64,000 nt of DNA, taken from assembly GCF_016862935.1 (NCBI RefSeq), contig NZ_BONX01000036.1, positions 62,001 through 126,000 on the forward strand, in the 5' to 3' direction. Below the pieces are notes generated by a model. It had not been told where the DNA came from. It made no database searches and saw only the letters and a list, made by a program, of their open reading frames with translations. Shown here piece after piece: positions 1 to 64,000 of this stretch. The stretch comes from Plantactinospora mayteni (GTDB lineage: Bacteria; Actinomycetota; Actinomycetes; Mycobacteriales; Micromonosporaceae). How positions within the stretch are numbered: position 1 is the first letter of the stretch; the number at the start of each line of letters is the position of its first letter. The position numbers and the translations under genes are program-made.

Positions 1-1649
1 AGACCGGTGGCGGCGAGGTGCTGATCGCCACCGGCAGCCACGACGGCACGATCGGGCTGTGGGATCCGCGGACCGGCCACCGCCGGCATGAGCTGCGTGG
101 GCACGGTGACTGGGTGCGCAACCTCTGTGTCATTCCCCTTCCCGATGGTGACCTGCTCGCCTCGGCCGGGGACGACCGGACGGTACGGGTGTGGGATCCG
201 GTCACCGGCTCTCAACGGTACGAGCTGACCGGCCACACCGGTTGGGTGACGGCGGTGACGCACGTGCCGGCCGGCGGCCGGCACCTGTTGGCGTCCTCCG
301 GCTACGACGGCCTGATCCGGATCTGGGAGCCGAGCGCCGGCGCCGAGCCGGCACAGGTGCTCGCCGGCCACACCGGATGGGTCACGACGCTGTACGCGGT
401 CCGCGCGCCCGGCGGCACGCTGCTCGCCTCGGCGGGCTACGACGGCACAGTCAGGCTGTGGGATCCGCTGACCGGTCAGCGAGTCACGGTCCTCGACACC
501 GGCGGACCGATAACCGACCTGTGCACGGTCGACGTCGACGGCGGTTGCCTGCTGGTCTCCACCGGTGAGGACGGACTCATCCGGTTGTGGGAGGTGCCGA
601 CCTGGGCGGAGAGGCCGAGCCTGCACGGACACGCGAGCTGGATCCGCGCGGTGTGTGAACTCCGGACGGCAAAGGACCGGATGCTGGCCACCGCCGGCGA
701 CGACGGCACGGTCCGGTTGTGGGATCCGGCCGGCGGCCAGCCGGACACGGTTGCCGACCAGGACAGGTTCGGACCAGTAAGCGCGCTCTGCCTGGTCCCG
801 GACGAGCGGTCGACGCTGGTCGCCTCGGGCGGCGGTGACGGGCAGGTGCGGTTCTGGGATGTCGCCACCGGCGAGCGGCTACGGGCGTTCGCCACGTCAG
901 GGGGCGCCGTCAACGCGGTCTGCGCGGTCGCGGACGACGAGGAGCCGCTGGTCCTCACGGCCCACGACGACAACCTGGTCGGGTCGTGGGACGTCCGGGA
1001 CGGTTCGTTGGTGCGGGAGATGAGCGAACACCACGATCGGGTCGCGGCGATCTGCCCGATCGTCGTGAAGGGTGAGACCCTGATCGCCTCCGCCGGCGAC
1101 GACCAGGCGATCCGGTTGTGGCACCCGCACACCGGCGGCGTACGCGCGGTTCTGCTCGGCCACGTCACCCGGGCCTGGGTGACCGCGTTGGCCACGGTCG
1201 GCTGGCCGGGCTTCGAGGCACTCGCCTCGGCGGACAAGAGCGGCACCGTGATGCTGTGGGGCGGTGGCGACACCCCGCTCTGGACCCAGCAGGGCCACCA
1301 GGATGCTGTGAACGCGCTCTGCGGGATAACGGTGGCCGGCCGGCCGGCGCTGATATCGGCCAGCGCGGACCACACCATCCGGATGTGGGACGCCGAACAG
1401 GGCCAACCGGTCCGGTGGTTCATCGGGCACTCCGCGGCCGTGACCGGGCTGAGCCTGGTGCGGGCCGGCGGTCGGGACCTGTTCGCATCGACCAGCCGAG
1501 ACCGTACGGTGCGGATCTGGGATCCGATGACCGGCCGAACGGTCCGCACGATCCCCGTCTACCATTCGGCCCTCGCCTGCTGCACCGTCGGCGGCACCCT
1601 GCTGGTGGGTCTGGAGCAGGGCTTGCTGGCCCTGGCGGTCACCGGCTGA
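1..1649 (+). CDS. WD40 beta-propeller repeat protein, 5' end cut by window
   Basis: The reading frame is open from base 3, so the true start lies upstream; the GTG at 18 is only an internal candidate. The visible 543 residues are almost entirely WD40 repeats. I count about twelve blades ending in variants of DGTVRLWDP, each preceded by a GH-x-x-W-V type motif and spaced about 43 residues apart. The last blade (IPVYHSALACC onward) is degenerate. That number fits two stacked seven-bladed propellers. Such proteins are scaffolds; in actinomycetes they often carry an N-terminal kinase, NACHT or caspase-like domain, which would lie outside the window. No signal peptide or membrane segment is visible in the part seen. 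The gene converges on the NB-ARC regulator that follows. Confidence 0.9.
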   Translation, partial: TGGGEVLIATGSHDGTIGLWDPRTGHRRHELRGHGDWVRNLCVIPLPDGDLLASAGDDRTVRVWDPVTGSQRYELTGHTGWVTAVTHVPAGGRHLLASSGYDGLIRIWEPSAGAEPAQVLAGHTGWVTTLYAVRAPGGTLLASAGYDGTVRLWDPLTGQRVTVLDTGGPITDLCTVDVDGGCLLVSTGEDGLIRLWEVPTWAERPSLHGHASWIRAVCELRTAKDRMLATAGDDGTVRLWDPAGGQPDTVADQDRFGPVSALCLVPDERSTLVASGGGDGQVRFWDVATGERLRAFATSGGAVNAVCAVADDEEPLVLTAHDDNLVGSWDVRDGSLVREMSEHHDRVAAICPIVVKGETLIASAGDDQAIRLWHPHTGGVRAVLLGHVTRAWVTALATVGWPGFEALASADKSGTVMLWGGGDTPLWTQQGHQDAVNALCGITVAGRPALISASADHTIRMWDAEQGQPVRWFIGHSAAVTGLSLVRAGGRDLFASTSRDRTVRIWDPMTGRTVRTIPVYHSALACCTVGGTLLVGLEQGLLALAVTG

Positions 1650-1747
1650 GGGATCAGCCAGCCGCCGACTGCCCGGAGCGCCGTGTGGTACGCCCGAGGA
1701 ACACCGTACGACGTCCGTGACGTGTCTGCGACGGGACGTACCCGGGG

Positions 1748-4123
1748 TCACCCCAGTTTCGCACGGACCTGCTCGGCGTCCGGGTGGTCGAGTTCGGTGA
1801 AGATGTCCAGGGCCAGTGCCCAGTCCTGCCGGGCGGCGGCCAGGTCGCCGGTGCCGGCGTGGACATCACCGATGCCGGCCAGGCAGATGGCCTCGTCATA
1901 GCGGTCGTGCAGGTCGCGGAAGAGGTCGACGGCACGGCGGTAGCCGGCGACGGCCTGTTCGTGCTGGCCGAGACGGTGGTGGGCGTGGGCCACGCCGTGC
2001 CAGGCGTGAGCCTGACCGAACCGGTCACCACCGCGTTGTTGCAGCACCAGGCCCTCCTGACAGTACGCGAGCGCCCGTGGGTAGTCGCCGAGCCGGGCAA
2101 GGCACCAACCGACCGCGTTGAATGCGCGGGCCCGCCCCGCCTCGTGTCCGGCCTCCGTGTAGAGGGCAAGCGCCCGCTCGGCATGGCGGAGCGCCTCCTC
2201 GCCGTGCCCGAGGTGCCACAGCACCAGGCTCAGGTTGCGGGCCGTGTCAGCCTGCCCGGGAACGTCGCCCAGCTCGGCGTACCGGCTCAGGGCGTGCCGC
2301 AGGTGGGTGTGCGCGTCACGGTGGTCGCCGCGGCTGAAGTACGCGCGGGCGAGGCCGCGGTGGGCGTCGGCCTGGCCTCGCAGATCCGACCGGCGGGTCG
2401 CCGACGACAGCGCCCGGTGCTGGGTGACGGTCAGGTCGGACCAGTGCCCTCGCCGGTCCAGGAAGTCCTGCAAGGTCCAGGCCAGCCAGCCGGCGTGGGC
2501 GTCGAATCCGGTACTGGCCGCATGCTCCACGGCGGCCAGCATGACGGCGTGCTCCGCGACGAACCATCCGGCCGCCTGGCGGTGGTCGGTCAGCCGCTCC
2601 GGAACGACGCCGGCGACGGGCGGGTCCAGCGGGAGCGGTTCCCGGGTCGGCAGCAGTAGAAGGGCTGCGCCGTGCGCGGTGTGCAGGTAGTGGTCGAGCA
2701 TCCGGTGTACGGCTTCGTGTCGCTCGGCGTCCCGCTCCGCATGGTCGGCGAGTTCGGCGGCGTAGGCGCGGAGCAGGTCGTGGAAGGCGTACCGGCCGGG
2801 AATGTGCTCGGCGATGAGATGTGCGCGGGTGAGTTCGTCCAGTAGCCTCCGCGCCCGGGTCGATGCCGTACCGGCGAGGCTGGCCGCGGCGGACACGGTG
2901 ACGTCCGCTGCCGGGTGCAGGCCGAGTAGCCGGAACAACCGGGCGGCGTCCGGGCTCAGTGCGTGGTATGACCAGGAGAACACGGCCCGGACGTCCAGGG
3001 CCGGATCGTCGACGGCGAGGGCGTCCAGCCGATCCCGGCTCCTGTCGAGCTGGTCGGCCAGCGTAGCCAGAGAGTATTCGGGCTGCCCGGCGGCGCGAGC
3101 GGCGACGATCGCCAGTGCTAGCGGAAGGCGTACGCACCTGGTGACGATGTCGTCGACCGCCCGGGGTTCGGCGGCCATCCGGTCGACGCCGAGCCGACGG
3201 GTCAACAACTCGCGTGCCTCGTCGTCCGGCAACAGGTCGAGGGTGACCAGGTGGGCCCCTTCGAGCGCGACCAGGCTGGACAGCCGGTCGCGGCCGGTCA
3301 CCAGGGTCAGGCACCGGGGCGAGCCGGGCAGGAGCGGGCGGACCTGCGCGGCGTCCCGGGCGTTGTCCAGTACGACGAGCACACTGCGATCGGCAAGGAG
3401 GGTGCGGTACAGCGCGGACTGCGCCTCCGTGGTGGCTGGGATACGGTGCGGCGGCACCCACAGGGCGTCGAGAAACCCGCGGATGGCCTCCGCCGGTTCC
3501 ATCGGCGAGCCGCCCGAGGTGAAACCTCGAAGGTTTACGTACAGTTGCCCGTCCGGGAACCGGTCCCGGACCTGTTGTGCCCAGTGCACCGCGAGTGCGG
3601 TCTTGCCGACGCCTGCGGTGCCGGCGATCACCGAGATCATGCCCTGTGCCGGTGTGTCCGTGGGAAGGCTCTGCGACAAGAGCTTGAGTGCCTCGGTACG
3701 ACCGGTGAAGCCGACCACGGCCGCCGGCAGTTGCGCCGGAACCAGGTCGCTCGCCGGCTCCCGGCCGTGGCCGTGGCCCGGCGATTGCCCCGACCCGAAC
3801 TCTGGGGCCTGCTGGGGCCGGCGGCCCGTTCGCTCCGCAGGTGGAGCCGGCGACCCGCGAGCCAGTGACACCAGCGCCTGACGGTCCGATTCCGGCAGGT
3901 CCAGCGCGTCGATGAGCAGGCGTACCGAGCCGAGCCGGGGCCGTCGGATCCGGCCCGTCTCCACGCCGCGTACAGTGCCCACGCTGAGCCCTGACCGGCG
4001 GGCCAGTTCCTCCTGGGTCAACAACGCCCGCTCGCGGAGCGCACGCAGCGTCCGGGCGAAGGATTCCTCCTCGGCCGGTGGTGGCGCCGGATCAGCATGC
4101 GCCGGGGGATGCCGGGTGTCCAT
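1748..4123 (-). CDS. XRE-type HTH / NB-ARC ATPase / TPR regulator
   Basis: This 791-residue protein has three parts. Residues 21-85 are an XRE-like helix-turn-helix (LTQEELARRSGLSVGTVRGVE). An NB-ARC (STAND) ATPase follows, with Walker A GTAGVGKT at 168-175 and a Walker B-like strand SVLVVLDNARD at about 247-257. The C-terminal third (about 560-790) is a run of tetratricopeptide repeats. This architecture is common in actinomycete STAND regulators, in which ligand binding by the repeats releases the ATPase and the HTH acts on DNA. The gene is divergent from the sialidase, with about 250 bp between them holding a direct repeat that could be its operator. The ATG at 4123 has no strong ribosome site. 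The target is inferred, not shown. Confidence 0.85.
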   Translation of the reverse strand: MDTRHPPAHADPAPPPAEEESFARTLRALRERALLTQEELARRSGLSVGTVRGVETGRIRRPRLGSVRLLIDALDLPESDRQALVSLARGSPAPPAERTGRRPQQAPEFGSGQSPGHGHGREPASDLVPAQLPAAVVGFTGRTEALKLLSQSLPTDTPAQGMISVIAGTAGVGKTALAVHWAQQVRDRFPDGQLYVNLRGFTSGGSPMEPAEAIRGFLDALWVPPHRIPATTEAQSALYRTLLADRSVLVVLDNARDAAQVRPLLPGSPRCLTLVTGRDRLSSLVALEGAHLVTLDLLPDDEARELLTRRLGVDRMAAEPRAVDDIVTRCVRLPLALAIVAARAAGQPEYSLATLADQLDRSRDRLDALAVDDPALDVRAVFSWSYHALSPDAARLFRLLGLHPAADVTVSAAASLAGTASTRARRLLDELTRAHLIAEHIPGRYAFHDLLRAYAAELADHAERDAERHEAVHRMLDHYLHTAHGAALLLLPTREPLPLDPPVAGVVPERLTDHRQAAGWFVAEHAVMLAAVEHAASTGFDAHAGWLAWTLQDFLDRRGHWSDLTVTQHRALSSATRRSDLRGQADAHRGLARAYFSRGDHRDAHTHLRHALSRYAELGDVPGQADTARNLSLVLWHLGHGEEALRHAERALALYTEAGHEAGRARAFNAVGWCLARLGDYPRALAYCQEGLVLQQRGGDRFGQAHAWHGVAHAHHRLGQHEQAVAGYRRAVDLFRDLHDRYDEAICLAGIGDVHAGTGDLAAARQDWALALDIFTELDHPDAEQVRAKLG

Positions 4124-4155
4124 CGTGTCCGCGGTCGCCGTCCTTCCCCCCGAGA

Positions 4156-4175
4156 TTGACGGTCACTTGACGGTC
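4156..4175. promoter_or_regulatory. Tandem TTGACGGTC direct repeat between divergent genes
   Basis: Two perfect copies of TTGACGGTC (4156-4164 and 4167-4175) lie on an 11-bp pitch in the gap between the NB-ARC regulator and the sialidase. Sites one helical turn apart are typical of operators. Either copy also resembles a -35 element for the sialidase, but no good -10 lies 16-18 bp downstream. The operator role is inferred. Confidence 0.35.
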
Positions 4176-4374
4176 CGTGTCCTGGCGGCACGCCATGGAG
4201 AAGAGCAATTGTAGTCCGAACCCGGTTGTCGACCGTGGCCGAACCACATCCCGGTGGAGGTCGTCCTCGACACCGCCGTGCCGCTCCCGGGCACCTGACC
4301 GGAGCCGCCGCTGACCGCCGCCGCGTCGCCTGCGCGGCGGTTCGCACCACCGCCACCGACCAGGAGGAGCCCTG

Positions 4375-6411
4375 GTGAGATCGACGCACCCACCGAAGAC
4401 CGTCCACTATGGCGTCGCCCGCCTGACCACGATCGTGCTACTCGCTGCCGGCGGCCTCGCGGTGCTGCCGGCCAGCGGGTCGGCGCGACCCGCCGGGTCG
4501 GCGGCCGGGGTCGCGCCGCTGGCGACCGTCGACCCGTTCGCCGCCAGGACCACGACGTTGTTCACCACCGGCAAATCGGCCCAGGAGGATCCGTGCTATC
4601 GGATCCCGGCCATCGTCCGCACCAAGGCCGGCTCGCTGTTGGCCTTCGCCTCGCACCGGATAAAGACCTGCCTGGACAAGTCCAATACCCAGATCGTCGT
4701 GCGGCGGCTGCCCGCCGGCGCGACGGTCTGGGAGCCCGAACTGTCGGTACTGCGGGGCACGCCCGAGGACCCGGAGGCAGCGGCGACCCGGGGCAACTCG
4801 GCCCCGGTGGTGTACCGGACCCTTCCCGGCGCGCCGGTGACCGCGGTACCGGACGGCCGGGTCGTGCTGCTGAGCACGTACAACTGGGTCGACCCGGCAC
4901 ACGATGGCGACAGCCACCATGGTCAGCCCCGCACGCCGTACGTCCAGTACAGCGACGACGACGGCCGGACCTGGAGTACGGCGCGGAGCCTGCTGGACCA
5001 GATCGACGACCCGAGCTGGGGTCACTACGCGACCGGCCCGGTCCACGCGATCCAGCTCCAGCGGGGTCCGCACGCCGGCCGGCTGGTGGTCGGAGTCAAC
5101 TACGGGGCGCCGGGCAGCGTCTCCGGGGCGATGATCGCCTACAGCGACGACGGCGGGACGACCTGGCAGAAGGGGGCCCGGCGGGAGTACCCGGCGGAGG
5201 CCAGGACCAAGCCACAGGAGATGAGCCTGGTCGAGCTGGCCAACGGTGACCTCTATGTCTGGGCCCGACAGAACTGGACGCCGGAGCCCATCGACGATCC
5301 GGAGTTCGACGTCAACCAGCGCCCACACCGGCTCTTCGCGATCAGCAAGAACGGCGGACAGAGCTACACCGCGGACGGGTTCCAGCCCGTCACGGGCTTC
5401 GAGACGCACCGGGTCGAGTCGGCGTCACTGCGGCTGCGGGCCACCGACGAGGGCGATGCGTACAACCGCATCCTGACCTCTGCCCCGGCCTGGAACAACT
5501 CGCGCCGGGCGATGACCGTCCGGTCGTCGTTCGACGAGGGGCGGACCTGGCAGACCGTGGACACCGTCGCCAGCGATTCGACGGACGAGGGACGCCAGGT
5601 GTGGGGCACCGCCAACCGGGGGGCGAGCAAGGACGAGTGCGCGTGCTATGCCGGTTACTCCGACCTGGTGGAGCTGGCGGACGGCGGGGTCGGCCTGCTG
5701 TACGAGCGCGGTGTCAACTCGTACCATGACGAGATCGTCTTCGTCCGGTTGACGGAGACGGACCTGCACACCCCCGCGACGACGCCGGACACGGCCGGCG
5801 GGCGGTCCGCGCTGGTGTTCCACGGCGCTACCCCGAGCAGCGCCGGCAGGTTCGGCGGCGGGATCAACTTCGACGGGATCAGTGGCCGGGTCCAACTGCC
5901 GTACCGGACCACACCCGTACTCGGCCCCGGCGACTTCACCGTGTCGGTCTGGTTCCGGTACGGCGAGTCCACCGCCCCACAGGCGATCTTCTGGGCGTAC
6001 GGGCAGAACACCACGCCACAGGTGTGGATCCGGGGCGAACCGGCCGACAACAAGATCCAGGCCAGCGTACGACCGGCGGGCGCGACGGCCGGGATCAGCG
6101 TGGCCTCGGCCGGGGCCTACAACGATCGCGCCTGGCACCACCTGGTGCTCCGCCGACAGGGGGACACGCTCTCGCTGATGGTCGACGGCATCCAGGTCGG
6201 CACGACGACCGGTACGGCCGGAACCATTGCGGGTGCCGAGCCCATGCCGATCTACCTGGGCCAGCGCCTCGACGGGGCGCACCGCTTCGACGGCCGGATG
6301 GACGAGCTGCGCGTCTACGACCGGGCGCTGACCGACGCCGAGCTGAGCCGCCTCCGGCTGGACAACGCGCTCGACATCCCCGGACTCACCGCTCACCTGC
6401 CAATGGACTGA
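4375..6411 (+). CDS. Secreted exo-alpha-sialidase (GH33-like) with C-terminal LamG/ConA-like domain
   Basis: The enzyme removes terminal sialic acids from glycoconjugates outside the cell. The GTG start follows a strong GGAGGAG site. A signal peptide covers about residues 1-38 (hydrophobic core TTIVLLAAGGLAVL). The six-bladed sialidase propeller runs from about 60 to 462. It contains the FRIP-type arginine motif YRIP (75-78) and four Asp-boxes: SDDDGRTW (193-200), SDDGGTTW (257-264), SKNGGQSY (324-331, degenerate) and SFDEGRTW (385-392). A YSD motif near 428 is a good candidate for the catalytic tyrosine. Residues about 478-678 form a laminin-G/concanavalin-like domain, probably a glycan-binding module. 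The gene is likely monocistronic apart from the small reading frame 30 bp downstream. Confidence 0.92.
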   Translation: MRSTHPPKTVHYGVARLTTIVLLAAGGLAVLPASGSARPAGSAAGVAPLATVDPFAARTTTLFTTGKSAQEDPCYRIPAIVRTKAGSLLAFASHRIKTCLDKSNTQIVVRRLPAGATVWEPELSVLRGTPEDPEAAATRGNSAPVVYRTLPGAPVTAVPDGRVVLLSTYNWVDPAHDGDSHHGQPRTPYVQYSDDDGRTWSTARSLLDQIDDPSWGHYATGPVHAIQLQRGPHAGRLVVGVNYGAPGSVSGAMIAYSDDGGTTWQKGARREYPAEARTKPQEMSLVELANGDLYVWARQNWTPEPIDDPEFDVNQRPHRLFAISKNGGQSYTADGFQPVTGFETHRVESASLRLRATDEGDAYNRILTSAPAWNNSRRAMTVRSSFDEGRTWQTVDTVASDSTDEGRQVWGTANRGASKDECACYAGYSDLVELADGGVGLLYERGVNSYHDEIVFVRLTETDLHTPATTPDTAGGRSALVFHGATPSSAGRFGGGINFDGISGRVQLPYRTTPVLGPGDFTVSVWFRYGESTAPQAIFWAYGQNTTPQVWIRGEPADNKIQASVRPAGATAGISVASAGAYNDRAWHHLVLRRQGDTLSLMVDGIQVGTTTGTAGTIAGAEPMPIYLGQRLDGAHRFDGRMDELRVYDRALTDAELSRLRLDNALDIPGLTAHLPMD

Positions 6412-6441
6412 CGAACCATCCCTCCGGAAGAAGGACACCAC

Positions 6442-6738
6442 GTGCTGACACGATCCCGACGCGCCCGAGGCCGACTACTTGCCGCCGGCGTGATGGCCGC
6501 CGTACTTCTCGGCGCCGAACCCGCGCTGGCCGACAACTTCGGATCTGCCGGAACGCCCGGCGTCACCGGTACGACCAACCGCGCACCGCGTTCGACGCCG
6601 CTGAGAAGATCGATTCCTTCCCCGGGCCTCATCGACTTGCCCGGTTGCCCGACAGGGCGTCGCCTTTGGCAGCCGACCAGTCGGGTGCGACCGGCGGGGC
6701 GCACACCACGTCCGGCCGTCTCTCCCAGACCCCGGTAA
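6442..6738 (+). pseudogene. Truncated secreted-protein gene (signal peptide plus short N-terminus)
   Basis: A GTG with an upstream GGAAGAAGGA site opens a frame with a clear signal peptide (LLAAGVMAAVLLG, cleavage near ALA-DN). About 20 mature residues follow (DNFGSAGTPGVTGTTN), of a kind I associate with small secreted actinomycete proteins. After about residue 49 the composition changes to Arg/Pro-rich out-of-frame-looking sequence, and the frame stops just before the Wadjet operon. The simplest reading is that a secreted-protein gene lost its 3' part when the defence operon arrived, with the junction near 6590. A genuine 98-residue protein cannot be excluded. Confidence 0.55.
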
Positions 6739-6769
6739 CCTTGACCGGACCGTCGTGAGGAGGGTTGGC

Positions 6770-8338
6770 GTGCCGAACTCCGGTCCAGCATCGTTCGGTC
6801 TCGATGACTTCGGGCTCGACGACCGGATGCGACTGTTCGGATACGTGACCGCAGACAACCGGACCGCGTACCTGTGGGTGCTGCGTGCCTTCGACGCCGC
6901 GCGCTCCAGCTACCACGTCGTCCTGCACACCTCCGACGTGGCGGCTACGCTCGCGGGGTTGGCCGCCACCCACCCGGACTGTCCCGAACCTGCGACGCTG
7001 GAGCTGCCGCGCCTGCTGGACGCCCTGGTCGACTGGGGTGTGCTCGACCGCAGCCAGGACGGCGCCCGCGCCGCGACGCTCGCCGAATACCGCAACCGCC
7101 ACTCGGTCTACCAGTTCACCGAGGCAGGCTATCGCGCCCATCGTGCCGTGGAGGGCGTGCTCGCCGCCGGCTTGGACGACAGCACACTGTCCCGGCTGGT
7201 CTTCGCCGACCTGCTCGCCGACCTGAAGGCGCTGGCCACCGCGAACGCGGCCGGGGACGCCGAGGAGGTCTACCGCAAGCTCAACCGGCTCGACCGCGCG
7301 CTCGCCGACGTTGCCGAGCGGGCCGCACGCTTCTACCACATGCTCGGCGACTTGAGTCGTACCCACGACGTGCGCCCAGAGGTCTTCCTGGCGCACAAGG
7401 ACGCGTTGCTGGCCCACTTGCGGGACTTCCACGACGAATTGCAGCGCTACACTCCGCGGCTGCGCGAGGCAGTCGCCGAGGTGGAGACGACCGGTCTGGA
7501 GCGGATGGTCGAGGCGGCCGCAGAAGCCGACGAGCGCCTGTTCGCCACGCCTTCGGAGCGGATCGCCGACTGGCAGCGCAGGTGGTCCGGCCTGCGGTCG
7601 TGGCTGGCGCCGCCCGAGCCCGACGCCCTCAGCGAGGCCGATCGGCTGGCCGGTGCGACGATGGCGGCGATCGGGGACGTGCTGGCGCTGCTGCGCAGGG
7701 TAACCGAGGCGAGACGCGGCGGTGTCAGTCGGGAATCACAGCTGCGGCACCTGGCGGCCTGGTTCACCGGTATCGGCTCCGACGAGGCGGCCCACGCCGT
7801 CTTCGACCTCGTGTTCGGGCTGGGTGCCCCCCGGCACGTAAGCGTGGGATACCCGGACCAGGAGGCGATTCCGAGCCGGCTCTCCTGGTGGGAGGCCCCG
7901 GCCGTGGAGCTGTCGCGCACCCTCGTGCAGTCCGGCCGCATGCCCGGCCAGGGCAACGGCCGGCCGGCGCGCATCGAGCGTGCCGACTCGTCGCGACAGA
8001 TACTGCGCGAGCGTCAGATCGCCGAGGAACACCGTCAGGCCAGCGCAGCGTCCGGCCTGGTGACAGCGTTTGGTGGCGGGACGGCAGTGCCGCTCGACGA
8101 GGCACAGGCCGGCGCGTTGCGTCGGCTGCTGGACCTCGCGCTCAGTGCACGCGCGGCCGGCCGTCTCGACACGCCGCTGGCTGCGGCTGCGTTCGGGATC
8201 CGGCTCACGCTCGTCCCGGCATCCGGCCAGTTCACCACGGTGGTCACCACTGGGGGCCGGCTCCACCTCGACGGGTACGCGCTCACCCTGACCACGGCCG
8301 AGCACACCAGCGCGCGGCCGGAAAGCCGGAGCGGATGA
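6770..8338 (+). CDS. jetA: Wadjet type II subunit JetA (DUF2397 / TIGR02677 family)
   Basis: This is the first gene of a four-gene cassette whose order and protein classes match type II Wadjet. Wadjet is an SMC-type complex that recognises and cleaves small circular DNA and so limits plasmids. JetA is the kleisin-like, MukF-like subunit linking the SMC heads. I place the start at the GTG at 6770 (MPNSGPASFGLDD), six bases after GAGGAGG; an in-frame GTG at 6755 lies upstream of that site. The 522-residue product is mostly helical and charged, with winged-helix-like sequence at the N-terminus and helical segments around 180-300. It has no signal or membrane segments. jetB begins 7 bp after the stop. 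Confidence 0.88.
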   Translation: MPNSGPASFGLDDFGLDDRMRLFGYVTADNRTAYLWVLRAFDAARSSYHVVLHTSDVAATLAGLAATHPDCPEPATLELPRLLDALVDWGVLDRSQDGARAATLAEYRNRHSVYQFTEAGYRAHRAVEGVLAAGLDDSTLSRLVFADLLADLKALATANAAGDAEEVYRKLNRLDRALADVAERAARFYHMLGDLSRTHDVRPEVFLAHKDALLAHLRDFHDELQRYTPRLREAVAEVETTGLERMVEAAAEADERLFATPSERIADWQRRWSGLRSWLAPPEPDALSEADRLAGATMAAIGDVLALLRRVTEARRGGVSRESQLRHLAAWFTGIGSDEAAHAVFDLVFGLGAPRHVSVGYPDQEAIPSRLSWWEAPAVELSRTLVQSGRMPGQGNGRPARIERADSSRQILRERQIAEEHRQASAASGLVTAFGGGTAVPLDEAQAGALRRLLDLALSARAAGRLDTPLAAAAFGIRLTLVPASGQFTTVVTTGGRLHLDGYALTLTTAEHTSARPESRSG

Positions 8339-8345
8339 TGGCCAC

Positions 8346-9674
8346 GTGAGGTTCGCCGCCGACGTGTCCGACTTGGAGCTGGCCGATTATCAGCGGGCCG
8401 TACGCCTGCTGCTGCGCCATCCTCTGGTGACGGCGATCTGGCCGGACGAGAGGGCCTTGCCGCGGGTCCGCCGGTTCGCCGCCGACCTGCGCCGCGACCT
8501 GTCCGAGGCGTTCGGTTACCGGCTGGAGCTGCATGGCACCGCCGCCCGCCTGGTGCGCACGGCCGACGCGCTGAACCCGGACTGTCCGGCGATTTCGAGG
8601 ACGGGCCGCCCATTCGACCGACAAAGGTACGCGTACCTCGCGCTCTGTTTGGCGACGTTGGGTCGCGCGGGCATCCAGATCAGTCTTACCGAGCTGGCCG
8701 ACCAGGTCGCCGGCGACGCGAACCGGATCCCCGCCCTGGGACTCGACGCGGATCAGGGAACGGACCGGCGGGCCTTCGTGGATGCGGTGGCCTGGCTCGA
8801 GGAGCGCGGCGTGCTGCGGGTGGCGGACGGTTCCAGCGCCACCTGGGCCAGGGACCCCAACGCCGGAGAGGCGCTGTACGACGTGGCCCGCGACGCCGTG
8901 TTCGCCCTCTTCCGGCCGCCGCGCGTGCTGCAACACATCGATTCGGTGGCCGCCTTGCTGGAGCGGTCGCTCAGCAACAGCGGCAACGCCGAGCGCCGAG
9001 CGGCGGCGCAGGCCGCGCGGCGGGCCGCGGTGGAGCGGTCGGTCGTGTACTACGACGACGTGCCCGCCGAGATCGGTAACCACCTGCGCGGGCAGGCCCT
9101 CGCGGAGGACCTGCACCGGTTGACCGGTCTCCGGCTGGAGCGCCGCGCCGAAGGAGTCCTGCTGGTCGACACCGTGGGCTGGTCGGCGGAGCGGTTCCCC
9201 GGCACCGGCTCGGTGGCACAGGCCGCCGTGCTGCTCGCGGTGGCAATCGGCGATCGGGTGTCCGACCCGGACGGCCGCCGCGCCCGGCGCGTGCCGGCGC
9301 CGCACCCGAACGACCGGCAGGCCGCGCTGACCGCCGCCGCCGACACCGGCCTGCCCGAGAGCCGGGCCGTGCTCGCGGACCCACCACCTGCCCCCGTCGA
9401 GGCGGACGAGCCGGACGAGCATTCCGGAGAGCGGAGGATGCCGCTGATCACGGACAGCTTCCTGCGCGAGGCGACCGGCGAGATCCTGCGGTCCTACGGG
9501 TCCGCTTTCGGCGCCACCTGGCACGCCGATCCGGACCGCCTGCGCGCCGAGGCGGTTTCCTTGCTCGCCCGGTTCGGCGCGGTCGTCCCGGTGCCCGGCG
9601 GCGTGCTGGCCCGGCCGCTGATCGGGCGGTACCGCAACACCGTCGCCCAGGTCCGGCAACGCACACTCTTCTGA
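8346..9674 (+). CDS. jetB: Wadjet type II subunit JetB (DUF2398 / TIGR02678 family)
   Basis: The 442-residue second Wadjet gene starts at GTG 8346, 7 bp after jetA. In the family this subunit is MukE-like: a tandem winged-helix protein that binds the kleisin and helps hold DNA. Visible traits fit: an N-terminal stretch of alternating helices (LADYQRAVRLLLRHPLV), an RYAYLALCLATLGRAG segment near residue 95 and no catalytic motif. The C-terminus (LARPLIGRYRN) is typical of the family as I recall it. jetC follows after 13 bp with its own AAGGG site, so all four genes are probably one transcript. Confidence 0.86.
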   Translation: MRFAADVSDLELADYQRAVRLLLRHPLVTAIWPDERALPRVRRFAADLRRDLSEAFGYRLELHGTAARLVRTADALNPDCPAISRTGRPFDRQRYAYLALCLATLGRAGIQISLTELADQVAGDANRIPALGLDADQGTDRRAFVDAVAWLEERGVLRVADGSSATWARDPNAGEALYDVARDAVFALFRPPRVLQHIDSVAALLERSLSNSGNAERRAAAQAARRAAVERSVVYYDDVPAEIGNHLRGQALAEDLHRLTGLRLERRAEGVLLVDTVGWSAERFPGTGSVAQAAVLLAVAIGDRVSDPDGRRARRVPAPHPNDRQAALTAAADTGLPESRAVLADPPPAPVEADEPDEHSGERRMPLITDSFLREATGEILRSYGSAFGATWHADPDRLRAEAVSLLARFGAVVPVPGGVLARPLIGRYRNTVAQVRQRTLF

Positions 9675-9687
9675 TAAGGGATCGCTC

Positions 9688-12600
9688 TTGGCACGCTTCG
9701 TACCCACCCGCGCGGGCATCATCAACCTCTGGGACTACCGGGACGAAGAGTTCCTGTTCGTCGATGGGTGGCTGGTGCTGCGTGGCCCGAACGGCTCGGG
9801 CAAGACCAAGGCGCTGGAGGTGCTCTTTCCATTCGTGCTGGACGGACGCATCGAGCCGCGCAGGCTCAACCCGTTCGCCGGTGAGGACCGGACGATGAAG
9901 TCCAATATCCTCTACCGAGGGCAGGAGCTGTCGCACGCGTACGTGTGGATGGAGTTCGGCGACGGCAGCTCGTGGGTGACCATCGGCATCGGGCTGCGGG
10001 CGCACAAGCACAACGATCGGGTCACGCGCTGGCACTTCGTGGCCGACGGGCGGGTCGGGGTGGACCTGTCGCTGCTGGACGCCGACGACCGGCCGGTGTC
10101 GCGGCGCGAACTGATCGAGCGGCTCGGCGCGGACGCGGTCCGCGACTCGGTCGAGGAGTACCGGCACCTGGTTGACGCGCGTCTGTTCGGGCTCGGTGCC
10201 GCCCGCTACGAGCAGTTGCTCGACCTGGTACTCAACCTGCGTAAGCCGCAGCTGGCCAAGGATCTCAATCCGGTCGAGCTGTCCCGCACGCTGCAACGCG
10301 GTCTGCGCCCGGTGGAGGATCATCTACTCGTCGAGGCGGCGCGTTCATTCGACGACATGGAGACGGTGGCCCGTACCCTGGAGGGGCTCGTCGTCGCGGA
10401 TCAGGCCACCACGTCGTTTCTCACCGTGTATGCCACCTACCTGCGTACCCATGCCCGGGCCGCCGCCGAGGCGCTCAGCGTGCGCCGGGCCGCGGTCGAC
10501 GATCGCCGCGCCGCGCTGGCCGACGCGCGGGACGCCGCGGCCGAGGCGACACGGGCCGCAGCCGAGGCCGAGGCACGGCTGCGCGCGGTCGAGGGGGAAC
10601 CGGGACGGCTGCGCGCACACCTGGAGCGTCTCAAGAGTTCGGCGGCCTACCACTCCCACGAGCAGCTGGCCGACCTCGACCGGCATGTGCAGGATCTCGC
10701 AGCCGCCGAGCGGCGGGCGAACGAGAGAGTCGCCGCCGAGCAGGGCACCGCGGGCAGGCGGGAGGCCGAGTGGCGTCAGGCCGTGACAGCCGCGCAGGAC
10801 GCACAGGCGCGGGCGGCTCGGACGGCCACCGACCTCGCCGCCGAGGCGGCGGTCGCGGGCGTCGAGTGGCGGCCTGCCGACGCGACCGCCGACGGGCTCG
10901 GAGTCCGGGTCTCCGCTCGGGTCGAGGCACGCCGCGCCGACGTCGCCGACGTGCGGGCGTTGCGCGGCCGGCTCGCCGAGGCGGAACGGGACCACGCACG
11001 CGCGGCCGAGACGGATCGGCAGGCTCGGGCCGCCGCTGACAACGCGGTCGCGGCCGAGGAACGTGCTGGTATCGCCTTGGACGAGGCGAAGGAGCAGACC
11101 GCCGCCTCGGTACGCCGTTGGGGCGCCGACCACGCCGGCCTGCTCGCCGAGTTGAACCGGCCCAGTCTGGCTGAACTGCTCGCCGGGCAGCCGGCGGCTC
11201 CGTCCCTGCGCGACCTCTACCACGAACAGGTCGCCACCCCGCTTGCCGCCGTCCGCGACGAGGTCGCGTCGCTGCGCACGCGCGAGGAGACGCTGACCGC
11301 TGACCGCGAAGCCCTGACCGCCGATCGCGACGCCATCGCGGCCGAGCACGACGACGCCCCACCGCTGTCGCCCACCCGGCCGGCGCCGCGCGAGGGCCGG
11401 CCCGGCGCACCGCTGTGGCGGCTCGTCCGGTTCGCCGACGACACGCCCGGTGCCGAGGCCGCCGGGATCGAGGCCGCGCTGCACGCCGCCGGGCTGCTCG
11501 ACGCCTGGATCCACCCGGACGGCGACGACGGCGGCGAGCAGGACGCCTTCCTGCGCGCCGGGCCACGCGTGGCGGGGCGGGCGTTGGCCGATGTGCTGGT
11601 CCCGGAGGACCAGGAGTTCGTGCCCGCCGGACGGATCTCGGCCGTGCTGGCCGGCATCGCCCTGGGCGACCTCGGCGGTCCAGCCGGCGTCGACGCCTCC
11701 GGCCGGTGGGCGCAGGGCGCCGGCACCGGCCGGTTCGCCAAGGACCGCTGCGAGTACATCGGCGCCACAGCCCGGGCCGCCCGGCGCGCAATCCGCGTCG
11801 CAGACTGCGAACGGCGGCTCGCCGATCTGCGCGTGGAGTCGGAGCGGGTGACGGAACGGCGCCGGGCGCGGGAGGCGCTGCTCACCGCGGCGGGTGCGGC
11901 CGGTGCGGCGTTACCGCCGAGGAGGGCCGTCGGCGACGCCGAGCGTGCGCTGGACCGGGCCGCGACGGAGCTTCGCGTACGCCGGGAGGCCGCCCTCGAC
12001 GCGGCGAACCGACTGGACGCCGCCGTCGCGGAGCAGGCGGCGGCCGCTGTCGCGCTGCGCCGGGCTGTCGCCGAACGCGGCTTACCGGTCGAGCGCCTCG
12101 ACGCCACAGCGGCCTCGCTCGACCGGTTTTCCCTGCTCGGCGTCGAGCTGGGGCACGCGTACGAGACGGCAGCGAGAACCGTCGGGCTCGCCGAGCAGGC
12201 CGCCGAACGCCGGGCCGAGGCGGACGGGCGCCTGACCGAGGCCGAGCAAGCCGCCCGGGAGGCCACTCGCCGCCACGTGGAGAAGGATGAGGAGCTGCGG
12301 ACGCTCTCGGCCTCGATCGGCGCCGAGGCGACGCGCGTGCTGGCCGAGGTGAACGAAACCGAGGTGGCCATCGAGGAGGCGGAGAACAGCCTGATCGTCA
12401 CCCGTGACGCGCACAGCACGGCCAGGGAGAGCCTCGCCGCGGCCGGTGAACGCGTTCGGCTCGGCGAGCAGGCGATCGCCGACGCGATCGCCGAGGCCCG
12501 GCGCGAGTCGCTGCGGCTGCGCCCGTACGCCCAGCCGGATCTGCTCGGCCTGATGCGGTGCCCGGTCGAGCTTCCCTGGCCGGTGACCGAAGCTACCGGT

Positions 12601-13698
12601 GACGACGTGGACCCGAAGGTCGTGGCGCTGCACGAGGCGATCCTCGGCGCCACTCGTGATCTCAGCCCGACCGAGACGTCGCTCAAGCAGAGCGCGACCA
12701 GGCTCAGCGGCGCGCTCACCGAGTTGCAGGCCCAGTTGCCCGCCGCAGGGCTCGACCACCGGCCGGAGTGGGACACCGACGAAGGCGTCGTGGTGGTGCG
12801 GGTCGCAGACGAGCAGGGACTCACGCCCGTCGCACACTTCGCGCATCACATCGCCGCCGAACGCCGCGACCAGGAACATCTGCTGACCGAGGCCGAGCAA
12901 CGGGTCTTCGAAGACGCCCTCCTCGGACAGCTTGCCGGTCAGATCCACCGGCGTACGATCGAGGCCCGCGACCTGGTCGCGGCGATGGACGCCCAGATGC
13001 GCGCCCGGCGCATGTCCTCCGGACTCACCGTCGGCGTCGGCTGGCGGCTCGCCGACGACCTCGACCCGGAACAGCGCGAGGTCTGCCGGCTACTCGAACG
13101 CGACCCCGCCCGCCTCGGCCCCGCCCAGCTCGCCCAGATGCGCCGGCACTTCGCCAGCCGGATCAAGACGGCCCGCGCCCAGGCACCGGAGAAGCCGTAC
13201 CGGGACTTGCTCGCCGAGATCCTCGACTACCGCCAGTGGCGGACATTCGCGTTCACTCTGCACCGGCCCGGCGGGAGCAGCGAAGCGCTGACCAGGTCCC
13301 GGCACAGTCAGCTCTCTGGCGGCGAACAATCGGTATCGCTGCACCTGCCGCTGTTCGCCGCCGCGAACGCCCTGTTCGACTCCGCCCGCCCGGACGCGCC
13401 CCGCCTGCTCGGCCTGGACGAGGCATTCGCCGGCGTCGACGAGAACGGCCGCGGCGAGTTGATGTCGCTGGCCAAGCAGTTCGATCTCGACCTGTTCATG
13501 ACCGGCTACGACCTGTGGGCCACTCACCCTGCGGTAACCGGGGCCGCTCATTACGACCTGTCGCACTCCACCGTGGACCATGCCGTGTCGACGGTGCTGC
13601 TGGTCTGGGACGGCAAGATGAACGTCGCCGACCTCGACGGTAGCCTGGCACGAGCACTGGGCTCGCCGGAGACCCGCCGGGCGCCGATCGGTGAGTGA
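9688..13698 (+). CDS. jetC: Wadjet type II SMC-like ATPase JetC (TIGR02680 family)
   Basis: This is the motor of the Wadjet complex, which extrudes DNA loops and feeds small circles to the nuclease. The TTG start at 9688 lies seven bases after AAGGG. The 1336-residue protein has the SMC plan. Walker A GPNGSGKT is at 33-40, followed by very long Ala/Glu/Arg-rich coiled coils broken by a central non-coiled region at about 550-690. At the C-terminus there is an ABC signature LSGGEQ at about 1209-1214 and a Walker B/D-loop LLGLDEAFAGVD at about 1240-1251. The stop overlaps the start of jetD by 8 bp. All ATPase motifs are intact, so I expect a working subunit. Confidence 0.93.
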   Translation: MARFVPTRAGIINLWDYRDEEFLFVDGWLVLRGPNGSGKTKALEVLFPFVLDGRIEPRRLNPFAGEDRTMKSNILYRGQELSHAYVWMEFGDGSSWVTIGIGLRAHKHNDRVTRWHFVADGRVGVDLSLLDADDRPVSRRELIERLGADAVRDSVEEYRHLVDARLFGLGAARYEQLLDLVLNLRKPQLAKDLNPVELSRTLQRGLRPVEDHLLVEAARSFDDMETVARTLEGLVVADQATTSFLTVYATYLRTHARAAAEALSVRRAAVDDRRAALADARDAAAEATRAAAEAEARLRAVEGEPGRLRAHLERLKSSAAYHSHEQLADLDRHVQDLAAAERRANERVAAEQGTAGRREAEWRQAVTAAQDAQARAARTATDLAAEAAVAGVEWRPADATADGLGVRVSARVEARRADVADVRALRGRLAEAERDHARAAETDRQARAAADNAVAAEERAGIALDEAKEQTAASVRRWGADHAGLLAELNRPSLAELLAGQPAAPSLRDLYHEQVATPLAAVRDEVASLRTREETLTADREALTADRDAIAAEHDDAPPLSPTRPAPREGRPGAPLWRLVRFADDTPGAEAAGIEAALHAAGLLDAWIHPDGDDGGEQDAFLRAGPRVAGRALADVLVPEDQEFVPAGRISAVLAGIALGDLGGPAGVDASGRWAQGAGTGRFAKDRCEYIGATARAARRAIRVADCERRLADLRVESERVTERRRAREALLTAAGAAGAALPPRRAVGDAERALDRAATELRVRREAALDAANRLDAAVAEQAAAAVALRRAVAERGLPVERLDATAASLDRFSLLGVELGHAYETAARTVGLAEQAAERRAEADGRLTEAEQAAREATRRHVEKDEELRTLSASIGAEATRVLAEVNETEVAIEEAENSLIVTRDAHSTARESLAAAGERVRLGEQAIADAIAEARRESLRLRPYAQPDLLGLMRCPVELPWPVTEATGDDVDPKVVALHEAILGATRDLSPTETSLKQSATRLSGALTELQAQLPAAGLDHRPEWDTDEGVVVVRVADEQGLTPVAHFAHHIAAERRDQEHLLTEAEQRVFEDALLGQLAGQIHRRTIEARDLVAAMDAQMRARRMSSGLTVGVGWRLADDLDPEQREVCRLLERDPARLGPAQLAQMRRHFASRIKTARAQAPEKPYRDLLAEILDYRQWRTFAFTLHRPGGSSEALTRSRHSQLSGGEQSVSLHLPLFAAANALFDSARPDAPRLLGLDEAFAGVDENGRGELMSLAKQFDLDLFMTGYDLWATHPAVTGAAHYDLSHSTVDHAVSTVLLVWDGKMNVADLDGSLARALGSPETRRAPIGE

Positions 13699-14917
13699 CC
13701 CGCTCACCGAACCGGGCTGGCGGCGGCTGCTCGTGGCGGCCCGTCGCAGCTTGGAACGCACGGGCGGCAGCCTTGCGGGTACGGTGTCGCTCTCCGCACC
13801 GGACGACGACGAGCGGCTCGTGATCATCGGGCTCACCGGCGTGCACCGGCCCGCCGGGGTGGGGCGGGTCACGGTACGCCTCGCCGAGGTGGATGCGCAC
13901 CTGCGCGCCGCGCACGGGAAAGGGCTGGCCGAGACGCTCGGACCGGTACGCGACCGGCCCGAGGAGCGCAAGCGCGAAGCGCTGGGACGCGACGCCGTGC
14001 TCGCGCTGGCCGCCGAGAGCAGGCACGCCGGTTCGTACTGGTACGAGCGGTGGCTCGACGGTCTGCGCCGCGACGGCACACTGACCCGTGTCGTGCGTGG
14101 CGGCCTTCCGTTCCCCGACGTGGTCGCCGTGCTGGACGCGCTGCCGGCCACCGACATCCCGCTGCCGGTGCTCGCCGAACGGATACTCGACGACACCAAG
14201 GGGCTCACCGAAGGACCCGTCCGCGGGTTGGTACTGCGGGCACTCGCGGCCTGGCACGGACTGCCCGCGCCGTCGGGAGCCGAGCAGGAGCGAGAGCTGT
14301 GGGAGCTGGCCGGGGTCGTTCCGGACGACCTGGCCAGCCAGGTGCTCGTGCTGAACCTGCCGGCCGCCGGCGGGATTGTCGGCCCCTGGCTCACCGAGGC
14401 CGCCCTGGCGCACGTGCCGTTTCGGGCTACGCTGCAGCAGCTACGGCTGGCTCCGCTGACCGTCGAGGCCACCGAGATCTTCGTGTGCGAGAACCCTGCC
14501 GTACTGCGAGCCGCCGCCGGCCGGCGGACTCAAGCGATCGTCTGCACCGAGGGGGTCCCGTCCGCGGCGGTGCACGAACTGCTGAAGGCGGTACGGCCCG
14601 AGGTGGTGATCCGATGGCGCAACGACTTCGACTGGACCGGCGTGCGGATGACCGGGGCGGCGCTGAGGCGATACGCGCAGGCCGTGCCCTGGCGGATGGG
14701 CGCCGAGGATTACGCGCGGGCCGACGGCCAGGGCGTTTCGCTGAGCGGGGCTCCGGCCGAAACGCCCTGGGACCTGGGGCTGGGAACGCTGATGAGCCGA
14801 ATCGGGCGAGCGGTCATGGAGGAGCGACTGCTCGACACGCTGCTGACGGACCTCACGGCCGCCGCAGGGGCCGTGCCGCCGCGCCGGCACGACGGTCTCG
14901 GGCGACCGCCTCGCTGA
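13691..14917 (+). CDS. jetD: Wadjet type II nuclease JetD (DUF2399/Toprim-like, TIGR02679 family)
   Basis: JetD is the topoisomerase VI A-like nuclease that cuts the DNA extruded by JetABC. The GTG start at 13691 lies inside the end of jetC, giving translational coupling. The 408-residue product has an N-terminal DUF3323-like region (about 1-200) and a C-terminal Toprim-like domain. In that domain I see the conserved acidic positions in IVCTEGVPS (about 283-291) and RWRNDFDWTGVR (about 311-322), where Glu and Asp-x-Asp residues would hold the metal. Nothing suggests inactivation. The gene is followed by a large inverted repeat and then by a convergent glucanase gene. Confidence 0.88.
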   Translation: MSDPLTEPGWRRLLVAARRSLERTGGSLAGTVSLSAPDDDERLVIIGLTGVHRPAGVGRVTVRLAEVDAHLRAAHGKGLAETLGPVRDRPEERKREALGRDAVLALAAESRHAGSYWYERWLDGLRRDGTLTRVVRGGLPFPDVVAVLDALPATDIPLPVLAERILDDTKGLTEGPVRGLVLRALAAWHGLPAPSGAEQERELWELAGVVPDDLASQVLVLNLPAAGGIVGPWLTEAALAHVPFRATLQQLRLAPLTVEATEIFVCENPAVLRAAAGRRTQAIVCTEGVPSAAVHELLKAVRPEVVIRWRNDFDWTGVRMTGAALRRYAQAVPWRMGAEDYARADGQGVSLSGAPAETPWDLGLGTLMSRIGRAVMEERLLDTLLTDLTAAAGAVPPRRHDGLGRPPR

Positions 14918-14976
14918 TCCGCGAGGCGAGGTGAGGCTCGCGACCGCAGACCTGTCCGGCAAGCCCGCTCTCCCCT

Positions 14977-15066
14977 GAACCTTTTTCAACCTCCCCTTGC
15001 GGTTCGTCGGACCGCAAGGTCGGACGCGGCGTGTGAGCGCCGCGCGGTTCAGGTTGAAAAAGGTTC
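14977..15066. repeat. 90-bp nested inverted repeat (cloverleaf-like) between convergent genes
   Basis: A perfect 16-bp inverted repeat, GAACCTTTTTCAACCT at 14977-14992 and its complement at 15051-15066, encloses two further perfect hairpins. These are CTTGCGGT/ACCGCAAG (14996-15003 with 15011-15018) and CGCGGCG/CGCCGCG (15025-15031 with 15038-15044). The whole can fold as a three-way junction. It lies 59 bp after jetD and 10 bp after the convergent glucanase, so a bidirectional terminator is the plain reading. The size and nesting are unusual for a terminator, so a small non-autonomous palindromic element or a boundary of the Wadjet insertion is also possible. Confidence 0.7.
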
Positions 15067-15076
15067 ACTCATACAG

Positions 15077-18025
15077 TCAACCGGAGAGGGTGAACGGGAT
15101 GGTGACGGTCGACTGGGCACCCTGTGCGGCGGTCGCGTCGACCCGGAGCGTGGTCGGTGTCGAGCCGATCGCGTTCCAGACCTCCAGCCGTACGCAGCCG
15201 CCGCTCATCGCGGCGAAGCCGCCCGACGTGGCGCGTACCCCGGTGGCCTGGGTGTACGTCTCGGTGCCGGGGATCGGGTCGGTGGCGAAGTAGGCGTACG
15301 TCTCGGTTCGGCCGTAGCTGCCCGAGCCGGTGAAGTCGTACGAGATCCGGGCCTGCACCCCGGCCCCGACGGCGGTCCCCGCGTCGACGTGCAGGGCGAA
15401 GCTCGTCGCCCCGCCGCCCTGGTAGGTCCCGGTCAGCCCGCAGAGGCGGTGGGTGACCGGGTTGTTCGGGGTACCGTCATGGTTGCCGGCCGCGGCGGGG
15501 ATGGCGACCGTGGTCGCTCCGGGGCCCGCCGTGCCGGCCAGTGCGCCGCCGGAGCGGACGTGGAGCCGGTTGTTGGTGACCGGCGGGACGGTCGGAGTCG
15601 GGCTCGCCGTCGGTGTGGCTGTCGGGCTCGCCGTCGGCGTCGGGGTGGGGTTCGGCGTTCCCCCGCTGGCGTTCCCGCCGCTCCAGGTGTGTACCCCGGT
15701 GGTGGCGGTACGACCGGCCGGCACGGTCAGGGTCCGGCCGTCGGAGAAGGTCACCGTGATCGGACTGCTGGTGATGTTCGACGCCACGTAGGTGCGCGCC
15801 CCGCCCCGGTTGAAGACCGCGTAGAGCGGGGTGTTGGCGGTGACGGTGGTATCGACCTGGCCGAGCGCGGCGAGGTTGCGGAGCCAGTGGAAGGTGTGTG
15901 CCCGGCTCTCGCCCTCCTCCGGCGGATACCCCGGATTGGCCCGGAAGCTGGCCAGCGCGGTGTCCGGGCTGGCCAACGCCTGGAACGACCAGAGCACGTC
16001 CGACCAGACGGTCGGCGGCCCGCCGTTGTTGGTGACCAGCTCGTTCCAGTTCGTCGTCACGTAGTCCGGACGGTAGCCGAGGTAGAGCGAGCCACCGGTG
16101 ATCGGCAGCATGTTGATGCCCTGGATCATCTCCGGTTCGCCGCTGAACCAGGTGGCGTACGCCCCGCCGTCGCCCCAGACCATGCCGACGGTGCTGTGGC
16201 CGAAGGCGGCCGGGTAGTTCTGGTTGGCCGAGTCGAACCAGTACTCCTGGATGGCCTGGGCCTGGGTGGTGTAGATGAACAGGCCGGCGTCCCGTACGGC
16301 GGTGTTGCCGGTGGCCAGCCCCCACTGGATCAGCGCGCTGGCGAAGTTCATCCCCTCCGACGAGGACTCCTGGTTGTTACCGGCGTCGAACGAGCCGTGC
16401 CCGGAGGCCCAGTCGTGCCCGGCGTAGATGTCGAAGTCCCGCAGGAACGGGAACATCGGGTCGGCGCGGTCGACGCCGTTGGCGTCCCGGATCAACAGGT
16501 TGACCATGCCGCCGTACCCGTCCGCGGCGGCCCAGCCGGGATCGAACTTGGCCAGGGTGGCCGCGGCGGCGATGTAGTACCCGTAGTGGAAGTGGTGGTC
16601 GTTGAGTTCCTGGTCCGACCCGTACGACGCCGGGTAGCCGACCAGGGTGCCCCAGGCCCGGTCGTAGTGGAACAGCCGCCCGGTCTCGCCGGGCGAGGCG
16701 GTGAACCAGTCGGTCAGCCGGGTCCGGATCGCGCCCAGCAGCAGGTCCCGCTGGGCGGTCCGACCGAGTTGGTCGGCGATCTCGGCGAGTCGGGCGGCCC
16801 GGCCCAACCCCTTGCCGGTCCAGTAGGTGTCGTTGCCGAAGCCGGCCAGCGGGTCACCGGTCGCCACCTGGTCCAGGTAGCCGCCGAGGGTGGCCAGGTC
16901 GGCGCCGCTGGAGGTGGCGACGGCGGGCAGCTCCGGCAGCACGCCGTGGTAGCGGATCGCGGTGCCGAACGAGCCGACCCCGACCAGGGTACGCATGGCG
17001 CCGCGCGGCGAGACGTACGTCTGCGGGATCGGGGCACCGCCGGCGAGGTTCTTCCACTGGTGCGGGTAGAGCGCGACGACGGTGTTGCGCTCGGCGCCCT
17101 CCCGGGCGGTGGTGGTCAGCGTGTAGGTCGCGTGCACCGTGCTGGTCGCCTGGTCGAAGCGCCAGTCGACCTGGGTCCCGGTGACGTGTGCGTGGGCGTA
17201 CCGGCCGTAGCTGTCGGCCAGGGCGGCACGGTCGGCGGCCGGGGTGCTCGGGGTGGTCGGCAGCACTGCGACCGAGAAGTACCCCCGGCCGGCCAGCGTC
17301 GAGGTGATCGCCGTACCGGCGACCGACCAGGTCGCCCCTGCCGGGCCGTACGCGACGTAGTCGTGCCCGCGTACGGTGAATCCGACCCGGGTGCCGCTGT
17401 TGCTCCAGACCTCGGGCGCCCCGCCGAAGCTGAGCTGGGCGTTGCCGCCGGTCACCTGGGCGTGGACGAAGGGCAGACCGTGCCCGATGGTGGCCCGCAG
17501 CGTCCGCGTCCCGTCCGACCAGTAGGGCGACACGGTCCAGTCGGTCCAGCCGTCCACCTTGACGTCCGGGGAGTTGAGCCCGGTCACCCCGAGGGTGAAC
17601 TCGGTGCTGTACGGGTAGTGGTACTCGCCGACCGTGGTGGGCGTACCGGAGACGGTGGCGGTGGTGGTGTACGAGACGCCGAGCCCGCCGGCCGCCGGGT
17701 CGAAGGCCATCGGGTGGGCCTGCAGAGGCATGGAGTACGCGCAGTCCGAGCGCTTGAACAGCAGCGACGACCACCAGTCGTTGGTCGGCACCGCGCCGGC
17801 CGGTGCGTTGGCGGTGACGTACCGCCGGGGGTTGGTCGAGATGTCGGCGCAGCCGGACGGGGCAGCGGCGCCTGCCGGGCGGACGGTGGTGTAGCTGCCG
17901 GCGCCGAGCGGGTCGGCGCCGGCAGCGGACGGCACGGCGAGCGCGACGGCGGCGGTGACGACGGCGGCCGCGGCCGCGGCGACGAGCGCGACCAGGCGGC
18001 GCCCTGGTCGATCGGGACGGTTCAT
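15077..18025 (-). CDS. Secreted GH81 endo-beta-1,3-glucanase with linker and C-terminal module
   Basis: The enzyme cleaves beta-1,3-glucans (laminarin, fungal or oomycete wall glucan) outside the cell. I choose the ATG at 18025 (MNRPDRPGRRL) because it follows GGAGG and opens directly into a signal peptide (about 1-40). An upstream in-frame start adds only eight unlikely residues. The GH81 body spans about 45-750. It contains NDWWSSLLF near 80, LNDHHFHYGYYI near 470 and the acidic catalytic-region motif YAGHDWASG...NQESSSEGMNF at about 535-560. A Pro/Thr linker (about 788-815) leads to a C-terminal module of about 165 residues that I do not recognise and that is probably carbohydrate-binding. 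The gene converges on jetD across the nested inverted repeat. Confidence 0.9.
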   Translation of the reverse strand: MNRPDRPGRRLVALVAAAAAAVVTAAVALAVPSAAGADPLGAGSYTTVRPAGAAAPSGCADISTNPRRYVTANAPAGAVPTNDWWSSLLFKRSDCAYSMPLQAHPMAFDPAAGGLGVSYTTTATVSGTPTTVGEYHYPYSTEFTLGVTGLNSPDVKVDGWTDWTVSPYWSDGTRTLRATIGHGLPFVHAQVTGGNAQLSFGGAPEVWSNSGTRVGFTVRGHDYVAYGPAGATWSVAGTAITSTLAGRGYFSVAVLPTTPSTPAADRAALADSYGRYAHAHVTGTQVDWRFDQATSTVHATYTLTTTAREGAERNTVVALYPHQWKNLAGGAPIPQTYVSPRGAMRTLVGVGSFGTAIRYHGVLPELPAVATSSGADLATLGGYLDQVATGDPLAGFGNDTYWTGKGLGRAARLAEIADQLGRTAQRDLLLGAIRTRLTDWFTASPGETGRLFHYDRAWGTLVGYPASYGSDQELNDHHFHYGYYIAAAATLAKFDPGWAAADGYGGMVNLLIRDANGVDRADPMFPFLRDFDIYAGHDWASGHGSFDAGNNQESSSEGMNFASALIQWGLATGNTAVRDAGLFIYTTQAQAIQEYWFDSANQNYPAAFGHSTVGMVWGDGGAYATWFSGEPEMIQGINMLPITGGSLYLGYRPDYVTTNWNELVTNNGGPPTVWSDVLWSFQALASPDTALASFRANPGYPPEEGESRAHTFHWLRNLAALGQVDTTVTANTPLYAVFNRGGARTYVASNITSSPITVTFSDGRTLTVPAGRTATTGVHTWSGGNASGGTPNPTPTPTASPTATPTASPTPTVPPVTNNRLHVRSGGALAGTAGPGATTVAIPAAAGNHDGTPNNPVTHRLCGLTGTYQGGGATSFALHVDAGTAVGAGVQARISYDFTGSGSYGRTETYAYFATDPIPGTETYTQATGVRATSGGFAAMSGGCVRLEVWNAIGSTPTTLRVDATAAQGAQSTVTIPFTLSG

Positions 18026-18355
18026 GATGCCTCCGGGCGGGGACGGCACGGTGGGGAATGATTTCCCAGCTGTTGCTGGGATGTTGCGGAAAGGCCATCA
18101 AATCCACGGAGCTCTGTCAATATGGACAGCCGGGTTCGATTACCACGCGGCGAACCCGGGACACATTGACGGCGGGCCGCGCTATCGGCTAAAAGCCGCC
18201 GGCCACTCCCCGCCCGCGAGCAGGGGTTGGAGCCGCCCAGGAGAGGGTGGATCGGTGAGCGGAGCAGGTGTTCTTCAGATCCGGATAAACGCGCCGGGTT
18301 TTGGTGATCCCGCCGACCGGACGCCGTCGAAGACCCGGTTCCGCGCGACGCGGAC
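18026..18355. other. Intergenic region upstream of the glucanase
   Basis: This holds the leader and promoter region of the minus-strand glucanase. A perfect hairpin CCCAGC-TGTT-GCTGGG lies at 18065-18080, in the probable 5' leader. On the minus strand TTGACA (18120-18115) matches a consensus -35, but no good -10 is found at the usual distance. GAGCTC sits next to it. No gene is seen. Confidence 0.4.
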
Positions 18356-20808
18356 CTACTGCCGGGCGCGTACCACCACCTCGGTGAGGGTGAGGGGGTC
18401 GCTCGTCGACTTGAGCTGCACCCGGACGTACCGCCCGGTGGCGCCGTCGACGTCGACCAGGGTGGGGCGGCCGGCCGCCTCCGGCAGGTGAACGGCGGTC
18501 GCGCCGGGGGTGGCAAGCGCCTCGGCCAGCGAGTTCGTGGTGATCGGTTCGGGCGACACGATGACCCAGTAGTCCGAGAGCCGTTCGGTGCAGCAGTCGG
18601 TGCGGTTCCAGATCTCGACGGCGTCCACCTGGTACCGCTGGGTCAGGTCGACCTGCCACCACGCCTGGTACGACGGCTCGGCCGTGTGCGAGGCCGAGTT
18701 GTCCACCAGGTAGTCGCCGGCGGTGTTGCCGTCCACGGCCCGGCCCGGCACCCCGCCCCAGGCGGTGCTGACCTGGGTGGCGGGCCTGCCGACGGCGACG
18801 TTGGGCAGCACGACCGCGACCTGCCCGGCCAGTTCGAGGTGTCGGCCACCGGCTGACAGGTCGACGGCGAGCGACGCGGGCCCGGGTTCGGCGTCCGCCG
18901 GCACGGTCACCGGAATGCGCGCCTCGACCGTCCGGCCCGGTGCGAGATCGGTGAACGAGACCGGCTCGCCCGTGGTCCAGCCGTTCGGCACGCGGAGCGC
19001 CACCGAGCCGCTCGCCGCCTCGCGGCGCGGGTTCGTCACGAGCACCGGGATCTCGGTCGTGGCCCCGGTCTCCAGGTGCGTCGGGGCGTCCAGCCAGCCG
19101 ACCAGCCGGTCGGTGGCGGCGACCAGTGTCGTGTCGACGGTCAGGCCGAGATCCTGGCCCTGGTGGGTGGGTGCGGCCAGGGTGATCGTCACCGGCGTGA
19201 CCTGGTTCGGGCGGACGGTGAACGGGCCGACGGCGCCACCGGTCAGCGCGGCACCGGTGACCACCCGTGCCTGGCCGCCGACGGCGACCCGGTAGCGGGC
19301 GTCCGGGTCGGCGGTGCCGCGTACGGTCACCGAGACCCGCTCCGCGCGGTCGGTCACCAGGTACGCGGTGTGCCGTACGGTGGTGCGGCGGGTGCTGCCG
19401 TAGCTGCCGGTGTCGGTGTGGCTGTAACCCCGCTCGACGTCGGTCAGCAGCCAGGCGCCCCGCGCGTCGACCGTGTTCGGCGGGATGATCCGCAGCTCGC
19501 CGGCGAGCGCCACCCGCAGCACCGGAAGGATCTGGTCGTGCGGCCGGTCGGGAAGCGACACCACGAGGTCGTCACCGTCCATGCGCCAGTCGAGCGCGCC
19601 CGCGCCGTCCTCGACGACACCGCGCACCCGGGTGGCGAGGCCGGGCAGGCGCAGCTCCCCGGACTGCGGCCAGTCGGTGACGTGCAGGTACAGGTTCGAG
19701 CCGTTGACGGTGACCTCGCCCCAGGGCTGCCCGCCGAACCTGGTGGCGGACGCGCCGAGCACCGCGCCGGGGTGGCGCGCGAGCCAGTCGCCGATGCCGC
19801 GCAGCACGTCGGCCTCGAACTCGACCATCGAGCCGTCGCCGCGCGGGCCGATGTTGAGCAGGTAGTTGCCGCCGCGGGCGCGGACGCCGGTCAGGCCGAC
19901 GACCAGGTCGCGGATCTTTCCCGGCAGGTCGTCGCGTTGCTGCCAGCTGCGGTAGCCCCAGGTCTCGTGGTAGATCGACGCCGGCGTCTGCCACGTGCCG
20001 TCGAGCGGGACGGACGGGATCTCGTTGTCGCCGAGGGTGCGGAAGTCGCCGACGTTGTTCCAGACGCGGCTGTTGATGGCGGCGTGCGGCTGCAACCCGC
20101 GGACGATGCCGGCGAACCGCTCGCTCTGCGCCACCGTCGGCGAGGACATGTCGAACCAGACCTCGGAGATCTCGCCGTACTGGGACATCAGCTCGCGGAT
20201 CTGCGCCTCGATCACCGGTTCCATCGACGGCGGGATCGGGTTGTTGTTGCCGCCGTCGAACTCGTGACCCTGGTGCCAGTCCACGAGGGAGAAGTAGAAG
20301 CCGAAGCCGAGGCCCTGGCGGCGACACTCGTCGGCGAGGAGCTTCAGCGGGTCCCGCCCGTACGGCGTGGCGTCGACGATGTCGTAGTCGGTGGTGGCGG
20401 TGTCGAACATCGAGAAGCCGTCGTGGTGCTTGCTGGTGATGATGACGTACCGCATGCCGGCGCGCTTCGCGAGGCCGCAGATCGCGGCCGGGTCGAACGC
20501 GTCCACCGGTGCGCCACGTCGCGGTAGTCGGCCTCGGAGATGTTCGCCCACATCTGGATCTGCTCGCTGTAGCCGCTGGTCACCGGCTGGTCTTGCCAGA
20601 CCCCGCCGAGTTCGGAGTAGATGCCCCAGTGGATGAACATTCCGTACTGGAGCCGCTGCCAGGCGGCGAGGTCGGGATCGGCGCTGAGTTCGACGGCGCC
20701 GGGGATGCCTCTGGGCTGCCGCTGTCCGGCGGTGGCGGTGCCGGGCACGGCGAGCGTGCTCACCGCCAGCAGCAGGGTGAGCAGGGCACCGAGCGGTCTA
20801 CCCATCAT
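18356..20808 (-). pseudogene. GH29 alpha-L-fucosidase with discoidin-like C-terminus, one frameshift
   Basis: Family GH29 enzymes remove alpha-linked L-fucose from glycans. The start at 20808 (MMGRPLGALLTLLLAVS) follows GAGGAGA and gives a signal peptide. The first frame continues through the GH29 hallmark YGMFIHWGIYSE to YRDVAHRW. The family sequence then resumes one frame over at VDAFDPAAICGLAKRAG, so a single indel lies near 20495-20515. Downstream everything is intact: KHHDGFSMF, the nucleophile region EVWFDMSSP (Asp codon about 20150-20152), beta-sandwich regions, and a C-terminal F5/8 type C domain (WWQVDLTQRYQVDAVEIWNR) at about 18390-18790. With only one lesion, a sequencing error is as likely as true loss of function. 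No slippery heptamer suggesting programmed frameshifting is visible at the site. Confidence 0.8.
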
Positions 20809-20830
20809 CAGTTCTCCTCGTCGAGCGCCG

Positions 20831-20970
20831 ATAGACATCCGATCAAAACACGCGGTTCCGCGATTTCCAATAGGCGAGCGCCCGGGTGACCCTGTCCACG
20901 ATGACGGGTCGCAGCGCTGTCCGACCCCGCCGGAGACACGCGAGAGCGGACGGATACATCGGATGTCTAT
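20831..20970. promoter_or_regulatory. Paired operator-like sites (13-bp inverted repeat 114 bp apart)
   Basis: ATAGACATCCGAT at 20831-20843 and its exact complement at 20958-20970 lie upstream of the fucosidase start at 20808. The distal copy contains a perfect ACATC-N-GATGT palindrome (20956-20966); the proximal one is a half-conserved version. Two related sites about 11 helical turns apart suit a dimeric repressor that loops DNA. The regulator's family (GntR or LacI type) is only a guess from operator shape. Confidence 0.5.
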
Positions 20971-21296
20971 TCTGGGACCGGGTGCCTACCAGCCGTCACC
21001 AGAGAGCCGGTGCGGAACCACGGTCGCCATCTCGAGCAGGCCGGTTGGAATCAGTATCGGCTCAACCCGGAGCCGGTACGGTGTCCGGACGCCCCGGGCG
21101 CGCGTACCTCCCGTCTTCTCTATGGTGCTGCTTCCGGCAAGCGCCACTACGGCCGGGTTTGCCGCAGTACGAAACGCCATCGAGGATCACCTATCACCGG
21201 TTCTGCGCATGAGCCGTTGCTTGACAGACCCGCACCTTTCGGATTCGGCACAACTCGCGCCCCCGAGGGCTCCGCTGGTGCGAACGCCTCGGCACG

Positions 21297-21327
21297 ATGC
21301 CGGGCGGCGGCTCCCGCCGCCCGGCAT
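21297..21327 (-). terminator. Strong hairpin terminator of the protease gene
   Basis: A perfect 14-bp stem (ATGCCGGGCGGCGG with its complement) and a 3-nt CTC loop begin 17 bp after the protease stop codon. There is no T-tract, as is common for actinomycete terminators. Confidence 0.7.
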
Positions 21328-21344
21328 ACGCCGACCCGGTTCAG

Positions 21345-24300
21345 TCAGTAGGCGTAGCTACGGATGATCGTCTGCTCCACCGTGTTACCCAGGGTGTCCG
21401 TGGCGCTGGCCCGCAACGAGGCGAACCCGGAGCCGGATGGATGCCGCAAGTACGCCGTCCGTTCGTAACCCTCGCCATGAAGCTTCACCGGCCGCCAGGT
21501 CGCCCCGTCGTCGTACGAGACCTCGACGGTGAGCGCCCGCAGCTTCCCGTACGCCGGGCCCGGCTGCGCCTGGACGTAGACCGGGAACGCGAAGTCTCGC
21601 CCGGCAGGTGCCCGATTGTGGTCGTTCAGCGCCGGCGCGAACCGCACCGCCAGCACCGGGAGGGGCTGATCCCCTTCGCCGAGGACGTGACCGGAGCGGA
21701 ACGTCCAGGCCGAGCTGACTCGGGTGGACAACGTCTCGCCGGGCCGCTCACCCCGGGCTTCCAGCCGGTACGTCGCCGCATCGCCCGGTACGTCGAAGTA
21801 CCCGTAACCAACATCCTCGGTCGTCCCGATCAGCTCGCCGTTGCGGTAGAGGCGCGTACCGCCGGAGTCCGTCGACGACGAACCCGCGTGATCGATCCCC
21901 TGGTCGGTGAAGAGCGGGATGTTCGCTCCGATCGTGTCGCCGAACCGGAAGACGAAGCGGTCCTCCGCCGCCGGCCGGGGCGGGAACGCCGGTCCGAAGA
22001 CGCCAACGTTCCAGCGCTCGGCCAGCGGCGCCCCACCACGCTGGTAGGTCCGTGGCTTGTGCGAGAGGACGCCCTCGGCATTGGGCCCGGCGCGGAAAAC
22101 AGTGGCGGGCCAGGGCACGTCCGGGGTGTAGTACTCGGTGAGGGTGGCGGGAGTCGCCAGCCGAACCCGGTCACTGTCCTTCATCACCTGCTCACCCGGC
22201 CCGCTCGCCGCGAACGTGCTGCGGACGACCGCCAAGTCCCGGTCGCGGGTGTGCCGGACCAGGTCAGCCGGGACCCGCCCCGGCACCGCCCACCGGAGGT
22301 GGTAGAGGTAGGGACTGCCCGAGAAGCCACCAGACCCGTCCGGTTTGGCGAGCGTCTGCTCGTACTCAAACACGAACTCATCCGGTGGCGCCGTCGTGGC
22401 TGAGGGCCGCAGGTAGATGAACGCCAGCCGCTCCGCTCGGCCGAACACACCGCCACCGGTGTCACCCCACGGAGTAAACCGTTGGAACGACAAGACGGTG
22501 TTCACCGGGCGGGCCGTGGGCTGCTCCACGGTGTTTCCGTGCGGTCGACCGTCCCGGGCATCCACCGTCAGGCGGGTGTCGCGGTCAACGAGCACCTCCG
22601 GCTCGACCGCCTGCATCTCGGCACCCGGTGTGACGCCGTCATATGCCCCGACATCGGCCTCGAAGTAGTGCCGTCCCTTCGGTAACCGGGCCACCACGGT
22701 CCCGGACGGATCGTGGTGGATCCAGGCCCGCTGCGCTGCGAGGTCCACGAACCGGAGCCAATTGTCCGGCGTCGGTCTTCCCTGCCGGTCCAGCATGGTC
22801 ACGGTCACGTCGTAGCTCTCCACCTCGCGTACCACGCCGACCGGCGTCCGGACCACCGTCTGATCGGAGCCGGTCGCGATGAGCACGCCGTCGTAGGCTC
22901 CGTCCGGGGCGGCGACCCTGGTGTCGGTGGTGAGGCTGACCGACGCGACGCCGCCCGCCGGTACGGTGACCCGACGCGGCTCGACCGTGAACATCCCGGC
23001 GGGCGCCGCCGCCCCGGTCGGGTCACGCAATTCCGGGGACAGGTCGAGGGTCACCGGCGTCGCCGTCACGTTCTGGTACTCGACTGTTCGCTCAGTCGGT
23101 ACGTCGTCCTGGTGCGGCCACCGGGCGATGCCGTTGTTGACGCTCGCCGGCTGGCTGAAGATGCTCTGACCGGTGGCCCGGGCCACGTCTACCCGTCCGG
23201 AGCCTTGTTGATACACCGTGGAACGGGTGTTCGGGGTCGCGCTTCCCGTCAGCAGCGCCTTGAGCTCCGGTCCGGTCAGGTCCGGGTGCTGCCCGGCCAG
23301 GATCGCTGCCGCTCCGGCCACATGCGGTGCCGCCATCGACGTACCAGAAAGTCGCTGGTACCCGTCGCCAACCGGTTCACCGAGTTCCGAGCCCTCGGCG
23401 CGGGCCGCGACGATCCCCACGCCGGGTGCGGTGATGTCGGGTTTCACCGCCGCGTCCCCCAGCCGTGGCCCCCGACTGGAGAAGTCCGCCAGCTCGTCCT
23501 CACCGGTGACCGCGCCGACGGTCAACGCGGCGTCGGCTGCGGCCGGGCTGCCGATCGAACCGTCGTCCGGGCCGGAGTTGCCGGCGGAGACCACGAAGAG
23601 TGTGCCGCGCTGCGCAGTCAGCCGGTTCACCGCATGGGACAGCAGGTCCGAGCCGTCACTGGGCCAGGGATCACCGAGGCTCATGTTGACCACTTTGGCG
23701 CCCGTACCGGCCGCCCACTCCATGCCCTCGAGGACCCACGAGTCGAGGCCGGACCCCTCGTCGTCGAGCACCTTTACGTTCACCAGCCGCGCGTCCGGGG
23801 CGACCCCGGCGTACCGTCCGGCCGAGGCGGCTCCGCTTCCGGTGATGGTGGCGGCGACATGCGTACCATGGCCGTGCACGTCGTGCGGTCCGCTGGCGCT
23901 CTCGGTGAAGTCCCGCTCGGCGGTGACCGCGTCTGCGAGGTCGGGGTGGGTGCGGTCGATCCCGGTGTCCAGCACCGCCACCGTCGTTCCCCCACCCCGG
24001 TGGCCACGTTGCCAGGCCGCGGGCGCGCCGATCTGCGGCACGCTGTGGTCGAGGGTGGCCCGGACCGGACCGTCGAGCCGGATCGACGACACACCGCCGG
24101 CCAGACTCCCCCGACCCGCCGCCGGACGTACGCCGCGCCAGAACTCGACGGCCCGGTCCTTGCCGGCCCGCGTTGCCGCACCGTCCACGCTGGGCAGTTC
24201 CCGGGTAAGGGTGGTTCCGATCGCGCTCAACATGCTCCGCGCCGCGCTTTGCTGCCGACTCGCCCAGGTGACAATCAGCGGCAGATCTCCGCGCGACCTG

Positions 24301-24644
24301 TCATCGTAGCCGAAGTCGATCAGCTTCGAGACGTTGAAGAGCCGGCGGTCCACCGTACCGGCGGCGACCAACGGCGTCGCGTCGCCGGGGATGACGAAGA
24401 CGTCGCCGTACTCCTGGATTTGGCGGAACGCCATCTCCTCCCGTCCCTTCGCGGGCGCCACCTGGAGCACCGTGTCGAGCGGTGGTCCGGGCCGGACCAG
24501 TACCCGATCTCCCGTGACCAGCGTCACCCACCGGTCCGGCACGGCCGGACTGCTCGCCGGCGCCGCCGCTGCCCCAGGCGGACCAGCCCCCGGTACGGCC
24601 ACGGCGGCGAGCGTGACGGCCACCAACCAGCTCCGCAATTCCAC
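21345..24644 (-). CDS. Secreted S8 (subtilisin-like) serine peptidase
   Basis: The GTG at 24644 (MELRSWLVAVTLAAVAV) is chosen because it lies eight bases after GGAGG and starts a signal peptide (about 1-30). A longer frame upstream lacks such a site. The 1099-residue protein has a pro-region (about 38-200), then the S8 catalytic domain. The triad is Asp226 in AVLDTGID, His259 in GHGTHVA and Ser436 in SGTSMAAPHVAG, with the oxyanion Asn356 in SAGNSG. A large C-terminal region of about 600 residues with beta-sandwich character follows, as in many actinomycete extracellular subtilases. All catalytic residues are present. The gene ends before a strong hairpin. The substrate is unknown. Confidence 0.92.
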   Translation of the reverse strand: MELRSWLVAVTLAAVAVPGAGPPGAAAAPASSPAVPDRWVTLVTGDRVLVRPGPPLDTVLQVAPAKGREEMAFRQIQEYGDVFVIPGDATPLVAAGTVDRRLFNVSKLIDFGYDDRSRGDLPLIVTWASRQQSAARSMLSAIGTTLTRELPSVDGAATRAGKDRAVEFWRGVRPAAGRGSLAGGVSSIRLDGPVRATLDHSVPQIGAPAAWQRGHRGGGTTVAVLDTGIDRTHPDLADAVTAERDFTESASGPHDVHGHGTHVAATITGSGAASAGRYAGVAPDARLVNVKVLDDEGSGLDSWVLEGMEWAAGTGAKVVNMSLGDPWPSDGSDLLSHAVNRLTAQRGTLFVVSAGNSGPDDGSIGSPAAADAALTVGAVTGEDELADFSSRGPRLGDAAVKPDITAPGVGIVAARAEGSELGEPVGDGYQRLSGTSMAAPHVAGAAAILAGQHPDLTGPELKALLTGSATPNTRSTVYQQGSGRVDVARATGQSIFSQPASVNNGIARWPHQDDVPTERTVEYQNVTATPVTLDLSPELRDPTGAAAPAGMFTVEPRRVTVPAGGVASVSLTTDTRVAAPDGAYDGVLIATGSDQTVVRTPVGVVREVESYDVTVTMLDRQGRPTPDNWLRFVDLAAQRAWIHHDPSGTVVARLPKGRHYFEADVGAYDGVTPGAEMQAVEPEVLVDRDTRLTVDARDGRPHGNTVEQPTARPVNTVLSFQRFTPWGDTGGGVFGRAERLAFIYLRPSATTAPPDEFVFEYEQTLAKPDGSGGFSGSPYLYHLRWAVPGRVPADLVRHTRDRDLAVVRSTFAASGPGEQVMKDSDRVRLATPATLTEYYTPDVPWPATVFRAGPNAEGVLSHKPRTYQRGGAPLAERWNVGVFGPAFPPRPAAEDRFVFRFGDTIGANIPLFTDQGIDHAGSSSTDSGGTRLYRNGELIGTTEDVGYGYFDVPGDAATYRLEARGERPGETLSTRVSSAWTFRSGHVLGEGDQPLPVLAVRFAPALNDHNRAPAGRDFAFPVYVQAQPGPAYGKLRALTVEVSYDDGATWRPVKLHGEGYERTAYLRHPSGSGFASLRASATDTLGNTVEQTIIRSYAY

Positions 24645-25495
24645 TCGCGTTCCCTCCTTCGACGTCACCACGCACACCGGATTTCGATGGGCTCCGGTGA
24701 GCTGCCGGGTAGAAGACGCCAGGCACGCTCGGGAGGTTGGAACCTGATGCCGGATCATGTGACGGAATGGTCGGGTCCGGGGGCAGCGAGACGAGGACAA
24801 GCCGTCACCGACGCGGCGTGCGGAGTTGCGATCCTCGCCCGGCGGGGTCCGGGCGCAGCTCGTGCCCGACTACATGCTCCAGTCACAGGGGCCGGGGTTG
24901 CGATCCGCGCGCGGCGGGCGCCGAGCGCAGCAGACACGGAATCCGCGTCGATCAGAGGCCAAGATTTTCAACAACCTCCGACAGTTCTCGATTGAGACGG
25001 CGCTGTCGGCGACTGTTGGGCCCCGGCTATCACCCGCCGGGGATGCCCCTCTCGGGGACAGGCGACGAGCGGGTAACCCAGCGACCGATCCGTACGTAGC
25101 GACACGGGCCGGCACCGCCGTACTACACGGTTCTGCGCCCCACAATCCGGCCTAGGCATCTCGGACAGCCCGAGGAACAGTAACAATCCCTGTTCAGAGG
25201 CGATTTCTTCGGACGTTTCAACACTGGTCGCCGAGGCGTAGTGTGGGGCGCCGTGTGACCACGGCCGTGACCACAAGATCACAGATGATCGACATCATTC
25301 GATTACCGATGTCGATTCACCTGCACAAACACAAGGTGTGCCGGAGGTACCACCATGCGAACCACACCGCCACGATCGCCGGCGATCCGCTAATGCTGCA
25401 ATCTGCCCAGTTCGCAGCACAGAGGCGGCAGCCAATGAGTGCCGTGTCGTCGCAGCCACAGTGGCGACGTCACCGGACCCAACCCAGAATGTGTC
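24645..25495. other. Long intergenic region
   Basis: This 851-bp stretch has no gene I can support. It contains the upstream region of the protease, an imperfect direct repeat of about 35 bp (about 24823-24858 and 24896-24931, both starting GTTGCGATCC), and one copy of a dispersed 57-bp repeat at 25335-25391. The segment 25250-25340 is relatively AT-rich for this window. Short reading frames on both strands look like chance. Confidence 0.4.
25335..25391 (+). repeat. Dispersed 57-bp repeat, copy A
   Basis: This is the first of three collinear 57-bp copies (the others are at 27721-27777 and 28461-28517). Copies A and B match at 47 of 57 positions. Seven of the ten differences fall at third positions of one frame, which reads RRYHHANHTATIAGDPL here. 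This suggests the repeat is or was coding. It also contains GGAGG followed by ATGCGAACC, which looks like a ribosome site and start codon. It lies about 105 bp beyond the end of the RelE-type toxin gene. Confidence 0.6.
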
Positions 25496-25810
25496 CTACG
25501 AACGGTAGGCGTCGCGCCGGTGGCGTATCGAGTGGATCTCCACGGCTCGCTTGGCCTCGTTGATTCGGTAGATGATCCGGTACGTGCCGCGGCGGGCAGA
25601 GTGGAAGCCGTCAAAGGGTTCGTCGAGAGGCTTGCCTACCCGATACGGGTTGACCGCGATCGCCCGCTGGATGGTTTCCGTCGCCGCCATCGCCACCTCC
25701 AACGGCAGGTCCTCGTGCAGATTGCGGCGAGCCTGGCGGGAAAACATCACCGTGTACGGGCTGAGAGGTTCGTTGGTGCGGTCGTGCACCTGCCTGCCCC
25801 CCGGAGGCAT
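25496..25810 (-). CDS. RelE/ParE-family toxin
   Basis: This is the toxin of a type II toxin-antitoxin pair; RelE-like members cleave mRNA in the ribosome and ParE-like ones poison gyrase. The 104-residue protein has the family core: YTVMFSRQARRNL near 19-31, a middle helix (ETIQRAIAVNPYRVGKPL), and the strand pair GTYRIIYRINEAKRAVEIHSIRHRRDAY with the basic residues expected for RelE-type activity. The start overlaps the antitoxin stop (TGATG), so translation is coupled. The real start could be the later GTG (VHDRTNEPLS). Confidence 0.85.
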   Translation of the reverse strand: MPPGGRQVHDRTNEPLSPYTVMFSRQARRNLHEDLPLEVAMAATETIQRAIAVNPYRVGKPLDEPFDGFHSARRGTYRIIYRINEAKRAVEIHSIRHRRDAYRS

Positions 25811-26094
25811 CAGGCCGCCCTGCTGCGACGCCGCTCCAACTCCGCGCGAACCTCGTCCATCGAGAACGTGTCGCCGGCTGCAAAATCCTCCCGCGACTGG
25901 CGCAGGTCTGCGAGGGCTTCGTCGTCGGACAGCAGGTCCAGCGTTTCCCGCATCGACTCGTACTCGGCCACCGAGATCAGCATCACGTCGGCGCGGCCAT
26001 TGCGGGTGATGGTGAAGTGGTCGTGCTCCCGGGCGACCCGGTCGGCGAGCTCGGCGATCCGGGCCTTGGCTTCCGTGATGGGGATGGTCTCCAT
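25810..26094 (-). CDS. Phd/YefM-family antitoxin
   Basis: The antitoxin partner of the RelE-type toxin; it neutralises the toxin and represses its own promoter. I choose ATG 26094 (METIPITEAKARIAELADRV) over the in-frame ATG at 26103. A TAAAAT box ends 7 nt before 26094, so the mRNA should start at or next to this ATG, and the upstream ATG overlaps the promoter itself. The 94 residues show the Phd/YefM fold: an N-terminal DNA-binding part with RNGRADVMLISVAEYESM and an acidic C-terminal helix for toxin binding. Confidence 0.85.
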   Translation of the reverse strand: METIPITEAKARIAELADRVAREHDHFTITRNGRADVMLISVAEYESMRETLDLLSDDEALADLRQSREDFAAGDTFSMDEVRAELERRRSRAA

Positions 26095-26101
26095 GGCAGC
26101 C

Positions 26102-26131
26102 ATTTTAGCGACCGGTCGGAATTATGGTCAA
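26102..26131 (-). promoter_or_regulatory. Promoter of the antitoxin-toxin operon, probably leaderless
   Basis: On the minus strand TTGACC (26131-26126) and TAAAAT (26107-26102) are separated by 18 bp. Seven bases separate the -10 from the ATG at 26094, so transcription should begin at the start codon. Leaderless mRNAs are common in actinobacteria. Confidence 0.65.
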
Positions 26132-26209
26132 TCTGAGCCCGAATCGCGTCCCGACCTCTGCTCCGCTCGTTGAGCGTCAGAACCAGCAATCGATGCCTCG
26201 GAGATATCC

Positions 26210-27487
26210 ATGACCGTACGACGTCACACCGCAACCCTTTGTCATCCTTGTTCCCCGGCTCCGGCGCCGCCGCGGCCGAGCGTCGGTGCGTTCCTGGCCG
26301 GGATCCGGCGCGAGCACGGCTTTAGCCAAGCCGAGCTGGGCGCGATCCTCGGCCGGAGCGTCACGAGTATTGCCTCGTACGAGCAGGGCTTGCGGCGACC
26401 ACCGCGGCCGTTGCTGCTCGACCTTCTGGACGCCATGCCCGTTGACGGCATCAACTTCAACAATCTGGCCACGTGGTACGAGTATCGGCCAGTCACAACG
26501 GTCGACCCAACCGCGCACCGTTCCATCCACGAGTACATGACCGCGGTGCGTGTCTTCTTCGGCTACACCCGGGCCGGGTTCGCCGCCACACTCGGTTGCA
26601 CCGCCGGCGCCGTCCGCGCGTACGAGCACTGCGTGAAGCCCGACGGTGGCATCCTCCACACCCTCGTCCGACGGCACACCACACCCGGGATCCGGTACCA
26701 GGACCTCGCCGCACAGTTCCGCACGCTGCGGCCGACATTCCAGGACCGCCGGCTGCGGGACGTGTTCGCGCTCCTCCGCAACACGGCACCCGGTATGGCC
26801 GAGCACGACGCTCTCCGTGACCGGCTCATCGTCGAGCATCTCAACCTCGCCCGCACGCTGGCCCGCCGGTACCAGCACTACCGAGTACCCGGTGATGACG
26901 CCGCGCAGGTTGCCTGCGAGGCGCTCATCCGCGCCGTTGACCGCTGCGACCCCAGATACGGCGACTTCATCCCGTACCTGCGCAAATGGGTTGCCGGATC
27001 GATCCGCGCGTACGCCCGCTCCATGACCCTCTCCGGAACAACCCGCACACCTCTCGCCCGCGAAGCGGTCACCGCCGCACGCGACGCGTTGACCCAGGAA
27101 CTAACCCGCGACCCTACGAACGCGGAACTGGCCGCCCGCCTCGGCGTACCGGCACGGATCCTCGACAAGAGCGTCCAGACCTGGAAGGCCGCCATGCCCG
27201 TCTCGATCAACTTCCCGCACCAACGAGACGGCCAGCCCGGGGCAGCGACCCTGCCCGCACGATCGCAGAGCGAACCAGCCGAACTCGAAACCGCCAACCT
27301 CGTCCGCGAACTGCTCGGCCCGCTCCATCCGGAGCAGCGCCGGTTGATCGAACTCCGATACCTGCACGAGGCTGACATCCACGAAATCGCCCAGCGGCTC
27401 GGATCCCCGCCGGAAGAAATCGAAATCCGCCTCGCCGAAGCCCTCGAACACCTCCGTCACCAAGCACGCCACGTCTACGATGCCTGA
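26210..27487 (+). CDS. Double XRE HTH fused to sigma-70 regions 2-4
   Basis: This 425-residue protein joins two domain types not usually fused. Residues about 26-78 are an XRE-like HTH (FSQAELGAILGRSVTSIASYEQG). Residues 105-155 look like a second, degenerate one (YTRAGFAATLGCTAGAVRAYEH). From 203 onward it reads as a sigma factor of the SigB/SigF type: region 2 (VEHLNLARTLARRY...AVDRCDPRYGDFIPYLRKWV, 208-261), region 3 (DPTNAELAARLGVP, 301-314) and region 4 (LHPEQRRLIELRYLHEADIHEIAQRLG, 372-398). ATG 26210 follows CGGAG. The gene lies alone between two toxin-antitoxin modules. It may be an alternative sigma factor whose HTH part adds DNA specificity, or a repurposed regulator. I know of no named family for it. 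Confidence 0.8.
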   Translation: MTVRRHTATLCHPCSPAPAPPRPSVGAFLAGIRREHGFSQAELGAILGRSVTSIASYEQGLRRPPRPLLLDLLDAMPVDGINFNNLATWYEYRPVTTVDPTAHRSIHEYMTAVRVFFGYTRAGFAATLGCTAGAVRAYEHCVKPDGGILHTLVRRHTTPGIRYQDLAAQFRTLRPTFQDRRLRDVFALLRNTAPGMAEHDALRDRLIVEHLNLARTLARRYQHYRVPGDDAAQVACEALIRAVDRCDPRYGDFIPYLRKWVAGSIRAYARSMTLSGTTRTPLAREAVTAARDALTQELTRDPTNAELAARLGVPARILDKSVQTWKAAMPVSINFPHQRDGQPGAATLPARSQSEPAELETANLVRELLGPLHPEQRRLIELRYLHEADIHEIAQRLGSPPEEIEIRLAEALEHLRHQARHVYDA

Positions 27488-27855
27488 TAGCTGCCCAGTT
27501 CCCGGCGTACCCGGGAACCCGCCGGACCCATCCGACATCCCTCGCCCGCAGCTACGCCGGCTTCCTGCTGAATACGGTGAAGCCACAGGGTGACGCTGCG
27601 GAACCCGCTCGCCGGGCTGCCCCAGATGTGAATCGGGTCGGGCATGCAACGCGGCCAGGAAATCGACCTCGGCCTGCAGCTTCGCTGCTCGTGGACCCCT
27701 CCGTTTGGGTATCCGTTTCAGGTGGGCCGGAGGTACCACCATGCGAACCAACCGGCGACCATCAGCGGTGACCCGCTGCCGCTGGAAAGCCTCGGTTCAC
27801 GCGTCCCGAGATTCGGTGGCCAGACGACCGACGTTCCTGGTTCCAATCCAGTCCG
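27488..27855. other. Intergenic region with repeat copy B
   Basis: This 368-bp stretch between the sigma-like gene and the YoeB toxin carries the second 57-bp repeat (27721-27777). Its remaining reading frames are short and show no recognisable domain. No terminator hairpin stands out. Confidence 0.4.
27721..27777 (+). repeat. Dispersed 57-bp repeat, copy B
   Basis: In the shared frame this copy reads RRYHHANQPATISGDPL. It also preserves GGAGGTACCACC before ATGCGAACC. It lies about 80 bp beyond the 3' end of the YoeB-type toxin gene, mirroring copy A's position next to the RelE-type toxin gene. Confidence 0.6.
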
Positions 27856-28113
27856 CTACCGGTCAGCGTAGTGGTAACGGCAGGCGATGATCTCGACGTC
27901 GTCCTTGGTGATCCGGTACACCAGTCGGTGTTCGCGATCGATCCGGCGGGACCAGAAGCCGGACAGCTCCCCCCGAAGAGGCTCCGGCTTACCGATGCCC
28001 TCGTATCCGTTGCGCATCACGTCCGCGATGAGGTCGTTGATGCGCTTGACCAACTTACGGTCCGTATGGCTGAGGTACTGGCTCCACGCCGTCGCGGTGA
28101 AGACCAGCCTCAC
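27856..28113 (-). CDS. yoeB: Txe/YoeB-family mRNA interferase toxin
   Basis: YoeB toxins cleave mRNA at the ribosomal A site. The 85-residue protein matches the family throughout: FTATAWSQYLSHTDRKLVKRINDLI at the N-terminus, GKPEPLRGELSGFWSRRIDREHRLVYRI in the middle (with the Glu and Arg used in catalysis), and the hallmark CRYHY near the C-terminus, giving the catalytic His-Tyr pair. The GTG start overlaps the antitoxin stop by 4 bp (GTGA). Length and residues look complete. Confidence 0.92.
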   Translation of the reverse strand: MRLVFTATAWSQYLSHTDRKLVKRINDLIADVMRNGYEGIGKPEPLRGELSGFWSRRIDREHRLVYRITKDDVEIIACRYHYADR

Positions 28114-28385
28114 GCGACGTCCCGCACGGTGGCCGGGTCGATCAGATCCCTCTCGGCCGCGTCGCCCTTCTCAAGCTCCTCCATCGATCGGCGCAGGGCT
28201 GCGGCGTTGCTCGGAGTGCGCAGAAGGTACTCGGTTTCCTTCATCGACTCGTACTCCGCGAGTGGCACGATCACCACGGGATCGTGGCCTGACCGGGTCA
28301 CCACCACTTCCTCCGCGTCGTTGATCACGCTGTCGAGTTCGGCAGCCAGGTTCTGCCGTAGCTGGGTGAAGTTCACGGTACGCAT
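28110..28385 (-). CDS. yefM: YefM-family antitoxin
   Basis: The antitoxin of the YoeB pair. The ATG at 28385 (MRTVNFTQLRQNLAAELDSV) is preferred because it follows GGAGG with five bases between and gives the usual family N-terminus; a longer frame upstream would run across the operator. The 91 residues include the YefM core VVVTRSGHDPVVIVPLAEYE and a C-terminal toxin-wrapping segment. A palindrome just upstream is the likely autoregulatory operator. Confidence 0.9.
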   Translation of the reverse strand: MRTVNFTQLRQNLAAELDSVINDAEEVVVTRSGHDPVVIVPLAEYESMKETEYLLRTPSNAAALRRSMEELEKGDAAERDLIDPATVRDVA

Positions 28386-28402
28386 GACCACCTCCAAGGC
28401 AA

Positions 28403-28418
28403 GTACAGAAAACTGTAC
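28403..28418. promoter_or_regulatory. YefM-type operator palindrome
   Basis: GTACAG-AAAA-CTGTAC is a perfect inverted repeat 17 bp upstream of the yefM start. YefM proteins are known to bind palindromes with a TGTACA-like core at their own promoter, and this site has the same core. The TACAGT on the minus strand may be the -10 box, so binding would block RNA polymerase. Confidence 0.6.
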
Positions 28419-28460
28419 CTTACCTGGGTCGTCCGGCCAGGTTCGCACGAAAGATCAACA

Positions 28461-28517
28461 AGTGGGTCGGACGTTGCGCCATGCGAACCACCCGATAGTC
28501 ATTCCGGGCGACCCGCT
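28461..28517 (+). repeat. Dispersed 57-bp repeat, copy C (diverged)
   Basis: The most diverged copy. It is in perfect register with A and B and shares CCATGCGAACCA and the final ACCCGCT. The conserved frame reads RTLRHANHPIVIPGDPL and continues to a stop at 28563. Unlike A and B it lies upstream of the antitoxin rather than beyond the toxin. Confidence 0.55.
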
Positions 28518-28745
28518 ACTAGGACGTTTGACCAGCTCACGCCGCATTCAGGCCAGGCCGTAAGTGGGTCGGTGCGCTCGGAGAAGTCACTCGCGGCAGC
28601 GGGAAGACCATGATCGACATCCGCCCGAGGGGTAGGTACGGCTCCGGTGGGCACGCTGGGACGCGACCACTCGTTCGTGGGATGTCGGTAGCTCGCGACG
28701 GGCAAATAGCCTGAGCCATCGATGCTTCACGGAAGGCCGCTGGCG

Positions 28746-30077
28746 GTGACAGAACGGACGTTGATCACCAAGGCCGCATTGCGCAAGTTGCCGGCCAAGG
28801 CAGACGACGGAACTCCGTACTGCATGGAATGCCGCAGGTACGGTGAGCTTCATCGGATGGTGGCCAGCGGGGTCACGCAGCATCTCGAGTGCGAAGCGTG
28901 GTCCGTGGCGATATACGCCGAGTCGGACCGGCTGACTCACGAGCAGATGATGGCTGGCGAACCGTGTCCCGGTTGCGGCGAGGAACTCGTCTCGCTCGGC
29001 GAGCTGCCCTCGTGGACTGGCAAGGGCACGATGTATCTGACCGCCGAGGAGCAGGCCGCCCGTACGGCTGCGGAGCAGGCATTCAAGGAGCGGCACGCCT
29101 ACTGTCACGCCGGGCGTTGGAGTATGGCGGGTAGCGCGGTCAGCCATTGCGGACGATGCTGCCCGCCGCCTCCGATGAGCCCCGACCAGATCCGCCGAAT
29201 CTCGGAGATCTTTCAGGACAGTGCGGAGGAACGGGTACGAAAGGCACGGCGCGAAGGCGCAACGTACGAGCGCCACGAGTCGGAGCGGCGGCTGCCTGGC
29301 CGAGCCAGGCCAGTCGCTGTGGTGCTACGCGAGTACAACGAACGCCGCGCCGAGGCCCTGGCCACCGGAAAGGGAGAAGACCGGACGTTGATACGGTCAG
29401 CTTTTCCGGACGCGGAGCTGATGTTCCGGTGGCGGATGCAGCTCGGCTGCGGCGACATCGTCGAGATCCTGACGCTTGGCGACGGCCGGCCACCGACGGA
29501 CATGACATGGTCGTGGGGCGGCAGCCCGCTGCGTAAAGGCGCTTACACCTGCACCACTCACCGAACCCCCGAGCCGCCGTACCAGGCGGTGAGCCGCTAT
29601 CTCACCCGGTCAACGCTGGATCTCGAAGGCGACAAGGACCTGCGGCGCGAACCTGAGACGGTCGGCTACTGGACCGTGAAGCTGGAATGCGGACACCTCG
29701 ACCACCAGATCACGCCGCTGGACTGGAAGCCAGCGGACGGCCATCGACAGACGGAACCGAACGATCCCGATACTGTCTCGCAACGCAAAGCCCGGATAGA
29801 ACAGATCAAAGAGCATCTCGAGGCGGCCGAGTACGCGCACGCCATCCGCCAGATCGAGCAGGGCCACCTCGAGCCGGACCCGATGACGACATGCTGGACC
29901 TGCCAATACGAACAACCCATCGTCGCCTTCCAACGAGTGGGCTGGCTGGTACCACCGATCCCCGTCAAGGGCAGATCAGAAGCGGACACAGCGGTCGCTC
30001 CGCGACCGAACCGCGTACAGCTGGAGAAACGCGTAGCCGACCTCGAAGCGGAGATCGCCCGCCTGAAGCAGCAGTAA
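28746..30077 (+). CDS. Cys-rich protein of unknown function with C-terminal coiled coil
   Basis: I do not recognise this family. The GTG at 28746 (MTERTLITKAALRKL) is preferred because GGAAGG lies nine bases before it; an ATG at 28722 precedes that site. The product, about 443 residues, has four Cys pairs (YCMEC near 26, PCPGC near 74, HCGRCC near 138 and CWTC near 389) plus isolated Cys and His residues, suggesting several zinc-ribbon knuckles. WRMQLGCGDIVEILT and WTVKLECGHLDHQ are paired similar segments, so there may be an internal duplication. The last 30 residues (LEKRVADLEAEIARLKQQ) form a coiled coil. It is soluble and converges on the restriction-modification genes. A role with the defence island is possible but not shown. 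Confidence 0.65.
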   Translation: MTERTLITKAALRKLPAKADDGTPYCMECRRYGELHRMVASGVTQHLECEAWSVAIYAESDRLTHEQMMAGEPCPGCGEELVSLGELPSWTGKGTMYLTAEEQAARTAAEQAFKERHAYCHAGRWSMAGSAVSHCGRCCPPPPMSPDQIRRISEIFQDSAEERVRKARREGATYERHESERRLPGRARPVAVVLREYNERRAEALATGKGEDRTLIRSAFPDAELMFRWRMQLGCGDIVEILTLGDGRPPTDMTWSWGGSPLRKGAYTCTTHRTPEPPYQAVSRYLTRSTLDLEGDKDLRREPETVGYWTVKLECGHLDHQITPLDWKPADGHRQTEPNDPDTVSQRKARIEQIKEHLEAAEYAHAIRQIEQGHLEPDPMTTCWTCQYEQPIVAFQRVGWLVPPIPVKGRSEADTAVAPRPNRVQLEKRVADLEAEIARLKQQ

Positions 30078-30200
30078 GTCCAGCCCTCGCGCGCGGCCAC
30101 TGATCGTGCCCGGAATCATCCTCCTGACGCGGGATCATTTGCGTCGGCCGCGACGGCCGGCGCCCGCACAACATGAACATTGTCGTAAGTGATCCCTGGG

Positions 30201-30842
30201 TCACGCCCGTAACGTCATCTCGTTCGCGACCATCTGCGGGACCACCTGTTTGTACAGCTGCCGGGCCAGTCCGGCGACCCTTTCGTGGGCTTCGATCTTG
30301 TTGCGGAACGCCTGCGCCACCTCGGCGATCTCCTGCTGGATGCCCATCGGGGGCAGGGCGATGGGCAGGTTTCTGAGGCTGCTCTGGGTCAAGCTGGGCT
30401 GGACTCCCTGTTTGACCTGCTGGCCAAGGAACTCCAGGACCGCCGGGTGCATCAGGTAGCAGTGGAGATAGAACGGCAGCAGGATCGCTTTCGCGGTTTC
30501 GGCGACCTGGATCCGGATCGTGGATCCGCCCATGAGCATCCCGGCTTCTCGTTCCCCGATGATGACGTGATTGATCCTCCCGCTGAGCCTGGCCAGCAGA
30601 ACGTCGCCGACGGTGAGTTCGTAGCGGCTCAGCCTCCGCACAGCCGCCGGGCTGATCCTGATTTTCGGGGTGTCGGACACCCGGCCGTCGCTGATGTCGA
30701 CAGTGTTGATGACCGCGATACCGTCGGCGTCGTGGTCGCCGACGTTGAGGTCGGAGCCGCTGGGGCCGCCGTTGATGCGGCAGAGGTCGTCGAGGCGACG
30801 GTGCGTCCAGTTGTCGGGGGTGGGACTGATCAGGGGTTCCAT
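30201..30842 (-). CDS. hsdS: Type I restriction specificity subunit HsdS, half-length
   Basis: HsdS selects the DNA target for HsdM. This copy has 213 residues, about half the usual length. It carries one target-recognition domain (about 8-150, with the typical LTVGDVLLARLSG and LPFYLHCYLM features) and one conserved helical spacer (LPPMGIQQEIAEVAQAFRNKI, 162-182). Half-size subunits are known to act as dimers that read palindromic sites. The start overlaps the end of hsdM by 13 bp, so the two are co-translated. It is the last gene of the island's minus-strand operon. Confidence 0.85.
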   Translation of the reverse strand: MEPLISPTPDNWTHRRLDDLCRINGGPSGSDLNVGDHDADGIAVINTVDISDGRVSDTPKIRISPAAVRRLSRYELTVGDVLLARLSGRINHVIIGEREAGMLMGGSTIRIQVAETAKAILLPFYLHCYLMHPAVLEFLGQQVKQGVQPSLTQSSLRNLPIALPPMGIQQEIAEVAQAFRNKIEAHERVAGLARQLYKQVVPQMVANEMTLRA

Positions 30843-32554
30843 GGCTGCAACCGATCGAGTAAGTGGTCCAGTTCATGGTCGGCGGCAACGGCCGCGTCGT
30901 CGAGCCGGCGGAGTTCGGCCCGGAGCGCGGCGGGGCTCGGCGACCGGTTCGTCACGTCCGGGACAGGGGGGCGGAGATAGGTCGATGGTGTGAGGTCGTG
31001 GTCGTGCTCGCGGAGACGTTCGAGGCTGACGGAGACCGCGGCGAGGTTGCCGGTCGGCTGAACCGGGCCGCCGCCGGCCTCGGACCATGTGCGGTAGAGG
31101 TCGACGATGTGCCGGCTACCCTCGTCGGTCAGGATCCGGTGGGTTCTGCCCGCCGGTTCGGTGGCCTTCTTCGCATCGATGAGCAGGACCTCGTGGTCCG
31201 GACGCTGCGTCGGGCGGCCGAGGAGCCAGAGGCAGAGCGGGCTGGCCGTCTCCCGGAACATCTGTTTCGGGAGTTCGACGATGCAGCGGACCACGCCCTG
31301 TTCCACCATCGCGGCGCGGATCTGCCGGCTCTTGCTGGTGGCGACCGACGTGGTGATACTGGGCATCACCGCGACGGCTCGGCCTGCCGGTGCCAGCGCG
31401 CCCGCGATCAACTGCAGCCAGGCGAAGTGCGCGTTGTGGCGGGACGGCTCACCGTACGGCCAGCCGGAAGATGCGATATCCGTTGCCGACCGCCAGTCGG
31501 GCATGGTGAACGGGGGGTTGGTCAGGACGACGTCGTAGGGGCCGCCCCTGACGTCAACGACCTTGAGATCGTCGGGTGGCGGCCCGCCGAGGTCGAGTGG
31601 GCGGCCGTGAACGGCGGTGTTCATGACAGCCAGGCGCCATGCCCGGGAGGCCAGGGCATGACCGCTGACGTTGTGTCCCAGCGACAGGTCTGCTCCGTTG
31701 TCGCGTTGGTGGTCCAGCACGGCGGCGACGATCTCGCCGGAGCCGCAGCACGGGTTGTAAACCCGGTCTTCTGGGCTCGGATCGGCGAGCCGCACCATGA
31801 GGCGAGCCACGCCATACGGGGTGAGGTACTCGTCGTCGCTGGACTTGCGGGCCTGCGCGAATCGATCGAGCAGATGGTCGAAGGCCGCGGCTGCCGTCAA
31901 CCGCCGGCCGACCCTCTCCCGTGGCGCACTCGTACCGGGCTGGACCCAGCGTTGCAGAACCTTGACGCCGATACGGAAGCGAGCCTGCCACCACCTGTCT
32001 CGGACGATCCTGTCCAACAGTTCCGGACGTACGCCGTCGACTGTCGGCAGGGCGGACCACACGTGGGCGAAGAGATCCGGGCTGAGGGTGTCCGTGATGC
32101 GGGTCCACTCTTTCGGGGCGATCGCCTGAACGCAGACCAGCGCCATGATCATCTCCTGGAACATGGTGTGGTCCTGGCTCTGCGTGAAGCCAGGCCCCAG
32201 GCTTTGCCACAGGTCGGCCTTGATGGCTTCGGCGACCATGTCGGGTGCCACCTTCACATCGGAGTGGACATCGGCCAGGCCGGCGGTGAGACGAAAGCGC
32301 CGGCCGTAGGTGGCACCGGCCGTCTCGCCGTCTCGCCGCTCGTCGCGCTGGATCTTGCGGCTGTCGAGCCACGCGGCCACCTCTTCAGCCGCGAAGAGGT
32401 CGGCGGGCACGGTGCTGACGGGGTCGGGAAAATCCGGGTGCCGCCGCATCCAGTTGCTCACCGCCGCCCCATGCACACCGGCCGCCTGGGCGATCTCCAA
32501 CCTGGTCATCAGACGCCGTTCGCCAGCACCGCCGGCAGCATGATCAAGCGTCAT
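30830..32554 (-). CDS. hsdM: N6-adenine DNA methyltransferase HsdM with N-terminal HTH
   Basis: The enzyme transfers a methyl group from SAM to adenine N6. In the 574 residues I see an N-terminal HTH of excisionase/AlpA type (about 16-66, LEIAQAAGVHGAAVSNWMRR), a helical bundle (100-235) and the methylase core. The core has YLTPYGVARLMV (243-254), SAM motif I NPCCGSG (267-273; a variant of DPACGSG) and catalytic NPPF (346-349). The ATG at 32554 lies inside the 3' end of the small membrane-protein gene and has a GGGGG site there. HsdM-HsdS with no HsdR in the window means methylation could occur without ATP-driven restriction, or restriction is done by the neighbouring nucleases. Confidence 0.9.
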   Translation of the reverse strand: MTLDHAAGGAGERRLMTRLEIAQAAGVHGAAVSNWMRRHPDFPDPVSTVPADLFAAEEVAAWLDSRKIQRDERRDGETAGATYGRRFRLTAGLADVHSDVKVAPDMVAEAIKADLWQSLGPGFTQSQDHTMFQEMIMALVCVQAIAPKEWTRITDTLSPDLFAHVWSALPTVDGVRPELLDRIVRDRWWQARFRIGVKVLQRWVQPGTSAPRERVGRRLTAAAAFDHLLDRFAQARKSSDDEYLTPYGVARLMVRLADPSPEDRVYNPCCGSGEIVAAVLDHQRDNGADLSLGHNVSGHALASRAWRLAVMNTAVHGRPLDLGGPPPDDLKVVDVRGGPYDVVLTNPPFTMPDWRSATDIASSGWPYGEPSRHNAHFAWLQLIAGALAPAGRAVAVMPSITTSVATSKSRQIRAAMVEQGVVRCIVELPKQMFRETASPLCLWLLGRPTQRPDHEVLLIDAKKATEPAGRTHRILTDEGSRHIVDLYRTWSEAGGGPVQPTGNLAAVSVSLERLREHDHDLTPSTYLRPPVPDVTNRSPSPAALRAELRRLDDAAVAADHELDHLLDRLQPWNP

Positions 32555-32726
32555 CGTCCGCCCCCTTACGCCCTTCCCGGAAGGCGCGAATCAGCCGTTC
32601 CAACCGAACCGTCCGGCCGTCACTCACGATCACCCAGCCGAGAAACCCGACAGCCAGCACCACGACCACCGGAACAGCGATCCCCGGATCGATGAGCCCT
32701 GCCATGTCCACCAGCCTGGCAACCAC
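32544..32726 (-). CDS. Small single-pass membrane protein overlapping hsdM
   Basis: A 60-residue product starts at GTG 32726, eight bases after GGAGG. Residues about 14-32 (AVPVVVVLAVGFLGWVIVS) form one transmembrane helix, followed by a basic tail (RLERLIRAFREGRKGADDD). It overlaps hsdM by 11 bp, so it is co-translated with the methylase. No family is recognised. A membrane partner directly coupled to a methylase is unusual. Confidence 0.65.
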   Translation of the reverse strand: MVARLVDMAGLIDPGIAVPVVVVLAVGFLGWVIVSDGRTVRLERLIRAFREGRKGADDDA

Positions 32727-32842
32727 GCCCGTTTCCTCCCCTGATGCGGCTCCTCATGGCGTCGACGGTAAGCCGCACGCCGCACGCGGGTCTTGCTCGT
32801 AGCGAGCATACGGCACATTCTGTTTCTCATGGGATACGCGCC

Positions 32843-33672
32843 GGCGCTGTTGCATTGAGCGATCGGATGCTGTGGTGCCGACCGGCGGGGTAGTCAGGCA
32901 TGGTTGACCGGTGAGGTCGGTAGCGCGTTCCCGTCAGTGGTCCGCTCCGACGTCAGCGTTCGCGGGGTTCCGGTTTCCCGCCGGAGGTGATCGTGGTAGC
33001 GGTGCGCTGGTACCTGCGCTACGACCTGTCCTACCGCGACGTCGAGGAACTGCTCGCCGAACGCAGTGTGAAAGTGGATCACGTCACGGTGTACCGGGTG
33101 GTGCAGCGGTTCACTCTCTTGCTGGCCGACGCGGCCCGGTTCGCCCGCCGTGCGCCGGGTGACCGCTGGTTCGTCGACGAAACGTATGTGAAGGTCGCCG
33201 GGGTGTGGCGGTATGCATACCGGGCGATCGATCAGTACGGGCAGGTCATCGACGTGCTGGTGTCGGCCCGCCGAGACGCTGCGGCGGCTCGCCGGTTCTT
33301 CACCCGCGCCCTCACGTCGTTGAAGGTGGTGACCGATGCCGCAGCGGTCTACCCCGCCGTGCTCGCCGACCTGGTCCCGGCGGCCTGGCATCACGTCGAA
33401 CGGTATGCGAACAACCCGGTCGAGGCCGATCACGGCCGGCTCAAACACCGCCTCCGACCGATGCGCGGATTACGGACCGACCGTACCGCCCAGCTGGTGA
33501 TCGCCGGACACGCCTTCGTTCAGAACCTGCGCCGCGGACACTATGAGGTCGCCGTCGACGAACACCCTCGGCAAACGCGTCGCGGCCGCGTTCACCGAAC
33601 TCGCCGCAGCGATCTGACCACGCCACCTGTCCAGACCAGACGCGCCTACCGATCGAACAGCGCAACAGAGCC
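32843..33672 (+). mobile_element. IS6-family insertion sequence, degenerate
   Basis: This 830-bp element is bounded by imperfect 24-bp terminal inverted repeats (32843-32866 and 33649-33672). Both contain the IS6-type core CTGTTGC and end in CGATCGG on the inner side. Its transposase gene is broken by frameshifts. The 8-bp flanks (TACGCGCC and GCCCACCG) do not match, so there is no target duplication. This suggests IS-mediated deletion or a cointegrate event rather than simple insertion. The element splits the defence operon between the Mrr gene and the small membrane-protein gene. Confidence 0.85.
32911..33617 (+). pseudogene. IS6-family transposase, two frameshifts
   Basis: The N-terminus (QWSAPTSAFAGFRFP) is in the frame starting at GTG 32911. 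One extra C near 32975-32980 shifts the reading, and the body continues as EVIVVAVRWYLRYDLSYRDVEELLAE. The DDE region is present (WFVDETYVKVAG, VVTDAAAVYP, NNPVEADHGRLKHR), but a few residues before VVTDAA seem lost relative to the family. A second shift near 33566 moves the normal tail (LGKRVAAAFTELAAAI, stop at 33617) out of frame. The body frame alone runs to 33724. Transposition activity is unlikely unless the shifts are sequencing errors. Confidence 0.85.
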
Positions 33673-33757
33673 GCCCACCGCCCGCATTCGTGGACGGGCT
33701 GCACGACCAAGACCCGGCTCCTGAGCACGAGGCCCCGACCGAAGCCGGAAACTGCCT

Positions 33758-35362
33758 TCAGTCCTCCGGTAGGTCGGGCTGGTCGATCGAGGCCGCGTTC
33801 TTTGGCCGCTTCACGCTGATGACGACGTCTTTCCCGGCATACTTCTTGATCAGGAATATCAGATTCTGGCCGTCGACAAGCTGCATACGTCCATGTTCGA
33901 ACGCCTTCTGGCGGCCACCAGAGGTGAACCATGAGGTCGTGACCAGGATTCCTCGCCCTGCCTTCTTCTCCTCCATGGCACCGGCCAACTCACGGATGTG
34001 ATTGACCCCGACGACGTTCTTGTAGTGCTTGGCCTGGATGATGGTGATTCCGCCGACGAAGGGGTCCGGGTTCCTGACCACCGCGTCGACACCGTCGTCC
34101 TTGCTGGATGTGGTGGTCCATCCCTGCATGCCCATCGCCTCGAAGACCTGGCGCACAAGATGTTCGAACTCCCCGTGTCCCATTTGCATGAGATCGGGTC
34201 GGTGGTCGAGGGTGGAGACGGCGTCGAGACCTTCGATGAAGGCGAACTTACTCAAGTCGAAGACAAGAATGGGCTCGATCGGCTTCAGCGCGTAAGGGTG
34301 CTCAGATACGCGCGCGCGAAGATGCGGCAGACAGTCCGCTGGTTTTACCCGGTCCAGGACGAGTTCTTCGAAAACAGTTCGTTCGACGTCCAAGCTGATG
34401 AGGCACGGGTACTCCTGCCTGCCAGTTGCCGGGTTGATGGAGTCCACGTGCCCGTTGAAGGCAACCTCGCGGAGGCGCTCGTCGGCGTCGAACAGATCTC
34501 GTATGGCCAGCAACGTCACCTGTGCGATCACGTCGCGGTAGAGCCTCTTGATCTCCGAATCCGGCCGCCTGGTCTCGAGTATCGTGTCGGCGTTCTGGCC
34601 ACTCTGGACGTACCGGAACGTCTTCGCCGTCGGTACCACATCAGTTCCCGGTAGCTGTAGCTGGACCACGACCTGCTCTGCGTCGGGGTTGAAGGCAACC
34701 TCCGCGCGACGTGGGAACTGAGGTGGAAGCAGCAATCGCGAGAGCACCTGTTCGCAGTACCTCTCCACGCTTGGCCGGCGTCGCTCGTTGAGTGCGGCGA
34801 TCTCGGCATCGATCCGACGGTTGCGTTCTACGCATTCCGCCTGCTCCCGCGCCATCCGCGCATCGAACGCCGCTCGCGCCTGCGCGAGACGCTGTTGCCG
34901 GTCAAGCTCCTGCTTCTCCCACGACGCCACAGCGTCATCGAACCGCCGCCGCGCCAGCGACACCGCTGCCTCATGCCGTTCGCGGCCCCCAAAAAGCGTC
35001 GACAACATCCCCGGCGCAGCCGGTTCGAATTGTCGCCACTCAGGCCGTTGCGCCGCGACCGCCAAGCTCCCACGATCGAAGGTCAATGGTGTGAAAGTTT
35101 GCTTGAAGCGCTGGAGGTCGACTCGTGCGGCGCGGCGAACGCCCTCGACGAGAAGCCCGTCGAGTATCGCCACCCACCGGGTGACGTCGGCGGTTCTGCG
35201 CTCGGCCTCGTCTCGACGCGAGGCGAGGTATCTCGCCCGCTTGTCCCGCGCTGCGGCAGCGGCGTCGCGCTCGGCGTCGCGCTGATCTCGCTGAGCCTGT
35301 TTCAGCTGGTTCTGCTGCATTCGGAAGAACTCGGAGTTACCCGATCGTCTGTTCGAAGCCAT
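33758..35362 (-). CDS. Mrr-type restriction endonuclease with coiled-coil N-terminus
   Basis: ATG 35362 (MASNRRSGNSEFF) is taken as the start; an upstream in-frame GTG adds five residues. The 534-residue protein begins with a long charged coiled coil rich in QRDAERDAAAAARDK (about 12-200), then a central region of unknown fold. It ends in an Mrr catalytic domain (about 385-510) with the PD-(D/E)XK signature: an Asp in DDGVDAVV (about 422-429) and the QAK triad in TIIQAKHYKN (about 440-449). Mrr nucleases usually cut methylated DNA. In the operon it follows the RAMA-nuclease gene after 207 bp, and the IS6 element lies just downstream. Confidence 0.85.
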   Translation of the reverse strand: MASNRRSGNSEFFRMQQNQLKQAQRDQRDAERDAAAAARDKRARYLASRRDEAERRTADVTRWVAILDGLLVEGVRRAARVDLQRFKQTFTPLTFDRGSLAVAAQRPEWRQFEPAAPGMLSTLFGGRERHEAAVSLARRRFDDAVASWEKQELDRQQRLAQARAAFDARMAREQAECVERNRRIDAEIAALNERRRPSVERYCEQVLSRLLLPPQFPRRAEVAFNPDAEQVVVQLQLPGTDVVPTAKTFRYVQSGQNADTILETRRPDSEIKRLYRDVIAQVTLLAIRDLFDADERLREVAFNGHVDSINPATGRQEYPCLISLDVERTVFEELVLDRVKPADCLPHLRARVSEHPYALKPIEPILVFDLSKFAFIEGLDAVSTLDHRPDLMQMGHGEFEHLVRQVFEAMGMQGWTTTSSKDDGVDAVVRNPDPFVGGITIIQAKHYKNVVGVNHIRELAGAMEEKKAGRGILVTTSWFTSGGRQKAFEHGRMQLVDGQNLIFLIKKYAGKDVVISVKRPKNAASIDQPDLPED

Positions 35363-35569
35363 CAGCCACCCGTCCACGTTGTCAACTCAGGCTATCGATG
35401 ACATCGATTCAGGTCGAGGCTCAAGGTAGCCGCATCGCGACTTTTGGTGGTATCGCGCGACGGTGCCCGCGCTCCCTCCACCCGATGTCGCCCTGCCCGC
35501 CGTTCGCCCGACAACGACGGCAACACGGCGAACAGGCGCCGTCTGGAGCGACCTGCGAGGGTGGCGAGG

Positions 35570-36721
35570 TCATCTGCCGCTCGAACGTTGGCTGTCGTCC
35601 CGGTCTCGGGCGCATCTGCTCCGGATCTCCTTGATACTGACCACGTCGCCGCTGACCGCGTCGGTGGCGCGCCAGAAACTGAGCCCGTCGGTGGAGATCT
35701 TCGACTCCGGCGCGTCGTGTCCGAGGATCTGCAGCTTGACGGCGCGTCCCGCTGCGGACAACGTCGAGTGGATCTGCCCGTTGCAGCGGACCCGGCCGTC
35801 AGCGAGTAGTTCACCGTGATGAGCGACGCCACGATAGTCGCCGTGGAGGGCGGATCCTGGCCGGAGCCGCCCGGCGGCGATCATGTCGGTCACCTTGATC
35901 AGTCGTTCCGGCGGAGTCACTGCCGGCCGGGTCCGGCGACCGGCGGTGGCGGGCCTCTGGTCACTCGGCGAGACGGACGGTGTGGTGATCGAGAGGTGCG
36001 GCGCCGGGTGAACCGCGGCGCCGGAGGGTAGAACAGGCTGGCCGGTGGGTATCGGAAAGTCGAACGTGGCGCGGGCTCGGATCAGACTCGTGCGGACCTC
36101 GTCGGCGGTCAGCCGGGGTAGGCGCCGGTCGAGTAGTGCGACAAGCTCGGCCGGCGGCTCAGTCCCACTGAACATGCTGGTCAGCTCGACGTTGACCTGG
36201 CGGTCGACGAAGAAGCCCTTCCAGAGATCGTCGATCCGGTTGTCACGCATATTGTCCTTGGTCAACAGGCTGAGTAGTTCCACGGCCTGCTCGGTATCGT
36301 CGATGCGAACGGTCCGGAACAGTTTCTGCTCGATGGGCACGGGCGCGTGCGCGTTGTAGATCCGCCACTGCATGCCGTCGGTGAGTGCGACCCATTCGAC
36401 CCCGGCGGCCGTCGCGTACGCGATCGTCTGGTTGGCCCAGCGCGGCACATCCAGGTTCTCACCCAAGCCCTTTGCCTCGATGAACAACTTCGGCGTGCGC
36501 AGCAACAGCAGGGCGTAGTCGACCGGGTTGTCGGTGCCTTTGCGCCGGTATTCGTGGGAGACCTCGTCGGGATCTCGCAGATCCCAGCCGAGCGCTTCGA
36601 TGATCGGGCTGATCAGGCTCGCCTTGGTGTTCTGCTCGCCGAGCCGGTGCGGATTCCGCTGGAAACGCTCCAGCCGCTCGGCGCACTGCTTGACGACATC
36701 TCGCAGGTCGAGCACCTTCAC
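35570..36721 (-). CDS. HsdR_N-type nuclease fused to RAMA modified-DNA reader
   Basis: The protein joins a nuclease like the N-terminus of type I HsdR to a RAMA domain (restriction enzyme adenine methylase associated). The first 180 residues show the PD-(D/E)XK pattern: NPVDYALLL with Asp68 and LFIEAKG with Glu82 and Lys84, followed by WVALTDGMQWRIYN. A Pro-rich linker (about 225-270) leads to the RAMA domain (about 272-365: VTDMIAAGRLRPGS, HHGELLADGRVRCNGQIHST, LSFWRATD). RAMA is thought to read modified bases. The SF2 helicase/translocase part of a true HsdR is absent. GTG 36721 overlaps the NERD gene's stop (GTGA), so the two are coupled. Confidence 0.82.
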   Translation of the reverse strand: MKVLDLRDVVKQCAERLERFQRNPHRLGEQNTKASLISPIIEALGWDLRDPDEVSHEYRRKGTDNPVDYALLLLRTPKLFIEAKGLGENLDVPRWANQTIAYATAAGVEWVALTDGMQWRIYNAHAPVPIEQKLFRTVRIDDTEQAVELLSLLTKDNMRDNRIDDLWKGFFVDRQVNVELTSMFSGTEPPAELVALLDRRLPRLTADEVRTSLIRARATFDFPIPTGQPVLPSGAAVHPAPHLSITTPSVSPSDQRPATAGRRTRPAVTPPERLIKVTDMIAAGRLRPGSALHGDYRGVAHHGELLADGRVRCNGQIHSTLSAAGRAVKLQILGHDAPESKISTDGLSFWRATDAVSGDVVSIKEIRSRCARDRDDSQRSSGR

Positions 36722-37566
36722 CCCCGTCTGTCACCTCGGCCGCCAGATCCGCCGCGCCGTCGTTCGTGGAACCGGTGGTCGCGGCGGATCAGCGCGACGA
36801 TTCTCTCGCATGACTGCGAGTCGAGGGAGACGGCGTACCGGTCGATCGCTTCGAGTAGATGTGTGGGATGGGTGCCGATGGCCCGCACCGTCGGGTTCTC
36901 ACACCGGCCGAGGGTCGCTCGCTCGTGCATGATCATGACGGCGGTGTGGATCGGCACGTGCAGATCGTTGCGGGCCAGCCATGCGGCGAGGTCGGCCGCG
37001 ACATCGTTGACCTGCCGTGCCCAGCTTCGCCCTCCACCGTCTACGGCCAGGCCTTTGTCGACGAGGTTGCCGTAGGAGTCGAACTTCTCGTACCACCAAT
37101 GTTCGCCCACGGCATGCAGCCGGACCCGGCGCCGTTTGACCTCGACCGCCCACACGCCACCGGGGCCGACCAACACATGGTCGGTCTCACCGCGACGGTT
37201 GCGATAGCCGCGAAGCATGACCCACGAGTCGTCCAGAACGGACAACCCGCGTTGCAGGGCTTCCTCGCCCGACACGCCGGCCGCCTGCTGCCGTGCCCGC
37301 CCATCGAGACGCTGCCGGCCCGCATCGGCTGCGGCCACGCCCTGCCAGGCCTGGCGGGTACGGGCCGACGCCTGCCGCTCCTCGGCCGTGGACACCTCGA
37401 GCAGCCGCCGCCACCACGACGTGCGGCGGCGGCTCGCGTCGAGATCCTGTCGGGCCCGCAGGTACGAGTCGTGCCAGGCGGCCACGGTTGTCTCGGCGTC
37501 CCGCAATTGGGCAACGGTCCGGCCCAACTGCTTGCCACCATGATCGGAGAGAACCAGAATCCGCAT
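36718..37566 (-). CDS. NERD-domain nuclease-related protein
   Basis: ATG 37566 (MRILVLSDHGGKQLGRT) follows GGAGG with six bases between. The open frame extends much further upstream, but that part belongs to a separate frameshifted gene. The 282-residue protein has an N-terminal coiled coil (about 15-95), then a NERD domain: GEEALQRGL at 100-108, GETDHVLVGPGGVWAVEVKRRR at 126-147 with Asp129, Glu142 and Lys144 as the likely nuclease residues. NERD is a predicted endonuclease fold often found with other DNA-processing domains. It is coupled to the RAMA-nuclease gene by a 4-bp overlap. Confidence 0.85.
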   Translation of the reverse strand: MRILVLSDHGGKQLGRTVAQLRDAETTVAAWHDSYLRARQDLDASRRRTSWWRRLLEVSTAEERQASARTRQAWQGVAAADAGRQRLDGRARQQAAGVSGEEALQRGLSVLDDSWVMLRGYRNRRGETDHVLVGPGGVWAVEVKRRRVRLHAVGEHWWYEKFDSYGNLVDKGLAVDGGGRSWARQVNDVAADLAAWLARNDLHVPIHTAVMIMHERATLGRCENPTVRAIGTHPTHLLEAIDRYAVSLDSQSCERIVALIRRDHRFHERRRGGSGGRGDRRG

Positions 37567-37679
37567 GGAAAGCCTCCTCAGTGAGGAACTCGCCACGCAT
37601 ATCACGAGAAGTAGCTGAGTGGCTACCATTGGCTTCGGGTCGGTCGGGCTCGGCCATGTGAAGCGGGTCAGCTTCGGGG

Positions 37680-39567
37680 TCAGCGGAAGCCCGAGGTGGG
37701 AAGGTGATCGCCGACGTAACCGATGCGGATGCGGCCGGTCCGGCCTCCGGTGTCGTCGTGGAAGTGGATCCGTGGACACGGCGTACCGCCCTGCTGGATC
37801 TTGATGTGGGCCTGCATGTAGGACCGACCTGACGCCTCCACCTGCACCGGCACCGCGAAGGTGCGCGCTTCCCGCAACCTCGGTTTGGTCGTGGTGGTTT
37901 CCGAACCCTTCAGTACAACCCACGTCGCCGGGACCGCGGCGCCGCCCGGCGGAGGCCCTTTGCACCAGGCTAGGAACGAATGGGGGCCAGGTGCCGGCCG
38001 ACCGCCCCTCCGCGTAGGCATTCAGTGCCGCGAGCGCCTGCCATATCTTGGTTGCCCACCGCTCCGCCTGCGGATGTACGTCGAGCCCGGCCGCCGCGTC
38101 CGAGGTGGCCCCGATGGACAGGAACGGCAACCGGGCCGCCAGTTCGAGCGTCTCGACCACGCTGCCGGGTAGAACTATCTGGCCGGGAGGCTCCTGGCTG
38201 GCGACGTGCACGTGATGGGCGGTCAGTTCTGATTCGAGCCAACGGATCCGGGCACGCAGCCGCTCGTTGTCCCGTTCCAGGTCGGTCAGCTCTATCTCGC
38301 CGAGCTCCCAGCCCAGCCGCAGGTCCTCGACCTCCCCGCGCACCTTCTGCTCCTCGGCGAGCTGAACGGTCAGGTCGTCGATCTCGGCGTACAGCATGGT
38401 GATCTCCGCGCTGGCCTCCGCGAGCTTCTCACCGGCCTCGGTGTTCACCCGCATCGAACGCAGCAGCAGGTCCTGCGGGGCGAGACGTTCCGCGGTCAGA
38501 GCCGCGACGCCGGCCGGCTCGTCGACCAGTACGATCGCGCTCGGATCGACGCCGGCCAGCGTGAGGGTGGCCCGCAGCAGCCGGTTCCCCTCGACGGTCT
38601 CGGTCGGCACCGGCGCCTCGGGAACGGTGACATTGCCGGTGAGGCCGGGAAGTACGGTCGGTTCACCGGGGGCCGGGAACAGCGCCGGATGCGTGGCCGG
38701 TGGCCGCCGATCCGGGTTGGTCCGCACCGCGGACCCCCGTGAGAGAGCGCGGCGGACCAAACTGTAGGACGGCGGCGGCGGGACAGGGTCAGGACCTGGT
38801 CGCGTACGGCGTTGGCCGACCGCTGTCCGAGCGCGCGCATGCTGGCCGCGGACAGGATGCGGTGCCGCCGCGGAAACGGCTCGTTCGGCGTCAGCCCCGG
38901 TAGATAGGTCCGCATCCCACCGCCGTACACCTGCAGGTGGGTGCCAACCCGACGCTTGAAGGCCGCCGCCGAGGCGACATTGTGCAAGCGCATCACCACG
39001 GCCACCCCGGTGACATCCCGGGCGAGCCGTCTGGCGAAACGCACCTGGTCCTCCGGTTGCTGTGGATCAGGACTGAAGACGATCACCGGAACGCGGCGAC
39101 CGGGGTCGAACAGCCATCCGCGGAGTTCATCGACGTGGCCCTCAGTGATGTCGAAAACCTCCGATGTCAACGGCAACGACGCGCCCGTGCCCTCGACCGC
39201 GGCGAGCAGATCACGGATCAGTCGCGGACTGCCGGGCCGCACGGATGCGGTCTCCGGAAGGCGGTGGTGCTCCAGGTCCAGCCACACCCATGGGCGTTGC
39301 GGCCATGGCGGTTCGTGTCGCCGGCTCGTCCGGCTCCGCGAACAGAGCGGTCTGTTCGGCATGAGGAGGCACCGCGACGCGCAGCGAGGTGGTCCACTGA
39401 CTGCCGTCGGCCAGCCGCCCCTCGAGGCGGAACACCGCCGCCTGCAACCGTCGACCGCTCGACCGGTCGGTGTACGACCCGATGCTGCCCCGCACCAGAC
39501 GGTGCGTGTCACCTGCCTCCGCCTCGGCGCCACCGCCGGTGAGCAGCTCTGCCGCGCTGACCGGCAC
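37680..39567 (-). pseudogene. Defence-island protein of unknown function, three frameshifts
   Basis: One protein can be followed across four frame segments. The N-terminus from GTG 39567 (MPVSAAELLTGGGAEAEAG) runs to about 39295. PWVWLDLEHHRLPETAS onward spans about 39300-38775. A segment with a strong coiled coil (EITMLYAEIDDLTVQLAEEQ) spans about 38770-37985. The C-terminal block (HSFLAWCKG ... PRIHFHDDTGGRTGRIRIGY) ends at 37680. The second and third shifts fall in a CCG repeat and a run of five C, both error-prone, so sequencing error is plausible. I cannot name the family. It begins only 12 bp beyond the tRNA-Met 3' end and would be the first gene of the island operon. Confidence 0.6.
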
Positions 39568-39578
39568 GTTCTTGCCGG

Positions 39579-39652
39579 TGGGGCGGGCGGGACTCGAACC
39601 CGCGACCGAGGGATTATGAGTCCCCTGCTCTAACCTGCTGAGCTACCGCCCC
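39579..39652 (-). tRNA. tRNA-Met (anticodon CAT)
   Basis: A full cloverleaf is visible on the minus strand. The seven-pair acceptor stem (GGGGCGG with CCGCCCC) is perfect, the D arm is GCTC/GAGC, and the anticodon loop CTCATAA gives CAT. The T arm is GCGGG-TTCGAGT-CCCGC, and the discriminator is A. CCA is not encoded. The elongator Met assignment is preferred, but tRNA-Ile with a modified CAT anticodon is not fully excluded. The defence operon starts 12 bp past its 3' end, as expected if this tRNA once served as an integration site. Confidence 0.92.
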
Positions 39653-39868
39653 CGAACGGGCGCCGGGATGGTAACCCGACACGACGTCGACCGGCCACCG
39701 ACATACGGCACCCACCAGTGATGATCGAGTTGACCGTACCCGGCCCACCGGATCGCTCCCCGGTTCGGCACCGCCCCCGGCGGTTCCGGCACGGCGAGGA
39801 TACCAACCGGCATCGACATCCAGGTGACGCCGAGCGGGCGGCCGGTCAGCGCCCGGCCCGGGTGACGG

Positions 39869-41287
39869 TCAGCCGTGCAAGAACCCGATGATCGCCCCGG
39901 CCGCCCGCCACCCGCTGGCCAGCGCTCCCTGCACCGACGGGCTCCCCCGATGGTCGCCGGCCACGAAGATCCCCTCCCTCGGCGCCACCGGCTTCCGGAG
40001 CCGCCCCTGCGGTGCCGGCGCGGCCGGCAACGCCTCCGGCACCCCGACGGTGGTCAGATGCTCCCAGTCGTCGACCGGACGGCCGTAGAGCCGGGCCAGC
40101 TCGGTCCGGACCACCGGCTCCGGCGGTACGAGCGGACCGGCCACCGAGGTCGCCACCAGGTGCCGCCCCGGCGGGGCGTACGTCGGCGCGGCGCGACTGA
40201 CCACCACCGTGTTCGCCACCAACTCCCGCCGGTCTCCGTCGAGCAGCAGGATCGGCTCGTCCAGCGGCGGCTCGGCCGTCGAGTGGTAGTAGGTGGTCAG
40301 GGCGTGCATGCGTACCCGGCCGAGGGGTGGCAGCAGGGCGGTCGCGGTCACCGGATCGGTGGCGACGAGTACGGCCCGGCAGCGCACCGCTCCGGCCGAG
40401 GTGTTCACCAGCCCGGGCCGCAGCGACGTGGCGGAGACACCGAGCGCGATCAGCGACTCCGGCAGCGGGGCGGCGAGGGCCTCCGGCAGGGCCGCGATCC
40501 CGGCGGCCGGCAGTCCGATCCGGCCGCGGGCGAACGATCGGACGATCATCGCGAGGACGTGGCTGGAGGTGCGCAGTTCCCGCTCGCCGAAGACCCCGGA
40601 GAGGAACGGCCGGAGGAGTTCCTCGACGATCCGGTCGGAGAGCCCGGCCCGGCGCAGCGCCGCCTCGGTGCTGGTCTCCGGCGCGGCCAGCAGCCGGTCG
40701 ACCGGGTAGCTCGCACACCGGGCCGCCAGCGCGGCCAGCCGGAGCCGGTCGCCGGCCCGCCCCACACTGCTGATCCGGCGTACCTCCGCCAGCCGCCCGC
40801 CGGTACCCCGGTCGCCGTCCTCGCCCGTCGAAGCGTTCCCGGACCCGCCGAGCCCGACAGCGCCGCTCCCAGACCCACCCATTCCGGCGGAGGCGTTCCC
40901 GAGCCGGCCCACCCCGGCCGCGTCGGCGAGGCCGGTCAGCACGGTCCGGGCCGCGCCGAACGGGTCCCGCAGCGGGTGGACCATCCGGTGCAGGGTGTCG
41001 CCCCGGCGGACCAGTACGCCCTGGGTGAAGTAGCCGAGTCCCAGCGAGGTCAGGTCCACCAGTGCCGACAACCGGGGGTAGCCGGTGTTCACCACCTGGA
41101 AACCGCGATCGATCAGATAGCCGTCCACCGCGTCGGTGCCGACCCGGCCACCGAGCCGCTCGGCGGCCTCGACCAGCAGCCAGGGGGTACCGGCCCGGTG
41201 CAGCCGGCGGGCGGCGGCCAACCCGGCCAGCCCACCGCCGACGATCACCACATCCGTCTCCGTCGGCAACTCGGACACGACCGTCAT
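39869..41287 (-). CDS. FAD-dependent amine-oxidase/phytoene-desaturase-like oxidoreductase
   Basis: The ATG at 41287 (MTVVSELPTETDVVIVGGG) overlaps the MMPL stop by 4 bp; longer frames upstream are artefacts. The 472-residue enzyme has the N-terminal dinucleotide-binding motif VVIVGGGLAGLAAARRL followed by LLVEAAERLGGRV. It has a low-complexity Gly/Ser insertion near 155-190 and the C-terminal FAD motif GIFVAGDHRGSPSVQGALASG. This is the fold of flavin amine oxidases and carotenoid desaturases. The substrate is unknown. Coupling to an MMPL transporter suggests a lipid or lipophilic metabolite. Confidence 0.88.
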   Translation of the reverse strand: MTVVSELPTETDVVIVGGGLAGLAAARRLHRAGTPWLLVEAAERLGGRVGTDAVDGYLIDRGFQVVNTGYPRLSALVDLTSLGLGYFTQGVLVRRGDTLHRMVHPLRDPFGAARTVLTGLADAAGVGRLGNASAGMGGSGSGAVGLGGSGNASTGEDGDRGTGGRLAEVRRISSVGRAGDRLRLAALAARCASYPVDRLLAAPETSTEAALRRAGLSDRIVEELLRPFLSGVFGERELRTSSHVLAMIVRSFARGRIGLPAAGIAALPEALAAPLPESLIALGVSATSLRPGLVNTSAGAVRCRAVLVATDPVTATALLPPLGRVRMHALTTYYHSTAEPPLDEPILLLDGDRRELVANTVVVSRAAPTYAPPGRHLVATSVAGPLVPPEPVVRTELARLYGRPVDDWEHLTTVGVPEALPAAPAPQGRLRKPVAPREGIFVAGDHRGSPSVQGALASGWRAAGAIIGFLHG

Positions 41288-43419
41288 TCCCCGTCGGGAT
41301 GGTTGGGGACCCGGGACAGCCGGGACGGCCACCAGACCGCCGGCCCGATGTCGTAGGTCAGCGCCGGCACCAGCAGCGAGCGTACGACGATGGTGTCCAG
41401 CAGCACGCCGAGCGCGACCGCCAACCCCAGCTCGATCAGGATCACCAGCGGCAGTACGGCCAGCGCCGAGAAGGTCGCCGCCAGCACGAACCCGGCCGAC
41501 GTGATCACCCCACCGGTGACCACCAGCCCGCGCAGCACCCCGGACCGGGTACCCCGACGCACCGACTCCTCGCGGACCCGGCTCATCAGGAAGATGTTGT
41601 AGTCGATGCCGAGCGCCACCAGGAAGACGAACGCGAAGAGCGGAAAGGACGCGTCGACGCCGGGAAATCCGAAGGCGTACTGGAAGAGGAACGCGCAGAG
41701 CCCGAGGGTGGCCAGGAACGACAGCACCACCGTGAGGATCAGCAGGATCGGCGCGAGCAGGGCCCGGAGCAACAGGGCCAGGATCACCGCGATCACCCCG
41801 AGCACCACCGGGATGATCACGTTCCGGTCCCGGGTGGAGGCGTCCGCGGTGTCCACGCTGATCGCGGTGAACCCGCCCACCACCGCGTCCGCCTCCGGCA
41901 CCGCGTGTACGGCGACGCGCAGCTCGCGTACCGTCTGCTCCGCCTCGGCGCTGTCGGCCGGCGGCCGCAGGGTGGCCTGGAGCTGGACGCGTCCGTCCAC
42001 CACCTTCGGCGGGCCGCCGGACGCGCCCGGCGCACCCGGCCCGGCTTCCGAACCGGTCGCGTTCGGGTCGTCCACCGGGACGGTACGCACCTCGGCCACC
42101 CCGGGTACGGCCCGGGCCGCCGCCGCCACCCGGTCGGCCGCGCCGGCCAGCGTGAAGATGGTCGCCGGACTGCCCAGCCCGCCGGGATAGTGCCGGTCGA
42201 TCACCTCCTGGGCGATCACCGAGTCGGTCCGGTTGGTGAACAGCTCGGTCTGGCTGAGCCGGGTGGCGCCGAGCTGGGTCAGGCCGAAGCCGAGCGCGAC
42301 CAGGACCAGGGTGGTGACCACCCAGACGAGCCGGGCCCGCCGGGCGATGAAGTGCGCCACCGGTTTCCACAGCCCGCCGACCGTTGCGGCGTGCTCGACG
42401 TACGGCGACCGGGGCCAGAACGCCCACCGCCCACCGATCAGCAGCAGCGCCGGCAGGAAGGTCAGCATCACCACCAGGGTGGCGCCGATGCCGACCGCCG
42501 CGACCGGCCCGAGGGCCTGGTTGGAGCTGAGGCTGGAGAGCAGCAGGCAGAGCAGCCCGGCGATGACCGTACCGCCGGAGGCGAAGATGGCCGGGGCGGC
42601 GCCCCGCCAGGCGGTGAGCATCGCCGTGACGGTGTCGTGGTGGCGCAACAGTTCCTCGCGGTAGCGGGCGATCAGCAGCAGGGCGTAGTCGGTGCCGGCC
42701 CCGAAGACCAGCACGGTGAGGATGCCCTGGGCCTGCCCGTTCAACGTGATCACGTCGTTCTTGGCCAGGAAGTAGACGGCCAGGGCGGCGAGCGCGTACG
42801 ACAGGCCGGCGGCCAGCAGCGGGATGATCCAGAGTACCGGGCTGCGGTAGACGATGAGCAGGATGACGAGTACCACGGCGAGGGTGACCAGCAGCAGCGG
42901 CCCGTCGATCGACGAGAAGACCTCGATCAGGTCGCCGAGCAGCCCGGCCGGACCGCCGACCACGACGACCTGGCCGGCGTCGCTGCCGTGCCCGGCGATC
43001 TGGCGCAGGTCGCGGACCACCTCGCGGGTCCGGTCGCCCTCGGCGTTGTCCACCGGCACGATCACCTGGAGCGCCTTGCCGTCGGCGCTGGGTATCGGCG
43101 GCGGCAGCGGCGCGACCACCCCCGGTACGGTGGCGAACCGGGCCGCGTCGGCGCTCGCCCGCTCGCGGTCGGCGTCGGTGACACCACTGTCCCGGGCGTA
43201 GACGACCAGCGCCGGCAGGGTCTGCCGCTCGACGAATCCGGCGGCGAGCCGCTCTCCCCGGGTGGCCTCGGCATCCGCCGGCAGGAACGCCGCGTTGTCG
43301 TTGGTGGCGACCTCGCTGAGCCGGCCCGGGTACGGCGTCGACAGCGCGCCCACCGCCAGCCAGCCGACCACCAGCAGGGCGGCCAACAGCATGGTGGCGC
43401 GGCGCCGCGTTCCAGCCAT
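41284..43419 (-). CDS. MMPL-family RND transporter
   Basis: This is a 711-residue inner-membrane exporter of the MMPL (RND) type. There is one N-terminal transmembrane helix (TMLLAALLVVGWLAVGALS), an extracytoplasmic domain to about 165, and a block of five helices (about 170-330, containing VFGAGTDYALLLIARYREEL). A second N-terminal-like helix near 385 precedes another periplasmic domain, and a second helix block (565-690) contains FLVALGIDYNIFLMSRVREE. The GxxxDY motifs in both halves are the proton-relay signature. It is co-translated with the FAD oxidoreductase, so the pair may make and export one compound. Confidence 0.92.
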   Translation of the reverse strand: MAGTRRRATMLLAALLVVGWLAVGALSTPYPGRLSEVATNDNAAFLPADAEATRGERLAAGFVERQTLPALVVYARDSGVTDADRERASADAARFATVPGVVAPLPPPIPSADGKALQVIVPVDNAEGDRTREVVRDLRQIAGHGSDAGQVVVVGGPAGLLGDLIEVFSSIDGPLLLVTLAVVLVILLIVYRSPVLWIIPLLAAGLSYALAALAVYFLAKNDVITLNGQAQGILTVLVFGAGTDYALLLIARYREELLRHHDTVTAMLTAWRGAAPAIFASGGTVIAGLLCLLLSSLSSNQALGPVAAVGIGATLVVMLTFLPALLLIGGRWAFWPRSPYVEHAATVGGLWKPVAHFIARRARLVWVVTTLVLVALGFGLTQLGATRLSQTELFTNRTDSVIAQEVIDRHYPGGLGSPATIFTLAGAADRVAAAARAVPGVAEVRTVPVDDPNATGSEAGPGAPGASGGPPKVVDGRVQLQATLRPPADSAEAEQTVRELRVAVHAVPEADAVVGGFTAISVDTADASTRDRNVIIPVVLGVIAVILALLLRALLAPILLILTVVLSFLATLGLCAFLFQYAFGFPGVDASFPLFAFVFLVALGIDYNIFLMSRVREESVRRGTRSGVLRGLVVTGGVITSAGFVLAATFSALAVLPLVILIELGLAVALGVLLDTIVVRSLLVPALTYDIGPAVWWPSRLSRVPNHPDGE

Positions 43420-43676
43420 CTCCCACCCATCCGTTCCGTGCCGGCCACCTGGGGAGCCCGCCGCCGGGGCACCCTGGCCACGTCCGCACCGCCCGGCCGG
43501 CGCACGGCCGGTGCGGGGCGCGCGGTGCGTCCCGGGCAGTCGACCGTCGTGGTCGTGCTGTCCGGCCCGGCTGGTGTTCCGGTTCTCCCGGCCCGCCCGG
43601 AGTCGGCCCGAGCGACCGCTGCCGTGGGCTGGCGGGTGCCGAGGCCGGAGGCCGGACGGACCCCAGATATGACGAT

Positions 43677-43699
43677 GCCCGTCGGCGGGGCCGACGGGC
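43677..43699 (-). terminator. Hairpin after tRNA-Asn
   Basis: A perfect 9-bp stem GCCCGTCGG/CCGACGGGC with a CGGGG loop begins 15 bp past the tRNA 3' end. There is no T-tract. Confidence 0.55.
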
Positions 43700-43714
43700 G
43701 GGATGTTGGGAAAG

Positions 43715-43787
43715 CTCCCCCGTTTGGACTCGAACCAAAAACCTGCCGGTTAACAGCCGGCTGCTCTGCCAATTGAGCTACGGGGGA
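43715..43787 (-). tRNA. tRNA-Asn (anticodon GTT)
   Basis: The minus-strand cloverleaf has acceptor TCCCCCG/CGGGGGA, D stem GCTC/GAGC, anticodon loop with GTT (CTGTTAA), T loop TTCGAGT and discriminator G. CCA is not encoded. Confidence 0.95.
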
Positions 43788-44044
43788 TCGCCTGCCCGGC
43801 ACTGGATCTCTCCGGGGCGGTGCGACGGGACAAGAGTACAGGACAGGTGGGGGTGCGGGGCTACCGGGTTATCGCCGGACGAGGCAGGGAAGATATCTGG
43901 ACAAAACGGCATGGGGGCCACAAGCAGGCATGACATCGGAGGAGGATGGGTACGGACCTGGGGACAGATGACGCAGGCGCGACACGGTCGCCCACCGGCG
44001 GTGCCGGGGGCGCTGACCGCGTCAGAACACGGAGAGGAGCCGTC

Positions 44045-44404
44045 ATGCGCGGAAAGCTGTGGTTCGTCGGCGGGCTGGCTGTGGGCTTCGTCCTGGGCGC
44101 CCGCGCGGGCCGGGAGAGGTACGAGGAGTTGGTTCTCAAGGGTCGCAAGGTCCTCGACCACCCGACGGTGCAGGAGGCGGCCGGGGTGGCTCAGGCCCAG
44201 GCTTCCCGGCTGTACACCGAGGGCAGGGACCGACTCAGCCACACCCGGCTGGGCGAGAGGTTCGCCCTGGGTAACGGCACCCCGGCCGACTCGGGCACCG
44301 GCGACGGCGGGCGCACGGACGCGACCGTCGGATCGGGTACGAAGTCCTCGACGACCGCCCCCGCCTCCCGGGCGGCGTCGGGAGCGAACGGCACCACGTT
44401 CTGA
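44045..44404 (+). CDS. Small YtxH-like membrane-anchored protein
   Basis: ATG 44045 follows GAGGAG with five bases between, so longer upstream frames are discarded. The 119-residue product begins with a short hydrophobic anchor (LWFVGGLAVGFVLGARAGR) ending in the Gly-Ala-Arg-Ala-Gly pattern of YtxH-type proteins. A basic helical stretch (EELVLKGRKVLDHPTVQEAAGVAQAQ) and a low-complexity Gly/Thr/Ser tail follow. The role is unknown. It stands alone and ends before a structured terminator shared with the convergent isomerase gene. Confidence 0.75.
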   Translation: MRGKLWFVGGLAVGFVLGARAGRERYEELVLKGRKVLDHPTVQEAAGVAQAQASRLYTEGRDRLSHTRLGERFALGNGTPADSGTGDGGRTDATVGSGTKSSTTAPASRAASGANGTTF

Positions 44405-44472
44405 GCAGCGGGGCGACTCGCTACTGACCAGCCGCACGACACGTTCCGAGCAGGTGTGCCACCCCGCGTGAC

Positions 44473-44512
44473 CGGTGCGGGGCCGACCCGGGATCGGGCC
44501 GGTCCCGCACCG
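44473..44512. terminator. Bidirectional terminator between convergent genes
   Basis: CGGTGCGGG (44473-44481) pairs perfectly with CCCGCACCG (44504-44512), and the enclosed 22 bases can pair further (CCGA with TCGG). It lies between the stops at 44404 (+) and 44571 (-). Confidence 0.55.
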
Positions 44513-44570
44513 TGCGCGATCGCACCGGGCGGCTACGCCACGGTCACTCCGTGCCGTCGGCGGTGTCGTC

Positions 44571-45578
44571 TCACTCCTTGCTGCTGAACGCGGCGTCGAA
44601 GGCCGCGCTCGGCGCGTCGAAGGCGAGCCGCCGGACGAACTGCAACGCCTCGGGGGCACCGACCAAGCGGTCCATCCCGGCGTCCTCCCACTCGATCGAG
44701 ATCGGACCGTCGTAGCCGATCGCGTTCAGCGCCCGGAACGAGTCCTCCCACGGCACGTCGCCGTGCCCGGTCGAGACGAAGTCCCAGCCCCGGCGCAGGT
44801 CCGCCCAGGGCAGGTGCGACGCGAGCCGGCCCCGCCGCCCGTCCCCGGTACGCACCTTCGCGTCCTTGCAGTCGACGTGGTAGATCCGGTCGGCGAAGTC
44901 GAAGATGAAGTTCACCGGGTCCAACTCCTGCCACACGAAGTGCGACGGGTCCCAGTTCAGCCCGAACGCCGGCCGGTGCCCGATCGCCTCCAGGGTCCGC
45001 CGGGTGGTCCAGTAGTCGTACGCGATCTCGCTCGGGTGCACCTCGTGCGCGAACCGCACCCCGACCTCGTCGAAGACGTCGAGGATCGGGTTCCACCGGT
45101 CGGCGAAGTCCTGGTAGCCCCGCTCGATCATCGACGGCGGTACCGGCGGGAACATCGCCAGGGTGTGCCAGATCGACGAGCCGGTGAACCCGACGACGGT
45201 CTTCACGCCGAGCTTCGCCGCCGCCCGGGCGGTGTCCTTGATCTCCTCGGCGGCCCGCTGTCGGACCCCCTCCGGCTCCCCGTCGCCCCAGATCCGGGCC
45301 GGCAGGATGTCCTGGTGGCGCTCGTCGATCGGGTGGTCGCAGACCGCCTGCCCGACCAGGTGGTTGGAGATCGTCCAGACCTTGAGGTTGTACTTGGCCA
45401 GCGTCTCCCGCTTGCGGTCGACGTACGAGTCGTCGGCGAGCGCCTTGTCGACCTCGAAGTGGTCACCCCAACAGGCGATCTCCAGCCCGTCGTAGCCCCA
45501 CTCCGAGGCGAGCCGGCACACCTCCTCGAACGGTAGGTCGGCCCACTGGCCGGTGAAGAGCGTGATGGGTCGCGCCAT
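44571..45578 (-). CDS. Sugar phosphate isomerase/epimerase (xylose isomerase-like TIM barrel)
   Basis: The 335-residue protein starts at ATG 45578 with an upstream GGGAGAAAG site. It has the TIM-barrel pattern of the xylose isomerase-like family. The metal-binding acids sit at strand ends: [29 protein letters not shown] and [11 protein letters not shown]. The N-terminus ([34 protein letters not shown]) is typical of members that pair with Gfo/Idh/MocA dehydrogenases in cyclitol or keto-sugar catabolism. Here it is monocistronic, and the exact substrate cannot be read from the sequence. It could act with the downstream ThuA/DUF1080 enzyme on a 3-keto sugar. Confidence 0.88.
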
Positions 45579-45965
45579 GGTCTTTCTCCCTGTTGATCAC
45601 GCGGGATTCGCGACTGCGCCGGGCACGGTGCCGGTGGACCGGGGCGAGGGTGACCGACCCTGGACGGTGGCGGGAACTCCCCCGGCGGTGTGGTCGGCAC
45701 GTGCGCAACCGCACCTGGGCCGGACGGGTTGCGCCTCCCGCCCGGTCACCGGCCAGCGCCGGGGATCGCCACGACCACTCTAGGCCGTGCCGCCCGGCCC
45801 AAGGAAGCCCCGACCCGACGGCCGAGGTCCGCCGATGGCCGGGGCGAGCGGACCAGAGCCCCGCCTCCCGGACCGGAGGTGTCCGGGAGGACGGGGCGAG
45901 ACGGGGGGCGGCGGGGTCGCGCCGGGCGGGTGGTGGGGATGCGCGCCGCCCGCTACCCGCCTATC
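45579..45965. other. Intergenic region between isomerase and ThuA gene
   Basis: This 387-bp gap contains the promoter region of the isomerase and, near 45858-45897, the terminator of the ThuA/DUF1080 gene. No gene is recognised. Confidence 0.45.
45858..45897 (-). terminator. Hairpin terminator of the ThuA/DUF1080 gene
   Basis: Nested perfect arms GCCCCG + CCTCCCGGAC pair with GTCCGGGAGG + CGGGGC (one bulged A), giving a 16-bp stem and a 7-nt loop about 70 bp past the stop. There is no T-tract. Confidence 0.65.
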
Positions 45966-48113
45966 TCAGGGCAACGTCCACTTCTGGTTGGCGGCACCGG
46001 CGATGCAGTCCCACAGGTGTACGTCCTGGCCGTCCGCCGAGCTGTTGTTCGAGACGTCCAGGCACTTGCCCGAGCCGGGGTTGCGCAGCGTGCCGTCGGC
46101 CTGGGCGGCCCAGTTCTGTGCCCCGCTGGAGTTGCAGGTCCAGAGCTGGATCTTGGTACCGTTCGCCGTGCCCGAGCCGGAGACGTCGAGGCACTTGCCG
46201 AGGGCCCGCAGGGTCTGGCCGGTGCGCGTCCAGGTCTGCCGGGCCGAGTTGGCGACGCAGGTGCTGATCTGTGCCTGGGTACCGTCGGCGGTGCCGCCAC
46301 CGTCGATCTCCAGGCACTTGCCGGCCAGCCCGACCACCGGCCCGGTCCCGCCGCCACCGGTGGTCGAGCGGACCAGGGTGAACTCGTCGACGTCGTACAG
46401 TCCGGTGCCGGAGCCGGCGACGGTGAGGTAGAGGTTCTGGGTGCCGGTCGGTACCCCGGTCAGCGCGGTGCTGACCTCGGCGTAGCTCTCCCAGCCGCCG
46501 GTGTTGGAGATCGTCGCGGTGCCGTGCACCGGGCCGGTCTGCGAACCGGTCCGGACCTGGAGGGTGCCGCCGGCACCGCCGGAGACGACCCGGGCCCGCA
46601 GCGAGGTGACCCCGGTCAGGTTCTGCCCGTTGTACGCGGCCCAGTCACCCGGGTCCAGGTACCCGATCGTCGACCCGCCGTTGGCGCCGGCCTTGCCGAC
46701 CACCTGGACCCCGCTCTGCGCGCTGAACGCCTCGGCCTGGATCGTGGTGTTCTGGCCCGGGTCCGGGCCGGGGCCGCCGCCGAGTTCCTTGATCCGGATG
46801 TTCCGGAACGAGACGTCGTCGCCGGTGCCGTGGTTCTGGATGCCGATGTGCCCGGCCAGCGACCGTACCGGGTTGGTGTTGGTGAAGTCGTTGATCAGTA
46901 CCCCGTTGAGGTAGATCCGCAGCCGCTCCCCCTCGACCAGCAGCTCGTAGCTGTTCCACTCGCCGGGCGGGTTGAGCGCGGCGTCCCGGGCCGCGATGTC
47001 CGCGGACTTGAAGGTGTAGACCGCGCCGGTGGTCCGGTCGGCCGCGTCGGTGGCGTCGATCTGGATCTCGTAGCCGTTGTCCACCGCCGACCACGGGTCG
47101 GACGACGGTGGGAAGCCGATGAAGACTCCGGAGTTGTCGTCGCCGGCCATCCGCCAGTCCAGCTTCAGCGAGTACGAGGTGAACTGCTTGGCGCTGTACC
47201 AGTAGAGGCCCATGCCGCCGACCGAGGTCAGCGTGGCGTCCGAGTTGGTGAAGTTGCCCGGCCCGGCCTGGGACCAGCCGGTGGTGGAGCCGTTGTAGAG
47301 GGTGGTGTAGCCGGACTCGGGCCGGCAGTCTGCCTTGGTCCGGCCGGCCGCGTACCGGATGCCGCCGAGCAGGTGCGCCCGGAACGCCGGCTCGGCGTAC
47401 GACTGCTGGGTGTGCCCGCCGCCGGTGTAGAAGGAGCGCCCGCCCTCGTACGTCTTGCACCAGGCGTGCGGGTGGTCCGCCCCCATCCCGCCACCGGAGT
47501 ACGACGACTCGTCCAGCGTCGCCAGCACCCGGGCACTGGACCGGGCGTTGGTGCGGTAGTTGTACCACTCGTCGGTGCGGGTCCAGGTCTGCGGCAGGTG
47601 GGCCGTTGCCGCGTGCCCCCGGTCCACCGCCTTCACGTTGGCCTGCTGGATCGCCGGGTGCGACGCGAAGTACGCCCCGACCAGGTTGCCGTAGAACGGC
47701 CAGTCGTACTCGGTGTCGGCGGCGGCGTGCACCCCGACATAGCCCTTCCCGCTGCGGATGTACGACTCGAAGGCGGTCTGCTGGCTGGCGTTCAGGGTGT
47801 CGCCGGTGGTGTTCAGGAAGACCACCACCTCGTACTGGGCGAGGTTGGCGGTGGTGAACTGGGCGGCGTCCTCGGTGGCGGTCACGGTGAAGCTGTTCGC
47901 CGCGCCGAGTTCCCGGATCGCCTGGGTACCGGCGGCGATCGAGTCGTGCCGGAACCCGGCGGTCTTGGAGAAGACCAGTACGTCGTAGGGGGCGTCGGCG
48001 GCGCTGGCCGGACCGGCCGGCACGGTGGTACAGGCCAGCACCGCGAGCGTGGTGGTGGCGATGGCCAGGCTGGGACGGATCGTCTTCCGGGTTCTGCTGC
48101 GGAACAGTCGCAT
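45966..48113 (-). CDS. Secreted ThuA / DUF1080 / CBM6 / ricin multidomain protein
   Basis: The 715-residue protein has a signal peptide (1-39, ending PASA-AD). A ThuA domain follows (about 43-255: VLVFSKTAGFRHDSI, GKGYVGVHAAADTEYDWPFY), then a DUF1080 domain (about 268-452, LamG-like, KLDWRMAGDDNSGVFIGFP). DUF1080 domains are now linked to 3-keto-glycoside hydrolysis and ThuA to keto-sugar metabolism. A CBM6-like module (about 463-592) and a ricin B lectin module with QxW repeats (about 600-715: ARQTWTRTG, AQNWAAQ, NQKWTLP) form the tail. The same tail is found in the neighbouring PQQ dehydrogenase, suggesting both bind the same polysaccharide. The start lies about 30 bp after the neighbour's terminator, so expression may depend on read-through. 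Confidence 0.88.
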   Translation of the reverse strand: MRLFRSRTRKTIRPSLAIATTTLAVLACTTVPAGPASAADAPYDVLVFSKTAGFRHDSIAAGTQAIRELGAANSFTVTATEDAAQFTTANLAQYEVVVFLNTTGDTLNASQQTAFESYIRSGKGYVGVHAAADTEYDWPFYGNLVGAYFASHPAIQQANVKAVDRGHAATAHLPQTWTRTDEWYNYRTNARSSARVLATLDESSYSGGGMGADHPHAWCKTYEGGRSFYTGGGHTQQSYAEPAFRAHLLGGIRYAAGRTKADCRPESGYTTLYNGSTTGWSQAGPGNFTNSDATLTSVGGMGLYWYSAKQFTSYSLKLDWRMAGDDNSGVFIGFPPSSDPWSAVDNGYEIQIDATDAADRTTGAVYTFKSADIAARDAALNPPGEWNSYELLVEGERLRIYLNGVLINDFTNTNPVRSLAGHIGIQNHGTGDDVSFRNIRIKELGGGPGPDPGQNTTIQAEAFSAQSGVQVVGKAGANGGSTIGYLDPGDWAAYNGQNLTGVTSLRARVVSGGAGGTLQVRTGSQTGPVHGTATISNTGGWESYAEVSTALTGVPTGTQNLYLTVAGSGTGLYDVDEFTLVRSTTGGGGTGPVVGLAGKCLEIDGGGTADGTQAQISTCVANSARQTWTRTGQTLRALGKCLDVSGSGTANGTKIQLWTCNSSGAQNWAAQADGTLRNPGSGKCLDVSNNSSADGQDVHLWDCIAGAANQKWTLP

Positions 48114-48144
48114 CGTCGCTCTCCTCTGGAGGGGCGGTGGGGAG

Positions 48145-48174
48145 GGGCGCCCGCCGGGTGCGGGGCGGGCGCCC
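48145..48174 (-). terminator. Hairpin between PQQ dehydrogenase and ThuA genes
   Basis: A perfect 11-bp stem GGGCGCCCGCC/GGCGGGCGCCC with an 8-nt loop starts 12 bp after the PQQ dehydrogenase stop and ends about 30 bp before the ThuA start. There is no T-tract. Confidence 0.6.
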
Positions 48175-48185
48175 GTCCGGCTACG

Positions 48186-48550
48186 TCAGGGCAGGGTCCA
48201 CTTCTGGTTGGCGGCACCGGCTATGCAGTCCCAGAGGTGCACGTTCTGCCCGTCGGCGGAGCTGTTGTTGGAGACGTCCAGGCACTTGCCCGAGCCGGAG
48301 TTGCGCAGCGAGCCGTCGGCCTGCGGGGCCCAGTTCTGGGCGGCGGTGGCGTTGCAGGTCCAGAGCTGGATCTTGGTGCCGTTCGCGGTGCCGGCGCCGG
48401 AGACGTCCAGACACTTGCCCAGGGTACGCAGGGTCTGGCCGTTCCTCGTCCAGGTCTGGTGTGCCGATCCGGTGCAGGTCCAGATCTGCGCCTGGCTGCC
48501 GTCGGCGGTGCCGCCGGCCTCGATCTCCAGGCACTTCCCGGCCAGCCCGA
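48186..48550. repeat. Direct repeat of ricin-module DNA (partner 45966-46330)
   Basis: About 365 bp encoding the ricin modules of the two neighbouring genes is closely similar and collinear, with only a 3-bp gap. Long identical runs cover the NQKWTLP end. This indicates recent tandem duplication or gene conversion. Confidence 0.8.
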
Positions 48551-51074
48551 CGATCGGGCCGGTGCCGCCGCCCCCACCGGAGCTGCCGGTGTTGACGGTG
48601 AAGGCGTCCACGTCGTAGAGGGCACCGGTGCCGGAGCCGGCGAAGGTCAGGTAGAGCGTGGTGGTGCCGGCCGGCGGGTTGGCGATGGTGCCGGTGACGG
48701 TGGTGAAGGTGTCCCAGCCGCCGGTAACCGGCACGGTGGCGCTGCCCAGTATGGCGCCGGTGGCGGAGCCGGCCCGGAGCTGGATGGTGCCGCCGGCACC
48801 GGCCGACGAGACCCGGGCGCTGAACGAGGTGGCGCCCGCCAGCCGGTACGGCGTGAAGGCGATCCAGTCACCGTTGTTGATGTCGCCGACGGTCTGGCCG
48901 CCCTCGGCCGCCGCCTTGGCGAACTTGTTCACCCCGGACGAGGTCTCGTAGTGCTCGGCCTGCCGGTGCTTCGGGGTCAGCTCGTGCTGGGCGTGCGTGG
49001 TCAGCCCGCCCCGGTCGGTGTACTCGGCGTCGAAGATCGGGAAGATGTTCGCCGCGTCGTCGTGCTCACCGTCGACCGGGATGGTGATGGTGCCGGTGCA
49101 GCCGGTGGCCGAGGTGATCTGGTGGCCGTGGCTGTCGTGGCCCAGCACGTAGGTCATCTTGACCCGGGAGCAGTCGATGGTGCCGTCCTCCGGGTCGGTG
49201 ACGGTGATCGAGAACGGCACCGCGTCACCGAAGGCGACGAGCTGCCCGCTGGCCGGGGCGGTGATGGTCACCGTCGGCGCGGTGTTGCCGACCCCGATGG
49301 TGACGCTGGCGGTGCCGGTGGCGCCGGCCGGGTCGCGTACGGTCAGCGTCGCCGTGTAGGTGCCGTTCGCGGCGTACGTCTTCGTCGGGTTCGCCGCCGT
49401 CGACGTGGTGCCGTCACCGAACGCCCAGGAGTAGGTCAGCGCCCCGCCCTCCGGGTCGGACGAGCCGGCCGAGGAGAAGGTGACGGTCAGCGGTGCCACC
49501 CCGGAGGTCGGGTTGGCGCTGGCCACCGCGGTCGGGGCCCGGTTGCCGCCGCCGACGTAGTCGAAGCGGTAGAGCGCCGAGTTGGCGTCCCCGTTGAAGT
49601 AGCCGGTGCCGTAGTCGAGCAGGTAGTAGGAGCCGTCCGGCCCGAACGCCGAGTCCATCACCTGCTTGCCGACCCACGGGAAGGTGTCGATGGTGCCGGG
49701 CGAGCCGTCGGCGTTGACGTGGATCGGCTTGATCCAGCCCCGGCCGAACTCGGTGGCGAAGAACTGGCCGTCGAAGGTGGCCGGGAACTTGGTGGTCGAC
49801 GGGTTCGACGCGTCGTAGCGGTAGACCGGGCCGCCCATCGGGGACTCCGAACCGCCGCCGAACTCCGGCGGGCTGCCGGCGTCACCGGCGTACCGGATCC
49901 AGGCCGGGCGGGCCGGCGGCAGGGTGGTCTGGCCGGTGTTCCGGAACGAGTTGTTGGTCGGGCCGCCGGTGCAGTTGTACTTCGCCGCGCCCGGCCCGTC
50001 CGGGAAGGTCCACTCGTTGTACGTCTCGGTGCTGGTGTTCGTCCCGGTGCAGTACGGCCAGCCGTAGTTGCCGGGCGAGGTGATCCGGTTGAACTCGACC
50101 TGCCCGCTCGGGCCCCGGTTGGCGTTGGTGGAGCCGGCGTCCGGGCCGTAGTCGCCGACGTAGACGTGCCCGGTGGCCTTGTCCACGCTCATCCGGAACG
50201 GGTTGCGGAAGCCCATCGCGAAGATCTCGGGCCGGGTGTTCGCGGTACCGGGTGCGAAGAGGTTCCCGCTCGGGATCGAGTACGTCCCGTTCGCGTTCAC
50301 CTTGATCCGCAGGATCTTGCCCCGCAGGTCGTTGGTGTTGCCGGCCGAGCGCTGCGCGTCGTACGCCGGGTAGCGGTTGGTCCGCTCGTCGATCGGTGCG
50401 TAGCCGGCGGACTCGAACGGGTTGGTGTCGTCCCCTGTGGAGAGATAGAGGTTGCCGGCGGCGTCGAAGTCGATGTCCCCGCCGACGTGGCAGCACATCC
50501 CCCGATCCGCCGGTACGTCCAGCACGGTCACCTGGCTGGAGGTGTTGAGGGTGAAGTCGGCGTTCAGGGTGAACCGGGAGAGCCGGTTCACCCCGGCGAA
50601 CGGCGCGAACTGCGCGGGGGTGCCGTTCGCCGGGGCGTCACCGGCCGGCGTGCTCAGCGGCGGGGCGTAGTAGAGGTAGATCTGCCGGTTGGTGGCGAAG
50701 CCGGGGTCGACGCCGACGCCCTGCAACCCCTCCTCGTCGTGGGTGTAGACCGGCAGGGTGCCGAGTACGGCGGTGTTGCCGGCGGCGTCGGTGCGGCGCA
50801 GCGTGCCGTTGCGGGCGGTGTGCAGCACCGAGCGGTCCGGCAGCACCGCGATGGTCATCGGCTCGCCCACCTCGGCGACGCCACGGGCCAGGGTCACCTG
50901 CTGGAAGTCGGAGGCGGTGATCGGGTGCGCCACGGCGGGGGCGGCCGGGGCGAGTACCGCCGGGAGGGTGGTGGCGGCCAGCAGCAGCGCGGCGCCGCCG
51001 GCCCACCGCCGGGGTCCTGTCGGATGCGCGCGGCCGGATCGGCCGGGTGGGCGGGGATGGTGGGTGAGAGACAT
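48186..51074 (-). CDS. Secreted PQQ-dependent sugar dehydrogenase with PKD, CBM6 and ricin domains
   Basis: ATG 51074 (MSLTHHPRPPGRSG) is chosen because it leads directly into a signal peptide (about 1-48) and has GGAG nine bases upstream; the longer frame is Arg-rich and unlikely. The 962-residue protein has a glucose/sorbosone dehydrogenase propeller (about 55-490: AVLPDRSVLHTARNG, DEEGLQGVGVDPGF, HVGGDIDFDAAGNLYLSTGDD, VYVGDYGPDAGS). A PKD domain follows (about 515-600, YSWAFGDGTTS), then an intermediate beta region, a CBM6-like module and a C-terminal ricin lectin (QxW repeats AHQTWTRNG, AQNWAPQ, NQKWTLP). It oxidises sugars outside the cell, possibly feeding keto-sugars to the ThuA/DUF1080 partner. 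Confidence 0.9.
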   Translation of the reverse strand: MSLTHHPRPPGRSGRAHPTGPRRWAGGAALLLAATTLPAVLAPAAPAVAHPITASDFQQVTLARGVAEVGEPMTIAVLPDRSVLHTARNGTLRRTDAAGNTAVLGTLPVYTHDEEGLQGVGVDPGFATNRQIYLYYAPPLSTPAGDAPANGTPAQFAPFAGVNRLSRFTLNADFTLNTSSQVTVLDVPADRGMCCHVGGDIDFDAAGNLYLSTGDDTNPFESAGYAPIDERTNRYPAYDAQRSAGNTNDLRGKILRIKVNANGTYSIPSGNLFAPGTANTRPEIFAMGFRNPFRMSVDKATGHVYVGDYGPDAGSTNANRGPSGQVEFNRITSPGNYGWPYCTGTNTSTETYNEWTFPDGPGAAKYNCTGGPTNNSFRNTGQTTLPPARPAWIRYAGDAGSPPEFGGGSESPMGGPVYRYDASNPSTTKFPATFDGQFFATEFGRGWIKPIHVNADGSPGTIDTFPWVGKQVMDSAFGPDGSYYLLDYGTGYFNGDANSALYRFDYVGGGNRAPTAVASANPTSGVAPLTVTFSSAGSSDPEGGALTYSWAFGDGTTSTAANPTKTYAANGTYTATLTVRDPAGATGTASVTIGVGNTAPTVTITAPASGQLVAFGDAVPFSITVTDPEDGTIDCSRVKMTYVLGHDSHGHQITSATGCTGTITIPVDGEHDDAANIFPIFDAEYTDRGGLTTHAQHELTPKHRQAEHYETSSGVNKFAKAAAEGGQTVGDINNGDWIAFTPYRLAGATSFSARVSSAGAGGTIQLRAGSATGAILGSATVPVTGGWDTFTTVTGTIANPPAGTTTLYLTFAGSGTGALYDVDAFTVNTGSSGGGGGTGPIVGLAGKCLEIEAGGTADGSQAQIWTCTGSAHQTWTRNGQTLRTLGKCLDVSGAGTANGTKIQLWTCNATAAQNWAPQADGSLRNSGSGKCLDVSNNSSADGQNVHLWDCIAGAANQKWTLP

Positions 51075-51434
51075 GGTCGTGCACTCCCGTCCTGACCAGT
51101 TGCGATACAGGCAGGGCGCTCGCCGTCGCGCCAGATGCCGTCGGGGTGGATCTCCGCCCGGGGGCCGCCGTTCCCGCCAAGCCGCGACCGTGGACCGGCA
51201 TGGGCACACCGGTACGCCGATCGCTGTCGTGGGCTAACCGCGCCGTCGGTTACCTCGACGTAACAACTTTGAGCTGTGCTCGACACAGTAATTTCTATGT
51301 GTGGATGTGTCTATGCCTTCTGCCACGCCAACATGAACTTTTGTCGACACGGTGAAAAGTTGCCGGACCAGTGATCGACTAGCGCCTCTCCGCGCCACTG
51401 TGGACCGTCCGGCCGACCACCCCGCCGCGCGGCG
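51075..51434. other. Intergenic region upstream of the PQQ dehydrogenase
   Basis: The stretch 51255-51365 is clearly AT-richer than its surroundings, as expected of a promoter region. It holds two inverted repeats: CTGTG-CTCGA-CACAG at 51274-51288 and AACTTTT/AAAAGTT at 51336-51342 with 51355-51361. The first could be an operator for the minus-strand dehydrogenase. The second, nearer the convergent end of the prenyl synthase gene, could be an operator or a terminator. No gene is seen. Confidence 0.45.
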
Positions 51435-52502
51435 TTATCCGTGCCGTTCCACGGCCTCGGCAGCCAGGGTGGCGAGCACCGTGGCGGCCTCGGCGGAGAC
51501 CGGCGCCTCGGCCAGCGCCGCCAGCGCGGCGTCGGTGCGTACCTTGATCATCTGCTCGATCCGGTCCAATGCACCGGTCGCCACGATGATCGATCGCAGC
51601 TCGGCGGCGCCGTCCGGGTCCAGCTCCGGGTTGCCGAAGAGCGCCTTCAACCGCTGCGCCTGGGCCCGGTCGGCACTCCCCCGGGCCAACGCCATCATCA
51701 CCGTCGGCTTCCCCTCGCGCAGATCGTCCAGGATGGACTTGCCGGTCAGCGCCGGATCGCCGAAGACCCCGAGCACGTCGTCCCGGAGCTGGAACGCGTC
51801 GCCCAGCGGGTCGCCGAACGCGGCCAGCGCGCCGAGCAGCTCCGGCGAACCGGCCGCCAGTGCGGCACCGATCTGCAACGGCCGGGTCACCGTGTAGCGG
51901 GCCGCCTTCATCCGCACCACGGTCAGCGCGCTCGCCACCGAACCGTCCCCCACCCCGGAGACCAGGTCCAGATACTGCCCCGCGATCACCTCGGTACGCA
52001 TCGTCGCGAAGACGCCGTACCCCTGGTGCACCTCCGCCGGGGAGAGCCCGCACTCGTGGAAGAGCTGGTCCGCCCAGGCCGCGCAGAGGTCACCGCAGAG
52101 CAGCGCGGTGCTGCGGCCGTACGAGGCCGGGTCGCCGCGCCAGGCCGACCGGGCGTGCAGGTCGGCGAAGAGCCGGTGCACCGAGGGCTCGCCCCGGCGC
52201 CGGTCGCTGCCGTCCATGATGTCGTCGTGGATCAGCGCGAAGGCGTGGAACAGCTCCAGCGCGGCGGCGGCGGCCACGATCGGCGTACCGTCCGCACCCC
52301 CGGCGGCCCGCCAGCCCCAGTAGCAGAAGAGCGGGCGCAGCCGCTTGCCGCCGGCCAGCACGAACCGGTGCAGGGTGGTGAAGACGCCCCGGGGGGCGCC
52401 GTCCGGCCAGTCCGGGTCCTGCCGGTCGAGGAAGGCGACGAGTTGGGCGTCGAAGCGCTTCCGTAGGTCGCCCAGATCCACCTCCGGCACGGTCGCCGTC
52501 AT
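51435..52502 (-). CDS. Polyprenyl (geranylgeranyl-type) diphosphate synthase
   Basis: The enzyme condenses isopentenyl diphosphate with an allylic diphosphate to make a C15-C25 prenyl donor. The 355-residue protein carries GGKRLRPLFCYWG, the first aspartate-rich motif DDIMD (in ALIHDDIMDGSDRRRGEPSVH) and the second, DDVLG (in FQLRDDVLGVFGDPALTGKSILDD), with KPTVMM after it. ATG 52502 overlaps the upstream phosphatase-like gene's stop by 4 bp (ATGA). It is the last gene of the eight-gene ebo-type operon and would supply the prenyl chain for the UbiA enzyme. Chain length cannot be fixed from the motif alone. Confidence 0.92.
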   Translation of the reverse strand: MTATVPEVDLGDLRKRFDAQLVAFLDRQDPDWPDGAPRGVFTTLHRFVLAGGKRLRPLFCYWGWRAAGGADGTPIVAAAAALELFHAFALIHDDIMDGSDRRRGEPSVHRLFADLHARSAWRGDPASYGRSTALLCGDLCAAWADQLFHECGLSPAEVHQGYGVFATMRTEVIAGQYLDLVSGVGDGSVASALTVVRMKAARYTVTRPLQIGAALAAGSPELLGALAAFGDPLGDAFQLRDDVLGVFGDPALTGKSILDDLREGKPTVMMALARGSADRAQAQRLKALFGNPELDPDGAAELRSIIVATGALDRIEQMIKVRTDAALAALAEAPVSAEAATVLATLAAEAVERHG

Positions 52503-53911
52503 GGCCGATCTCCCAGGGCAGCGGCGGGATCGGCGTCGGCGAGGCGGAGCAGCAGGCTCTTGACCTCGGTGGCCCGGTAGCTGTCCCGGGCCGCCGACCG
52601 GTCCGAGCAGATCAGCACCGGGGCGTCCGCCGGATCGGCGGGCAGCCGGCCGTGCGAGCCGCGTACCGCCCGCGCGCCGGCGTCCAGCCCCACCACGCTC
52701 ATCAGGTAGCGCATCCCGAGCTTCTTCCGGGCCAGCGCCACCGCCGCCCGCCGCTTCGCCGCACCCGGCGCGGCCGGGTCGAAGAAGAGTTCGGCCGGGT
52801 CGTACCCGGGTTTGCGGTGGATCTCCACCAGCCGGGCGAAGTCCGGGGCCCGGGCGTCGTCCAGCCAGTAGTAGTAGCTGAACCAGGCGTCCGGCTCGGC
52901 GACCAGCACCAGCTCGCCGGCCCGTTCGTGGTCCAGCCCGTGTTCCGCCTTGCCGGCGGCGTCCAGCACCTCGGCGACCCCGGGCAGCCCGGCGCAGAGC
53001 TTCGCCACCGCCGGTACGTCGGCCGGGTCCTTCACGTAGACGTGTGCGATCTGGTGGTCGGCGACCGCGAACGCCCGGGAGGTCCACGGGTCGAGGTATT
53101 CCATCCCGTCCTGGGTGTAGACCCGGAGCAGTCCCTCGGAGCGGAGCAGCCGGTTCACGTCCACCGGCCGGCTCGCCTCGGTGATGCCGTACTCCGAGAG
53201 CACCACCACGGTCGCGTTCCGGGCGGCTGCCGCGTCCAGCAGCGGACCGAGTACCGCGTCGAGTTCGGCCGCGGCGGCCGACGCCTGTGGGGACGACGGG
53301 CCGAAGCGTTGCAGGTCGTAGTCGAGGTGCGGGACGTACACCAGCGTCAGGTCGGGATTCTTCTCGACCATGATCTGCTCGGCGGCCCGGCAGATCCATC
53401 GGGACGACGGCAGTCCCGCCCCCGGCCCCCAGTACGTGAACAGCGGAAACCCGCCCAACTTCCCGGTCAGCTCGTCGTGCAGCTCCGGCGGGTCGGTGTA
53501 GCAGTCCGGCTCCTTGCGCCCGTCGGCGTAGTAGATCGGCCGGGGCGTCACCGTCCAGTTCACGTCGGCGCCCATCGCGTACCACCAGCAGACGTTGGCC
53601 ACGGTGTAGTCCGGGCGCGCGCGGCGGGCCGCCTGCCAGACCTTCTCCCCGCCCATCAACGCGTGGTGCTGGCGCCAGAGGAAGACCTCGCCCAGGTCCC
53701 GGAAATACCACCCGTTGCCGACGATGCCGTGCTCGGCCGGCAGCGCCCCGGTGAGCAGGGTCGCCTGCGCCGAGCAGGTCACCGCCGGCAGCACGGTACC
53801 GAGTTCGGCCTGGCAGCCGGCGTCGGCCAGGGCGCGCAGCCGGGGCATGTGGGCCAGCAGCCGGGGGGTCAGCCCGACCACGTCGATCACGACCAGTGGA
53901 CTGTCAGCCAT
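52499..53911 (-). CDS. eboF: Nucleotide pyrophosphatase/alkaline phosphatase-family protein (EboF-like)
   Basis: The 470-residue protein belongs to the type I phosphodiesterase / nucleotide pyrophosphatase branch of the alkaline phosphatase superfamily. The metal and nucleophile region is visible as LVVIDVVGLTPRLL and PAVTCSAQATLLTGALPAEHGIVGNGW, with a Thr likely to be the nucleophile. Further metal-ligand regions are YVPHLDYDLQRFG and VVVLSEYGITEA. There is no signal peptide, so it acts in the cytoplasm. In ebo clusters the phosphatase member is EboF. It overlaps eboE by 8 bp and the prenyl synthase by 4 bp. A role in hydrolysing a phosphoester or diphosphate intermediate is inferred. Confidence 0.82.
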   Translation of the reverse strand: MADSPLVVIDVVGLTPRLLAHMPRLRALADAGCQAELGTVLPAVTCSAQATLLTGALPAEHGIVGNGWYFRDLGEVFLWRQHHALMGGEKVWQAARRARPDYTVANVCWWYAMGADVNWTVTPRPIYYADGRKEPDCYTDPPELHDELTGKLGGFPLFTYWGPGAGLPSSRWICRAAEQIMVEKNPDLTLVYVPHLDYDLQRFGPSSPQASAAAAELDAVLGPLLDAAAARNATVVVLSEYGITEASRPVDVNRLLRSEGLLRVYTQDGMEYLDPWTSRAFAVADHQIAHVYVKDPADVPAVAKLCAGLPGVAEVLDAAGKAEHGLDHERAGELVLVAEPDAWFSYYYWLDDARAPDFARLVEIHRKPGYDPAELFFDPAAPGAAKRRAAVALARKKLGMRYLMSVVGLDAGARAVRGSHGRLPADPADAPVLICSDRSAARDSYRATEVKSLLLRLADADPAAALGDRP

Positions 53912-55166
53912 CGTGCCTCCTCGGCGCGGATGCGGGGGCGGCCGGACCGCCGGGGATTCCGGTCAGGCCGCCGGGGATCCCGGTCAGGCCGCCGGGGATC
54001 CCGGTCAGGCCGAGCGTGACCAGTTCGTCGCGGGCGAAGGCCAGCTCGGCGGCGATTCCGCCGGCCAGCTCCGCGTCCGATCCCGGGCGCTGCGCGGCCG
54101 GCAGCACCCCCCAGGTGTACGTCTCGACGTCCAGGTGGTCGCAGCCGGCGACCGGCCCGGCGAACAGCTCCCGGAGCGCCTCCCGGAGCACCGGAACGGT
54201 GGACTCCAGCGGCGCGGCGGGTACGGCGTGCAGCGGTACGTGGTAGTGCACCCGCCAGGCGCCGGGCAGGTCGGCGGCGAGCGCCGCGTCCAGGTCGTCG
54301 GCGGCGTACGCCGGGTCGGCCGGATCGGCGGCCCTGCCACACGGTTCCGCGCGGGTCTGGTGCAGGAAGCGCGGTTCGACGTACCCGCGCAGGGTGTCGG
54401 CGGCGGCGACCGGATCGGCGGCGGCCAGCGCGGCCGAGACCTGCACCTTCACCACCGGCAGCCCGGCGGCGCGCAGCCGGCCCAGCGCCTCGGCCGGCTG
54501 CTCCCAGGCGCAGGCGAGGTGGGCCAGGTCGAGACAGATGCCGAGCCGGTCGGTGTCCACCCGGGACAGTGCGGCGACCGCCTGGCCGGTCGACTCGACC
54601 ACGCAGCCCGGCTCCGGCTCGAAGCCGACCCGGACCGCCCGGCCGGTACGCCAGGCGATCTGGGTCAGCTTGGCGGCCAACTCGTCCAGCACCCGGGCCG
54701 CCCGGTCGGACTGGCGCTGCCCCCACGGCTCCCGCCAGGCCAGTGGCAGGGTGGAGACCGAGCCCCGGACGGCGTCGTCGGGGAGCAGGTCGACAAGTAC
54801 GGTGGCCAGGTTCAGGGTGTAGACCAGCCGTTCCCGGGTGGTCCAGTCCGGGTGGTAGACGGCCTGCTTCACCACCGGGGCGTGGAAGGACTGGTAGGGG
54901 AACCCGTTCAGGGTCACCACCTCCAGCCCGCGCGCGGTCAGCTCGGCGCGCAGTTTTCGCCGGGTCTGCGGGTCGGCGGCGAGCCCGGCCGCCACCGGCG
55001 CGGCCAGCCACAGCCCCAACCCGAGTACGTCGGCACCCAACCGCTCCCGGATCGGCACCGCGTACGTGTCGAGCTGCCCCAACACCCCGGCCAGGTCCTC
55101 GGCCGGATGCACGTTGGTGCAGTAGCTCAGGTGCACCGTCTGCCCGTCGGCGTGCCGCAGCCGCAT
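53904..55166 (-). CDS. eboE: Metabolite traffic protein EboE (TIM barrel)
   Basis: The 420-residue protein starts MRLRHADGQTVHLSYCTNVHPAEDLAGVL, a hallmark of EboE as I recall it, and continues as a xylose isomerase-like TIM barrel. Metal-site candidates are VGFEPEPGCVVES, ICLDLAHLACAW, VVKVQVSAAL and HVPLHAVP. Its ATG overlaps the stop of the TatD gene by one base (TGATG). The last 40 residues include three tandem LTGIPGG repeats, apparently a species-specific extension. Ebo genes are linked to moving or finishing secondary metabolites such as scytonemin precursors in cyanobacteria; the chemistry of EboE is unknown. Confidence 0.85.
   Translation of the reverse strand: MRLRHADGQTVHLSYCTNVHPAEDLAGVLGQLDTYAVPIRERLGADVLGLGLWLAAPVAAGLAADPQTRRKLRAELTARGLEVVTLNGFPYQSFHAPVVKQAVYHPDWTTRERLVYTLNLATVLVDLLPDDAVRGSVSTLPLAWREPWGQRQSDRAARVLDELAAKLTQIAWRTGRAVRVGFEPEPGCVVESTGQAVAALSRVDTDRLGICLDLAHLACAWEQPAEALGRLRAAGLPVVKVQVSAALAAADPVAAADTLRGYVEPRFLHQTRAEPCGRAADPADPAYAADDLDAALAADLPGAWRVHYHVPLHAVPAAPLESTVPVLREALRELFAGPVAGCDHLDVETYTWGVLPAAQRPGSDAELAGGIAAELAFARDELVTLGLTGIPGGLTGIPGGLTGIPGGPAAPASAPRRHDG
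53947..54009. repeat. Three tandem 21-bp repeats in the eboE 3' end
   Basis: Three contiguous 21-bp units (53947-53967, 53968-53988, 53989-54009) differ by a single base. Each encodes LTGIPGG on the minus strand. Copy number could vary between strains. Confidence 0.9.
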
Positions 55167-56041
55167 CAGCTACCGCCCCGCAGGATCGAGTTCCCCTCGA
55201 AGGTGCCGGGTGTCGCCTCACCCGCCGGCTCGCCAGCGGACTCGTCGTCGGCCAGCTCCAGCCGGCCGGACTGGCCGTAGAACTCCACCGGGTTGCGCCA
55301 GAGCACCCGGTCGACGTCGTCGGCGTCGAATCCGGCGGCCAGCATCGCCTCGCCGGTGGCCCGGGTCAGCAGCGGATCCGACCGGCCCCAGTCGGCGGCC
55401 GAGTTGACCAGCATCCGCTCGGTGCCGTACGTGCGGAGCAGCTCGACCATCCGCGGCGGCGACATCTTGGTCTCCGGATAGATGGAGAAGCCGAGCCAGC
55501 AGCCGCTGTCCCGGACCAGCGGCACGGTCACCTCGTTGAGGTGGTCGATCACCACCCGGCCGGGGTCGAGGCCGGACTCGGCGACCACCGCCAGGCTGCG
55601 TTCGGTGCCCCGGGCCTTGTCCCGGTGCGGGGTGTGCACCAGCGCCGGCAGCTCGTGTGCGACCGCCAGGGCGAGCTGGGCGGCGAAGACCTCGTCCTCC
55701 TCCGGCGTCATCGAGTCGTAGCCGACCTCGCCGACCGCCACCACACCGTCCTTGTCCAGATAGCGGGGCAGCAGGTCGAGCACCTCCCGGCAGCGCGGGT
55801 CGTTGGCCTCCTTCGGGTTCAGCGCGATGGTGGCGTGGTGCCGGATGCCGAACTGGCCGGCCCGGAACGGCTCCCAGCCGACCAGCGAGTCGAAGTAGTC
55901 GACGAAGGAAGCGGCGCTGGTCCGGGGCTGACCGAGCCAGAACGCCGGCTCCACCAGGGCACGTACCCCGGCGGCGGCCATCCGTTCGTAGTCGTCGGTG
56001 GTCCGCGAGGTCATGTGGATGTGCGGGTCGAAGATCCTCAT
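55166..56041 (-). CDS. eboB: TatD-family metal-dependent hydrolase (EboB)
   Basis: The 291-residue protein is a TIM-barrel amidohydrolase of the TatD type. It has the first metal motif in MRIFDPHIHMTSR, then VGEVGYDSM, LVHTPHRDK, VVIDHLNE and NSAADWG, which carry the remaining metal-binding Glu, His and Asp. In ebo operons this is EboB. The start shares one base with the eboA stop (TGATG), and its own stop does the same with eboE, so the three are translated in tandem. The substrate is not known; TatD relatives are nucleases or small-molecule hydrolases. Confidence 0.86.
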   Translation of the reverse strand: MRIFDPHIHMTSRTTDDYERMAAAGVRALVEPAFWLGQPRTSAASFVDYFDSLVGWEPFRAGQFGIRHHATIALNPKEANDPRCREVLDLLPRYLDKDGVVAVGEVGYDSMTPEEDEVFAAQLALAVAHELPALVHTPHRDKARGTERSLAVVAESGLDPGRVVIDHLNEVTVPLVRDSGCWLGFSIYPETKMSPPRMVELLRTYGTERMLVNSAADWGRSDPLLTRATGEAMLAAGFDADDVDRVLWRNPVEFYGQSGRLELADDESAGEPAGEATPGTFEGNSILRGGS

Positions 56042-56727
56042 CACGCCTCCTCCTCCGCGCCCGGCCCGGTCGGGGTCCCCGACCGGTGCGGCACGCTCAG
56101 TCGAGCCAGCAACGCGGTCGCGTCGGCCGGCATGTCCCGGCCGGCCGCCCGGCGCTCGTCGGCGAAGCCGGCCAGCATGGTGGCCAGCTCGGCGTCGGCC
56201 CGGTCGTGGAGCCGGTGCACGGCGGCCAGCGGGATCCCGGTGAAGACGCACTTGAGTACCGCCTGCCGCCAGGCGGCCTGGTCGAGCCGGGTCGAGTACG
56301 GGCCGAGGGCGGCGGAGACCAGCCGGGTGTCGTTGGTCCGGATCGCGTCGTGCAGCAGCGGTACTCCGGCGTCGCCGACCGGCAGCAGCGGCAGGGCACG
56401 CAGCACCGCCCGTCGCTCGGCCGCGTCGCCCTCGCGGTAGCGGGCCTCGACCTGACCGGGCAGCTCGGTCGGGGGCAGCGCGGCGAGCAGCAGTACCCGG
56501 GCCGCGTCGTCGGCGGTCCAGTCCGGCAGGTCGGGCAGGGGTGTCCGCCCGCACCTGCGGCCGGCCGCCGCGAAGAGCCGGCCGAGCGCGGCCGGTTCGG
56601 CCCCGACCCGGCGCAGCGCCTCGGCCAGCCAGTCCCGGTCGAGCAGCCAGTCCCGGTCGGGCAGCCGCCCGTCGGGTACGGCCAGCAGCGCCGCCCGCAG
56701 TCGTTCCAGTTCCGGTTCCGGTTCCAT
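56041..56727 (-). CDS. eboA: EboA domain-containing protein
   Basis: The 228-residue protein is predicted all-helical and lacks catalytic motifs. It contains the EboA-like stretch WTADDAARVLLLAALPP, then EARYREGDAAERRAVLRALPLLP and LHDAIRTNDTRLVSAALGPYSTRLDQAAWRQAVLKCVFTGIPL, typical of the family as I know it. Its function is unknown even in characterised ebo clusters. Presence beside EboB, C, E and F fixes the identification. A 77-bp gap separates it from the upstream isomerase gene, the only gap of note in the operon, so a secondary promoter might lie there. Confidence 0.85.
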   Translation of the reverse strand: MEPEPELERLRAALLAVPDGRLPDRDWLLDRDWLAEALRRVGAEPAALGRLFAAAGRRCGRTPLPDLPDWTADDAARVLLLAALPPTELPGQVEARYREGDAAERRAVLRALPLLPVGDAGVPLLHDAIRTNDTRLVSAALGPYSTRLDQAAWRQAVLKCVFTGIPLAAVHRLHDRADAELATMLAGFADERRAAGRDMPADATALLARLSVPHRSGTPTGPGAEEEA

Positions 56728-56804
56728 CCGGTCCTCCCCAGTCTTTCCGGTGTGGATGGTGGTCGCGGTCCCCCCGGGTCGTACGTCTCAGTCCGGTGTG
56801 CCGT

Positions 56805-57746
56805 TCACCGCCCCCGGTCCGGCACGGTGCTCATGCGCTCCGTCACGAGCCCGGCGTCGGCGGCAGCGGTGCGGAGAAACTCGATCGAGTGCGCCGCCAC
56901 CGACGGGGCCGCGTGCGAGTGCCGGGGCAGCTCGACGGCGACCAGCCCGGCGTAACCGGCCTCGGCCAGCGCCCGCAGTACGGGCGGGAAGTCGATCTCG
57001 CCGGTGCCGAACTCCAGGTGCTCGTGCACTCCCCGGCGCATGTCGTCGATCTGCACGTTGACCAGGTACGGAGCCACCTGCGCCACGCAGTCGGGCACCG
57101 GCTGTGGCTCCAGGCACCGGCAGTGTCCGATGTCGAGGGTGATGCCGAAGCCGGGCGGGGCACCGAGGGCGTCCCGCAACCGCCGCCAGTCGGCGATCTC
57201 GGCCACCAGCATGCCCGGCTCCGGCTCGAACCCGAGCGGCATCCCGGCGGCGTCGGCGACCTCGACCAGCTCGGCACAGCCGGCGACCAGCCGGTCCCAG
57301 GCGGTCGTCGGGTCGACGCCGCTCGGTCGTACCCCGGACCAGAAGGAGACCGCCTCGGCGCCCAGGTCGGCCCCGATCGTGACGGCCCGGCGGAGGAACT
57401 CGACCCGCAGCGCGTTGTCGTCGTGCAGCAGCGTCGGCGCGTGCTTGTGCCAGGGGTCCAGCAGGTAGCGGGCCCCGGTCTCGACCACCACCCCGAGTCC
57501 GTGCGTGGCGAGGCTCCGGCCGACCGCCGCCACCCGGGCCGCAAGCTCGGGGCCGAACGGGTCCAGGTGGTCGTGGTCGAGGGTCAGCGCCACGCCCTGG
57601 TAGCCGAGGTCGGCGATCACCCGCAGCGCGTCGTCCAGCCGGTGGTTGGCGAAGCCGTTGGTCCCGTACCCGAAGCGCAGCCCGGGCACGGCGGGACCGC
57701 CCGTCGAGCCCGGGTCCGGCGCGGCGGGGCCGGCTGCGGCGGTCAT
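56805..57746 (-). CDS. Sugar phosphate isomerase/epimerase-like TIM barrel in the ebo operon
   Basis: The 313-residue protein has a xylose isomerase-like barrel. Visible motifs are FGYGTNGFANHRLDDALRVI, VALTLDHDHLDPFG, VSFWSGVRP, LGFEPEPGMLVAEI, ITLDIGHCRC, VNVQIDDMRRGVHEHLEFG and LVAVELPRHSH. Its layout resembles EboE (note the shared GFEPEPG) and IolE-like enzymes, so it may be an isomerase or dehydratase acting on a cyclitol or keto sugar. It overlaps eboC by 4 bp (ATGA). The combination of two barrels in one ebo operon suggests sequential steps. Confidence 0.85.
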   Translation of the reverse strand: MTAAAGPAAPDPGSTGGPAVPGLRFGYGTNGFANHRLDDALRVIADLGYQGVALTLDHDHLDPFGPELAARVAAVGRSLATHGLGVVVETGARYLLDPWHKHAPTLLHDDNALRVEFLRRAVTIGADLGAEAVSFWSGVRPSGVDPTTAWDRLVAGCAELVEVADAAGMPLGFEPEPGMLVAEIADWRRLRDALGAPPGFGITLDIGHCRCLEPQPVPDCVAQVAPYLVNVQIDDMRRGVHEHLEFGTGEIDFPPVLRALAEAGYAGLVAVELPRHSHAAPSVAAHSIEFLRTAAADAGLVTERMSTVPDRGR

Positions 57747-58630
57747 GTCGGCGAGACCAGTCGGGCGAGGCGGCGGCCGAGCGGGGCGGCGGCGGCGACC
57801 GCGACGCCGAGCAGCGCGGCGCCGGCCCGGGCGACCAGCGCGCCCTGTAGGGCGGGCAGGCCGGTGATGCCGGCGCCGACCGCGGCCCGGACCCGGGACG
57901 CCTGCGGGTCGGCCGCCACCCGGGCCTGCGCGGTGCCGTACTGGAGGCCGTACCAGCCGGCGAGGGCGGCCGGGACCAGGGTCCGCCAGTCGGGGTGGCG
58001 GGCGGGTCGGGCCGGGTCGGCGGTCCGGCGCCGGGCCACTGCGGCGGCGGCCACCGCGGCGGTACCGGCCAGGGTCGCGGCCGGTAGCGTCCGGGTCGCG
58101 CCGGAGACCTCCCGCCGGGAGAGTTCGGTGACCGTGTACGTGTGCGCGGCCACCGTCAGCGCCGCCGGTACCGCCCGGACCACCCGACCCCCGCTGGCGC
58201 CGAGCAGCACGTCCAGCCCCCGGCAGGCGGCCATCACCGCCGGCCCGGCCGGAGTGTTCTTGGCTCGCAGGTCGTACGCCCAGACCGCGCCGGCCAGCGG
58301 CACCGCCACGGCCAGCGCCCGGCGCCCACCGGCCAGCCCGGCGAGCCCGATCCCGGCGGCGGTGAGCCCGGCCGAGACGCCGAGGGCGAGCCCCGGCGAC
58401 ACCCGTCCACTGGGGATCGGCCGCTCCGGTCGCTCCCGCGCGTCGAGTTCGCGGTCCGCCCAGTCGTTGGCGGCCATCCCGGCCCAGTAGAGCAGCACCG
58501 ACGCGCCGGCCAGCCCCGGTACCCGGCGGTCCAGCGCGTCGGCGGCGGCGGCCCCGGCCACCACGTCCCCGGGTACGGAGAGCGCGGCCGGCGCCCGGAC
58601 CAGCTCAGCCAGGTCACGCAGTGACGGCAT
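57743..58630 (-). CDS. eboC: UbiA-type prenyltransferase (EboC / SCO3242 family)
   Basis: The 295-residue integral membrane protein has about eight hydrophobic segments. It carries the first prenyl-diphosphate binding motif NDWADRELDARERPERPIPSG (compare N-D-x-x-D-x-x-x-D) and a second polar loop with AYDLRAKNTPAGP. It should attach a prenyl chain to an acceptor at the membrane. Its ATG lies 17 bp inside the end of the inositol-phosphate synthase gene, so the acceptor-forming enzyme and the prenyltransferase are co-translated. The prenyl donor probably comes from the synthase at the end of the same operon. Confidence 0.9.
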   Translation of the reverse strand: MPSLRDLAELVRAPAALSVPGDVVAGAAAADALDRRVPGLAGASVLLYWAGMAANDWADRELDARERPERPIPSGRVSPGLALGVSAGLTAAGIGLAGLAGGRRALAVAVPLAGAVWAYDLRAKNTPAGPAVMAACRGLDVLLGASGGRVVRAVPAALTVAAHTYTVTELSRREVSGATRTLPAATLAGTAAVAAAAVARRRTADPARPARHPDWRTLVPAALAGWYGLQYGTAQARVAADPQASRVRAAVGAGITGLPALQGALVARAGAALLGVAVAAAAPLGRRLARLVSPT

Positions 58631-59783
58631 CCGCGCCTCCCGAAGTCGGCTCGGCGTCCAGCTCGCGGACGAAGGCGCGCAGCGTGGCCCACTGTTCGGC
58701 GAGGGCGTGCGGCACCTCGCCGAGCGGATCCTTGAAGAAGAACGCCAGCTCGGTCAGCGGGCCGGTCCGGCCGGCCCGGTGCGCGGCGGCGGTCAGCCGG
58801 GCCAGGTCGAGCACCAGCGGCGCGGCGAGCGACGAGTCGCAGCCGTGCCAGGTGAACTCCATCCGCATCGGGGTACCGAGGAAGCCGGAGAAGGTGACCA
58901 GGTCCCAGGCGGTCTTGAAGTCCCCGATGTCGTCGACGTACTCGATCCGGGTGTTGCCCTGCGGGACATAGCCGAGGGTCTCGCCGAGTACCCGCTGCTT
59001 GCTGGCGGACTTGGCCGCGTTCGCCGCCGGCTCGGCCAGGTTGGCGCCGTCCCCGCCGCCGAGCAGGTTGGTGCCGGACCAGCTCCGTACCCGCAGGTGC
59101 CGCATGGCGAACATCGGGGCGAGGACCGACTTGACCAGCGTCTCGCCGGTCTTGCCGTCGTGCCCGGCGTACGGGAGGCCGGCCCGTTGCGCGAGTTCGG
59201 CGAGGGCGGGCAGTCGGGCGCCGGTCGACGGCGTGAAGTCCACATAGGGGCAACCGGCGGTGAAGGCGGCGTACGCGTACGCGGAGCTGGCCGGCAGCGG
59301 GCTCCCCTCGGCGAGCGCAACGTCCAGTTCGGAGAGTCGGGCGTGTGCCGGATGCGGCGCCGGGGCCGGCTCGGTCGAGGAGACGTTGACCACCACCACC
59401 CGGTCCAGCCCGTGCCGTTCGCGGAATCCGGTCAGGTCGGCGACGATCGCCTCGATCACCGCCGCCTGGGTGCCACCGGTCGGTGCCGGCCGCAGTTCGG
59501 CCTCGACCGTGCCGAGTTCCTCGGCCAGTGCCGCCACCAGCCGGGCCGGCAGTACGCCCGCCTCGGCCAGCGCCTCGGCCTTCTTCACCAGCGGCGTGGT
59601 GGCGATGTCGTGCCCACCGAAGACCAGGTCGGCCAGGGCCGGCAGGGCCGCGGTACGCAGCGCCGGCAGCTCGGTCACGCAACCCGTCGGCTCGGCGAGC
59701 CCGGCCCGCAGGGCCAACGCCCCGACCGTGCTGGTCACCGCGACCGAACCACGTCCGCCTACCAGCCAGACACCCGTACGCAT
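58614..59783 (-). CDS. ino1: myo-Inositol-1-phosphate synthase-family protein
   Basis: These NAD-dependent enzymes cyclise glucose-6-phosphate to inositol-1-phosphate. ATG 59783 follows GGAGG and is preferred to the much longer frame. The 389-residue product is the short actinobacterial/archaeal size. It shows the NAD-binding start VWLVGGRGSVAVTSTVGALAL, VVVVNVSSTEP, GHDGKTGETLVKSVLAPMF and WSGTNLLGGGDGANLAEP. KSASKQ, YVDDIGDFKTAWD and a conserved MEFTWHGCDSSLAAPLVLDL region follow. It is the first gene of the ebo-type operon. I infer that it makes the cyclitol head group, taking the place of EboD, the sugar-phosphate cyclase normally found in ebo clusters. Confidence 0.88.
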   Translation of the reverse strand: MRTGVWLVGGRGSVAVTSTVGALALRAGLAEPTGCVTELPALRTAALPALADLVFGGHDIATTPLVKKAEALAEAGVLPARLVAALAEELGTVEAELRPAPTGGTQAAVIEAIVADLTGFRERHGLDRVVVVNVSSTEPAPAPHPAHARLSELDVALAEGSPLPASSAYAYAAFTAGCPYVDFTPSTGARLPALAELAQRAGLPYAGHDGKTGETLVKSVLAPMFAMRHLRVRSWSGTNLLGGGDGANLAEPAANAAKSASKQRVLGETLGYVPQGNTRIEYVDDIGDFKTAWDLVTFSGFLGTPMRMEFTWHGCDSSLAAPLVLDLARLTAAAHRAGRTGPLTELAFFFKDPLGEVPHALAEQWATLRAFVRELDAEPTSGGADAVTA

Positions 59784-60561
59784 CAGTGCTCCTCCCTCCG
59801 GTGCCGGCACGGCCGTGGGCCGACCGGGGGCGTACGACGAACCGGGCGATATGCCGGATCGCCCGCCGAGTCCGCCTATCGGGACATCCTGCCTCGTAGC
59901 CGAGAAAAGCGCCCCGCCCGCCCGACCGACCCCGGTGGAACATCCCGTGCGGCAGCGCCGGAGTCGGCGGCAACGACACTGCTTGGGTCCGTGACCGTGC
60001 GGGCGGACGGGGCTTGGTAGGCAGGGCCGGTCGGCGTCGCGGTCCTGCCTCCCCCGATCCATGGCGACCGGGTCGGCGGGGGTTGCCGGCTCCGGTCGCG
60101 GTTCCGTGTGGAGTTGTGTCGCCGACCACTGTGCGGGGCCGGCGCGAAGTCGTCGGGCGACCGGTCGGGCCGGGGGTGGCCGGACCCGCGTCGCGGTTTC
60201 GGGTCGGTCCGGGACGTCGGACCGGGGCGGTTCCACCGGTTGGGGGTCAGCCGGTGTGGTTCCGGCGTCCGGTGCGGCCGGGGAATCCCGGTCCGGCCAC
60301 ACCGGACGGCCGTGTCACCTGTCGTACGCGACGACTGGAGCGGGCTCCGCCGTGCGCGTACGCACTCCTTCCGGATCGACCTCCATCCGGTCGCGGGGCG
60401 CAACCGCGACCGGACCCTCGCCGGTCGTCCCGGAAAGCTTCTCGGGTCGGGTCCGCCGGCCCGAGCCCGGGCCAACCCACCCGACGGGTGGACAACTCTC
60501 TCCGGCGGTGCCGGCTCCACGCCACGTCGGGCGGGAAGCCGGCGTACGCCGGGTCGACGGG
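59784..60561. other. Long intergenic region upstream of the ebo-type operon
   Basis: These 778 bp hold the promoter region of the eight-gene operon and the 3' end of the sugar transport operon. A small hairpin CCACCC-GAC-GGGTGG lies at 60477-60491 and may end that upstream operon. Long frames on both strands run through this stretch, but none has a recognisable domain or ribosome site, so I call no gene. Confidence 0.45.
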
Positions 60562-61770
60562 TTACGCGGTGACCGGGGCGGGTACCGGCTCCACTCCGGT
60601 CCAGGACGAGCCCAGCTCCGCCGAGCGCGCCACCGCGTCCAGCACGAGCTGGACCTGGAGCGCGTCGGTGAACGACGGAGTCGGGTCCGACCCGGCGGCG
60701 ACAGCCGCGAGGAAGTCCCGCAGCTCGTGCGTGAACGAGTGCTCGTACCCGATGATGTGCCCCGGCGGCCACCACGCCGCCATGTACGGGTGGTCGCCCT
60801 CGGTCACCAGGATCCGCCGGAAGCCCTGCTCGACGCCGGGCTCGGCGGCGTCGTAGAACTCCAGCTCGTTGAGGCGCTCGAGGTCGAACGCCACCGAGCC
60901 GAGCGAACCGTTGATCTCGACCCGCAGCGCGTTGCGCCGCCCGGTGGCGAACCGGGTCGCCTCGTAGGTGGCGAGCCCGCCGCCGTCGAGCCGGGCCACG
61001 AAGACCGCCGCGTCGTCGACGGTGACCTGCCCCGTGGCGGCACCGGCACCGTCGGCCGAGGCGGCCAGTCCGCTCGACTCGGCGGGTAGCGGGCGCTCCT
61101 TGACGAAGGTTTCGGTGATCGCGCTGACCCCGGTGATCCGCTGACCGGTCACGAACTGGGTCAGGTCGATGATGTGCGCCCCGATGTCGCCGAGCGCACC
61201 GGACCCGGCCTTGTCCTTTTGCAGCCGCCAGACCAGCGGGAACTGCGGGTCGGTGATCCAGTCCTGCAGGTAGACCGCGCGGACGTGCCGGATCACGCCG
61301 AGCCGGCCGGAGGCGACCAGCTCCCGCATCAGGCTGACCGCGGGAACCCGGCGGTAGTTGAACCCGCACATGGCCCGTACGCCCACCGTCTGGGCCTTGG
61401 CCGCCGCGGCGACCATGGCCCGAGCCTCCTCGACCGTGTTGGCCAGCGGCTTCTCGCACAGTACGTGCTTGCCCGCCTCCAGGGCCGCGATGGTGATCTC
61501 GGCGTGGCTGTCGCCGGGTGTGCAGACGTCGACGATGTCGATGTCGTCCCGGGCGATCAGTTCACGCCAGTCGGTGGTGTGCCCCTCCCAGCCGAGCCGG
61601 CCGGCCGCGTCGGCGACCTTGGACTCGTCCCGGCCGCAGATCAGGGCCATCCGGGCTCGTACCGGCAGGTCGAAGACGCGGTTCACGGTCCGCCACGCCT
61701 GCGAGTGCGCGGCGCCCATGAACGCGTAGCCGACCATGCCGACCCGCAGTTCTTTCTCGTTCGTGGACAA
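60562..61770 (-). CDS. Gfo/Idh/MocA-family NAD(P)-dependent dehydrogenase
   Basis: The 402-residue protein starts at TTG 61770, six bases after GGAGA. It has the Rossmann start LRVGMVGYAFMGAAHSQAW, the family signature CEKPLANTVEEA (about 104-115) and GALGDIGAHIIDL with the catalytic-region Asp and His. These enzymes oxidise or reduce sugars and cyclitols, as in inositol catabolism. It lies 21 bp after the binding-protein gene, so it is part of the sugar ABC transporter operon and probably processes the imported sugar. Confidence 0.92.
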   Translation of the reverse strand: MSTNEKELRVGMVGYAFMGAAHSQAWRTVNRVFDLPVRARMALICGRDESKVADAAGRLGWEGHTTDWRELIARDDIDIVDVCTPGDSHAEITIAALEAGKHVLCEKPLANTVEEARAMVAAAAKAQTVGVRAMCGFNYRRVPAVSLMRELVASGRLGVIRHVRAVYLQDWITDPQFPLVWRLQKDKAGSGALGDIGAHIIDLTQFVTGQRITGVSAITETFVKERPLPAESSGLAASADGAGAATGQVTVDDAAVFVARLDGGGLATYEATRFATGRRNALRVEINGSLGSVAFDLERLNELEFYDAAEPGVEQGFRRILVTEGDHPYMAAWWPPGHIIGYEHSFTHELRDFLAAVAAGSDPTPSFTDALQVQLVLDAVARSAELGSSWTGVEPVPAPVTA

Positions 61771-61791
61771 GGTGGGTCTCCCCCCGGTGTG

Positions 61792-62874
61792 TCAGAACCC
61801 GAGCTTGGCGTACTGGCTCGCGTTCTCTTTCGTGATCGTCTCGGAGGCCAAGGTGATCTCCTTCGGCACCTGCAACTCGACCAGGTCGGACATGCCCTTG
61901 CCCTGGCCGATGAGCCGGGCCAGCGAGATCGCCGACGAGGCCATCGAGGGGCTGTAGGTGACGGTTGCCTTCAGGACGCTGTTGTCGGCCACGATCGCGT
62001 CGATGGCGGCCTTGGAGCCGGCGCCGCCGACCATGATGAACTCGGTGCGGTTGGCCTGCTTGATCGCGGCCAGTACCCCGATGCCCTGGTCGTCGTCGTG
62101 GTTCCACAGCGCGTCCATCTTGGGCAACGCCTGGAGTTGCTGCGAGGCTTCGCTCTGGCCGGTGTCGGCGGTGAACCGCGCGGCGCGCCGGTTGGCCACC
62201 TTGAAGCCGAAAACGGCCAGCTCGGCGGCGAAGCCGGCGGAGCGCTCCTTGGTCAGCTCCAGCTCGTCCATGCCGGCGATCTCGCCGATGATCGGGTTGG
62301 TGATCCCCTTGGCCTTCATCTGCTCGCCGATGTAGCGGCCGGCCGCGACACCCATGCCGTAGTTGTCGCCCTTGATCTGGAGCCGGTACGCCAGCGCGTC
62401 CGGGAACGCCCGGTCCAGGTTGATCACCGGGATGCCGGCCTTCATCGCCTCCAGCCCGGAGGCGTTCAGCTCCTTGCCGTCGTGCGGCAGCATCACGATC
62501 ACGTTCGGCTTCTGCGAGATCAGCGTGGAGAGCGCGGCCCGCTGGGCGGCGGCGTCCGCACCGGCGGCCACGGTCTTGAACTCCACGTCGGAGAAGACCT
62601 TCGCCTGCGCCTCGGCGTTCTTGGTGATGGCGGCGAGCCAGCCGTGGTCGGCGGCCGGTGCGGAGAAGCCGATCACGACCTTCTGCCCGGGTGCGCTGTT
62701 CGGGTTGGCCGAGCTGTCCGCCGCCTTGACCTGCTCACCTCCGCCGTCACCGGAGCCGTTGTCGTTGCTGGTGCAGGCGGTGAGCAGGGCACCGGCGCCC
62801 ACCGCCGCTCCGCCGAGCAGCAGCCGGCGGCGGGACAGGTCGCGCACCGGCCGGAGCGGATCGTGCTGGGTCAT
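61792..62874 (-). CDS. Sugar ABC transporter substrate-binding lipoprotein
   Basis: ATG 62874 follows GGAGG with five bases between; the longer upstream frame is discarded. The 360-residue protein has a twin-arginine-like signal (LSRRRLLLGGAAVGAG) ending in a lipobox (LLTAC), so it is a TAT-exported lipoprotein. A ribose/LacI-type two-domain binding fold follows (VVIGFSAPAADHGWLAAITKNAE, PHDGKELNASGLEAMKAGIPVINLDR, MDALWNHDDDQGIGVLAAI). Together with the permease and dehydrogenase it belongs to an uptake system for a sugar or cyclitol. Confidence 0.92.
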   Translation of the reverse strand: MTQHDPLRPVRDLSRRRLLLGGAAVGAGALLTACTSNDNGSGDGGGEQVKAADSSANPNSAPGQKVVIGFSAPAADHGWLAAITKNAEAQAKVFSDVEFKTVAAGADAAAQRAALSTLISQKPNVIVMLPHDGKELNASGLEAMKAGIPVINLDRAFPDALAYRLQIKGDNYGMGVAAGRYIGEQMKAKGITNPIIGEIAGMDELELTKERSAGFAAELAVFGFKVANRRAARFTADTGQSEASQQLQALPKMDALWNHDDDQGIGVLAAIKQANRTEFIMVGGAGSKAAIDAIVADNSVLKATVTYSPSMASSAISLARLIGQGKGMSDLVELQVPKEITLASETITKENASQYAKLGF

Positions 62875-62987
62875 GACGACCTCCTGGTTATCTGGACTTC
62901 GGGTGGGGTGAGGTGGGTGGGGTCCATCGGCCGGTGGCCGAGGAGCGGCCACCGGCGACGGGCGCCACCGGGTACTGCTGCGGTGCG

Positions 62988-64000
62988 TCAGTTCGTCGAG
63001 CGGAGCTTGTTACGGGCGAGGAGCTGGGTGAGCGACTTGAACCGGAACTGCTGGACCAGCACGGCGGCGACGATGATGCCGCCCTTGACCATGTTCTGCG
63101 CCTCGGTGGAGAGGCCGTTGATCGCGAACAGGTTGGTGATGGTGGCAAAGATGATCACGCCGAGCAGGGAGCCGACGATCGTGCCCCGGCCGCCGCTGAG
63201 CAGCGTGCCACCGATGATCGCCGCGGCGATCGCGTCGAGTTCGTAGAGGTTCGCCATCGCCGCCTGCGCGGAGTTGGCCTGCGCGGTGAGCATGATCGCG
63301 GCGATTCCGCAGCAGAGGCCGGAGAGCGCGTAGAGCAGCATGCTGTGCCGGCGTACGTTGATGCCGGCCAGCCGGGCCGCCTCCGGGTTGCCGCCGACCG
63401 CGACCGTACGCCGACCGAAGGTGGTGCGGTTGAGCAGTACCCAGCCGGCCGCCACCACCCCGGCGAGGATGAAGACCAGCACCGGGATGCCCAGTACGTC
63501 GTTGCTGGCGATGCCGTTGATGGTCGCGTTGTTGGAGACCTGGGTCTGCTTGTCGGAGATCTCGGCGGCGAGACCCCGGGCGGCGACCAGCATGGCCAGG
63601 GTGGCGATGAACGGCACCAGCCGGCCGTACGAGATCAGAAAGCCGTTGACCAGCCCGACGCAGACCGCCACCACGACCGCGGTGAAGATCATCCCTCCGG
63701 CGCCGTAGCTCTGGGTCGCGACCGTGGTGCTCCAGACCCCGGCCAGCGCCACGATCGCGCCGACCGAGAGGTCGATCCCGCCACCGATGATCACGAACGT
63801 CATGCCCACGGTCACCACGCCGACCACCGAGGCCAGGGTGAGGATCGACATGATGTTGTCGCCGACCCAGTTCATGTCGCTGTACAGGTCGGGTCGGGTG
63901 ACGATGCCGATGACGATCAGCACCACCAGTACCCCGACCAGGCCCAGGTTGCGCCGGAACGACTCACCCGCGTCGCCACTCCACCGGCCGGTGCCGTTCC
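62988..64000 (-). CDS. RbsC-type sugar ABC transporter permease, 5' end beyond window
   Basis: The frame is open to the last base, so the N-terminus lies outside; GTG 63926 is only an internal candidate. The visible part has about eight or nine hydrophobic segments. It includes the family motif VTVGMTFVIIGGGIDLSVGAI and LVPFIATLAMLVAARGLA, GRRTVAVGGNPEAARLAGI (the cytoplasmic loop that docks the ATPase) and a C-terminal LARNKLRS. It is the membrane channel for the adjacent binding protein. The matching ATPase gene is presumably just upstream, outside the window. Confidence 0.92.
   Translation of the reverse strand, partial: NGTGRWSGDAGESFRRNLGLVGVLVVLIVIGIVTRPDLYSDMNWVGDNIMSILTLASVVGVVTVGMTFVIIGGGIDLSVGAIVALAGVWSTTVATQSYGAGGMIFTAVVVAVCVGLVNGFLISYGRLVPFIATLAMLVAARGLAAEISDKQTQVSNNATINGIASNDVLGIPVLVFILAGVVAAGWVLLNRTTFGRRTVAVGGNPEAARLAGINVRRHSMLLYALSGLCCGIAAIMLTAQANSAQAAMANLYELDAIAAAIIGGTLLSGGRGTIVGSLLGVIIFATITNLFAINGLSTEAQNMVKGGIIVAAVLVQQFRFKSLTQLLARNKLRSTN

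What the first reader, a model, noticed from the sequence alone, without database searches (positions are those of the whole stretch)
51435..59783. Eight-gene ebo-type operon with an inositol-phosphate synthase in place of EboD and its own prenyl donor synthase
Seen: eight minus-strand genes, most overlapping by 1-17 bp, in the order inositol-phosphate synthase, UbiA, TIM-barrel isomerase, EboA, TatD, EboE, phosphatase-like, polyprenyl synthase. Known: ebo clusters carry eboA-F, with EboD a dehydroquinate-synthase-like sugar-phosphate cyclase, and are linked to metabolite trafficking. Inferred: the inositol-phosphate synthase supplies the cyclised sugar instead of EboD. UbiA then joins it to a prenyl chain made by the last gene, giving a prenylated cyclitol lipid or carrier. 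This would put a chemical meaning on ebo genes whose function is unknown.
Basis: partly seen in the sequence, partly recalled or inferred. Interest (0 to 1): 0.78.

Follow-up and report, generated by a model that had tools for sequence, protein, structure and literature searches.

The report
Ebo cluster using inositol-phosphate synthase
Many actinobacteria carry a version of the widespread but unexplained 'ebo' gene cluster in which an inositol-making enzyme stands where other bacteria have a different sugar-ring-forming enzyme, which suggests that the cluster builds a ring-sugar-derived, fat-tailed molecule and makes that idea testable.

Summary
The eight genes are real, at the stated coordinates, in one minus-strand run with six of seven junctions overlapping. 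Five are ebo components (A, B, a C-like UbiA, E, F); the first is an archaeal-type inositol-phosphate synthase (INO1) with the main catalytic residues kept. The swap is general: in 182 fetched loci plus the window, INO1 is in 145, EboD in 10, both in none. An EboD-type model reaches its cut-off in 0 of 397 genomes of the host's order; EboE does in 113. INO1 travels with gene 3, a second TIM barrel (144 of 145). The host has another INO1 elsewhere. One Gemmatimonadota plasmid is a mosaic hinting that cyclase and prenyltransferase move as a matched set. The polyprenyl synthase is lineage-specific. A prenylated-cyclitol product was already proposed in 2016 for EboD clusters; my searches found no mention of the INO1 form. 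New lead: glucose/sorbosone-dehydrogenase-type proteins lie beside 11 of 20 clusters (0.47 expected by density, kinship uncorrected), so the product may serve extracytoplasmic oxidation. No product or activity is shown. Verdict: new variant of a known kind, widespread, with testable chemistry.

The parts
58614..59783 (-). INO1: archaeal-type myo-inositol-phosphate synthase, first gene of the run
   Evidence: PF07994 173 bits, PF01658 106 bits; closest solved structure Archaeoglobus fulgidus 1u1i, 236 bits, versus M. tuberculosis 1gr0, 40 bits; catalytic lysines and others conserved
57743..58630 (-). UbiA-superfamily prenyltransferase, SCO3242 family (relative of EboC)
   Evidence: NF045897 384 bits over cut-off 260; NDxxDxxxD and YDxxxK motifs
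56805..57746 (-). gene 3: xylose-isomerase-like TIM barrel that accompanies INO1
   Evidence: PF01261 135 bits; over 250 bits with INO1 in 88/88, 3/3 and 52/53 loci, with EboD in 0/10
56041..56727 (-). EboA-domain protein, predicted all-helical
   Evidence: NF035938 164 bits over cut-off 50; AlphaFold2 pLDDT 93
55166..56041 (-). EboB: TatD-like metal-dependent hydrolase
   Evidence: PF01026 46 bits; HxH, E, H, D positions conserved
53904..55166 (-). EboE: TIM-barrel protein
   Evidence: NF035939 411 bits over cut-off 250
52499..53911 (-). EboF: type I phosphodiesterase/nucleotide pyrophosphatase family with altered metal-site residues
   Evidence: PF01663 225 bits; substitutions invariant in 115/115
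51435..52502 (-). polyprenyl diphosphate synthase, lineage-specific
   Evidence: PF00348 158 bits; best NCBIfam model is a farnesyl/geranyl diphosphate synthase, 318 bits but below its cut-off 600; one DDIMD motif
48186..51209 (-). neighbour: GSDH-domain protein with PKD, CBM6 and ricin-type lectin domains (start uncertain; read as secreted, not tested)
   Evidence: PF07995 115 bits; recurrent neighbour
45966..48113 (-). neighbour: ThuA + 3-keto-disaccharide hydrolase protein (read as secreted, not tested)
   Evidence: PF06283 274 bits, PF06439 131 bits
44571..45578 (-). neighbour: further xylose-isomerase-like TIM barrel
   Evidence: PF01261 154 bits
60562..61770 (-). neighbour upstream: Gfo/Idh/MocA oxidoreductase
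   Evidence: PF01408 98 bits
61792..63926 (-). neighbour upstream: sugar ABC transporter binding protein and permease
   Evidence: PF13407 118 bits, PF02653 133 bits

Best explanation
This is the prevailing actinobacterial form of the ebo cluster. Where other bacteria use EboD (a sugar-phosphate cyclase) to close a sugar into a cyclitol, this form uses an archaeal-type inositol-phosphate synthase together with an extra TIM-barrel enzyme (gene 3). Shown: the genes, the near-perfect linkage of INO1 with gene 3, the mutual exclusion with EboD, the conserved INO1 catalytic residues and UbiA motifs. Inferred: INO1 turns glucose 6-phosphate into inositol phosphate; gene 3 and EboE (both keep an E-D-Q-E set where relatives bind metal, by recall) reshape the ring by isomerisation or dehydration; the UbiA-type enzyme attaches a short prenyl chain (C10-C20, guessed from family hits; made by the cluster's own synthase where present); EboB and EboF process the head group; helical EboA holds the proteins together. 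The product would be a membrane-bound or exported prenylated cyclitol derivative.
For: EboD in 10, INO1 in 145, both in 0 of 183 loci including the window. EboD-type model NF004852 over cut-off in 0 of 397 genomes of the order, where EboE is over cut-off in 113. Both forms occur in one family, f42: G381 and G601 EboD, G513 and G591 INO1. INO1: 11 of 15 positions looked at, among them D225, N255, D261, K274, K278, K306, D332 and K367, are invariant in 89/89 and as in the A. fulgidus enzyme. Separate INO1 elsewhere in the host and in most genomes with the form. Gemmatirosa mosaic: its EboB with the INO1 group is rejected (AU p 5e-6); its UbiA with EboB's partners is rejected (p 8e-4) and scores higher on the SCO3242 model (172) than on EboC (136), both below cut-off.
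Against: No product or activity is known. INO1 yields a phosphorylated inositol and EboD's characterised relatives an unphosphorylated keto-cyclitol (PMC5133447), so the products cannot be identical. The EboC-type enzymes assayed in the one paper I found were tested on 14 aromatic acceptors and used six (PMC9235831, passages). Three clusters with room upstream have neither cyclase (L026, L044, L210); L189 has INO1 without UbiA or gene 3. In G268 (100% complete) the cluster INO1 is the only one found; likewise in G318 (82% complete). INO1 position 259 is G in 88 of 89 where A. fulgidus has D; 230 is E in 79 and 310 is D in 86 of 89. The Gemmatirosa UbiA lies between the two groups, its EboE and EboF are unresolved (AU p 0.51 and 0.32), and it is a single mosaic. 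An annotated sugar-phosphate isomerase also lies beside the EboD cluster of Ketogulonicigenium, though it does not match the gene-3 profile.
Confidence: 0.5

Rival explanations
1. The UbiA acceptor is an aromatic or other metabolite and INO1 serves a separate branch, for example an inositol head group on a lipid carrier that moves metabolites across the membrane, as proposed for scytonemin monomer export.
For: Ubi-297 (an EboC-type enzyme) farnesylated 6 of 14 aromatic acceptors, best 8-hydroxyquinoline-2-carboxylic acid (PMC9235831, passages). In Nostoc the monomer stays in the cytoplasm of ebo mutants (PMC6282210, section 5 read). Some Streptomyces clusters lie near NRPS or type II PKS genes.
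Against: It does not explain why a cyclase is nearly always in the cluster, of two unrelated kinds, never both, nor the mosaic cluster in which INO1 and UbiA depart together from EboB.
Confidence: 0.25
2. The cluster INO1 has been retuned to another ring, like Ari2, which makes a five-membered cyclitol phosphate from fructose 6-phosphate, so the product is not an inositol.
For: The family contains a solved five-membered-cyclitol-phosphate synthase (6k96) and Ari2 is an INO1 orthologue (PMC11188666, passages). The actinobacterial cluster INO1s group together, distant from the hosts' actinobacterial-type INO1. Position 259 differs from the archaeal enzyme in 88 of 89.
Against: The cluster INO1 is closest to the archaeal inositol-phosphate synthase (236 bits; 6k96 only 65 bits) and keeps its catalytic lysines in 89/89.
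Confidence: 0.12
3. The run is part of a catabolic locus for exotic sugars or cyclitols (ABC transporter, Gfo/Idh/MocA, TIM barrels, ThuA/3-keto-disaccharide hydrolase) and makes no lipid.
For: These genes flank the run on the same strand in the window and in most Micromonospora loci.
Against: INO1 is biosynthetic; UbiA-superfamily enzymes build prenylated molecules; the run occurs without matches to these neighbours in Catellatospora, Nonomuraea and most plasmid loci.
Confidence: 0.08

Closest known systems
ebo operon (eboA-F) of Bacteroidota, Cyanobacteria, Pseudomonadota and eustigmatophyte plastids (PMC5133447, passages)
   Same: EboA domain, TatD-like EboB, UbiA-superfamily enzyme, EboE, EboF, tight clustering
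   Different: EboD absent; INO1 plus an extra TIM barrel present; UbiA of the SCO3242 family; order INO1-UbiA-gene3-A-B-E-F
SCO3242/SCO3243 gene pair in the calcium-dependent antibiotic region of Streptomyces coelicolor (listed as 'putative transferase' and 'myo-inositol phosphate synthase' in PMC3610822, passages)
   Same: NCBIfam names the prenyltransferase family after SCO3242; pair of INO1 and SCO3242-type prenyltransferase
   Different: the passages seen treat them only as antibiotic-cluster genes, with no ebo link; I did not fetch that locus
Ubi-297 / EboC of Maribacter (PMC9235831, passages)
   Same: UbiA-superfamily enzyme in an ebo context; assayed farnesyltransferase
   Different: the text describes EboA-E with EboD; 14 aromatic acceptors tested; its figure includes Saccharomonospora, whose gene order I could not see
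Ari2 of aristeromycin biosynthesis (PMC11188666, passages)
   Same: INO1 homologue recruited to specialised metabolism
   Different: makes a five-membered ring; the solved family member 6k96 matches the window INO1 at only 65 bits

Membership tests
ebo operon | EboA, EboB, EboE and EboF homologues adjacent | tested here: met
ebo operon | EboC (NF035940 over cut-off) | tested here: not met
   119 bits against cut-off 250; SCO3242 family instead, 384 against 260. Of 6 EboD-type UbiA proteins scanned, only that of Aureibacter passes the EboC cut-off, so the model is narrow
ebo operon | EboD sugar-phosphate cyclase | tested here: not met
   none over threshold in the locus or genome
ebo operon | role in export or periplasmic chemistry | not testable with these tools
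   described for Nostoc scytonemin (PMC6282210)
myo-inositol-phosphate synthase | both Pfam domains over cut-off | tested here: met
myo-inositol-phosphate synthase | catalytic lysines and neighbours of the A. fulgidus enzyme (roles partly recalled; variant chains at 255, 278 and 367 seen) | tested here: met
   89/89 at D225, N255, D261, K274, K278, K306, D332, K367; but position 259 is G for D in 88/89
myo-inositol-phosphate synthase | activity on glucose 6-phosphate | not testable with these tools
   bench assay needed
UbiA superfamily | two Asp-rich motifs | tested here: met
   first motif N, D, D, D in 89 of 90 rows without EboD (one gap) and 9/9 with EboD; second motif reads YDxxxK in 90/90, and in EboD rows D 7/9 and K 8/9
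two-metal type I phosphodiesterase/NPP | D/H ligands at the metal site (ligand list recalled) | tested here: not met
   EboF reads D..Q, S-E-Y-G where phosphonoacetate hydrolase has D..H and D-H-G; Q, E and Y in 115/115

The most novel reading that the evidence does not exclude
Ebo clusters of both kinds make a prenylated, cyclitol-derived (perhaps aromatised, quinone-like) cofactor or membrane electron carrier that serves extracytoplasmic oxidoreductases, mostly beta-propellers. INO1 with a Gfo/Idh-type enzyme and TIM barrels, or EboD, would build the ring; UbiA would add the tail. This would unite the GSDH-type neighbours in actinobacteria, the ScyD/ScyE-like and galactose-oxidase-like neighbours, the PQQ-type dehydrogenase beside the Salipiger cluster, and the finding that ebo and scyE mutants of Nostoc stop at the same intermediate before its periplasmic oxidation.
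Probability: 0.15. Interest if true: 0.88.

Novelty: new variant of a known kind. Interest (0 to 1): 0.62.

Why it matters
Ebo genes are spread over many phyla and into algal plastids, yet their product is unknown. A natural swap between two unrelated ring-closing enzymes, each with its own type of prenyltransferase, is the kind of evidence that narrows the chemistry: the swapped set should define the ring, the shared genes (EboA, B, E, F) the rest. Inositol is cheap to label, so the INO1 form offers an experimental route to the product that EboD forms do not.

Tried and rejected
Rejected: INO1 as a recent duplicate of the host's other copy (28% identity to it over the 242 columns compared; 25-28% to the four actinobacterial-type copies in the tree). 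In three genomes of family f16 the second copy is more similar (38-39%), so this does not hold everywhere. Rejected: a second, EboD-bearing ebo cluster in the host; its second EboE (C23) has no other ebo gene near it and lies beside a GSDH-domain gene. Rejected: the host's cyclase at C44 as EboD (212 bits, cut-off 333, separate locus). The EboA fold search gave no significant match (best E 0.13, weak helical-repeat resemblance). The polyprenyl-synthase motif count is void, because I had cut the window's gene out of frame; one search shows the correct frame and one DDIMD motif, and chain length remains a guess. Literature: no paper found that links inositol-phosphate synthase with ebo (searches; open-licence PMC only); a 2022 paper on the EDB cluster of P. 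fluorescens, known to me only from a reference list, is not held, so I could not see whether it assays EboD. Tree tests for EboE and EboF of Gemmatirosa were inconclusive.
Full report
Observation. The eight genes are present as described. Family models confirm each assignment, with one refinement: the prenyltransferase passes the curated model of the SCO3242 family (384 bits, cut-off 260) and not that of EboC (119 bits, cut-off 250). Six of seven junctions overlap; a 77-bp gap separates gene 3 and EboA.

How common the arrangement is. I collected EboE-bearing loci three ways. Set A, 116 loci: 20 stretches from the 19 of 396 phylum genomes with an EboE match, the best 80 of 97 relatives in named genomes, and 16 plasmid records chosen from the 49 and 48 found in two searches. 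Set B, 6 stretches from two class-level searches (6 of 299 and 6 of 66 genomes matched, some already in set A). Set C, 60 stretches from the order-level search, in which 119 of 397 genomes matched: 56 stretches from 55 of the 58 matching genomes outside the host's family, and only 4 of the 61 inside it. All 182 were searched with profiles built here. Some entries are near-copies (L089/L090, L093/L095), and named and unnamed sets may share species, so these are counts of loci, not of independent events.

Result. INO1 is present in 88 + 3 + 53 = 144 loci plus the window, EboD in 9 + 1 + 0 = 10, both in none. Of the rest, 8 are lone EboE genes, 17 are cut by a contig end (15, plus L173 and L223), and 3 have room for a cyclase but neither: L026 (its genome has a second cluster with INO1, L028), L044 (with frame-split genes) and L210. 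Sum 144 + 10 + 8 + 17 + 3 = 182. L231 counts as INO1 on a partial match (108 bits). Gene 3 (over 250 bits) accompanies INO1 in 88 of 88, 3 of 3 and 52 of 53 loci and in the window, and EboD in none of 10; the exception, L189, lacks both UbiA and gene 3. The EboD loci are L029 and L172 (an early-branching class of the phylum, by the search's kinship labels) and plasmids of Azospirillum, Ketogulonicigenium, Deinococcus (2), Roseivivax, Salipiger, Mycetohabitans and Aureibacter.

Genome-wide check. The profile of EboD gives 644 bits in G381, an EboD genome, and at most 200 bits in the other 18 genomes. The NCBI model NF004852, named a 3-dehydroquinate synthase, scores 531-571 on three EboD proteins (cut-off 333), so it works as an EboD detector. 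It is over its cut-off in 0 of 397 genomes of the host's order (best 227 bits; at most four candidates per genome were scored), where EboE is over its cut-off in 113. The host's best cyclase, at C44, scores 212.

Is INO1 just housekeeping? The host has two INO1 genes, one on contig C31 and this one. Of 19 EboE genomes, 16 show two INO1 genes. The single-copy ones are G381 (EboD type; its INO1 is outside the cluster), G268 (100% complete; only the cluster copy) and G318 (82% complete; only the cluster copy). In G279 neither of two copies lies in its ebo stretch. Of six more, G513, G591 and G668 have two. The cluster INO1 shares 40% identity with the A. fulgidus enzyme and 25-28% with four actinobacterial-type copies, but 38-39% with the second copies of three f16 genomes; its nearest solved structure is archaeal. 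Of 15 positions looked at, 11 are invariant in 89 of 89 and as in A. fulgidus, including K274, K278, K306 and K367; position 259 is G for D in 88 of 89, and 226, 230 and 310 vary slightly. It is very likely an active cyclase of separate origin; its exact product is open.

Do cyclase and prenyltransferase belong together? Gemmatirosa (L132, Gemmatimonadota) has gene 3, INO1, UbiA, EboF, EboB and a divergent EboE; no EboD or EboA was detected. Its EboB is 72-77% identical to EboB of Deinococcus and L029/L172, all EboD type, and placing it with the INO1 group is rejected (AU p 5e-6). Its UbiA is up to 45% identical to INO1-type but at most 33% to EboD-type enzymes, scores 172 on the SCO3242 model and 136 on EboC, both below cut-off, and placing it with EboB's partners is rejected (p 8e-4). 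In the careful tree it sits on the branch between the two groups. Its EboE and EboF are undecided. The quick INO1 tree puts its INO1 with the archaeal sequence (support 0.97), so a second, independent recruitment of INO1 is possible. The cluster is thus a mosaic in which the UbiA differs in history from EboB, in company with INO1 and gene 3. That favours, without proving, a matched cyclase-prenyltransferase pair.

The other parts. UbiA keeps NDxxDxxxD and YDxxxK. EboE keeps FEPEP, D, Q and E positions in 116 of 116 at the four presumed metal ligands, and gene 3 in 101 of 101 except Q in 98; that these bind metal is recalled from related enzymes. EboB keeps HxH, E, H and D. EboF is odd: where phosphonoacetate hydrolase has D..H and D-H-G, EboF has D..Q and S-E-Y-G, with Q, E and Y in all 115 sequences of both types, while the presumed nucleophile threonine is kept (roles recalled). 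An ordinary two-zinc phosphatase role is therefore doubtful. EboA is predicted as a confident all-helical protein (pLDDT 93) without a significant match among solved structures. A polyprenyl synthase follows EboF in 46 of 48 Micromonospora, 4 of 4 Asanoa, 2 of 2 Plantactinospora, 2 of 2 Paractinoplanes and 1 of 2 Actinoplanes loci with room, but in 0 of 7 Catellatospora, 0 of 3 Nonomuraea and 0 of 15 plasmid loci. One EboD locus (L029) instead carries what reads, by eye, as an isopentenyl-diphosphate isomerase.

A neighbourhood pattern. On the same strand the window has a GSDH-domain protein, a ThuA + 3-keto-disaccharide hydrolase protein, a Gfo/Idh/MocA oxidoreductase and a sugar transporter. 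In 19 genomes a GSDH gene lies within about 12 kb of 11 of 20 clusters, against 0.47 expected from the number per genome (near pairs read by me from the table; kinship between genomes not corrected, so the printed p value of 3e-14 is far too small). In set A a propeller-type protein of six query kinds was found in 69 of 116 loci, 65 of them GSDH, mostly Micromonospora. In set C a GSDH protein is found in 40 of 55 multi-gene clusters, 30 upstream and 10 downstream, and near 0 of 5 lone EboE genes. Other neighbours are a ScyD/ScyE family protein about 110 bp from INO1 in S. camelliae, an NHL-repeat protein (L139), a galactose-oxidase-like protein (L101) and a PQQ-type dehydrogenase beside the EboD cluster of Salipiger. 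Against it: none near 8 of 8 Catellatospora and 3 of 3 Nonomuraea loci or near 13 of 16 plasmid loci, and none within 12 kb in the EboD genome G381. A PQQ-synthesis gene (pqqC) was found in only 2 of 19 genomes. In Nostoc, ebo mutants and the mutant of the periplasmic protein ScyE both stop at the scytonemin monomer, though its location differs, which the authors read as a transport defect (PMC6282210, section 5). These facts motivate the novel case; they do not establish it.

Literature. PMC5133447 (passages) proposed an isoprenoid-cyclitol product with EboD as cyclase, and noted actinobacterial EboA fused to a xylose-isomerase-like domain, which fits gene 3; 'inositol' does not occur in its main text. 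Nor does it occur in PMC6282210 (passages and section 5), PMC9235831 (passages) or PMC6092422 (passages). My searches found no paper tying INO1 to ebo; they cover open-licence papers only.

Verdict. Ordinary in being a conserved, widespread gene set; new as a defined variant whose enzyme swap constrains the chemistry of an unsolved pathway.

Noticed in passing
L137 8989-10167; L043 9380-10555; L170; L204, L224, L228, L229, L230: Lone EboE genes without other ebo genes in the stretch; L137 sits inside a type II polyketide cluster, L043 (the host's second EboE) beside a GSDH-domain protein.
   Followed up: partly
L044 6681-10240: UbiA and EboE of this cluster are each split over two frames, which suggests decay or sequencing error; not mended.
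   Followed up: no
L189 6678-11883: INO1 is kept but UbiA and gene 3 were not found between INO1 and EboA.
   Followed up: no
window 52499-53911 and 114 relatives: EboF lacks the usual D/H metal ligands of its superfamily in every sequence examined, in both cluster types; probably a non-standard enzyme.
   Followed up: partly
L235 8093-10339: A further sugar-phosphate cyclase (212 bits on the EboD-like model, below cut-off) in the host, in a separate locus beside what reads by eye as a Gfo/Idh-type gene.
   Followed up: partly
L136 15469-15792: PLSDB marks a 324-bp 2Fe-2S protein gene as tet(W/32/O) at 100% identity; looks like a mislabel, since a ribosomal protection protein is far longer.
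   Followed up: no
window 25496-26103: Two small adjacent minus-strand genes that read by eye like a toxin-antitoxin pair; no search run.
   Followed up: no
L129 1-12555 and L027: INO1-type ebo cluster near NRPS-associated genes (L129 annotated; L027 by eye), like the S. coelicolor SCO3242/SCO3243 region listed with the CDA cluster.
   Followed up: partly
L134 3048-6066, L135 2064-5124: A hypothetical protein and a ferritin-like protein precede the EboD-type cluster in both Mycetohabitans and Aureibacter.
   Followed up: no
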